Assembly (NCBI GenBank): GCA_902801165.1 | Contig: CADCHI010000037.1 | Coordinates: 1-32,038 of the forward strand | Direction of reading: 5' to 3' | From: an uncultured Eubacteriales bacterium | Lineage (GTDB): Bacteria; Bacillota; Clostridia; Christensenellales; Aristaeellaceae | DNA: 32,038 nucleotides | Part shown: piece after piece, positions 1 through 32,038 of the stretch | Numbering within the stretch: position 1 is the first letter of the stretch | Layout: each line of letters begins with the position of its first letter | Notes under the pieces: model-generated | The model's input: only the letters and a program-made list of their open reading frames with translations | Told to the model about the DNA's origin: nothing | The model's database searches: none | Position numbers and translations under genes: made by a program

Positions 1-142
1 GCCTCGTCGCCTCCGGCTCCTCGGCTTTACATCATAGCCATTTTGTTGGTGTCATTTATTCCGCATCTTTTTTGTCCAAATTTGTGTACCAATTTGCAGG
101 CGAAGCCGAAGTCGAAGAATCTCATTCGGACCATTATCCGAA

Positions 143-295
143 AAGGGACTGTCTCAAAATATCGAATTGCGAAAGAATCATCGGGCGATGATTCAGAAAG
201 CATCGTAGGGGCGCCATAATTGGCGCCCGCGGACGGCATTTCTGCCGTCCCTACGAATGGATTCCGCAATGTTGTTTATTTTGAGACAGTCCCTT
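143..295. mobile_element. MITE-like inverted-repeat element, 153 bp
   Basis: The element is bounded by perfect 18-bp terminal inverted repeats: aagggactgtctcaaaat at 143-160 and its exact complement at 278-295. Inside lie nested hairpins: atcatc/gatgat near 178-193, and a larger fold from cgtaggg (204-210) to ccctacg (249-255) that holds two smaller palindromes (ggcgcc and ggacggc/gccgtcc types). No transposase frame is present. No target-site duplication is obvious in the flanks. The layout fits a non-autonomous miniature element mobilised in trans, or a mobile terminator-like repeat. Upstream bases 1-142 hold no gene or promoter that I can support. Confidence 0.75.
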
Positions 296-331
296 CAATA
301 TACCCCCGTCGCAGTCATACTGCGATTGTCG

Positions 332-832
332 TTACGCCTCGGTCTGCACGGGCGCGTAGATGGCCTGCGCGGCGGCGGTGATGTCGAAGCCGTCCAGGTC
401 CTCGCCGGAGGCGGAGACGGAATACATCAGGCCGGGAACGACGTCGTAGAACAGGCACAGGTCAATGGTCAGGCCCTCGTCGTAGCCCCGCAGCATGCTG
501 CCCTCGCAGCCGCCGATCTCGCAGGCCTCCTCGTAGGCCCACACGTAGTACAGGCCGGAAATGTCCTCAAAGGCGTCGGTGGGCTGCATGCGGGCGGTGT
601 AAGCCATGTCCTGCCAGGTGAAGTCCACCTCGGCCAGGCTCAGCTCGGTGTTCATGCGGTAGGTCGCGTTCTCCGCGTCCTCGGGCAGGTTGATCACAAA
701 GCCCAGGGTGTCCAGCATCGTCTGGGCGTCGCATTCGGTCCAGGGGTTGGCGACGGCGGCGTTTTCCTCGGCCAGGGCCACGGCGCCCAGGCTCAGCAGC
801 GCGATCAGCAGTACGGCAACAAACTTCTTCAT
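332..832 (-). CDS. small secreted protein of unknown function, 166 aa
   Basis: I do not recognise a family. Residues 1-21 are a clear Sec signal peptide (MKK, a hydrophobic run, ending ALA before EEN), so the mature product of about 145 residues should be outside the cell. There is no lipobox. The mature part is acidic and aromatic, with cysteines near 34, 104, 109 and 126, two of them in CEIGGC, which could form disulfides. The start at 832 is chosen because AGGAGG lies 7 bases upstream and the signal peptide begins there; a longer upstream reading has neither. It follows the phosphomutase gene by 81 bp on the same strand, so it may be the last gene of that operon or have its own weak promoter. 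The MITE at 143-295 lies just downstream. Confidence 0.75.
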   Translation of the reverse strand: MKKFVAVLLIALLSLGAVALAEENAAVANPWTECDAQTMLDTLGFVINLPEDAENATYRMNTELSLAEVDFTWQDMAYTARMQPTDAFEDISGLYYVWAYEEACEIGGCEGSMLRGYDEGLTIDLCLFYDVVPGLMYSVSASGEDLDGFDITAAAQAIYAPVQTEA

Positions 833-913
833 GGATATTCCTCCTCTTCTGTCCTTCCGGAAATCATTGGAAAACAACCCTTGGACGTCCCACGGGCGCC
901 TTTGGTTCCACGT

Positions 914-2587
914 TTACGCCATAAAGCGCTTCAAGTCCTCCGCCAGGACGGCCTCGGCCCGCGCGGCCTGCGCCCGGTCCGGCGCGGACACACTGACGTA
1001 CAGCTTCAGCTTCGGCTCGGTGCCGGAGGGGCGCACCACCACGGACGCGCCGTCCATCAGGAACTTCAGCACGTCGGACTTGGGCAGCCCGTCCAGGCCG
1101 GGGGCGTAGTCCAGCACCCTGCGCACCGCGCGGCCGCCGAGCTCGGAAATCTCCCCCCGCAGCGCCGCCATGATGCCCTGCATCTTCGCGAAGCCCGCGG
1201 AGCCCTCGAACTCGAAGCTGTGCAGCGTGTTCAGGCAGTAGCCGAACTCCGCGTACAGCTGCTCCAGACGCTCCAGCAGGCTGACACCCCGGGTCCTGTA
1301 CCAGGCGAACATCTCGCAGATCAGGAAGGCCGCGTCCACGGCGTCCTTGTCCCGCACGTAGGTGCCGCTGAGGTAGCCGTAGCTCTCCTCGAAGCCGAAG
1401 ATGTAGCGGTCGGGACGGCCCTGGGCCTCCAGCCGGCCGATGGTCTCGCCGATGTACTTGAAGCCGGTCAGCACGTTCACCGTCTCCACGCCGTACTTCT
1501 CCGCGATGCGCTGGGCCATGTCGGTGGTCACAATGGTCTTGACCAGCACCGGGCTCTCGGGCATCCGGCCCAGGGCGATCCGCCGCTGGCAGATGTAATC
1601 CAGCAGCAGCATGCCGGTCTCGTTGCCGGTCAGCAGCTGGAAGCCCTCCGGCCCGCGCACGGCGATGCCGCAGCGGTCGCAGTCCGGGTCGGTGGCCAGC
1701 AGCAGGTCGGCGTTCAGGCGCTCGGCGTACTCCAGCCCCAGCTGCATCGCCTCCCGGATCTCCGGGTTCGGATAGGGGCAGGTCGGGAAGTGTCCGTCGG
1801 GCTGCTCCTGCTCCTTCACCACGGTCACGCGGGTGTAGCCGCTCTCCTTCAGCGTGCGCAGCACCGGCTTCAAGCCCGTGCCGTTCAGCGGGGAATACAC
1901 GATGGCCGCGCCCTTGTCCACCGCCTCGCCGCCCAGCAGCGACTGGCCCTTGACCTCCTCGATGAAGTCCGTGACCACCTGGGCGTCGATCCAGCCGATC
2001 AGGCCCTTCGAGAGTCCCTCGTCGAAGTCCATGCGCCGGGGCCCGTCAAAAACGTCCAGCTTGTCGATCTCGGCCAGGATCTCCGCCGCGGCCTCGGTGG
2101 TGATCTGGCAGCCGTCGGGGCCATACACCTTGTAGCCGTTGTACTTGGCCGGGTTGTGGGAGGCCGTGACCATGATGCCCGCCGCGCAGTTCAGCGCCCG
2201 CACGGCATAGGACAGGCAGGGCGTGGGCATCAGCTGGGGGTACACCTCCGCTCGGATGCCGTTGGCGGCAAACACGCCTGCGGCCACCCGGGCGAATTCA
2301 TCGGAAAGTATCCGGGAATCGTAGCTGACGGCGATGCGCCGCTTCTCCTCCGGGAAGCGCTTTACCACATAGTCGGCCAGCCCCTGGGAGGCCTTGGCCA
2401 CGGTGTGCACGTTCATGCGATTGGTGCCCGCGCCGATCACGCCCCGCAGGCCACCGGTGCCGAAGGCCAGGTCCCGATAAAAGGCATCCTCCTTCGCCGC
2501 GGCGTCGCCCTCCATGGCGGCCAGCTCCGGCTTCAGCGATTCGTCCGCGCGCTCCATCCAGCGGCGGTAGCTCATTTCGATATCCAT
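914..2587 (-). CDS. alpha-D-phosphohexomutase (phosphoglucomutase/phosphomannomutase)
   Basis: This cytoplasmic enzyme interconverts hexose 1- and 6-phosphates, most likely glucose 1-phosphate and glucose 6-phosphate. All four signature loops are present in the 557-residue product: the phosphoserine loop TASHNP at 141-146 (Ser143), the metal loop DPDCDR at 300-305, the sugar-binding loop GFEESYG at 398-404, and the phosphate-binding loop RPSGTEPK at 519-526. Length and motif spacing match the PgcA/PGM2-like branch. The start at 2587 is preferred because GGAAGGGAG lies about 9 bases upstream; an in-frame extension to 2641 lacks such a site. It lies 63 bp after the esterase gene and downstream of the GH36 alpha-galactosidase gene. 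That suits a role in feeding galactose-derived glucose 1-phosphate into glycolysis. Glucose versus mannose preference cannot be told by eye. Confidence 0.93.
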   Translation of the reverse strand: MDIEMSYRRWMERADESLKPELAAMEGDAAAKEDAFYRDLAFGTGGLRGVIGAGTNRMNVHTVAKASQGLADYVVKRFPEEKRRIAVSYDSRILSDEFARVAAGVFAANGIRAEVYPQLMPTPCLSYAVRALNCAAGIMVTASHNPAKYNGYKVYGPDGCQITTEAAAEILAEIDKLDVFDGPRRMDFDEGLSKGLIGWIDAQVVTDFIEEVKGQSLLGGEAVDKGAAIVYSPLNGTGLKPVLRTLKESGYTRVTVVKEQEQPDGHFPTCPYPNPEIREAMQLGLEYAERLNADLLLATDPDCDRCGIAVRGPEGFQLLTGNETGMLLLDYICQRRIALGRMPESPVLVKTIVTTDMAQRIAEKYGVETVNVLTGFKYIGETIGRLEAQGRPDRYIFGFEESYGYLSGTYVRDKDAVDAAFLICEMFAWYRTRGVSLLERLEQLYAEFGYCLNTLHSFEFEGSAGFAKMQGIMAALRGEISELGGRAVRRVLDYAPGLDGLPKSDVLKFLMDGASVVVRPSGTEPKLKLYVSVSAPDRAQAARAEAVLAEDLKRFMA

Positions 2588-2650
2588 GCCAGTCCACTCC
2601 CTTCCGTGTCTCCCGGCCCCGCGGGAAGCGCAGGGGCCCATCGCGTCATT

Positions 2651-3682
2651 TCAGTGCAGCAGTTCCTCCAGCGCCGCGGCGATCTCCTTCGCCGCCCGCC
2701 GATGGGCCCGACGGCTGGGATGGCTCCGGCTGCCGTGGTCGTTCCCGCAGTCGGTCAGCGCGAGGAACGATACCTTCCCATCGCCCGCCGCGCGGCGCGC
2801 CTCCACGGCCCGTTTGATGGGCTCCTCCAGGCCATTGCCGCACAGGCCATAGGCCCACAGCAGCACAGCGCCGGGATTCCGCCTTCGCAGCTGGGCCAGC
2901 AGCGCCTCCGCGCTCGCGGTAAAGGCCGCGAGCTGCTCCCCGGTGGGCGGCGTGTGCACCTTGTTCAGGCCGGAGAAGTCGTTGGTCCCCAGGTTGATCA
3001 CCACCGCGTCTGCGGGCATCTGGGCTTCAAAATCATAGGCCGCCTCCCCGCCGGGCACGACGGCGCACAGGCTGTCGTAGATGTGCCCGAGGGTGTGGCT
3101 GTAGTTTATGTCGAAGGAGACGTGCGCGCCCCATCCGCCCAGGGCGATGACCCGCTTCTCGGCGTCCAGGCGCTCGCTGACCAGCGTGGGATAGGCGAAC
3201 TGGTTGGAAATCAGGGCCATGCGCCACTCCATGGCGCTCTCCGGCCCCAGGGTGCCCTCCCCCACGGTCAGGCTGTCGCCGACGAACTCGATCAGCCGTC
3301 CGCGGGGCGCCGGCGCCTCCGGGACCCCGTCGGTGTAGATCGCCAGCAGCTCCAGCGGTCCGGAGTCGGCATCCGAGGGCTGGCTGTCCCGCACAATGGC
3401 CACCTCGTGGGCGGCCTCGGCGCCCAGGCGGCCCAGCAGGTCATAGCGCCGTCGCCCGGGGGCCAGCGGGATGCGGGCCACCGGCGTGCCGTCCACGGTC
3501 ACGGCCACCCACGGCGTGTGGGTATCCGCCTCGGGCACGGCGAACTCCGCCTCCAGCCGGTCACAGCATACCTTCGTCCGCACGCCGGAGCCGGACCACC
3601 ACAGCCTGCAGACCTGCTCGCCCGCGTCGCGCCGGCCCAGCCGCAGGAAGCCCCCGCCCAGGGGATCGTATCGATTCATCAT
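2651..3682 (-). CDS. SGNH/GDSL hydrolase, CE2-like carbohydrate acetylesterase
   Basis: A 343-residue, two-part protein. Residues 1 to about 125 look like the beta-rich N-terminal domain found before the hydrolase domain in family CE2 acetylesterases. Residues 130-343 are an SGNH hydrolase: block I FVGDSLTVGEG with Ser137 as nucleophile, block II GGWG at 182-185, block III LGTND at 231-235 (Asn234), and a C-terminal GSRSHPS with His321. The usual Asp three residues before that His is Ser318. CE2 enzymes are known that use a Ser-His dyad, so this need not mean loss of activity. No signal peptide is visible, so it should remove O-acetyl groups from imported oligosaccharides in the cytoplasm. 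Its ATG overlaps the GH36 stop codon in an ATGA arrangement, which indicates translational coupling. Confidence 0.8.
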   Translation of the reverse strand: MMNRYDPLGGGFLRLGRRDAGEQVCRLWWSGSGVRTKVCCDRLEAEFAVPEADTHTPWVAVTVDGTPVARIPLAPGRRRYDLLGRLGAEAAHEVAIVRDSQPSDADSGPLELLAIYTDGVPEAPAPRGRLIEFVGDSLTVGEGTLGPESAMEWRMALISNQFAYPTLVSERLDAEKRVIALGGWGAHVSFDINYSHTLGHIYDSLCAVVPGGEAAYDFEAQMPADAVVINLGTNDFSGLNKVHTPPTGEQLAAFTASAEALLAQLRRRNPGAVLLWAYGLCGNGLEEPIKRAVEARRAAGDGKVSFLALTDCGNDHGSRSHPSRRAHRRAAKEIAAALEELLH

Positions 3683-5856
3683 GCCTCATCCACCGCCTTC
3701 AATTCAATCATCGCGCTGGCCGCGTCGCACTGGGACAGCGGGCAGCAGAGGCCCACCTTCATCAGCTCGTCGCCGCCGTAGATCTCCCCCGTCGCAACGT
3801 CCCGGTAGCGCCTGCCGGCGTCCAGGCCTGCCAACTTGACCAGCGGCGGCATGACGTTGGGCTGGGCCAGGGCCCGAACCACCGTCACCAGGGCTTCTGT
3901 CCTGTCCTCGGAGACCGTCATCCAGGCGGTGTCGTTGCCCTCGAAGGGCGACAGCAGCCGGTAGAACGTGCCGTTCAGGCGCAGCGCCTGGGTGCGGTTG
4001 GCCATCGCGATCTGCTCCCGCATGGCCGCGCGGTCCGCCTCGGTCAGCTGGCGGGGGTCCAGCTCGTAGCCGAAGCAGCCGCCCAGCGCCACGGCGAAGC
4101 GGCTCTCCATCGGGGTGACCCGCCCGGTCTGGTGGTTGGGCACGGCGCTGACGTGGCTGCCCATGGTCGAGGGCGGGAACACCAGCGAGGTGGCGTACTG
4201 GATCCGGCACCGGCACAGGGCGTCGGTGTTGTCGGAGCACCAGAATTGGGGCATGTAGGCCAGTATGCCGGCGTCAAACCTGCCGCCGCCCCCGGCGCAG
4301 CCCTCGAAGAGCACCTCCGGGAAGGCCTCGGTCAGCCGCCCCATCACGGCATAGAGCCCCAGGATATAGCGGTGGAGCACCTCGCCCTGCCGCTCCGGCG
4401 GCAGCGCGGCGGAGCCGATGTTGGTGATGTTGCGGTTCATGTCCCACTTGAGGTAGGCCGCGCCGCTCTCCCGCAGCGTGCGGGTCACGGCCTCGCAGAC
4501 GTAGGCCTGGACGTCCTCCCGGCCCATGTCCAGCACGAACTGGTGCCGCGAGGTGATGCCCTCCCGGCCGGGGATGTGCAGGCACCAGTCCGGGTGGGCC
4601 CGGTACAGCTCGCTCTCCGGGGAGATCATCTCCGGCTCCATCCAGATGCCGAACTGCAGGCCCAGCGCCCGGACCCGGTCGCCCAGGGACTTCAGCCCGT
4701 CGGGCAGCTTGCGCCGGTCGGTGAACCAGTCGCCCAGGGAGGTGGTATCGTCGTCGCGGTGGCCGAACCAGCCGTCGTCCATCACGAACAGCTCCACGCC
4801 CGCCTTGGCGGCGGCCTCGGCGATGGATACCAGCTTGTCGGCGTCAAAGTCGAAGTAGGCGGCCTCCCAGCTGTTCAGCAGCACCGGCCTGGGCCGCCTC
4901 GCCCAGCGCTCGGGCAGCAGGCGCGCGTTCCACAGCCGGTGGAACTGTCGGCTCATGCCGCCCAGGCCCTCCTCGGAGAACACCATCACGGCCTCCGGGG
5001 CCTGGAACGCCTCCCCGGGCTCCAGCCGCCAGGCGAAGTCCGCGTCGTCGATGCCCATCAGCAGCCGCGCCGTTCCGAACTGGGAGACGTCCGCCCGGGC
5101 GGCGAAGCTGCCGCTGTAGATCAGCGACAGGCCGATGACCTCGCCCCGCGCCTCCCCGGCGTCGGGCCGGACCAGCGCCATGAAGGGCGACGCCTGGTGG
5201 CTGCTCGCGCCGCGCCTGGAGAACACGCCCTGCACGCCGGGGCACAGCGGCCGGCGCACGATGTCCCGCTCCCGGGCCCAGCTGCCGGAGAGGGTGATCA
5301 GCTCCCAGTCGGCGTCGGGCAGGTCCAGGCACAGGCTGAACGCCCGGGTGACGGTCAGCGCCGCTGAGCCCCCATTGACCAGCCGGACGCTGCGGGCCAC
5401 CGCGTCGCAGTCGTCAAAGATCGTATAGCACAGCTCGGCCTCGAGCCCGGTGAGCCCGTCCCGCAGCGCGAGCCGCAGGGTGGCGCAGCCGCCCCCGCGG
5501 GTGGCGGGCAGGCCCTCCAGCGCCGGCTTGCCCTCCAGCACCTCGGTGGAGGCGAGCCGCAGGTCCACGGCGCGGCTGCCGTCCGGGGCCGCCACCGTCA
5601 CCGCACCCTCCCGGTAGTCTCCCAGCCCGTAGGACGGGTACTCCTGGGGCAGCCGGTCCAGCATGCACTCCTGCACAGAAAAGCTGTGGTCCGTCGCCAC
5701 GCCCGCGTGGCGCAGCAGGTTCGCCGCGTTCACGGCGGACAGCCTCGGCCCCGCGTACAGGTGCGCCAGGATGCCGCCGGGCATCTCGCACAGCACATAG
5801 CTGATGTGTTCATTTCTCAGGTGGAACAGGTTTTTCTCCCGCAAAATCTCCGCCAT
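3679..5856 (-). CDS. GH36 alpha-galactosidase
   Basis: This enzyme hydrolyses terminal alpha-galactosyl residues of oligosaccharides such as raffinose-type sugars or galactosyl side chains. The 725-residue length is typical of the Firmicutes tetrameric GH36 group. An N-terminal beta-supersandwich occupies about 1-320. The TIM barrel follows, with the family motif FVMDDGWFGHRDDD at 357-370. The nucleophile is Asp472 in YLKWDMNRN and the acid/base is Asp542 in WCSDNTDA. A C-terminal beta domain completes it. No signal peptide is present, so it acts inside the cell. GGAGG lies 9 bases before the start. It is first in a unit with the esterase (4-base overlap) and the phosphomutase, behind a recognisable promoter at 5901-5929. 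Alpha-galactosidase is the dominant activity of the family; alpha-N-acetylgalactosaminidase is possible but less likely. Confidence 0.95.
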   Translation of the reverse strand: MAEILREKNLFHLRNEHISYVLCEMPGGILAHLYAGPRLSAVNAANLLRHAGVATDHSFSVQECMLDRLPQEYPSYGLGDYREGAVTVAAPDGSRAVDLRLASTEVLEGKPALEGLPATRGGGCATLRLALRDGLTGLEAELCYTIFDDCDAVARSVRLVNGGSAALTVTRAFSLCLDLPDADWELITLSGSWARERDIVRRPLCPGVQGVFSRRGASSHQASPFMALVRPDAGEARGEVIGLSLIYSGSFAARADVSQFGTARLLMGIDDADFAWRLEPGEAFQAPEAVMVFSEEGLGGMSRQFHRLWNARLLPERWARRPRPVLLNSWEAAYFDFDADKLVSIAEAAAKAGVELFVMDDGWFGHRDDDTTSLGDWFTDRRKLPDGLKSLGDRVRALGLQFGIWMEPEMISPESELYRAHPDWCLHIPGREGITSRHQFVLDMGREDVQAYVCEAVTRTLRESGAAYLKWDMNRNITNIGSAALPPERQGEVLHRYILGLYAVMGRLTEAFPEVLFEGCAGGGGRFDAGILAYMPQFWCSDNTDALCRCRIQYATSLVFPPSTMGSHVSAVPNHQTGRVTPMESRFAVALGGCFGYELDPRQLTEADRAAMREQIAMANRTQALRLNGTFYRLLSPFEGNDTAWMTVSEDRTEALVTVVRALAQPNVMPPLVKLAGLDAGRRYRDVATGEIYGGDELMKVGLCCPLSQCDAASAMIELKAVDEA

Positions 5857-5900
5857 AAATCGTATCCTCCAGGTTTTTCCGGTTAGATTACCACAATGCT

Positions 5901-5929
5901 ATTGTATCGAAAAAGTGCGGGACAATCAA
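5901..5929 (-). promoter_or_regulatory. sigma-A promoter of the GH36 operon
   Basis: On the minus strand TTGATT (5929-5924) is followed after exactly 17 bases by TACAAT (5906-5901). Transcription would begin near 5894, leaving a leader of about 38 bases before the GH36 ATG. The leader carries GGTTAGATT (plus strand, 5881-5889), a 9-mer also found just upstream of the GH31 promoter. Confidence 0.75.
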
Positions 5930-5983
5930 GAACCATTCCGCGCTTTCGCAAAATAATCCCCGTCCCGCACTCATATTCCATCG

Positions 5984-8338
5984 TCAGCGGATCACCGTCA
6001 CGTGAACGTCCTTTCCAGGGGCGCTCAGCGTGCCGCTCGCCTCGTCCCAGGCCAGGCGGGTCACGGTGTACTCGCCCCGCTCGTAGCCGTAGCCGTCCCC
6101 GGCATCCTCATACAGGTCAAAGGCGGCGTCGGCTCCGGCGTACACCCGCACCTCCATGGGCCGGGTCAGCGGCTGGTCCGCGTACTGGATGTCCTCCCCC
6201 GCCATGGGCAGTATGGAGCCCGCGCGGACGAACAGCGGCATCCGCTCCAGCGGCGCGTCCACCCGCACGCTCTGGCCGCCGGCATAGCGCGTGCCGTCCC
6301 AGAAGTCATACCAGTCGCAGCCCTCCGGCAGGTAGCAGGTCCACTTCTCCTCCCGGTCCAGCTTCCTGCCGCCCGGGCCGTAGTACATGGGCTCCGTCAC
6401 CGGGCACACCAGCAACGCCGGGCCGAACATGTAGGCGTCCTTCGACGCGACCGCCCGGGCGTCCCCGGGGAAGTCGAACAACAGCGGCCGCATCATGGTG
6501 CCGTTGCCCCGCCACACGTTCCCGGCCAGGGAATAGATATAGGGCATCAGCCGGTAGCGCAACTTGATGAACTTCTCGATGGCGTCATAGCAGCGCTCGC
6601 CCGGCTTGCCGAAGTTCCAGATCTCCCTCGCCACATCGGTGCCGTGGGACCGGAACATCGGCAGGAAGCAGCCGAACTGGATCCAGCGGGCGTACAGCTC
6701 CCGGAAGCCCGGGTCCTCGAGACCCGCCTCGAATTCGCCGTTCCAGAACCACTTGGGCGTGGGGTCGTTCTCGCAGCCGCAGCCCCGGGCCCGCCAGTTC
6801 TCCTTCACCACGAAGAAGCCGCCGATGTCCAGCGTCCACCAGGGGTAGCCGCTGGCGGCCATGTTCAGACCCTCGGCGATCTGCCCGCGCATCACGGACC
6901 ACCGGGCGGAGATGTCGCCGGACCACAGCATCGCGCCGTAGCGCTGGCTGCCCGCGTAGCCGGAGCGGGTCAGGTTCAGCACCCGCTTTTCTTCCGTCGT
7001 CCTGCGCTGGTTTTCATAGATGCCCCTGGCGTGAACCAGGGCGTAGAGGTTCGCCACAGCCGGGTCGAGGAACCGCTTGTGCTCACCGCCCACCAGGGCG
7101 AAGCGCTCCCAGGGCTCCCGCTTCGTCGCGCCGCCCCAGTCCGGGCCGGAGAAGGGTTCGGTGGAATCGCACCACCAGGCGTCGAAGCCCTGGTCGAACA
7201 GGCCCTCCCTGGCCTGCTGCCAGTACATCGCCCGGGCCTTTTCGTCAAAGGCGTTGTAGGTGCACAGGTCATCCAGCAGCAGCCCGGCCTCCCGGAAGGC
7301 TTCGCAGTCCACGGTGCCCTCGTTCATGTTGGGCCACACGGACACCATGGCGTGGGCGTGCATGCCGTGGATCTCCTCCATCCGCGCCTTCGTGTCGCCG
7401 AAGCGCACGGGGTCCAGTCGCTTCTCTCCCCAGCGATCCTCCTCCCAGGTGTGCCAGTCCTGAACGATGCCGTCCAGCGGCACGTTCAGCTCCCGGTAGC
7501 GCCGCACGGTCTCCGCCAGCTCCGCGGCGGAATGATAGCGCTCCTTGGACTGTATGTAGCCGAAGGCCCACTTCGGCAGCAGCGCCGCGCGGCCCGTCAG
7601 CCGGCGGAAGCCGTCGACGATGGCGTCGAAGGCGTTTCGCCCATCAGAAGTCTCGCCGACGACCACGTAGTAGTCCAGCTGGCTGACCGTGTCCAGGAAC
7701 AGGTAGCTGCCGCAGGCGTCGTCCTGGAAGGTCATCAGCGAGCCGCAGTCCGCGAACAGGCCATAGCCCCGGCTGGACAGGAACATCGGCATCGGGATGC
7801 GCATGTTGTGCTGGTAGAGGTACTGGTTCTGGCCGCGGTAGTTCCACACGCCCTCCTCGCCCTGGCCCAGGCCGAAGATGCCCTCGTCTGGCGCGAAGTC
7901 AAAGCACAGCTTGGCCCGCCAGGCCCGGCGGTCCACCACGGGCCGCTGGTTCTTGACGAAGTTGCGCTCGCCGTCCACGGTCTTGACGCGCTCGATCACC
8001 GGCGGCTCCCCGCCGGTGGTGTAGCGGATCACATCCTGGGCGGTCAGCTCGTGGCCGGCCTCCCGCAGCAGCGCCGTCCCGTCCGCGCGCAGCCAGGTCA
8101 GCCGGTCCGTGGACAGGTCGTAGGCCGCCGTCAACTCCCCGCTGGTCAGCCGGACCTGCTTTTCATCCCGCTCCAGGGTCCAATAATCCCCCTGGGGCTG
8201 GAAGGCGGAGGGCTCCACCAGCATGCTCGGAGCCGCCACCCGAGCCTCCCGGGTGTGAACGCAGCGGATGATTCCCGGCGCGACCGCCTCCAGCCGGATC
8301 GTGTCCTCCCCCCTGCGAATGTCAATAATACGATCCAT
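5984..8338 (-). CDS. GH31 family alpha-glycosidase (alpha-xylosidase/alpha-glucosidase type)
   Basis: The product has 784 residues with the full GH31 layout. There is an N-terminal beta-sandwich (about 1-245, including GLGQGEEG at 157-164). The TIM barrel follows, with QDWHTWEE at 293-300, the nucleophile Asp391 in AWWCDSTEPF and the acid/base Asp475 in LWSGD. C-terminal beta domains follow from about 690. The DSTEP form of the nucleophile motif resembles the alpha-xylosidase-like branch and does not match the sulfoquinovosidase branch. Substrate is otherwise unclear: alpha-xylose, alpha-glucose and alpha-galactose are all known in GH31. There is no signal peptide, so it is cytoplasmic. The start at 8338 has GAAGGGG 5 bases upstream and a consensus promoter about 80 bases further up. 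A longer reading to 8614 would start upstream of that promoter, so I reject it. Confidence 0.92.
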   Translation of the reverse strand: MDRIIDIRRGEDTIRLEAVAPGIIRCVHTREARVAAPSMLVEPSAFQPQGDYWTLERDEKQVRLTSGELTAAYDLSTDRLTWLRADGTALLREAGHELTAQDVIRYTTGGEPPVIERVKTVDGERNFVKNQRPVVDRRAWRAKLCFDFAPDEGIFGLGQGEEGVWNYRGQNQYLYQHNMRIPMPMFLSSRGYGLFADCGSLMTFQDDACGSYLFLDTVSQLDYYVVVGETSDGRNAFDAIVDGFRRLTGRAALLPKWAFGYIQSKERYHSAAELAETVRRYRELNVPLDGIVQDWHTWEEDRWGEKRLDPVRFGDTKARMEEIHGMHAHAMVSVWPNMNEGTVDCEAFREAGLLLDDLCTYNAFDEKARAMYWQQAREGLFDQGFDAWWCDSTEPFSGPDWGGATKREPWERFALVGGEHKRFLDPAVANLYALVHARGIYENQRRTTEEKRVLNLTRSGYAGSQRYGAMLWSGDISARWSVMRGQIAEGLNMAASGYPWWTLDIGGFFVVKENWRARGCGCENDPTPKWFWNGEFEAGLEDPGFRELYARWIQFGCFLPMFRSHGTDVAREIWNFGKPGERCYDAIEKFIKLRYRLMPYIYSLAGNVWRGNGTMMRPLLFDFPGDARAVASKDAYMFGPALLVCPVTEPMYYGPGGRKLDREEKWTCYLPEGCDWYDFWDGTRYAGGQSVRVDAPLERMPLFVRAGSILPMAGEDIQYADQPLTRPMEVRVYAGADAAFDLYEDAGDGYGYERGEYTVTRLAWDEASGTLSAPGKDVHVTVIR

Positions 8339-8416
8339 AAATACCCCTTCCCGGCCCGCGAGTGGCCTCGATGTTTTTTTCGTGAAATGCCGCGCCTGCG
8401 CACGGCCGCTGATACA

Positions 8417-8445
8417 AGCATACGCCCGCGCCGTTTTTCTGTCAA
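8417..8445 (-). promoter_or_regulatory. sigma-A promoter of the GH31 gene
   Basis: On the minus strand a perfect TTGACA (8445-8440) is followed after 17 bases by TATGCT (8422-8417). Start of transcription would be near 8410, giving a leader of about 70 bases. An imperfect palindrome, agatt-gtgat-aatct (8467-8481 on the plus strand), lies just upstream of the -35 box and could bind a regulator. Confidence 0.8.
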
Positions 8446-8644
8446 GCGCCGGGGAGAAAAAGGTTAGATTGTGATAATCTGTTTCCCGCGCTTCTGAGGT
8501 ATACGCATCACTCGCATCGTCTGTTTTATTCGATATGTGCCCTGCCGGTGCGGGGTTTTGCGGTGGATTCCCGGCTGATTGTCGCCAAGAAAACCGTCCT
8601 TCGGTCCCCTTCACATATCTCGCGGAAATTCGACCTCATCCGTC

Positions 8645-8699
8645 TTTCGGCAGAATAGCGAGCTATTCTGCCGAAATCCACCTTCCCCAAGGGGGAAGG
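8645..8699. repeat. double-hairpin intergenic repeat between GH31 and GH43
   Basis: The divergent gap 8339-8842 has no gene. It holds the GH31 promoter, the GH43 promoter and this repeat. The first hairpin has perfect 14-bp arms, tttcggcagaatag (8645-8658) and its complement (8663-8676), with a 4-base loop. It is followed by ccttcccc-aag-ggggaagg (8681-8699). A preceding gacctcatccgtc and this hairpin pair resemble dispersed palindromic repeats of gut Clostridia. Copy number elsewhere cannot be judged from one window. Confidence 0.7.
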
Positions 8700-8763
8700 C
8701 CTTGAGAACCTGTTTCGAGAAAAGCCCATCCTTCGGTTTCCCCCTTCCCCATCCCTCTTCAAT

Positions 8764-8773
8764 ATGGTATAAT
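8764..8773 (+). promoter_or_regulatory. extended -10 promoter of the GH43 operon
   Basis: TATGGTATAAT contains a perfect -10 (TATAAT, 8768-8773) preceded by TG one base upstream, the extended -10 signature. That can compensate for the poor -35 region (ttcccc at 8745-8750). Transcription would start near 8780, about 63 bases before the GH43 ATG. Confidence 0.65.
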
Positions 8774-8842
8774 GAAGCATAGTCAAATCCCTGATTCTCG
8801 GCGGCACAAGTCGCTCAACCATCAACTCACAGGAGGTACGCC

Positions 8843-9727
8843 ATGCGACTGTCAGACATCAACCTGCGCGACCCCTTCGTGCTGGTCCACGAGGGGCGAT
8901 ACTACCTCTACGGCACCCGGGGGCCCACCTGCTGGGGCCCGGCCACCGGCTTTGACGTCTACGTCAGCGCCGACCTGGAGGAATGGGCCGGTCCCGTTCC
9001 CTGCTTTGAAAACGACGGCACCTTCTGGGCCGACCGCAACTACTGGGCCCCGGAGATCCACCCCTGGCGGGGCGCGTTCTACATGTTCGCCACCTTCAAG
9101 AGCGAGACCCGCCACCGCGGCACGGCCATCCTTCGCGCGGACAGCCCCATGGGGCCCTTCGTGCCCTGGTCGGACGGCCCCGTGACGCCCCCGGACTGGG
9201 AGTGCCTGGACGGCACCTTCTTCGCGGACGCGGACGGCAGGCCCTACATGGTGTTCTGCCACGAGTGGATCCAGATCGGCGACGGCGCCATCTGCGCCAT
9301 GCCGCTGACGGAGGACCTCCGCGCCCCGGCGGGCGAGCCCGTCGTGATGTTCCACGCCTCGGAGGCCCCCTGGTGCAGGAGCAAGCGCCACTCCTCCGGC
9401 ATGGTGGGCTACGTCACCGACGGCCCGTTCTTCTGGCGGCTGGCGGACGACACCCTCCTCTGCCTGTGGGCCAGCTACTCCGAGGGCGGCTATACCCAGG
9501 CCCAGGCCCGCTCCCTGTCCGGCGGCATCGAAGGGCCCTGGGAGCAGGTCCAGCCCCTGTTCATGAAGGACGGCGGCCACGGCATGATCTTCCGAAGCCG
9601 GGAGGGACAGCTGTTCCTCGTGCTGCACAGCCCCAACGAGCACCTGCTGGAGCGCCCTCGCTTCTATCCCGTGGAGGAGCGGGACGGTCTGCTGGCGCTC
9701 TCCGCTTCACCCGCGGGGGAGGAATGA
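8843..9727 (+). CDS. GH43-like (five-bladed beta-propeller) glycosidase
   Basis: The 294-residue product has the GH43 signature set: RDPF at 9-12 with base Asp10, YWAPEIHP at 67-74, ECLDGTFFAD at 120-129 with Asp123 as the pKa-modulating residue, and Glu214 in YSEGGYTQ as probable acid. Family members are mostly alpha-L-arabinofuranosidases, beta-xylosidases and arabinanases, so it likely removes arabinose or xylose from imported plant oligosaccharides. It is near the minimal single-domain length: no accessory beta-sandwich or signal peptide is visible, so it should be cytoplasmic. AGGAGG lies 6 bases upstream of the ATG. The next gene starts 3 bases after its stop, so the two form an operon and may act on the same substrate. 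Confidence 0.87.
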   Translation: MRLSDINLRDPFVLVHEGRYYLYGTRGPTCWGPATGFDVYVSADLEEWAGPVPCFENDGTFWADRNYWAPEIHPWRGAFYMFATFKSETRHRGTAILRADSPMGPFVPWSDGPVTPPDWECLDGTFFADADGRPYMVFCHEWIQIGDGAICAMPLTEDLRAPAGEPVVMFHASEAPWCRSKRHSSGMVGYVTDGPFFWRLADDTLLCLWASYSEGGYTQAQARSLSGGIEGPWEQVQPLFMKDGGHGMIFRSREGQLFLVLHSPNEHLLERPRFYPVEERDGLLALSASPAGEE

Positions 9728-9730
9728 CCG

Positions 9731-11167
9731 ATGCGGTTTGAAGCCTCCACCACCTTCACCTGCGCCGACCCGGCCATACAGCGCGTCTACGACGAGGCGG
9801 TGCGCAAGAGCCGCCTGAACCTGAAGGACTTCCACGGCGACCGCGTGCTGGTCGAAGGCGGCGGCTACGACAAGATCTGGCTGGAGACCCAGCCCATGGG
9901 CGGCGAGATGTTTGCCCTCCACGACCCGGAGGCCGCCGTGAACAACAGCCTGCTGTTCATGCGCCACCAGCGTTCGGACGGCCGTCTGCCCGGCTCCATA
10001 CAGCGCCTGGAGGACAGGGTCGAGGCCCAGTTCAACAAGCTCCAGGGCTACTGCTTCCCGGCCCACGCGCTGAACCTGTACTACCTCCTGGGCCGGGATG
10101 CCCAGTGGCTGGACGCCCTGGAGGACTGCCTGCGGCGCTTCGACGACTGGCTGTGGCACACCCGGGCCGTCAGCGGCGACGGGCTGCTGTCCTCCTTCTG
10201 CGTCTACGACACCGGCGAGGACAACGCCGTCCGCTACGGCGACGCGCCCTGCTGGTGGACGGAGGACGCCCCGCCGGAGGGCTTCGCCGTGGTGCCCATG
10301 GCCTCCATGGACATCACCTCCTTCTCCTACGCCAACTGGGACGCGCTGGCGAAGATCAGCCGCATCCGGGGCCGGGAATCGGAGGCCGCCGCCTGCCGCG
10401 CCAGGGCCAACGCCATCGCTGAAAGCCTGCGCGGGCGGCTCTGGAACGAGTCCCGAGGGGCCCTCTTCGACCGGGACAAGCGCGGAAACACCGTGGACGT
10501 GCTCTGCCACAACACGCTGCGCTGCATGTACTGGGGCAGCGTGTCCCAGGCCATGGCCGACCGCTTTGTCGCCGAACACCTGCTGAATCCCTCTGAGTTC
10601 TGGACGGAGCTGCCCCTGCCCAGCGTGGCCGCGGACGACCCCGCCTTTCTCAACGCCCCGGAGAACAACTGGAGCGGCCAGTGCGAGGGGCTCACCTTCC
10701 AGCGGGCCCTGTTCGCCCTGGAGAACTACGGCTACGAGAAGCTGGTGACCCGCCTGGGCCGCAGGCTCCTGCGGGCCATCGCCGAGGGCGGCTATGCCTT
10801 CACCCAGCAGTTCGACCCCTTCACCGGCACGCCCTCCCGGGTGGGCATGCGCAGCCACGCACCCATCGGCCCCGATTCCGACGAGCCCTTCCAGGACGCC
10901 TATGGCCCTACGATGCTCGCCGCCCTGGGCAGCATCGAGCGCCTGTGGGGCATCGGCCTGTGGAACGGCGAGGTCCGGTTCAGCCTGTGCGGCGGCCTGC
11001 CCTGCGCCTGCTCCGCCAGCTGGAACGGCCATGCCTATCGCCTGGAGAGTGACGGCGCGCGGGCTGTGGCCACGGTCGACGGCAGGGAGGTCTACAGCGG
11101 GCCCTGCGGCGTACGGGTGATCACCGGCGAAGCCGGCGGCGCGGTCCGCACCGTGGCCATCGAATAG
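9731..11167 (+). CDS. (alpha/alpha)6-barrel glycosidase, MGH1/GH63/GH37-like
   Basis: The 478-residue product reads as an all-helical (alpha/alpha)6 glycosidase of the broad trehalase/GH63/mannosylglycerate-hydrolase-like group, judged from overall pattern. Aromatic-acidic clusters typical of this fold are YDKIWLETQPMGGEMFA near 46-62, NNWSGQCEGLTFQRALF near 313-329, and a late FTQQFDPFTGTPSR followed by DSDEPFQDAYGPTMLAAL near 358-398. These resemble the segments lining the active site in the group, but I cannot assign catalytic residues with certainty. C-terminal residues from about 410 look like a small beta domain. No signal peptide is present. GGAGG lies just upstream, overlapping the end of the GH43 gene. 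The substrate is unknown; pairing with GH43 suggests plant oligosaccharides. Amylo-glucosidase or alpha-L-rhamnosidase-like activity are alternatives. Confidence 0.68.
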   Translation: MRFEASTTFTCADPAIQRVYDEAVRKSRLNLKDFHGDRVLVEGGGYDKIWLETQPMGGEMFALHDPEAAVNNSLLFMRHQRSDGRLPGSIQRLEDRVEAQFNKLQGYCFPAHALNLYYLLGRDAQWLDALEDCLRRFDDWLWHTRAVSGDGLLSSFCVYDTGEDNAVRYGDAPCWWTEDAPPEGFAVVPMASMDITSFSYANWDALAKISRIRGRESEAAACRARANAIAESLRGRLWNESRGALFDRDKRGNTVDVLCHNTLRCMYWGSVSQAMADRFVAEHLLNPSEFWTELPLPSVAADDPAFLNAPENNWSGQCEGLTFQRALFALENYGYEKLVTRLGRRLLRAIAEGGYAFTQQFDPFTGTPSRVGMRSHAPIGPDSDEPFQDAYGPTMLAALGSIERLWGIGLWNGEVRFSLCGGLPCACSASWNGHAYRLESDGARAVATVDGREVYSGPCGVRVITGEAGGAVRTVAIE

Positions 11168-11196
11168 GCGCGAAGCACTGTATTATAGCAAACAAA

Positions 11197-11264
11197 AGAT
11201 CCTTCACTTCGTTCAGGATGACGGGACTGAGATTCGCAATCATCCCGAGCGAAGCGAAGAATCT
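11197..11264. repeat. inverted-repeat element between convergent genes
   Basis: Two 24-base arms (11197-11220 and 11241-11264) pair with 20 of 24 matches around a 20-base loop. The core resembles the cttcgcttcgctcgggatg-type dispersed repeat common in Clostridia. All four mismatches are transitions, consistent with RNA-level G-U pairing being kept. Lying between the convergent glycosidase and DUF362 genes, it may serve as a bidirectional transcription end. Confidence 0.75.
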
Positions 11265-11282
11265 TATGTTGTCCTGCCTTCC

Positions 11283-12368
11283 CTACTTCACGCCCTCGTA
11301 GGCGATGTCCTCCAGCGCGTCGGCGATGGCCCCGGCGGAGGGCGGGCAGCCCATGACGCACCGGGTCGAGCCCTTGCAGCACTTGCCGATGCCCAGGCCA
11401 TCGAAGGCCTTGTTCTGCCAGCCCTGGCCGATGCAGATGTCCAGATTCTTGCCGTAACCGCTGGCGTACAGTGCGCGCACCAGGTTGGCGAAGCAGGCGG
11501 AACAGGCCCGGTCCTGCCGCACCTTCCGGGTCAGGCTGGCCACGATGCCGGAGGGCTTGGGATAGCCCGCGGCGTCGGTGGGGGCGTTCAGGTTCACGAT
11601 GTCCGCCATTTCAAAGCGGGTGCTGCCGCCGCCGTACTCCTCCGCCAGCTCGATATAGGGCACCTCGTCCAGCCGCAGGCCCATCAGGCTCGCGCCATAG
11701 GCGTCGATCTGCACGGCGTCGGTGCCGAGGTACATCCGGTTGGTCTGCACCGGCGTGCCGCCCTCCTCGAAGTTCAGGTCGCCGCAGATGCTGTCCACGA
11801 TGATCAGCCCGGGCTTCAGCGCCGCGCCCAGCGCCGCGATGGGGTTCGTCAGCCCCATGGCGTGGAAGTGACGCTTCTCCCGGTCCGGCAGGCAGCCCTT
11901 CAGGTTCTTCAAGGCGCAGGTCATCACCGTCTGGCAGTGGCCCTTCAGCACCGGCAGGTCCACCAGCAGCCCGGCGTCCAGCGCCCGGCAGCACACGTCG
12001 ATCTTGCCCACGGCGGTGTTCACCGGCCGGGTCTTGTCCTTCTTCAGGTCGTAGAAGGGCACGTCGTATTTGGCGCACACCTTGTCGTAGCCAGCGCGGC
12101 GCATGGCCCGCATGGTCTCGTCGCCGACCCAGCTGCCCTCGATCACGCTGATGTCCTTCACGCCGTGATCCCGGAAGTATTCGATGGCCCCGGACAGCAC
12201 CCCTGGGTGGGTGGTCGCGCCGCTCTCCGGTGTGCCCGCGATCACCAGGTTCGGCTTCAGCGCCACGGAGCCGCCGGCGGGCACCCGCTCGATGGCGTTG
12301 GCCGCATCCAGCAGCGAAAGGGTCAATGCGTGGGCGTCGCCGCCATAGATTTGATAGATCTTGCTCAT
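11283..12368 (-). CDS. DUF362 domain protein with cysteine-rich C-terminus
   Basis: A 361-residue protein matching the DUF362 family by its N-terminal ALKPNLV, the central IEGSW and DLPVLKGHCQTVMTCALKN stretch (about residues 139-156), and the VDSICGDLNFEEGG region near 197-210. The C-terminal quarter is rich in cysteine: CSAC near 289-292 and then KCC, RC and GCPPS near 330-345. This suggests metal or iron-sulfur binding, though the spacing is not a standard 4Fe-4S ferredoxin pattern. The family's biochemical role is not established. GGAG lies 8 bases before the ATG. It is the last of the twelve-gene unit, 72 bp after gnd and separated from it by a strong hairpin, so its expression may be reduced or independent. 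No signal peptide is seen. Confidence 0.85.
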   Translation of the reverse strand: MSKIYQIYGGDAHALTLSLLDAANAIERVPAGGSVALKPNLVIAGTPESGATTHPGVLSGAIEYFRDHGVKDISVIEGSWVGDETMRAMRRAGYDKVCAKYDVPFYDLKKDKTRPVNTAVGKIDVCCRALDAGLLVDLPVLKGHCQTVMTCALKNLKGCLPDREKRHFHAMGLTNPIAALGAALKPGLIIVDSICGDLNFEEGGTPVQTNRMYLGTDAVQIDAYGASLMGLRLDEVPYIELAEEYGGGSTRFEMADIVNLNAPTDAAGYPKPSGIVASLTRKVRQDRACSACFANLVRALYASGYGKNLDICIGQGWQNKAFDGLGIGKCCKGSTRCVMGCPPSAGAIADALEDIAYEGVK

Positions 12369-12398
12369 AGAGTTTGCTCCAATAACAGTTTGCGCGAA

Positions 12399-12442
12399 GC
12401 GGAGCCGCCCCCTTTTCCGGGCGGCTCCGCCGTTTCTTTTTT
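12399..12442. terminator. strong hairpin between gnd and the DUF362 gene
   Basis: Perfect 12-bp arms gcggagccgccc (12399-12410) and complement (12419-12430) enclose an 8-base loop. Read on the plus strand they are followed by cgtttctttttt, a textbook intrinsic terminator, but no plus-strand gene is upstream. On the minus strand, where gnd ends at 12441, the hairpin follows the stop codon directly and is trailed by ttcgcgc, a poor U-tract. It may therefore act as partial terminator or 3'-end stabiliser for the gnd message and block antisense transcription. Confidence 0.7.
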
Positions 12443-13886
12443 AGGTGTTGTAGGTCCCGGCGGTGGTGTTGCCGCCCTCGCCGGTCCAGTTGGTGTGGAA
12501 GAACTGTCCCCTCGGCTGGTCCACGCGCTCATAGGTGTGGGCGCCGAAGTAGTCGCGCTGGGCCTGCAAGAGGTTGGCGGGCAGCCGCTGACAGCGGTAG
12601 CCGTCGTAGTAGCTCAGCGCCGAGGCGAACGCCGGCACCGGCACGCCGTTCAGCATTGCCGCCGCGCAGGCGCGCCGCCAGCCGCCCTGGGCCCTCTCCA
12701 GCGCGTCGCGGAAGAAGTCTTCCAGCATCAGGTTGGTCAGCTCGGGATCGCGCTCGAAGGCCTCCTTGATGCGCCCCAGGAACTGGGAGCGGATGATGCA
12801 GCCGCCGCGCCACATCAGCGCGATGCCGCCGTAGTTCAGGTTCCAGCCGTAGGTCTTGGCCGCCTGGCGCATCAACTGGTAGCCCTGGGCGTAGGACACG
12901 ATCTTGCTGGCGTACAGCGCCTGGCGGATGTCCTCCACGAAGGCCGCACTGTCGCCCTCGAACTTCGGGGCGACGCCCTTCAAGACCTTCGAGGCCGCCA
13001 CGCGTTCCTCCTTGATGGCGGACAGGCAGCGGGAGAACACGCTCTCGCCGATCAGCGTCAGCGGGATGCCCTCGTCCAGCGCGGTGATGGCGGTCCACTT
13101 GCCGGTGCCCTTCTGGCCGGCGGTGTCCAGGATCTTCTCCACGATGGGGCTGCCGTCCGCGTCCTTGTAGGCGAGGATGTCCCGGGTGATCTCAATGAGG
13201 TAGCTGTCCAGGTCGCCCTTGTTCCACTCGGTGAATACGTCGTGCATCTCGTCGTCGGACATGCCCAGGTAGTCCTTCATCAGCTGGTAGGCCTCGCAGA
13301 TCAGCTGCATGTCGCCGTACTCGATGCCGTTGTGCACCATCTTGACGAAGTGGCCCGCGCCGCCTTCGCCCACCCAGTCGCAGCAGGGCGCGCCGTCCAC
13401 ATGGGCGCAGATGGACTGGAAGATGGGGGCCACGTGGGGCCACGCCGCGGGAGATCCGCCCGGCATCATGCTGGGTCCCTTCAGCGCGCCCTCCTCGCCG
13501 CCGGACACGCCCGTGCCCACGTACAGCAGGCCCTTGCCCTCCACATACGCGCAGCGGCGGATGGTGTCCGGGTAGTGGGCGTTGCCGCCGTCGATGATGA
13601 TGTCGCCCGGCTCCAGGTGCGGCAGGATCTGCTCGATCAGCTCGTCCACCGGCTTGCCGGCCTTCACCATCATCATCACCTTGCGGGGCTTCTCCAAGCT
13701 CGCGCACAGCTCCTCGATGGACTTGCAGCCGATGATGTTTTTGCCCTTTGCGCGACCCTCCACGAAGCGGGTCACCTTCTCCACCGTGCGGTTGAACACC
13801 GCCACCGTGAAGCCCTTGCTCTCCATGTTCATGACCAAGTTCTCGCCCATGACGGCGAGGCCGATCAGGCCGATATTTGCTTTCAT
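12441..13886 (-). CDS. gnd: 6-phosphogluconate dehydrogenase, decarboxylating
   Basis: Converts 6-phosphogluconate to ribulose 5-phosphate and CO2 with NAD(P)+ reduction. The 481-residue length is that of the long dimeric class. Motifs are the Rossmann start IGLIGLAVMGENL at 5-17, FNRT at 31-34 (Arg33 and Thr34 favour NADP), the substrate loop GVSGGEEGALKGPSMMPGG at 126-144, and GHFVKMVHNGIEYGDMQ at 178-194 with catalytic Lys182, Asn186 and Glu189. The all-helical dimer domain and flexible tail complete it. It starts 4 bases after the kinase stop, with GAAGAGGTG upstream inside the kinase gene, so the two are tightly coupled. That is a strong hint that the kinase product may be 6-phosphogluconate or a close relative. 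It also ties the cassette to the transketolase and transaldolase further upstream. Confidence 0.97.
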   Translation of the reverse strand: MKANIGLIGLAVMGENLVMNMESKGFTVAVFNRTVEKVTRFVEGRAKGKNIIGCKSIEELCASLEKPRKVMMMVKAGKPVDELIEQILPHLEPGDIIIDGGNAHYPDTIRRCAYVEGKGLLYVGTGVSGGEEGALKGPSMMPGGSPAAWPHVAPIFQSICAHVDGAPCCDWVGEGGAGHFVKMVHNGIEYGDMQLICEAYQLMKDYLGMSDDEMHDVFTEWNKGDLDSYLIEITRDILAYKDADGSPIVEKILDTAGQKGTGKWTAITALDEGIPLTLIGESVFSRCLSAIKEERVAASKVLKGVAPKFEGDSAAFVEDIRQALYASKIVSYAQGYQLMRQAAKTYGWNLNYGGIALMWRGGCIIRSQFLGRIKEAFERDPELTNLMLEDFFRDALERAQGGWRRACAAAMLNGVPVPAFASALSYYDGYRCQRLPANLLQAQRDYFGAHTYERVDQPRGQFFHTNWTGEGGNTTAGTYNT

Positions 13887-13890
13887 GCGC

Positions 13891-14949
13891 TCACCTCTTC
13901 ACACGGGCGTTGCCCGCCCAGACGTTCCAGACCTGGTCCTCGTCCACGGGGGTGGCGAAGTCCTCGACCATGGTGGTGGCCATGGCGCCGGTGGCCCAGC
14001 CGAAGTGGAGGCAGTCCTCTGCCTTCCAGCCCTTGAGGATGCCGTACACGAGGCCGGAGACGAAGCCGTCGCCGCCGCCGATGCGGTCCAGCACGAAAAT
14101 GGGCCGGGGCTCGACCACGTTCCACTCGCCGTTCATCAGCAGGATCGCGCCCCAGTTGTGCTGGTTGGCGTTGACGACCTCGCGCAGGGTGGTGGCGAAG
14201 GTGGTGGCGTTGGGGTACTGGGCCTTGACGCGCATGATCATTTCCTTGAAGGATTCGATCTTCGCCGCCAGGCCCTTGCCGCCGGCCTCGGGGCCCTGGA
14301 TGCCCAGCGCCAGCTGGAAGTCCTCCTCGTTGCCGATCAGGATGTCCGCCCGGGAGGCGATGGAGGAGAAGATCTCCCGCAGCTCCGCCTCGCGGCCCTT
14401 CCAGAAAGACGCGCGGTAGTTCATGTCGAAGCTGATGCGTGCGCCGTTGGCCTTGGCGTAGTCCGCCAGCTTCAGGCAGGTCCTGCCCGTCTCGGGGGAC
14501 ATGGCCGCGAACAGGCCGGACATGTGCACGATCTCCACGCCCTCGTCCTCGAAGATGCGCTTCAGGTCGAAGTCCTCCGCCGAGATGCCGCGGCCGACCT
14601 CACCCGCGCGGTCGTTGTACACCCGCGGGCCGCGCATGCCGTAGCCGGTGTCCGCGATGTTGAACTGGTGCCGGCAGCCCCAGGGGCCCTCCTGCACGAT
14701 GTCCGGACCCTCGAATTCGATGTTCCTGCGCCGCAGGTCGCCCTTGATGAACGCCGCGATGGGGCTGTCCTTCACGAACCGGGTCAGCACCTTGGTGCGC
14801 ATGCCCAGGGAGGCCGCCACGTTCAGCACGTTGCTCTCCGCGCTGGTGGAGGTCATCGTGTAGAGGTTGCCGATGCCCGCCGGCTGATGGTCCGCCGGAG
14901 TGATGCGCACGCCCATGGACGTGGCTGTGAGCAGCTGATACTTTGCCAT
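13891..14949 (-). CDS. PfkB-family sugar (acid) kinase, 2-keto-3-deoxygluconate kinase-like
   Basis: An ATP-dependent ribokinase/PfkB-fold kinase of 352 residues. It has FDMNYRASFW at 174-183, the NEED metal/phosphate motif at 207-210, and the anion hole RIGGGDGFVSG at 289-299 with catalytic base Asp294. The TTLREVVNANQHNWGA region near 253-268 resembles Firmicutes KDG kinases, for which this subgroup is usually named. No KDPG aldolase is encoded in the window, however, and the gene is followed 4 bases later by gnd. A sugar-acid kinase making 6-phosphogluconate or a similar phosphosugar acid is therefore a reasonable alternative. AAGGAGGG lies 6 bases before the ATG. Upstream is a 231-bp gap filled with hairpins. 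The protein is cytoplasmic. Confidence 0.88.
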   Translation of the reverse strand: MAKYQLLTATSMGVRITPADHQPAGIGNLYTMTSTSAESNVLNVAASLGMRTKVLTRFVKDSPIAAFIKGDLRRRNIEFEGPDIVQEGPWGCRHQFNIADTGYGMRGPRVYNDRAGEVGRGISAEDFDLKRIFEDEGVEIVHMSGLFAAMSPETGRTCLKLADYAKANGARISFDMNYRASFWKGREAELREIFSSIASRADILIGNEEDFQLALGIQGPEAGGKGLAAKIESFKEMIMRVKAQYPNATTFATTLREVVNANQHNWGAILLMNGEWNVVEPRPIFVLDRIGGGDGFVSGLVYGILKGWKAEDCLHFGWATGAMATTMVEDFATPVDEDQVWNVWAGNARVKR

Positions 14950-14962
14950 AGTTGCCCTCCTT

Positions 14963-15180
14963 GGGGCCCCCCAGGGGGACGCCGTCCCCCTGGGCCCCCT
15001 GTTTAAGGGACATTGTCCCTTGAAAATCCCTTATTGGCGCTGCTTCACAGCGCCAGGAAACAATAAAACCTCATCCGGCGCTACGCGCCACCTTCCCCTC
15101 GCGCGCACTTGTGCGCGTAATTGAGGGTTCTTAGGGGATTCAATCCCCTAAGCGGGGGTCAAGGGGGCAGAGCCCCCTGG
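14963..15180. repeat. composite palindromic repeat between kinase and SDR genes
   Basis: The 231-bp gap between the kinase start and the upstream SDR stop is a series of hairpins. These are gggggac-gcc-gtccccc within 14963-15000, aagggac-att-gtccctt (15005-15021), tggcgctg-cttca-cagcgcca (15035-15055), ttaggggattcaatcccctaa (15131-15151) and gggggc-aga-gccccc (15163-15177). The left 60 bases and the complement of the right 60 bases share the same order of motifs, so the whole is one imperfect inverted repeat, a MITE-like or REP-like unit inserted inside the operon. It may act as RNA processing or attenuation site. Confidence 0.75.
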
Positions 15181-15930
15181 TTACAGGCAGGCCTGCCAGC
15201 CGCCGTCCACGTAGATGGTCTGGCCGGAGATGTAATTCGAGGCCGGGGAGGCCAGCATCACGGCCAGGCCCACCAGGTCCTTCGGATCGCCCCAGCGCCG
15301 CAGTGGCACCTCGCTCTTGACCCAGGCGTCGAACTCGGGGTCTTCGGAGAGGGGCTTGGTCAGGTCGGTGAGGAAATAGCCCGGGCCGATGGCGTTGACG
15401 TTGATGCCGAACTCGCCCCACTCGGTGGCCATGGACTTGGTCAGGGTGACGATGCCGCCCTTGGCCGCGCAGTAATTGCCGATGTTCGGCCGCACCATCA
15501 TGGCGTTGATGGAGGCGATGTTGATGATCTTGCCGTACTTCCGGGCGATCATGCCCCGGGCCACGGCGCGGCCCACGATGAACGCGCCGGACAGGTTCAC
15601 GTCGATGACCTTGCGCCAGTTCTCCACCGGCATGTCGATCAGCAGGTTGCGCTTGTGGATGCCCGCGTTGTTCACCAGGATGTCGATGGGTCCGACCTCG
15701 GCTTCGATCTTCGCAACGGCCTCAGTCACCTGGGCCTCGTTGGAAATGTCAAAGGCGTAGCCCGGTACGCCCAACTCCGCCGCCGCGGCCTGGAGTGTGG
15801 TCGGGTTCACGTCGCTCAGCACGACCTTCGCGCCGGCCTCCTTCATGCCCCGGGCGATGACGTTGCCCAGGCCCTGGGCGCTGCCGGTGACGAGCGCCAC
15901 CCTGCCTTCGAGGGAAAAGATGTCAGTCAT
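15181..15930 (-). CDS. SDR oxidoreductase, gluconate 5-dehydrogenase/KduD-like
   Basis: A classical short-chain dehydrogenase of 249 residues. It has TGSAQGLG at 15-22 (nucleotide loop), Asp40 at the end of beta-2 (favours NAD(H)), NNAG at 87-90, and the catalytic set Ser140, Tyr153 and Lys157 in YCAAK. The opening (FSLEGRVALVTG) and the C-terminal YISGQTIYVDGGW fit the gluconate 5-dehydrogenase and 2-keto-3-deoxygluconate dehydrogenase neighbourhood of the family. Such an enzyme would interconvert a keto-aldonate and an aldonate, for example 5-ketogluconate and gluconate. SDR substrate calls by sequence are weak, so this is inference supported by the nearby kinase and gnd. GGAAGGAAG lies about 9 bases upstream of the start. 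A hairpin separates it from the upstream garR-like gene. Confidence 0.88.
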   Translation of the reverse strand: MTDIFSLEGRVALVTGSAQGLGNVIARGMKEAGAKVVLSDVNPTTLQAAAAELGVPGYAFDISNEAQVTEAVAKIEAEVGPIDILVNNAGIHKRNLLIDMPVENWRKVIDVNLSGAFIVGRAVARGMIARKYGKIINIASINAMMVRPNIGNYCAAKGGIVTLTKSMATEWGEFGINVNAIGPGYFLTDLTKPLSEDPEFDAWVKSEVPLRRWGDPKDLVGLAVMLASPASNYISGQTIYVDGGWQACL

Positions 15931-15951
15931 TTGTGGTACTTCCTTCCGAAA

Positions 15952-15977
15952 AAGGGGCCAGGATGTCCTGGCCCCTT
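15952..15977 (-). terminator. intra-operon hairpin/attenuator after the GarR-like gene
   Basis: Perfect 12-bp arms aaggggccagga (15952-15963) and complement (15966-15977) have a 2-base loop. On the minus strand the hairpin is followed directly by TTTTTC, a short U-tract, and then by the ribosome binding site of the SDR gene. It should act as a partial terminator that lowers expression of the five downstream genes. Confidence 0.7.
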
Positions 15978-15991
15978 ATGCGTATTTTGAA

Positions 15992-16879
15992 TTAATGATG
16001 CAGGGTCTCGCCGGTCAGCTTCTGATAGTACTTGAGCAGGGCGCTGTGGTCGCAGCTGCCGTCGCCGTCGTGATGCAGGACCTTCATCATCTCGAGAACC
16101 ATCTGGGTCAGCGGGATGGGCGCGTCCACGGTCTTGGCGGCGTCCACGACGTTGCTCAGGTCCTTGATGTGCAGGTCGATGCGGAAGCCGGGCTTGAAGT
16201 TCTGGTCCATCATCATCGGAGCCTTGGCGTTCATGACGGTGCTGCCGGCCAGGCCGCCCTTGATGGCATTGAAGATCTTCTCGGGCTCCACGCCGCACAT
16301 CTGGCCCATCTGCATGGCCTCGGCCAGCGCCGCGATGTTCACGGCCACGATGGTCTGATTGCACAGCTTGGTCACGTTGCCCGCGCCGACATCGCCGCAG
16401 AGCACCACGGAGGCGCCCATGACGTCCAGGATCGGCTTATACTGATCGAACAGGTCCTGCCTGCCGCCCACCATGAACGCCAGGGTGCCGTCGATGGCCT
16501 TCGGCTCGCCGCCGGAGACGGGGCAGTCCAGCATGTCGATGCCCAGCTTCGCCAGCTCGGCCGCGATCTCGCGGGAGGCGATGGGGTTGATGGAGGAGCA
16601 ATCCAGCACGACCGCGCCCTTCTTCAGGGTCTTGGCGGCGCCATCCTCACCGAACAGGGCTTCCTTCACGTTGGGGGAGTTGGGCACCATGGTGATCAGC
16701 ACATCCACCTGGCTGCCGACATCCATGTTGCTCGCGGCGGCCTTCGCGCCCGCGGCAACGACCTCTTCAACGTTCTTGGGGGCAAACTTGTCCGCCACGA
16801 TCACTTCGTAGCCGGCCTTCACCAGGTTCTTCGCCATCGGCTTGCCCATGATGCCCAGTCCGATAAATCCGATTTTCAT
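15992..16879 (-). CDS. garR: 2-hydroxy-3-oxopropionate (tartronate semialdehyde) reductase, GarR-like
   Basis: A beta-hydroxyacid dehydrogenase of 295 residues that reduces tartronate semialdehyde to D-glycerate in the named family. It has GFIGLGIMGKPMAKNL at 4-19, the substrate loop DCPVSGGEPKA at 118-128, GNVTKLCNQ at 167-175 with catalytic Lys171, and IKDLSN near 238-243. The stretch 208-235 (GGLAGSTV, then AKAP, then FKPGFRIDLHIKDL) is, from memory, very close to E. coli GarR, which makes this narrower call more likely than 3-hydroxyisobutyrate dehydrogenase. No GarL aldolase, glucarate/galactarate dehydratase or glycerate kinase is present here, so the source of its substrate is unclear. 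AAGGA lies 11 bases upstream of the start. A composite hairpin repeat separates it from the transketolase C gene. Confidence 0.88.
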   Translation of the reverse strand: MKIGFIGLGIMGKPMAKNLVKAGYEVIVADKFAPKNVEEVVAAGAKAAASNMDVGSQVDVLITMVPNSPNVKEALFGEDGAAKTLKKGAVVLDCSSINPIASREIAAELAKLGIDMLDCPVSGGEPKAIDGTLAFMVGGRQDLFDQYKPILDVMGASVVLCGDVGAGNVTKLCNQTIVAVNIAALAEAMQMGQMCGVEPEKIFNAIKGGLAGSTVMNAKAPMMMDQNFKPGFRIDLHIKDLSNVVDAAKTVDAPIPLTQMVLEMMKVLHHDGDGSCDHSALLKYYQKLTGETLHH

Positions 16880-16910
16880 TTTGCATTACATCCTTTCAGT
16901 TTGAATTGTG

Positions 16911-17012
16911 GAGACGGACTCCCTCCGGCCCTTCGGGCCGCCTCCCTCAAGGAGGAAGGCTCCCTCCCCGAGGGAGCTGTCAGCAACGCTGACCGAGAGA
17001 GTCCGGCGTCTC
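16911..17012. repeat. composite hairpin repeat between transketolase C and GarR-like genes
   Basis: Outer arms gagacggact (16911-16920) and gtccggcgtctc (17001-17012) are roughly complementary. Inside are ggccc-ttc-gggcc, ctccctc-ccc-gagggag and gtcag-caac-gctgac. This is the pattern of the abundant ctccctc/gtcagc-type palindromic repeat seen between genes in Oscillospirales-like genomes. It carries no gene. It sits within the operon and would be transcribed. Confidence 0.75.
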
Positions 17013-17035
17013 ATAAATGGCAGTCCGTTTTCGCC

Positions 17036-17977
17036 TTACGCCAGCGCCTTTTTGACGGTGGCGACGATATCGGCGGGGGTCAGGTGGTACTCGACCAGCA
17101 GCTCGTCGTACTTCTGGGCAGAGGTGCCGAAGCAGTCCATGATGCCCATGCGCAGGGTGCGCACGCGGCTGTCGGCGTCGCCCTCGGCCAGCGCCTCGAG
17201 CACCGCGTCGCCCATGCCGCCGATGATCGAAGCCTCTTCCACGGTGACGGCGGCCTTCATGCCCTTGGCAGCGGCGCGCACGCCCTCGGCGTCAAAGGGC
17301 TTGATGGTGGCGATGTTGACGACCTTGGCGGAGATGCCCTCGGCCTCCAGCAGCTTGGCGGCCTCCAGAGCCTGGTACACCATGAAGCCGGTGGCGAAGA
17401 TCACGACGTCCTTGCCGTCCTTCATCTCGCGGACCTTGCCGAACTCGAAGACATCGTCCTCGCCAGTCACGACGGGCACGTCGTTGCGGTTCACGCGGAT
17501 GTAGCAGGGGCCGTCGATCTCGGCCATGGCCTTGACGATCTTCTTGGTCTCATAGTAGTCGGCGGGAGAGAACACCTTCATGTTGGGCAGCACGCGCATG
17601 ATGGCGATGTCGTCCACGGACTGGTGGGTCTTGCCGTCGCCGAAGTCGGACAGGCCGGCGGAGGAGCCGCAGATCTTCACGTTCAGCCGCGGGATGGCCA
17701 CGGAGGAACGGATCTGGTCGTAGGGGCGGCCGGAGGCGAACACCGCGAAGGTGCTGGCAAAGGCGGTGTGGCCGGTCAGGGCCAGGCCCGCCGCCGCGGA
17801 GATCATGTTGGCCTCGGCGATGCCCATCTGGAAATAGCGCTCCGGGAATTCGCCGCCGAACATATTGGACATGGTGGACTTGCCGAGGTCGGCCTCCAGC
17901 GCGACCACCTTTTCATTGGCGCGGCCGAGCTCAAGCAGGGCTTCGCCATAAGCCTTGCGCATATTCATCTTGCTCAT
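17036..17977 (-). CDS. transketolase, C-terminal subunit (split transketolase)
   Basis: The pyrimidine-binding and C-terminal half of a two-subunit, thiamine-diphosphate-dependent transketolase, 313 residues. The catalytic glutamate that activates the cofactor is Glu55 in MGIAEANM. FAVFASGRPYDQIR at 78-91 and DGKTHQSVDD near 119-128 are further transketolase landmarks, and residues 180-310 form the C-terminal transketolase domain. GGAGGAGG lies inside the end of the N-subunit gene, 3 bases of spacer separate the two genes, and they must make one enzyme. Split transketolases occur in many Firmicutes and archaea. Here the pair is embedded in a catabolic cassette, which argues for a dedicated substrate (a ketose or keto-acid phosphate) rather than housekeeping duty. 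Apulose-4-phosphate transketolase is a known two-subunit member of the same family. Confidence 0.93.
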   Translation of the reverse strand: MSKMNMRKAYGEALLELGRANEKVVALEADLGKSTMSNMFGGEFPERYFQMGIAEANMISAAAGLALTGHTAFASTFAVFASGRPYDQIRSSVAIPRLNVKICGSSAGLSDFGDGKTHQSVDDIAIMRVLPNMKVFSPADYYETKKIVKAMAEIDGPCYIRVNRNDVPVVTGEDDVFEFGKVREMKDGKDVVIFATGFMVYQALEAAKLLEAEGISAKVVNIATIKPFDAEGVRAAAKGMKAAVTVEEASIIGGMGDAVLEALAEGDADSRVRTLRMGIMDCFGTSAQKYDELLVEYHLTPADIVATVKKALA

Positions 17978-17980
17978 GGT

Positions 17981-18820
17981 TTACGCCTCCTCCTTCATCT
18001 TTTCGACCATCGCCTGGGCGATCTTGTACTCTTCCTCGTTCATCGCGGCGTTGTGATAGGCGGCCTTGCCCTCGGCGAAGGGGAAGCCCTTGCCCTTGAC
18101 GGTGTTGGCGATGATGGCGGTGGGCTTGCCCTTGCAGGCCTTGGCGGCATCCAGCGCCTCGAGGATCTGGGCCATGTCGTGGCCGTCGATCTCGATGGTG
18201 TTCCAGCCGAACGCCTCCCATTTTTCCTTCAGCATGCCGTTGGGCAGCACGTTGTCCACGGTGTCGGTGGCCTGCACGCCGTTGCGGTCGATGATGGCCA
18301 CGAGGTTGTCCACCTTGTGGGCCGCGGCGGCCATGGCGGCCTCCCAGATCTGGCCCTCGTCCAGCTCGCCGTCGCCGACGATGCAGAACACGCGGGATTC
18401 ACTCTTGTCCACCCGCAGGCCGAAGGCCATGCCCAGCGACACGCTCAGGCCCTGGCCCAGGGAGCCGGTGACGGCCTCGATGCCGGGGGTGTGGTCCATG
18501 TCGGGGTGGCCCTGCAGGGTGCCGTCCAGGGTCTTGACCTTGTGCAGGTCCTCATGGCTGACATAGCCCAGCTCCACAAAGGCGGCGTACTGCGCCAGCA
18601 CGGCGTGGCCCTTGGAGAACACGCAGCGGTCGCGCAGGGGGTTCTTGGGATCGTCAAACACCTTCATGTGCTTGAAGTACAGCGCGGCCACCACGTCCAT
18701 GATGGAGGAGCTGCCGCCCAGATGGCCCACCTTTCCCGGGGGGATCATTTCGATCAGGTTGCCGCGCAGCGTCGCGGCGATCTTCCTGAGATCGTGAAGC
18801 TCTTTTTCAGAATAGCTCAT
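17981..18820 (-). CDS. transketolase, N-terminal subunit (split transketolase)
   Basis: The thiamine-diphosphate pyrophosphate-binding half, 279 residues. It has GHLGG at 32-36, SKGH at 69-72, GSLGQGLS at 119-126, and the cofactor/Mg motif GDGELDEGQIWEA (149-161) running on to Asn180 in IDRN. With the downstream C subunit it makes a complete transketolase. The start at 18820 is preferred over the ATG 9 bases upstream because AAGGAG lies directly against that upstream ATG but 9 bases from this one. The upstream frame to 18937 would read through an intergenic inverted repeat, so I exclude it. Gene order (N then C, 3-base gap) matches split transketolases elsewhere. Confidence 0.95.
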   Translation of the reverse strand: MSYSEKELHDLRKIAATLRGNLIEMIPPGKVGHLGGSSSIMDVVAALYFKHMKVFDDPKNPLRDRCVFSKGHAVLAQYAAFVELGYVSHEDLHKVKTLDGTLQGHPDMDHTPGIEAVTGSLGQGLSVSLGMAFGLRVDKSESRVFCIVGDGELDEGQIWEAAMAAAAHKVDNLVAIIDRNGVQATDTVDNVLPNGMLKEKWEAFGWNTIEIDGHDMAQILEALDAAKACKGKPTAIIANTVKGKGFPFAEGKAAYHNAAMNEEEYKIAQAMVEKMKEEA

Positions 18821-18839
18821 CGGAAACATCTCCTTGTAT

Positions 18840-18915
18840 GAATTGAGAATTGAGAATTGGGAATGGAGAATTATGGATAGCCGGCGATGCCTTTTCAATT
18901 CCTCATTCTCAATTG
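18840..18915. repeat. aattgagaat-type inverted repeat between SDR and transketolase N genes
   Basis: The left arm carries tandem aattgagaat units (18840-18874) and the right arm (18892-18915) is the near complement, with about 20 paired bases. A lone half of the same motif (aattctcaatttccaatta, about 23212-23230) lies at the end of the transaldolase gene. It looks like a small dispersed palindromic repeat, transcribed within the operon. Confidence 0.65.
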
Positions 18916-18938
18916 TTGATTTGTCGCCTTGCGTCAAA

Positions 18939-19691
18939 TCAATAGCAGGTCACGCCGCCATCGATCGGCAGGGCAATGCCGTTGATGAAGCTGGCTTCCT
19001 CGCTGCACAGGTACAACACGGCGTTGGCCACGTCCTGAGCGGTGGCCAGGCGGCCCAGCGGCACCTCACCCACGCGCTCCGCGTGGAACTGGGGGTCCTT
19101 CAGCCTCTCCCGCACCAGGGGGGTGTCCACGGTGCTGGGATGGATGGAGTTGCAGCGGATGCCGTCCTTGGCGTAGCGGGAGGCGATGGCCTTGGTCAGC
19201 AGCGTCACCGCGCCCTTGGTGGCGGTGTAGGCCTCGGGGGTGAACTTGTGGCCCACCAGGCCGCACACGCTGGAGGTGTTGATGATCGCGCCGCCGCCCT
19301 GCTTGCGCATCACGGGGATGGCGTACTTGGTGCCCAGGAAGGTGGAGCCGGTGTTGACCTTCATCATGGTCATCCACTCGTCGATCACCATCTCCTCGAC
19401 GGGCTTGCGGATGTTGATGCCGGCGTTGTTCACCAGCACGTCCAAGCGTCCGCCCTTCTCCACGGCGAAATCCACCGCGGCCTTCCAATCGGCCTCGCTG
19501 GTGACGTCGGCCTTGATAAACCAGGCCTGGCCGCCCTTGGCGCAGATGTCGTCCGCGGTGGCCTGGCCCTTTTCGGCGTCCAGGTCCACGATGACCACCT
19601 TCGCGCCGTTGTCGCACAGCAGGCGCGCCATTTCGCTGCCCAGGCCGCCGCCCGCGCCAGTGATCATGATGACCTTATCCTTGACATTCAT
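18939..19691 (-). CDS. SDR family NAD-dependent oxidoreductase
   Basis: A second classical short-chain dehydrogenase, 250 residues, clearly different from the one at 15181. It has TGAGGGLG at 11-18, Asp36 in VDLD (favours NAD), NNAG at 88-91, catalytic Ser near 140-141 in INTSSVCG, and Tyr155 and Lys159 in YTATK. The end INGIALPIDGG is the usual SDR closing strand. The substrate cannot be assigned. Its place between the importer and the transketolase suggests it performs the first oxidation or reduction of the imported compound, on a hydroxyl or keto group of a sugar acid or polyol. GAAGG lies 8 bases upstream of the ATG. Inverted repeats flank it on both sides. Confidence 0.88.
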   Translation of the reverse strand: MNVKDKVIMITGAGGGLGSEMARLLCDNGAKVVIVDLDAEKGQATADDICAKGGQAWFIKADVTSEADWKAAVDFAVEKGGRLDVLVNNAGINIRKPVEEMVIDEWMTMMKVNTGSTFLGTKYAIPVMRKQGGGAIINTSSVCGLVGHKFTPEAYTATKGAVTLLTKAIASRYAKDGIRCNSIHPSTVDTPLVRERLKDPQFHAERVGEVPLGRLATAQDVANAVLYLCSEEASFINGIALPIDGGVTCY

Positions 19692-19728
19692 TGGAAAGAC
19701 CTTCTTTCATTTGATATGTTGGGGTTTT

Positions 19729-19854
19729 AGTGTGGAGTTTGGAGTGTTGAGTGTGGAGTTCAGGTGGAAATCCTTACGGATTTCTTTTGAAATAAGGCTA
19801 CGACGTGGCCCGGCATTCTTTAACTCCAAACTCCACTCTCCACACGCCAAACTC
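19729..19854. repeat. tgtggagttt-type inverted repeat between tctA and SDR genes
   Basis: The left arm (19729-19760) carries repeated gtgtggagttt units and the right arm (19821-19854) is its imperfect complement. About 60 bases lie between them. No gene or promoter is evident. It is one of several unrelated palindromic repeats placed at junctions of this operon. Confidence 0.65.
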
Positions 19855-19855
19855 A

Positions 19856-21358
19856 TTATCCCTTCGTGCCGCCCAGATCCTCCTTGACGCCCTTGATGGT
19901 CTTGATCGCGCCGGAGACCAGGGAGTACACCACGACCACCAGCAGGATGTCGCCCACCACGCGGGTCAGCACATTGCCGCCCATGGTCAGGGACTGGCGG
20001 AAGTTGGTATCCGCCGTCTTGCCCAGGATCAGGCCCAGGGTCAGCGGCGCCAGCGGGAAGTTCATCTTCCTCAGGAAGAAGCCGATCAGGCCGAACACCA
20101 GCATCAGCTTGACGTCAAACAGATTGGAGCGGGAGGCGTAGGCGCCCACGACGGTCAGCGACACGATGATGGGCATCAGCACCTTGCGGTTGATCTGCAA
20201 AATCTTGACCATGGGCTTGGTCAGCACCAGGGCCAGGGCCACCATGACGATGGCGGCGACCGCCAGGGTCAGGCCGACGGTGTACATGAAGGCGGGGGCC
20301 TTCACGGTCAGCATGGGGCCGGGCTGCACGCCGTGCAGGTTCAGGGCCGCCAGGAACATGGCCGCCTGGGTGGAGCCGGGGATGGCCAGGGTCAGCATGG
20401 GGATCATGGCGCCGGGGATGCAGGCGTTGTTGGCGGTCTCAGAGCAGGCCAGGCCGGCAAAGCTGCCCTTGCCGAAGTTGGCCTTGTCCTTGTCGCGGGA
20501 TTTGCCCGTGGAGTAGGACAGCCACGCGGCGATGTCCTCGCCCGCGCCGGGGATCGCGCCGATGCCGCAGCCGATCAGCGAGGAACGGAGCAGCGGGCGC
20601 AGCAGGCTCTTCAATTCTTCCTTGTCCGGCAGTATCGTGCCCATGTCGGAGTTGACCTGGAATGGCGTTCGATCCTGCAGAACCGACAGCACCTCGGCGA
20701 TGCCGAAGATACCGATCAGGGCGGGGATCAGCTCGACGCCGCTGCGCAGGGACGGAATCCAAGTGAAGCGGGCGGAGTTGTAGATCGCCTCGACGCCGAT
20801 CATCGCCACGAAGAAGCCGATGAAGCCGGCCAGCCAGCCCTTCAGGGGCGAGCAGTCCACGGACAGGTTGCCGCAGATGGTGATGCCGAACAGCGCCAGC
20901 AGGAACATCTCCCACTTGCCGAACTTCAGCGCGATCTTGGACAGGAAGGGGGTGGCGACCATCATGATCACCACGGACAGCAGGGTGCCCAGGCAGGACG
21001 CGAACACGCCGCCAAACAGCGCCTTGCCGCCCTTGCCGGACTTCGCCAGTGGGTAGCCGTCCAGCGCCGTCGCTGCCGCGTTGGGCGTGCCGGGGATGTT
21101 CAGCATGATGGCGGAGAACAGGCCGCCGGAGACCGCGCCCACGTACACGCCCAGCATGAACGCCACGGCCTGGTCCGAGGGGAGTTTATAGGTCAGGTTG
21201 ATCAAAAGGGCCAATGCCATGGTGCCGGTCAGGCCGGGGATCGCGCCGACCACCAGGCCCAGCAGCACCGCGCCGGCGACGATCAACAGGTTTGACAGTT
21301 CGAATACGCCGCCCGCCGCCTGGCCCACCAGGCTAAGCTGTTTCAGGAATTCACTCAT
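19856..21358 (-). CDS. tctA: tripartite tricarboxylate transporter large permease, TctA family
   Basis: The main membrane subunit of a TTT-type secondary importer that works with TctB and the binding protein TctC. At 500 residues it has full family length, about 12 predicted hydrophobic segments, and the duplicated signatures GAIPGLTGTMALALL near 38-52, IPGTPNAAATALDGYPLAKSG near 88-108, GAIPGAGEDIAAW near 268-280 and NNACIPGAMIPMLTLAIPGS near 310-329. Family members import citrate, other carboxylates and aromatic or sugar acids using the cation gradient. The neighbours here point to a sugar acid. AAGGAGG lies 10 bases before the start, and the gene begins 15 bp after the tctB stop. Gene order C-B-A is the usual one. 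Confidence 0.96.
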   Translation of the reverse strand: MSEFLKQLSLVGQAAGGVFELSNLLIVAGAVLLGLVVGAIPGLTGTMALALLINLTYKLPSDQAVAFMLGVYVGAVSGGLFSAIMLNIPGTPNAAATALDGYPLAKSGKGGKALFGGVFASCLGTLLSVVIMMVATPFLSKIALKFGKWEMFLLALFGITICGNLSVDCSPLKGWLAGFIGFFVAMIGVEAIYNSARFTWIPSLRSGVELIPALIGIFGIAEVLSVLQDRTPFQVNSDMGTILPDKEELKSLLRPLLRSSLIGCGIGAIPGAGEDIAAWLSYSTGKSRDKDKANFGKGSFAGLACSETANNACIPGAMIPMLTLAIPGSTQAAMFLAALNLHGVQPGPMLTVKAPAFMYTVGLTLAVAAIVMVALALVLTKPMVKILQINRKVLMPIIVSLTVVGAYASRSNLFDVKLMLVFGLIGFFLRKMNFPLAPLTLGLILGKTADTNFRQSLTMGGNVLTRVVGDILLVVVVYSLVSGAIKTIKGVKEDLGGTKG

Positions 21359-21373
21359 GTTCCGCGCACCTCC

Positions 21374-21865
21374 TTAAGGCATGGTGATGCCGAAGCCCAG
21401 CTTGAACGCGTAGAACACGATCACGGACATCGCCACCGCGATAATAATGCCCAGCCACCACTGCTTGGTCGCCTTCAGGTACAGGAAGTTGGCGATCAGG
21501 TAGATCGAGGTGGCGATGATGAAGTGCACGCGGCCCAGCAGCACATAGATGTAAACCACCATCATGGCCACCAGGATCACCACGCGGATGGTGGAGTCGC
21601 TGGTGATGAACTGCTTCAGGAACGCCCCGTTGCAGACCTCCTTCAGCTCCTTCGCGCCGCCGAGCTTGAAGCCGATGAAGGCCAGCACCGCGCCCAGCAC
21701 CACCAGCACCCCGCCGATGATCGTCGGGAAGAAGCCGGGGGCGTCCAGGAAGGTGTTGTAGACCTTCATGTTCAGGGAATCAATGATGACATAAATGCCA
21801 AACAGAACCAGCAGTATGCCGCAGAAAAAATCCTTCGCGGCATTCCTGTTCTTTTTCTCCTCCAT
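21374..21865 (-). CDS. tctB: tripartite tricarboxylate transporter small subunit, TctB family
   Basis: The small, poorly conserved membrane subunit of the TTT importer, 163 residues with four or five hydrophobic segments (about 12-28, 46-66, 93-110, 114-130 and 136-155). The motif APGFFPTIIGG at 42-52 is the most recognisable TctB feature. It pairs with TctA in the cytoplasmic membrane; its exact role is unknown. The start at 21865 has AAAGGAG 8 bases upstream. The longer reading to 21898 runs back into non-coding sequence without a better site. A 155-bp gap with a hairpin separates it from tctC. Confidence 0.92.
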   Translation of the reverse strand: MEEKKNRNAAKDFFCGILLVLFGIYVIIDSLNMKVYNTFLDAPGFFPTIIGGVLVVLGAVLAFIGFKLGGAKELKEVCNGAFLKQFITSDSTIRVVILVAMMVVYIYVLLGRVHFIIATSIYLIANFLYLKATKQWWLGIIIAVAMSVIVFYAFKLGFGITMP

Positions 21866-21945
21866 TTGGTTCACTCCTTTTGCGAAATCCGGGACCAACC
21901 CGACAGAGCCCGATTCCTGAATGCGACGATTGGACCCGGAAATGT

Positions 21946-21981
21946 CTGGAGCGTCGCGGCGCGATGCCCGCGACGCCCCAG
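21946..21981 (-). terminator. hairpin after tctC (attenuator or 3'-end stabiliser)
   Basis: Arms ctggagcgtcgcgg (21946-21959) and ccgcgacgccccag (21968-21981) pair over 13 of 14 positions. It lies just past the binding-protein gene, and on the minus strand is followed by acatttcc. Hairpins here commonly let the binding protein be made in excess over the membrane subunits. Confidence 0.65.
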
Positions 21982-22020
21982 GGAATCAAACCCAAACAGC
22001 GTTCAGGATGAGAGTGTCGA

Positions 22021-23067
22021 TTACTTGTAGGCCTCGCAGGTCAGCTTCACGGTGTCCCAATCGTACTCTTCCAGGGTCGGGATGCCGTAGTCAGCGGGGT
22101 TGCCCTCGCCCAGGCCGGCGTTGAACAGGGTCCAGGAGTAGCCGGAGATGGAGTAGGACAGGAACTTGTCGGCTTCCTCACCGGTCAGGCCGATGATGTT
22201 GAAGCCCTTGGAGGCGGCAAATTCCTTCACGGCGTCGGTCTCGATGGCGGCGTTGAAGGCCTCGACCAGCTTGTCGACGATCTCCTGGGGAGTGTCGCGG
22301 GGGATCATGATGGGCCAGGTCTCGTTCAGGTTCGGGATGCCGTCGGTGCCCTCGACCTCAGTGGTGACGGAGGGGGTGGTCACGCCGATGCCGGTGAACT
22401 CGAAGGGATCCGCGCAGGTGACGAAGATCGGCACCAGCATGTCGCCGTTCAGGTAGTCGATGACGGCGGACAGGGAGCCAGCGCCCACCATGACGTCGCC
22501 GGCGATGCAGCCAACGGCGGTGTCGGCGCAGGAGCCGAACAGGCTGTACTCGGGGGAAGCCACGCCCTTGGCGGCGCAGATGGCCTCGAACTGGGTGTGC
22601 GGGCCGTTGCCGTAAGCGCCCACGCCGAACTTGTTGCCGGCAGCCAGGTAGTCAAACAGCTCCTGGGTGTTGGTCACGCCAGCGTCCTTGTTGGCGAACA
22701 CCACGGCCGGGCCGGAGTACGGATGGAAGGAGATCCAATCCTGCCAGCTGGAGGTGGAGTAGGCGTAGATCGGGTAAGAGGAGAATCCGCCGGTACCAGT
22801 GGCGAACATGCTGGTGCCGTCGTGGGGCTGCTCCAGGACGTAGTCGCACGCCACGGCGGAGTTCGCGCCTTCCATGTTGGAGCAGTTGATGGTCTCGCCC
22901 AGGTAGTCAGCCATCGCGGCAACCACAGGACGCACCGCGGTGTCGGTTCCGCCACCGGCGCCGTAGCCGATGTACACGGTGGGAGTGGCCGGGAACACAG
23001 CCGCCATGGCGGAGGTGCAGCCCAGTACCAGCATCAGGCAGAGTACCGTCGCAAGCAGTTTCTTCAT
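22021..23067 (-). CDS. tctC: tripartite tricarboxylate transporter substrate-binding protein, TctC/Bug family
   Basis: The extracellular receptor that delivers the substrate to TctAB. The 348-residue product starts with a signal peptide (MKKLLATVLCLMLVLG) followed by CTSAMA. Either Cys17 is a poor lipobox cysteine, or signal peptidase I cuts near AMA-AV. The mature protein has the Bug-type opening YIGYGAGGGTDTAVRP (about 32-47), NMEGANSAVACDYV near 64-77 and the late IPRDTPQEIVDKLVEAFNAA near 260-279, a recognisable TctC feature. The start at 23067 has AGGAGG 8 bases upstream and begins the signal peptide; the longer frame to 23157 is non-coding leader. Ligand cannot be read, but Bug proteins bind carboxylates, which supports a sugar acid. 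Confidence 0.92.
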   Translation of the reverse strand: MKKLLATVLCLMLVLGCTSAMAAVFPATPTVYIGYGAGGGTDTAVRPVVAAMADYLGETINCSNMEGANSAVACDYVLEQPHDGTSMFATGTGGFSSYPIYAYSTSSWQDWISFHPYSGPAVVFANKDAGVTNTQELFDYLAAGNKFGVGAYGNGPHTQFEAICAAKGVASPEYSLFGSCADTAVGCIAGDVMVGAGSLSAVIDYLNGDMLVPIFVTCADPFEFTGIGVTTPSVTTEVEGTDGIPNLNETWPIMIPRDTPQEIVDKLVEAFNAAIETDAVKEFAASKGFNIIGLTGEEADKFLSYSISGYSWTLFNAGLGEGNPADYGIPTLEEYDWDTVKLTCEAYK

Positions 23068-23227
23068 TGTGGTATCCTCCTTATTTTCAAGCGCCGCAGC
23101 GCTTGTATTCCGTTGATAGGGAATCGGGCGCCTCGTCGGGCCCCCTCGGGCTCTCATGAAGCAGTTCCTTGCGCGGCAGGTTCAGCTCCCCTGCCCCACC
23201 GAACTTCCTTTAATTCTCAATTTCCAA

Positions 23228-24259
23228 TTATAGCTTGATGCCCTTCAGCACGTTCCAGCCCATCTGCACGAACTGGTCCAGCGTGCGGTTGCAGGAGCCG
23301 AAGGTGATGAACTCGTTGATCTTCATGCCGTCGGGGTCATAGCCCTTGATGAACTCGGGCATCTCGCTGAGGCGCTCGATGACAGCGGGGTCCACGGGGT
23401 CATTGATCTTCTCGACGAACTCGGTGTTGTCCTGGAGCTTGGCGGCAATGCCGGGGGCGATGGACATGACCATGTCCGCGCCGGCCAGGTCGCTGATGTG
23501 ATAGCCGCCGCGGCAGCCCGCGGGCATCAGCACGCAGTCGTAGCCCTTCTCCTTGAAGATGCCGTAGGCCCGCTTGATGGCGGCGGTGCCGGCACAGATG
23601 ACGTCGGACTCGGTGGCGCTGACGCGGGTGTCGTTCATGACGTCGCGCAGGTAGTCGTCCAGGCGGCCCACCATCAAAACGGCGATGCCGATGCCGGGCT
23701 TGATGCCCTTGGCGATGGCCTTTTCGCGGCCGCGCTGGTAGGCCTCGGCCATGGCCAGCACCTGGGGCACGGTGAAGCTGACGGTGGCGGCGGTGTTCAG
23801 GCCCTCCGCCGCGCAGGCTTCGATGGCCTCGAGGCCGCCGTGGGTGGCGGGGAACTTGATGACGATGTTTTCAGCCATGGAGGCATAGTGCTTCGCGGTG
23901 GCGATCATGCCCTCGGTGTCGCCGGGGCGGCAGGGATTGGTCTGCGCGCAGACATAGCCGGCGTAGGGCGCGGTGCCGTAGAGCCTGCCCAGCTTGTTTT
24001 TGGCCAGCCAGCCCGTGACCTGGGCGATCCACTCCTCCGCGCGGGCGTCGCCCTGCACGTCGTCCGACACCCCGGGCAGCACGCTGCGCCAGAAATCCGG
24101 CTGGGCCTTCAGCGTCGCGCCGATCAAAAAGGGATTCGTGGTCATGCCGACGGCGCCGTTCGCCATCGCGACGTCCAGCTCCTCAACAATCGCGCTGTCG
24201 TGCCAGTAGACGGAGGGCGTCTTGGACGAGAGCCACTGCAAATACTTGTTTTCAGCCAT
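23228..24259 (-). CDS. tal: transaldolase family protein
   Basis: A 343-residue class I aldolase-fold enzyme and first gene of the cassette. Transaldolase moves a dihydroxyacetone unit between sugar phosphates through a lysine Schiff base. Visible landmarks are Asp21 in HDSAIVEE, MTTNP at 39-43, the Schiff-base Lys135 in AENIVIKFPAT, LNTAATVSF at 154-162, and a C-terminal GRGGYH-like GCRGGYH at 248-254. It is longer than the small TalC/FSA type (about 215) and nearer to TalB-type length. The start at 24259 is preferred since AAAGGG lies 9 bases upstream of it but abuts the alternative ATG. Placed first, ahead of an importer, it is clearly part of the catabolic unit. Fructose-6-phosphate is the usual donor; a modified sugar acid or a sulfosugar phosphate donor would be a novelty. 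Confidence 0.88.
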   Translation of the reverse strand: MAENKYLQWLSSKTPSVYWHDSAIVEELDVAMANGAVGMTTNPFLIGATLKAQPDFWRSVLPGVSDDVQGDARAEEWIAQVTGWLAKNKLGRLYGTAPYAGYVCAQTNPCRPGDTEGMIATAKHYASMAENIVIKFPATHGGLEAIEACAAEGLNTAATVSFTVPQVLAMAEAYQRGREKAIAKGIKPGIGIAVLMVGRLDDYLRDVMNDTRVSATESDVICAGTAAIKRAYGIFKEKGYDCVLMPAGCRGGYHISDLAGADMVMSIAPGIAAKLQDNTEFVEKINDPVDPAVIERLSEMPEFIKGYDPDGMKINEFITFGSCNRTLDQFVQMGWNVLKGIKL

Positions 24260-24316
24260 GGTGACCATCCCTTTCGATAGTTTCATTTGTTTTCTCAGCC
24301 CCGGCCCTTTCGTTAA

Positions 24317-24330
24317 ACCGGTATACCGGT
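24317..24330. promoter_or_regulatory. probable GntR (FCD) operator, perfect 14-bp palindrome
   Basis: accggtataccggt is a perfect palindrome lying at about +11 to +24 of the cassette transcript, where a bound repressor would block elongation or promoter clearance. Its GGTATACC core resembles operators of FCD-type GntR regulators such as UxuR/ExuR, and the gene for one such regulator is divergent, 239 bp away. Confidence 0.8.
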
Positions 24331-24347
24331 GTGCTGAATTTATAATT

Positions 24348-24376
24348 AGTATATTACATCCGCGTTAGAATGTCAA
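24348..24376 (-). promoter_or_regulatory. sigma-A promoter of the twelve-gene cassette
   Basis: Minus-strand TTGACA (24376-24371, perfect) and TATACT (24353-24348, one mismatch) are separated by exactly 17 bases. Transcription would start near 24341, giving a leader of about 80 bases that contains the palindromic operator. A near-consensus promoter with a downstream operator fits tight repression and strong induction. Confidence 0.88.
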
Positions 24377-24389
24377 GTGTGCGACCCTA

Positions 24390-24410
24390 TTCGGTAAATT
24401 ATTTAACGAA
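24390..24410. promoter_or_regulatory. second palindrome upstream of the cassette promoter
   Basis: ttcggtaaat-t-atttaacgaa pairs 9 of 10 positions around one central base and lies at about -49 to -69 relative to the cassette start. It could be an activator site, a second repressor site for looping, or an operator for the divergent regulator gene. A further wide inverted repeat, atccatttg (24417-24425) and its complement (24463-24471), lies in the same gap. No gene is seen in 24260-24568. Confidence 0.55.
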
Positions 24411-24511
24411 CCGACCATCCATTTGCGATTAATCTTTATGCATTTGGCTGCAATTGTTGTCCCAAATGGATTTATTTCCGGATTTTATATCTCATTTTTG
24501 CCCTTGCTCCC

Positions 24512-24540
24512 TTGAAGCGGTCCTCAATTGATGCTATAAT
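24512..24540 (+). promoter_or_regulatory. sigma-A promoter of the gntR-type regulator
   Basis: TTGAAG (24512-24517) and a perfect TATAAT (24535-24540) are spaced by 17 bases. Start of transcription near 24547 is about 22 bases before the regulator ATG. Because the promoter lies inside the longer reading frame that would begin at 24512, it fixes the regulator start at 24569. Confidence 0.83.
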
Positions 24541-24568
24541 AACTGACATAATTGAGCAGAGGTGCCCT

Positions 24569-25258
24569 ATGTCCGAATACAAAACCCTGAATACCATCGC
24601 CTACGAGCACATCCGGCGGATGATTTACGACGGCGAGCTGGCGTTCAACAGGATCTACAGCGAGACCAAGCTGGCGGCCCAGCTGTCCATCTCGCGCACA
24701 CCGGTCCGGGACGCGCTGAACCGGCTGGCGCAGGAGCGCTACATCGACATCCTGCCCAACCGGGGTTTCATGCTGCACTCCCCCACCCAAGCGGACATCA
24801 TCGAGGCCTACCACGTGCGCATGATGATCGAAGGCTACTGCGCGGAGATCATCGCCCGCCACTATCCGGACGCCAAGTCCAGGGCCGTGATTGACCGCAT
24901 GGAGGACGCCCTGGTGCAGCAGCAGCGCCTGCTCAAGGACGACAGCGCCTACAGCATCAGCCAGTTCTGGCTGGACGACCTCTGCTTCCACAAGGCGCTG
25001 CTGGAGTACATGAACATCTCCTCGCTGTTCGTCCAGTACGAGAGCTTCATGCACATCTTCATGCCCCATCACCTGATCGAGGATTCCGACGCCCACAAGC
25101 GGCAGCCCCGGGCCCTGGACCGGCACCGCAGTACTCTGGTGGAGCACGCCGAGATCACCGAAGCCCTGAAGAGCCGCGACGTCAACCGGGTGCGCGCCGC
25201 CATTCGGGCCCACCTGGATTCCAGCCTCCGGGCGCTGTACGTGCCCGTGGAGGAATGA
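24569..25258 (+). CDS. GntR-family transcriptional regulator, FCD (FadR) subfamily
   Basis: A 229-residue DNA-binding regulator, probably the repressor of the divergent cassette. Residues 8-70 form the winged helix-turn-helix with the family pattern SETKLAAQLSISRTPVRDAL at 31-50 and the wing ILPNRGF. Residues 75-225 are the all-helical FCD ligand domain; the likely metal/ligand residues are an Asp near 136-137, His141, His193 and His215. FCD regulators typically sense sugar acids or organic acids, matching the importer type. AGAGG lies 6 bases before the ATG. The stop codon overlaps an ATG of the next frame, and the YcxB-like gene follows with its own strong site 14 bases on, so they are co-transcribed. 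Confidence 0.93.
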   Translation: MSEYKTLNTIAYEHIRRMIYDGELAFNRIYSETKLAAQLSISRTPVRDALNRLAQERYIDILPNRGFMLHSPTQADIIEAYHVRMMIEGYCAEIIARHYPDAKSRAVIDRMEDALVQQQRLLKDDSAYSISQFWLDDLCFHKALLEYMNISSLFVQYESFMHIFMPHHLIEDSDAHKRQPRALDRHRSTLVEHAEITEALKSRDVNRVRAAIRAHLDSSLRALYVPVEE

Positions 25259-25272
25259 TACTGGGAGGAGCT

Positions 25273-25806
25273 ATGGCCAAGCAAATCACCGTTCACGTGC
25301 GGCTGGATGCGAAGTCCTTCCGCCGCTACTGCGCCTTTGACACCTTCCGACGCCAGCGCCGCTGGTACGCGCCGGTGCTGATCGCCATGCTGCTCATCAC
25401 CGTGTCGCTGTCGGGCCTGCTGGGCGTGGTGCCCCTGTCCGAATCCGCCTCCGGCGTGCTGATGGGGCTGGGCATCGCGGTGCCGCTGGTGGTGTTCGGG
25501 CTGTACTTCATCCAGATCGAGGCCCAGGTCGCCAGCCAGGGGCTCAAGAGCGCCCCGGCGGTCTACTCGCTGGCGCTGGGCACCGAGGGCGTCAAGGTCA
25601 CCAACGACCAGAAGAAGGAGCCCGCCGTGGAGCTGGACTGGGCCCAGCTCTGGGGCGCGTTCCGCCGCCCGGACGCCATCTACCTCTATGTGAACCCCCA
25701 GCGGGCCTTCATCCTTCCCGACGGCCAGGCCAGCGCCTCCCCCGACGAGCTGTGGCGCTTCCTGCAAAAGCGCCTGGGCCCGGAGAAGTGCGTCGCCCGA
25801 CGATAA
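25273..25806 (+). CDS. YcxB-like membrane protein
   Basis: A 177-residue protein with two hydrophobic segments (about 33-53 and 61-82) and a C-terminal soluble domain whose YLYVNPQRAFILPDGQ stretch (137-152) is the hallmark of the YcxB-like family. Function of the family is unknown; the fold suggests a PH-like domain attached to the membrane. The start at 25273 has GGAGGAG directly upstream; an earlier ATG at 25255 overlapping the regulator stop has no comparable site. Lying between the regulator and the GH140-like gene, it may be carried along for co-expression only. Confidence 0.82.
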   Translation: MAKQITVHVRLDAKSFRRYCAFDTFRRQRRWYAPVLIAMLLITVSLSGLLGVVPLSESASGVLMGLGIAVPLVVFGLYFIQIEAQVASQGLKSAPAVYSLALGTEGVKVTNDQKKEPAVELDWAQLWGAFRRPDAIYLYVNPQRAFILPDGQASASPDELWRFLQKRLGPEKCVARR

Positions 25807-25826
25807 AATCTGACAGGAGGCAACCC

Positions 25827-27098
25827 ATGCTGACCATAAACGAACGCAAGCGCGGCTTTCTGAGGGACGGAAAGCCCTTTTTTTGGCTCGGCGACACCGC
25901 CTGGCTGCTGTTCAAGAACCTCACCGACGCGGAGATCGAGACCTACCTGCGAAACCGGGCCATGAAGGGCTTCACCGTGATCCAGGCGACGCTGGTCCAC
26001 CAGAATAACTACGCCTCGCCCGACGGCGCGAAGGCACTGATCGACGACGACTTCGGCAGGCCGGACGCCGCGTCTGAATACTGGAACCACGTGGAGCGGG
26101 CCGTGAGGATCGCCGAACGGCTCGGGCTGGTGATGGCCCTGCTCCCGGCCTGGGGATGCTTCGCGAAGGACGGCAGCCTGAACCCGGGCAACGCGCCCGT
26201 GTACGCCAAGTTCCTGGCGGACCGCTTCGGCGATTTTGAGAACGTGCTGTGGCTCCTGGGCGGCGACGTGCGGGGCAGCGACGCGCCGGAGACCTTCGCC
26301 GCACTGGGCCGCGCCCTGCGCAAGCATGCCCCCGACCAGCTGATCGGCTTCCATCCCTTCGGACGGTGCTCCTCCACCCAGTGGTTCGCCGGGGCGGGCT
26401 GGCTGGACTTCCACATGTTCCAGTCCGGCCACCGGGACCGCACCCAGCGTACCCTCGGAGCCTGGGACGACAACGGCGTCAGCGACGAGGAGTGGATGGC
26501 CGAGGAGAGCTACCGCTATGTGTTCCGGGACTTCACCCGGGACGACAAGCCCACCCTGGACGGCGAGCCCTCCTATGAGGAGATCCCCCACGGGCTGCAC
26601 GATCCCAGCAAGCCCTACTGGACCGACCGGGAGGTCCGCCGCTACGCCTGGTGGTGCCTGCTGGCCGGCGGCGCGGGCTTCACCTACGGCCACAACGCCA
26701 TCATGCAGTTCTGGGACGGCGCCTCCGAGGGCTCCTTCGGCGTGCGGCAGCGCTGGGACGTGGCGCTGCACTCCCCCGGCTCCTTCCAGATGCGGCACCT
26801 GCGGACGCTGATGGAGCGGGTGGAATGGCAGCAGGGCCGGAACGCCCAGGAGCTGCTCGCGGACGACTCCGGCACCGAGGACGACCGGAACCTGTGCTTC
26901 CTGACCCCCAGGGCGGCGGTGATCTATACCTTTACCGGCAAGCCCTTCGGCGTCAGGCTGGACGCGCTGCCCTTCAAGCCCCAAGCGTTCTGGTATCACC
27001 CCAAGCTCGGCGGATTCAGCCCGTTCCTGCTGCCGAAGGACGGCCTGTTCACCCCGCCCAGCCGGGAGGACTGGGTGCTGGTGCTGGGGGATGCCTGA
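25827..27098 (+). CDS. GH140/DUF4038 glycosidase, apiosidase-like
   Basis: A TIM-barrel glycosidase of 423 residues. Signatures are the DUF4038 opening GKPFFWLGDTAWLLF (15-29), the acid/base candidate Asp147 in VLWLLGGDVRG, HPFGR at 176-180, and the nucleophile candidate Glu247 in LDGEPSYE. AWWCLLAGGAGFTYGHNAI at 274-292 is also characteristic. The one function known to me in family GH140 is release of D-apiose from rhamnogalacturonan II by a Bacteroides enzyme; many relatives are uncharacterised, so apiosidase is a hypothesis. It lacks a signal peptide and would act on imported fragments. The C-terminal region from about 340 is a beta domain. AGGAGG lies 7 bases before the ATG. It is the third gene with the regulator and the YcxB-like gene, 20 bases after the latter. 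Confidence 0.8.
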   Translation: MLTINERKRGFLRDGKPFFWLGDTAWLLFKNLTDAEIETYLRNRAMKGFTVIQATLVHQNNYASPDGAKALIDDDFGRPDAASEYWNHVERAVRIAERLGLVMALLPAWGCFAKDGSLNPGNAPVYAKFLADRFGDFENVLWLLGGDVRGSDAPETFAALGRALRKHAPDQLIGFHPFGRCSSTQWFAGAGWLDFHMFQSGHRDRTQRTLGAWDDNGVSDEEWMAEESYRYVFRDFTRDDKPTLDGEPSYEEIPHGLHDPSKPYWTDREVRRYAWWCLLAGGAGFTYGHNAIMQFWDGASEGSFGVRQRWDVALHSPGSFQMRHLRTLMERVEWQQGRNAQELLADDSGTEDDRNLCFLTPRAAVIYTFTGKPFGVRLDALPFKPQAFWYHPKLGGFSPFLLPKDGLFTPPSREDWVLVLGDA

Positions 27099-27122
27099 GT
27101 TGTAGAGGGAACAGGCAACAGG

Positions 27123-27203
27123 CATCGAGTGCCCGGAAAACAGCCCGATGAATCAGGGAAAAGGGACATCGAGCGCCCGGAAAACAGCCCGGTGGGCTGT
27201 TTT
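27123..27203 (+). terminator. direct repeat and intrinsic terminator after the GH140-like gene
   Basis: A 28-base unit beginning catcgag, with core gcccggaaaacagccc, occurs at 27123-27150 and again at 27167-27194 (44-base period, two differences). In the second copy the core extends into aaaacagccc-ggt-gggctgtttt (27181-27203), a 10-bp hairpin with terminal T-run that should terminate the GH140 transcript and, read in reverse, also works on the other strand. Confidence 0.75.
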
Positions 27204-27331
27204 CAGCGAGATGGGGCCGGCAGGCTCTATGAAAAGGGAAAAGGAATTGCCGCTGCCGCGACCATTTATTGACAAATGATTGTCGACGTGTTCCTTCTGA
27301 ACCTGCCGACCCGGAAAACGTTTCGTTTTCC

Positions 27332-27498
27332 TAGAGTCTGTTTCTAAATTCGGCGAAATGCATTTTCGGCGTCCTGAGCTGCATTTCAGCGTTGATTTCC
27401 CTTGACTTAGCCCCACTAAGCCTGCGGGGGGAAATCGCCTTGAAATGCAGCCCAATCCGCTCGAAACTGTACATGCCTCATTTTAGAAACGCACTCTA
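27332..27498. mobile_element. MITE, 167 bp, TA-flanked long hairpin
   Basis: Terminal inverted repeats agagtctgtttctaaa (27333-27348) and tttagaaacgcactct (27482-27497) match at 14 of 16 positions. A TA dinucleotide precedes the left end and follows the right end. Subterminal arms are also complementary: gctgcatttcagcgttgatttc versus the reverse of gaaatcgccttgaaatgcagc. The centre is a small cttag/ctaag hairpin, so the whole element folds on itself. No coding sequence is inside. TA flanks and this size suggest mobilisation by an IS630/mariner-type transposase in trans. Confidence 0.8.
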
Positions 27499-27517
27499 AT
27501 CATGTACAATTCCAACG

Positions 27518-27554
27518 CATCCGCCTGCCCCATGATCTGCGGGGCAGGCGGATG
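27518..27554. repeat. perfect 14-bp hairpin
   Basis: catccgcctgcccc (27518-27531) and its exact complement (27541-27554) flank a 9-base loop. No U-tract follows on the plus strand. The surrounding gap 27099-27669 contains no gene; it holds the terminators, the direct repeat, the MITE and this hairpin. Confidence 0.6.
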
Positions 27555-27587
27555 GTGTCGATGTAAGGGCATTATAGAAATGAAAGG

Positions 27588-27638
27588 CCCGACCTGGAGC
27601 GCTTGAATCAGTGGCGCTCCAGGTCGGGTTTGTTTTTT
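27588..27638. terminator. strong intrinsic terminator, probably bidirectional
   Basis: Perfect 15-bp arms cccgacctggagcgc (27588-27602) and complement (27614-27628) have an 11-base loop and are followed on the plus strand by tttgtttttt. On the minus strand, where the ABC permease gene ends at 27670, the hairpin is followed by cctttcatttct. It closes the ABC operon and blocks read-through from the GH140 side. Confidence 0.85.
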
Positions 27639-27669
27639 GCGGCAGCGATTGCCAGCGGAGGCACTCCGC

Positions 27670-28509
27670 TTAGCCTTTTACTGCGCCGGCGGTGACGCCG
27701 TCCATCAGGTACCGGTTGAAGAACAGGAACAGCAGGAACACCGGGATCAGCGACAGCGAGGACATGGCGAACATCGGGCCGAAGTTCGTGCCCTGGGCGT
27801 CCGCGAAGCCCTTGATGGCCAGGGAGACCGTGTACAGGGCGGGCTTGGACAGGTAGAGCAGCGGGCCCATGTAGTCGTCCCAGATCCAGTAGAAGGAAAT
27901 GACGATGGTGGTGATGATGCTCGGCCCCAGCAGCGGCAGTATGATCCGGCTGAAGATGGAATACTTGTTGCAGCCGTCGATCATGGCCGCCTCGTCCAGC
28001 TCCTTGGGCAGGCCGCGGATGAACTGCATCATCATGTAGATGAAGAAGGGCCAGCCCAGATACTTGGGCAGGATCAGCGGCACGAAGGTGCCCACCAGGC
28101 CCAGGCGGTTCCAGATGATGTACTGGGGAATCATCAGCACCTGGCCCGGCAGCAGCATGGTCATGATCATGGCGGTGAACCAGAACTTGCGCCCCTTGAA
28201 GTTCACGCGGGCCAGCGCGTAGGCCACCATGGCGGAGGAGATCACCGTGCCCAGCGTGCCCAGGCAGGAGACGATGATGGAATTCCTGAAATAGGTGGCG
28301 AAGGTCAGGCTGCCGCTGCCCTGCCAGCCGTTGGGGTAGTTTTCAAACACCCATACGCTGGGCAGGAAGGGGGCCTTGTTGCCGAGGATCTCGCTCTTCA
28401 GCTTGAAGGACGAGAGGATCATCCACAGCACCGGATAGATCATCAAAAGCCCGAAGGCGACGACGAACACGTGGTAGACCACATTGAGGATTGCTCTCTT
28501 TCTCTGCAC
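27670..28509 (-). CDS. carbohydrate ABC transporter permease, MalG/CUT1 type
   Basis: A 279-residue integral membrane subunit with six hydrophobic segments. It has the CUT1 EAA loop ELDEAAMIDGCNKYSIFSRIILP-type stretch (about residues 166-188), where the ATPase docks, and the usual MalG-like ending with a short C-terminus after FFNRYLMDGVTAGAVKG. It forms the pore with the upstream permease. The start codon is GTG at 28509, with GAGGTG 7 bases upstream; the gene lies 11 bp after the first permease. No ATPase gene is adjacent, as usual for Firmicutes CUT1 systems served by a shared MsmX-type ATPase. Confidence 0.95.
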   Translation of the reverse strand: MQRKRAILNVVYHVFVVAFGLLMIYPVLWMILSSFKLKSEILGNKAPFLPSVWVFENYPNGWQGSGSLTFATYFRNSIIVSCLGTLGTVISSAMVAYALARVNFKGRKFWFTAMIMTMLLPGQVLMIPQYIIWNRLGLVGTFVPLILPKYLGWPFFIYMMMQFIRGLPKELDEAAMIDGCNKYSIFSRIILPLLGPSIITTIVISFYWIWDDYMGPLLYLSKPALYTVSLAIKGFADAQGTNFGPMFAMSSLSLIPVFLLFLFFNRYLMDGVTAGAVKG

Positions 28510-28520
28510 GCGTCGTCACC

Positions 28521-29423
28521 TCAGCTTTCGTAGAACGTCCAGTGGGACGAGGTCTTGAAGATGATGCCCGTGATGGCCGCCATGATCAGCAGCATCACCC
28601 AGCTCTGGGCGCAGGCATAGCCCATGTGCTGGAAGGCGAAGCCCTCCTTGAAGATGTTCAGGGCGATGTAGTTGGTGGCGTAGTTCGGGCCGCCGTCGGT
28701 GATGATCTGCGCCTGGGTGAAGGTCATGAAGCCGGAAATCAGCTGCATGATCAGGTTGAACAGTATGATCGGCGAGAGGATGGGCAGCGTGATGGAGAAG
28801 AACCGCTTCACCGCGCCCGCGCCGTCGATCTCCGCCGCCTCATAGTACTCCTTGGAGATCTGCTTGAGGCCGGAGGCGAAGATCAGCATCGACGAGCCGA
28901 ACTGCCAGGCGTTGCACAACACCAGCGGCACGAAGGCCCAGGTGGTGGAGCCGAAGAAGTTAAAGCCCGTGGCGCCCAGCGACTTGATCAGGCTGACCAC
29001 GGGACCGCGGCTGCCGAAGAGCTGCTTCCACACCAGGGCCACCGCCACGGAGCCGCCGATCAGCGACGGGATATAATACACCGCGCGATAGAAGCCCTGC
29101 ATGCGGGTGGGCTTGGTGAGCAGCATGGCCACAAACAGCGCGAAGACCAGCTTCAGCGGCACGCCGATGATCACATACTGTATCGTCACCAGCAGCGAGT
29201 GGCCAAAGGTGGAATCCCGCAGCAGATTGGCGAAATTCTGCACCCCGATCCACTCCGGCACGGCGGCGATCTTGTAGTTGCAGAAGGAATAATACAGGGA
29301 CAGCGCCATCGGGATCAGCGTCAGGCAGAGGAAGCTGATGATGAACGGCGCGGCGAAGATGTAGCCGACGACGTTGTCCTTGTACAGAAAACCGGTCTTG
29401 CCGGACCGCTTTTCGGCTTGCAT
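28521..29423 (-). CDS. carbohydrate ABC transporter permease, MalF/CUT1 type
   Basis: A 300-residue permease with six transmembrane segments. The first hydrophobic helix is near 18-42 (GYIFAAPFIISF), and the EAA loop is EYYEAAEIDGAGAVKRFF near 204-221. A periplasm-facing loop with PEWIGVQNFANLL near 57-69 is typical of the MalF/UgpA side. It pairs with the downstream permease. GGGAGGG lies 7 bases upstream of the ATG. It is 98 bp after the binding-protein gene, and a perfect hairpin in that gap probably tunes expression. Confidence 0.95.
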   Translation of the reverse strand: MQAEKRSGKTGFLYKDNVVGYIFAAPFIISFLCLTLIPMALSLYYSFCNYKIAAVPEWIGVQNFANLLRDSTFGHSLLVTIQYVIIGVPLKLVFALFVAMLLTKPTRMQGFYRAVYYIPSLIGGSVAVALVWKQLFGSRGPVVSLIKSLGATGFNFFGSTTWAFVPLVLCNAWQFGSSMLIFASGLKQISKEYYEAAEIDGAGAVKRFFSITLPILSPIILFNLIMQLISGFMTFTQAQIITDGGPNYATNYIALNIFKEGFAFQHMGYACAQSWVMLLIMAAITGIIFKTSSHWTFYES

Positions 29424-29446
29424 CGCATACCCTCCCTTTGAAATAG

Positions 29447-29479
29447 CGGGCGCCCTGAAACGACGTTTCAGGGCGCCCG
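29447..29479 (-). terminator. attenuator hairpin between ABC binding-protein and permease genes
   Basis: Perfect 16-bp arms (cgggcgccctgaaacg and complement) surround one central base. On the minus strand it is followed by ctatttc. Such hairpins between a binding-protein gene and its permeases protect the upstream message and lower downstream expression, giving excess receptor. Confidence 0.8.
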
Positions 29480-29521
29480 GCGGTCGTTTATTCAGGAAGC
29501 TTCAAGCGTGGCTTGCGAAGA

Positions 29522-30880
29522 TCAGTACTTCGCCCAGATCTCCTGCGCCTCGGCCCAGAACTGGTCGGCGGCTTCCTGCGCGCTGGCGAACTTGCCCTCG
29601 GCCAGGCCCTGGAAGTAGGTCTTCTTCAGCACGTCGGAGATCTCCTCGTTGGCGGCCGGCTCGGCGGGGCTGGAGTTCGCGGCATCCGGGAAGGAGCCGA
29701 TCAGGTCGATGATGGTGTAAACCTTCGCGGTCACTTCGTTGGTCAGCTCAGCGTTGGCCTTGAGGTCAGCCAGCACGTCGCTGTTGATGGAGACGCCGCG
29801 CTCGCAGTTCAGGATCTCGTTGGCCTCGATGCTGTTGACGAAGAAGTTCAGGAAGTTGGCAGCCATCTCCTTGTCCTCGGAGCCCTTCCACATGCTCATC
29901 TCCTGGCTGGAGCGAACGACCATGCCGCTCTGGCCATCGGCGTACACGCGCGGGATGGTGGCCAGCTCGAGGGTGATGCCGCTCTCGGCAGCCACGTTGC
30001 TCAGAGCCTGGAACTGGTTGGAGGACAGCATGATCATCGCGGCGTCGCCAAAGGCGATCCAGTCGGCCTCGATGTTGGTGCCGATCTCGTTCTGGATGCC
30101 GTAGTCGGCGATGACGCCCTCCTTCTGCAGGGTGGTCAGCAGGTCGAAGATGAAGGCCAGGGGCTCGGTGTCGCCCTCGAAGGCGAAGTCAGAGCCGTCC
30201 ATCGCGTAGAAGTTGTAGCCTTCCTTCCACTGGGTGACGGTGGAGAAAGCCAGGGAGTTGTACTCCAGGGTGGTGATGGCGGGGTTGCCGGTCGCCTCGG
30301 TGATGGCGCGGCCAGCCGCGGCGAAGTCGTCCCAGGTCCAGTTCTCGGTGGGATAGGCAACGCCGGCCTCGTCGAACAGGGCGGGGTTGTAGGCGAAGCA
30401 GCGGGCGTTGGTGCCGTTGGACATGCCGGTGACGTCGCCGTTGGCCTGGTTGATGGTGGTGGCCAGCATCGCAGGGCTGATGGCGGTGGTGTCAATGGTG
30501 CCGTCCTCGATGTAGGCGTTCAGGGGCTCGATGGTGTCGTAGTAGGTCAGCCAGTTGTTGCCCATCTGGAACACGTCGGGCAGGTCGTTGGCCGCCATCT
30601 TGGCCTGGAACTGGGTCCAGTAGGTGCCGCCGTCATACCACTCGAACTCGACGGTCGCGCCGGTCTTCTCCTCCCACAGGTGGATGACTTCCTCGGTCAT
30701 GCGGGCGCGGGTGTCGGAGCCCCACCACATGAAGGACAGGGTCTTGCCGGAATAATCGGGATACTCATAGCCTTCGGCGTTCACATTGTTCCAGCCCTCG
30801 GCCTTCTCAGCCAGCGCCGGCATGGCCATGGCGCACAGCATGGCTGCCACCAACAGCAGCGCGATCAGATGTTTCCTCAT
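29522..30880 (-). CDS. carbohydrate ABC transporter substrate-binding protein
   Basis: A 452-residue family-1 extracellular solute-binding protein. Residues 1-25 are a signal peptide (MRKHLIALLLVAAMLCAMAMPALA). The mature protein has the typical TLSFMWWGSDTRARMTEEVI opening (about 47-66), LPDVFQMGNNWLTYY near 100-114 and a late FLNFFVNSIEA near 344-354. It is odd for a Firmicutes receptor that no proper lipobox is visible: Cys16 lies in AMLC and the cleavage site looks like signal peptidase I. It might be retained by other means or be released. The ligand is probably an oligosaccharide, since neighbouring glycosidases are intracellular. GAGGAGG lies 6 bases before the ATG, and a consensus promoter lies about 80 bases upstream. 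Confidence 0.93.
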   Translation of the reverse strand: MRKHLIALLLVAAMLCAMAMPALAEKAEGWNNVNAEGYEYPDYSGKTLSFMWWGSDTRARMTEEVIHLWEEKTGATVEFEWYDGGTYWTQFQAKMAANDLPDVFQMGNNWLTYYDTIEPLNAYIEDGTIDTTAISPAMLATTINQANGDVTGMSNGTNARCFAYNPALFDEAGVAYPTENWTWDDFAAAGRAITEATGNPAITTLEYNSLAFSTVTQWKEGYNFYAMDGSDFAFEGDTEPLAFIFDLLTTLQKEGVIADYGIQNEIGTNIEADWIAFGDAAMIMLSSNQFQALSNVAAESGITLELATIPRVYADGQSGMVVRSSQEMSMWKGSEDKEMAANFLNFFVNSIEANEILNCERGVSINSDVLADLKANAELTNEVTAKVYTIIDLIGSFPDAANSSPAEPAANEEISDVLKKTYFQGLAEGKFASAQEAADQFWAEAQEIWAKY

Positions 30881-30912
30881 GATGATCCTCCTCGTTTACT
30901 CATAATTTCGGC

Positions 30913-30941
30913 CTGATTTATTCATCATTGCGACAAATCAG
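30913..30941. promoter_or_regulatory. inverted repeat in the ABC operon leader
   Basis: ctgattt (30913-30919) and aaatcag (30935-30941) are exact complements 15 bases apart, about +9 to +37 of the ABC transcript. This could be an operator or a leader hairpin. No regulator gene is adjacent. Confidence 0.4.
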
Positions 30942-30956
30942 ACAACTAACATACTT

Positions 30957-30985
30957 ATTATAAAGGCACTTTGCTATATTGTCAA
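30957..30985 (-). promoter_or_regulatory. consensus sigma-A promoter of the ABC operon
   Basis: On the minus strand a perfect TTGACA (30985-30980) and a perfect TATAAT (30962-30957) are separated by 17 bases. Start of transcription near 30950 gives a leader of about 70 bases. Such an ideal promoter implies high expression, probably under a repressor or catabolite control. Confidence 0.9.
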
Positions 30986-31163
30986 CTCAAAACTCACCCA
31001 AACGCCCCGTTTTTTCCACACTTTTCGCTACGATTGAGAGACTTAGGCAAGAAGTGCCCGAATGGTTAATCCCGCGCGCCGCCGGGAAGAATAAACCCAA
31101 GGCACATACTCGTATTGACGCGCCTCTCAGACTTTCCCCTGTCCCGAAGCGCCCGTCCTCCCC

Positions 31164-31192
31164 TTGTCTGCCCCGCCCGGCTGTGCTATAAT
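31164..31192 (+). promoter_or_regulatory. sigma-A promoter of the gene at 31289
   Basis: TTGTCT (31164-31169) and a perfect TATAAT (31187-31192) are spaced by 17 bases. Transcription would start near 31199, about 90 bases before the ATG. The remaining part of the gap 30881-31288 shows no gene. Confidence 0.7.
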
Positions 31193-31288
31193 GGTTGACG
31201 GCACCGCCGAAACGCCGACGGGCGGCAGCACCGCAAGACCGGCGCGCCGGCTGCCAACCCGATCCTTCCACCGGAGGTCCCCTGCCCT

Positions 31289-31762
31289 ATGCGAAAGCTC
31301 ACCCTGGTCCTCGCCATCCTGCTCACGCTGCTGCTCGGCTTCACTGCCGTCTTCCTTGCCGGCGGCACGCTCTCCGCGCAGATCTATATCCAGACCGCCA
31401 ACGCGGCGGAATACCCCGAAGCCTATAGCTCCATACGCGACCTGCTGGCGTCGGGCTCCGCGCCCCAGGTGTTCGCGGATGCCCTCCCTGGCGAGGACCC
31501 GTCCCCCTATACCCTCGTGGATATCACGCTCAAGCTGTCCAACCGGGGCTTGTTCCCCGCCGAGTGGCTGGACCTGAGCGCCGAGGCCGTGGAGGGCGAC
31601 ATCGCCGTCTACGCCCTGACCGGTGAGGGCAGCGACATCCCCGCCCGCAGCGCCAGCCAGGTCAACCTGAAGCTGATCACCACCGCCCCCGCCGACGCGG
31701 TTCGCAACATCACCGTACAGTACCACATCTACGGCATGCAGCGCCACATCACCGTGCGGTGA
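31289..31762 (+). CDS. small membrane-anchored or secreted protein of unknown function, 157 aa
   Basis: I do not recognise a family. Residues 1-30 (MRKLTLVLAILLTLLLGFTAVFLAGG) are strongly hydrophobic and act as signal peptide or single N-terminal membrane anchor. The rest, about 125 residues, alternates hydrophobic and polar residues in a beta-rich pattern (VDITLKLSNRGLFPAEWLDLS, then VNLKLITTAPADAVRNITVQYHI), like an immunoglobulin-type or fibronectin-like small extracellular domain. There is no cysteine. GGAGG lies 11 bases before the ATG, and a promoter lies upstream at 31164-31192. It is transcribed divergently from the ABC operon and ended by a terminator at 31807, so it is a single-gene unit. 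Confidence 0.78.
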   Translation: MRKLTLVLAILLTLLLGFTAVFLAGGTLSAQIYIQTANAAEYPEAYSSIRDLLASGSAPQVFADALPGEDPSPYTLVDITLKLSNRGLFPAEWLDLSAEAVEGDIAVYALTGEGSDIPARSASQVNLKLITTAPADAVRNITVQYHIYGMQRHITVR

Positions 31763-31806
31763 GGCAGCGCCGGCATATCCTGCGCACGGTTCAATTTCAA
31801 ATGAAA

Positions 31807-31855
31807 CAGCGCCTCGTTCGGAGACTTCCGATCAGGGCGCTGCTTTGATTTTATC
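31807..31855 (+). terminator. intrinsic terminator after the gene at 31289
   Basis: cagcgcc (31807-31813) pairs with ggcgctg (31836-31842), with an inner tcgga-gact-tccga hairpin, followed by ctttgattttat. It ends the transcript 44 bases past the stop codon. Confidence 0.75.
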
Positions 31856-31910
31856 TTCTATTTTCTGATTTCCGCATACGCAGACGGGCCGCCCATAATC
31901 TACGGAAGGT

Positions 31911-31980
31911 CGAAAACCTGGGGTTTTCGATTTTTGCTCCGCAAAAACGCCCCATCACGATCATGGATCGGGATGGGGCG
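31911..31980. repeat. series of hairpins at the window end
   Basis: cgaaaacc-tgg-ggttttcg followed by attttt (31911-31935) looks like a further intrinsic terminator. It is followed by tttttgc-tcc-gcaaaaa (31931-31947) and cgccccatc/gatggggcg (31948-31980). No gene is seen in 31763-32038. Confidence 0.6.
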
Positions 31981-32038
31981 CCGCCTGCCCGGATGGCACT
32001 ACCACGCGGTAGCGAATAGTCTGCTATTCCCTTAAACA

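Follow-up and report, generated by a model that had tools for sequence, protein, structure and literature searches.

A candidate sugar-acid transaldolase cassette in an uncultured Eubacteriales bacterium, with relatives in inositol operons

Catabolism of gluconate, L-idonate and 5-ketogluconate ends in 6-phosphogluconate dehydrogenase (Gnd). The cassette analysed here, found in a 32,038-nucleotide stretch of DNA from an uncultured Eubacteriales bacterium (the window), resembles that route in encoding a gluconate 5-dehydrogenase-like SDR and Gnd, but has a PfkB rather than a GntK-type kinase, an extra branch made up of a transaldolase-family enzyme (Tal) and GarR, and a TTT importer. A sister clade of Tal occurs in loci that share iolD, iolE, iolA and mostly iolB and iolG with the classical myo-inositol (iol) pathway, and for which a 5-keto acid is likewise the expected substrate, but in which a transaldolase would take the place of the classical IolC kinase and IolJ aldolase. 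Among the open-licence papers listed in our searches, we saw none that assigns a transaldolase to the catabolism of inositol or ketohexonates.

The closest enzymatic parallel comes from sulfosugar breakdown, in which, according to PMC11659671, the substrate is a C6 ketose that ends in an anionic group and a transaldolase (BmSF-TAL), accompanied by a split transketolase in the Faecalicatena sulfo-TK/TAL system, acts on it, giving fructose 6-phosphate and a C3 anionic aldehyde reducible by an enzyme of the 3-hydroxyisobutyrate-dehydrogenase superfamily. Unlike this system, the cassette would act on a carboxylate rather than a sulfonate end, its Tal belongs to another, longer family, and it carries a tartronate-semialdehyde-type GarR, a TTT importer and a PfkB and Gnd branch. 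By analogy, the proposed Tal route would mirror the one by which transaldolases open sulfosugars, with carboxylate in place of sulfonate.

Layout and conservation of the cassette

The first-pass annotation described twelve co-directional genes and a divergent FCD-GntR gene, and family profile matches confirmed them. In the direction of transcription, along the minus strand, the order is tal, tctC, tctB, tctA, SDR1, tktN, tktC, garR, SDR2, pfkB, gnd and a DUF362 gene. The tal gene (23228..24259), for which the open reading frame opens at 24286 and the family start MAENKYL lies at 24259, encodes a divergent transaldolase-family enzyme, a proposed 5-ketohexonate transaldolase. The TTT importer is complete, each component scoring over its cut-off: the predicted substrate-binding protein TctC (22021..23067; open reading frame from 23157, signal-peptide-like start at 23067), the small membrane subunit TctB (21374..21898; 62 bits) and the large membrane subunit TctA (19856..21358; 442.3 bits). 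The TctC family match is weak (34.6 bits, cut-off 27), as are its matches to solved binding proteins (43 bits at most). SDR1 (18939..19691) is a short-chain dehydrogenase that may carry out a hexonate/5-ketohexonate redox step. A split transketolase follows, with the N-terminal half (Transketolase_N) encoded by tktN (17981..18820; open reading frame from 18937) and the C-terminal half (Transket_pyr and Transketolase_C) by tktC (17036..17977), in which a Ser replaces the His found in the full-length transketolase of the genome at the position of H461 in TktA.

The product of garR (15992..16879) is a tartronate semialdehyde reductase by equivalog cut-offs, scoring 386.5 bits on TIGR01505 (cut-off 340.75) and 438 bits on PRK11559 (cut-off 397), and among PDB entries it matches tartronate semialdehyde reductase 1vpd best (360.5 bits). 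SDR2 (15181..15930) is gluconate-5-dehydrogenase-like and scores under the cut-offs of those models. The pfkB product (13891..14949) lies on the KDG-kinase/IolC side of the PfkB family and is a candidate (keto)aldonate 6-kinase, and gnd (12441..13886) encodes 6-phosphogluconate dehydrogenase (779.3 bits on TIGR00873, equivalog cut-off 426.7). The last gene (11283..12368) was assigned to DUF362 by family match; its membership in the cassette is doubtful, it was seen in the window and the same-genus genome G016 only, and we found no role for it. The divergent FCD-type GntR regulator is encoded on the plus strand (24569..25258), its reading frame opening at 24512 and its likely ATG at 24569 being preceded by TTGAAG-17-TATAAT. 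A GH31 enzyme is encoded near the cassette (5984-8614). The term "private", applied earlier to the pentose-phosphate module, fits gnd, the sole copy found in the 88.6%-complete window genome, but not the other functions, given a full-length transketolase (C25), a second split transketolase (C17) and another TAL/FSA protein (C38) elsewhere in the genome.

Upstream of tal we found both the predicted head promoter, TTGACA-17-TATACT (24348..24376, minus strand; 11 of 12 consensus bases, from a scan that gave five sites against 2.3 expected), and the predicted operator candidate, a perfect 14-bp palindrome (24317..24330) lying 17 bases downstream of the -10 element. This probable operator, which may resemble those of the UxuR/ExuR type, has one match in the window at up to two mismatches, against 0.07 expected. 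An identical palindrome precedes tal in two genomes of the same genus (G016 and G009), two GGTATACC cores precede it in locus L044, and L025, L026 and Fretibacterium L042 show the same promoter hexamers and spacing ahead of tal. That this is the only promoter, as first claimed, is less certain: several intergenic gaps span 60-230 bp, a weaker promoter-like match lies within the cassette (18898-18870), and a 12-pair stem separates gnd from the DUF362 gene.

We surveyed 120 relatives, including the window genome (G000), for the cassette. No tal match at E 0.001 was obtained for 107 of these, and six gave a strong match of at least 342 bits (G000, G016, G009, G066, G037 and G091). All twelve genes are present in G000 and G016, with G016 proteins 92-100% identical to those of the cassette, nine are present in G009 (locus L026) and five in G066, on a 7.1-kb contig; G037 and G091 have tal, with the remaining cassette genes absent. 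Since G016 has all twelve genes and a Synergistaceae contig (L043) has nine in the same order (63-89% amino acid identity), the gene set is not due to chance. Failure of related genomes to keep these genes together had been named as grounds for abandoning the original reading; among the 120 relatives the unit is rare, but it is conserved in those that have it. When the search was widened to 398 genomes of the window's phylum, 24 gave a tal match at E 1e-30, all except the window genome at 218.4 bits or less, corresponding to other transaldolase-like clades.

A divergent transaldolase family with one clade in inositol operons

Tal belongs to the transaldolase superfamily by its match to Pfam TAL_FSA (113.8 bits, cut-off 27) and falls outside the canonical pentose-phosphate transaldolases, with a best score of 73.7 bits against the NCBIfam transaldolase models (cut-off 367). 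Its AlphaFold model (mean pLDDT 94.5) gave transaldolases or engineered variants, including TalB E96Q/F178Y, as the best 50 PDB matches listed. Tal shares with TalA/TalB and with fructose-6-phosphate aldolase the TIM-barrel fold and, in the alignment, the Schiff-base lysine, an Asp, an Asn, a Thr and two arginines, and D30, Q115, K144 and T168 are invariant in all 34 family rows. It differs from TalA/TalB in genomic context, in Gln115, which aligns with TalB Glu96, and in the residue at the TalB F178 position (Met in 27 rows, Gln in six and Leu in one). Nor is it a BmSF-TAL: it scores 28 bits to 8bc2-8bc4 and has Gln115 where the catalytic triad given in PMC11659671 (D6, K89, E61) has Glu.

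The relatives of Tal split in the tree into clade II, which includes the window's protein, and a clade with inositol loci. Residues 29, 50, 203 and 257, which we propose lie beside or at active-site positions, cleanly separate 24 clade-II rows from seven inositol rows. In a Lentisphaerota-containing phylum, tal is located inside inositol operons in all seven loci (L056, L057 and L101-L105), among iolD, iolE and iolA in every case and with iolB and iolG in all except L103. Proteins 49-54% identical to SDR2 are encoded in four of the five loci L101-L105. Three further loci (L030-L032) group with this clade but show no iol genes.

Among 240 genomes sampled from this phylum, that of G120, IolD was over its cut-off in six and tal (>340 bits) was present in seven, including all six with IolD, a co-occurrence with a hypergeometric value of 2.8e-11 that ignores relatedness and rests on few lineages and possibly incomplete genomes. 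The IolC of the classical pathway was over its cut-off in none of the 240, including the six with IolD, nor did it exceed the cut-off in G121, the genome of L057. Within the seven inositol loci themselves, neither a PfkB query nor one class II aldolase (IolJ type) query gave a match. Weaker PfkB matches (~100 bits) are found elsewhere in G120 and G121.

The neighbours of clade-II tal genes include enzymes that probably make or epimerise 5-ketohexonates (SDRs, IolO-like proteins and UxaE), and consumers of tartronate semialdehyde (GarR and glycerate kinases). An IolO-like gene is present in seven of 21 clade-II loci (one, scanned with NCBIfam, scored 217 bits, where the cut-off is 300), and one locus has UxaE (485 bits). 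A DUF4147/MOFRL protein, which we take to be of the glycerate kinase type, adjoins garR inside the cassette of G009; this family was found in all four cassette genomes searched, in the window genome outside the cassette. The Gly_kinase (GarK type) family was present in one of four genomes searched and not found in the window genome, and in L045 a protein of this family is encoded 0.9 kb from tal. Seven of the 21 loci show none of GarR, IolO/UxaE or a glycerate kinase; in five of the seven the available piece spans ~10 kb or less, and two (L028 and L055) are longer. A GarR-like protein is not always GarR, given that one 34% identical to Salmonella GarR reduces DEH, as described in PMC13390454, which also reports that a TTT takes part in alginate oligosaccharide uptake.

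A proposed pathway and its alternatives

On balance, we favour a reading in which the cassette serves the import and breakdown of a hexonate or ketohexonate, Tal transferring dihydroxyacetone from a 5-keto acid to glyceraldehyde 3-phosphate, and its sister clade doing the same in inositol breakdown. The proposal draws on gene content, synteny, family placement and co-occurrence, from which we infer every reaction, substrate and direction. A sugar acid would be brought in by TctABC and converted by SDR1 or SDR2 to its 5-keto form. Such a compound, for example 5-ketogluconate or fructuronate, is a ketose whose opposite end bears a carboxylate. The unusual Tal probably splits the imported acid so that a sugar phosphate and a C3 acid result: forming a Schiff base at K144, it would take the three carbons of the keto end as dihydroxyacetone and pass them to glyceraldehyde 3-phosphate, yielding fructose 6-phosphate and releasing tartronate semialdehyde, which GarR would reduce to D-glycerate and a MOFRL-type glycerate kinase would convert to phosphoglycerate. 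Genomic context supports earlier suggestions of carboxylate import, sugar-acid catabolism and SDR redox steps, and also the C3 by-product that the GarR step had hinted at. The transaldolase route alone leaves PfkB and Gnd unexplained. In a parallel branch, part of the acid may be phosphorylated by PfkB and decarboxylated by Gnd, giving ribulose 5-phosphate, and from pentose phosphates the split transketolase could make the glyceraldehyde 3-phosphate that Tal needs as its acceptor. The sister-clade enzymes seem to play an equivalent part when other bacteria degrade inositol: they would convert 2-deoxy-5-ketogluconate to malonate semialdehyde and fructose 6-phosphate, replacing IolC and IolJ.

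More tentatively, and with confidence short of even, we consider an undescribed family of carboxylate-sugar transaldolases in which one clade replaces IolC-IolJ in inositol catabolism and the other splits 5-ketohexonates into fructose 6-phosphate and tartronate semialdehyde in Clostridia and Synergistota. The cassette's altered split transketolase would then cleave a C2 unit from this acid in parallel, as in the bifurcated sulfosugar pathway. If the transaldolase reading is true, transaldolases would be a general kinase-free opening of anionic C6 sugars with carboxylate, sulfonate or phosphate ends, the missing IolC/IolJ step would be filled in inositol operons of the Lentisphaerota-containing phylum, the TTT importer would gain a testable substrate class in an anaerobe-type genome, and tartronate semialdehyde and glycerate would be predicted intermediates.

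The core first assigned to the cassette was a single route from Gnd to pentose phosphates, in which a sugar acid becomes 6-phosphogluconate and then ribulose 5-phosphate, ordinary transketolase and transaldolase recycle this to fructose 6-phosphate and glyceraldehyde 3-phosphate, and GarR is incidental. The canonical Gnd, the only copy found in the genome, fits such a route, as do the KDG-kinase-like PfkB, the split transketolase within the unit, and the linkage of pfkB and gnd to tal in the window, G016, L044 (tal-garR-SDR2-pfkB-gnd, with importer, SDR1 and transketolase missing between them) and L053, and of gnd in L054. We nevertheless judge it unlikely, and it no longer stands as the core: tal, garR and SDR2 are kept without pfkB and gnd in the stretches covered in G009 (20 kb) and L043 (10 kb downstream of tal), the relatives of tal occupy all seven inositol operons, Tal is far from curated transaldolases, and GarR would be left without a substrate. 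To our knowledge, the inositol pathway yields no pentose phosphate. GarR also accompanies tal in L052, on a 6.3-kb contig that may stop before gnd and pfkB, and in L043 an opposite-strand EDD/IlvD-type gene comes after SDR2.

Tal might instead work as a plain class I aldolase in the manner of fructose-6-phosphate aldolase, cleaving a 5-ketohexonate to free dihydroxyacetone and tartronate semialdehyde with no phosphorylated acceptor, which we also regard as improbable. Fructose-6-phosphate aldolase and the TalB variants engineered as aldolases characteristically have Gln where TalB has Glu96, and the presence of this Gln in 34 of 34 rows, like the TalB E96Q/F178Y structures among the matches, agrees with this reading; however, the F178 position is never Tyr, and the Gln also occurs in five of five more distant relatives, four of them beside split transketolases. 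Transfer is favoured over release of free dihydroxyacetone because Dak1, by a Dak1 search alone, is missing from most tal genomes (16 of 21, including G000, G016 and all seven of the inositol clade). This absence weighs less for clade II than for the inositol clade, given Dak1 in five of 14 clade-II genomes and in three of the five cassette-bearing genomes or contig hosts searched (G009, G066 and the genome of L043).

A sulfosugar (sulfoquinovose-type) pathway, in which the transaldolase and split transketolase would be joined by a sulfolactaldehyde reductase of GarR-like type, is suggested by the joint occurrence of the first two genes in the bifurcated Faecalicatena cluster (PMC11659671) and by the nearby GH31 enzyme. 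It is highly improbable and was rejected, there being no place in it for Gnd and PfkB and no sulfoquinovose isomerase-like gene among the twelve, with Tal scoring 28 bits alone to BmSF-TAL and 60 bits as a profile, versus 91 for the best ordinary transaldolase, and GarR reaching 191 bits against the model for sulfolactaldehyde reductase (cut-off 348) versus 438 on that for tartronate semialdehyde reductase.

Gene content and regulatory head of the cassette

All twelve minus-strand genes of the cassette lie where the first-pass annotation had placed them, and family model matches returned the families as named. The FCD-GntR gene is divergent, and the promoter and 14-bp palindrome are both present. 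The source genome is 3.55 Mb and 88.6% complete, the window being one entire contig. While these observations stood, the proposal built on them, a TTT importer joined to a private pentose-phosphate module, was right only in part. The promoter does lie at the cassette head and may serve all twelve genes, though several gaps measure 60-230 bp and the unit contains a second promoter-like match. Upstream of the first gene, tal (23228-24259 in the window), an identical copy of the palindrome occurs in G016 and G009, two genomes of the same genus. A terminator scan gave 7 sites where 9.8 were expected. Every reaction is proposed from sequence and gene context, and the reading that fits the cassette best is a sugar-acid pathway centred on a new transaldolase clade. 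It would work like the sulfo-TAL route, but its Tal falls outside the sulfo-TAL transaldolase family. One flank (3679-11167) carries GH36, GH31, GH43 and MGH1-like genes; on the other (25752-30880) lie a gene of the apiosidase family (GH140-like) and genes for an ABC sugar importer.

A divergent transaldolase clade

Tal scores above the Pfam superfamily cut-off and below the cut-off of every curated NCBIfam transaldolase model. In a 39-row tree, in which long branches were flagged and the root serves for drawing only, the window clade (clade II) comprises 24 rows (support 82/92) and a second clade 10 rows (support 96/97), seven of them from inositol operons. The AlphaFold model of Tal has a mean pLDDT of 94.5, and its best PDB matches are transaldolases, with TM-scores of at most 0.76 by query length. 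D30, Q115, K144 and T168 are invariant in all 34 family rows, and N51 (33/34), R208 (33/34) and R259 (32/34) are nearly so. At the position of TalB Phe178, six clade-II rows have Gln rather than Met, and this Gln is seen in at least two rows of a second paralogue, tal2. The two paralogues occur together in six loci (L046, L048, L049, L052, L053 and L100), side by side in the last three; a tal copy with an in-frame stop (L055, 10001-11029) was excluded from use. Transaldolase-like proteins at a greater distance, scoring 194-218 bits against profile A1 and with open frames of 367-411 aa, are encoded directly next to split transketolases in further families of the window's phylum (L107, 9646-10620; L108, 9130-10104; L110, 10004-11011; L112, 9823-10803). 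Like Tal (Q115), they have Gln at the position of TalB Glu96.

Predicted reactions in the inositol and window clades

In the Lentisphaerota strain zth2 locus (L056, CP071032), tal lies in the order sugar-porter MFS gene, iolG, tal, iolB-like, iolD, iolE, iolG, iolA/MMSDH. IolD, IolE and both IolG proteins pass equivalog cut-offs and MMSDH a subfamily cut-off; IolB, at 83.8 bits, is below its own cut-off of 205 and is KduI/IolB by Pfam. By homology, the neighbours are as in L056 in L057 and in five phylum-sample genomes (L101-L105), except that iolB and iolG had no match in L103; there the contig ends 2.2 kb from the start of iolD. Across the 240-genome sample of the Lentisphaerota-containing phylum, IolD was detected in six genomes and Tal (>340 bits) in the same six plus G683, with IolC above cut-off in none of the 240. 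Neither a class II aldolase (one query) nor the window PfkB had a match in the seven inositol loci. An inositol pathway without IolC and IolJ is left with 2-deoxy-5-ketogluconate. Transaldolase cleavage of this intermediate would give malonate semialdehyde, the expected substrate of the IolA/MMSDH encoded in the same operon, and we infer that Tal fills the gap that would otherwise remain.

With a hydroxyl replacing the 2-deoxy carbon, the equivalent cut would yield tartronate semialdehyde, the substrate of GarR, and the window GarR scores above both equivalog cut-offs. We surveyed 21 clade-II loci, which are not independent (L025 is closely related to the window locus, and a single MAG contributes both L047 and L058). 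GarR is encoded in eight of these (the window, L025, L026, L043, L044, L052, L053 and L054), an IolO-like protein in seven, UxaE in one, a glycerate-kinase-type protein in two, a TTT importer in six and a TRAP permease in two. GarR, IolO/UxaE and glycerate kinase are all absent from seven of the 21 (L028, L029, L042, L047, L055, L058 and L100), five of which are ~10 kb or shorter. In L029 (4617-8565), tal precedes a gene for a SauS-like, CoA-acylating aldehyde dehydrogenase that scores below its cut-off and another for a carboxyl transferase, suggesting that a semialdehyde acid is converted to acyl-CoA. L031 (4186-11856), a locus that groups with the inositol clade in the tree, brings together TRAP importer genes, an SDR, tal, a zinc alcohol dehydrogenase and a relative of acylating aldehyde dehydrogenases.

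Free dihydroxyacetone release is the alternative to transfer. Dak1 was not found in 16 of the 21 tal genomes searched (7/7 inositol-clade, 9/14 clade-II), and is present in three of five cassette genomes (G009, G066 and that of L043). Since Dak1 is thus found in 0/7 of the inositol clade but 5/14 of clade II, transfer is well favoured for the former and only mildly so for the window Tal.

PfkB is nearest to KDG kinases, on the IolC/KDG side of its family, whose members phosphorylate keto-aldonates at C6, and Gnd is a canonical 6-phosphogluconate dehydrogenase. Most simply, the two would convert part of the acid, through 6-phosphogluconate, to ribulose 5-phosphate, with the split transketolase then supplying glyceraldehyde 3-phosphate. 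In all five cassette rows (four genomes, L025 and L041 being one), the TktC half has Ser in place of the His of the genome's full-length transketolase; sulfofructose transketolase has Asp at that position (PMC11659671). As the His is also missing in 8 of the 9 other split transketolase rows aligned, the change is no more than suggestive.

Conservation and spread

The closest named relative is the MAG Clostridia bacterium S12M_St_22 (L041). G016 retains the entire unit, plus flanking GH43, MGH1-like and GH140-like genes. Nine genes are kept in order in G009, where a DUF4147/MOFRL protein is encoded between garR and SDR2 and where pfkB, gnd and DUF362 were not seen within the 20 kb read; DUF4147 is present in all four cassette genomes searched. 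Nine genes are likewise kept in order, at 63-89% aa, in a Synergistaceae contig (L043), tal-tctCBA is found in two Fretibacterium MAGs (L042 and L047), and tal-garR-SDR2-pfkB-gnd is kept in L044, which belongs to genome G066. tal is rare, with any match in 13 and a strong match in 6 of 120 relatives (window genome counted). Because two Synergistota tal rows are nested among Clostridia rows in the tree, transfer of tal between phyla is suggested. In the Synergistaceae cassette, SDR2 is followed by an opposite-strand gene of the dihydroxyacid/6-phosphogluconate dehydratase type (L043, 10547-12304).
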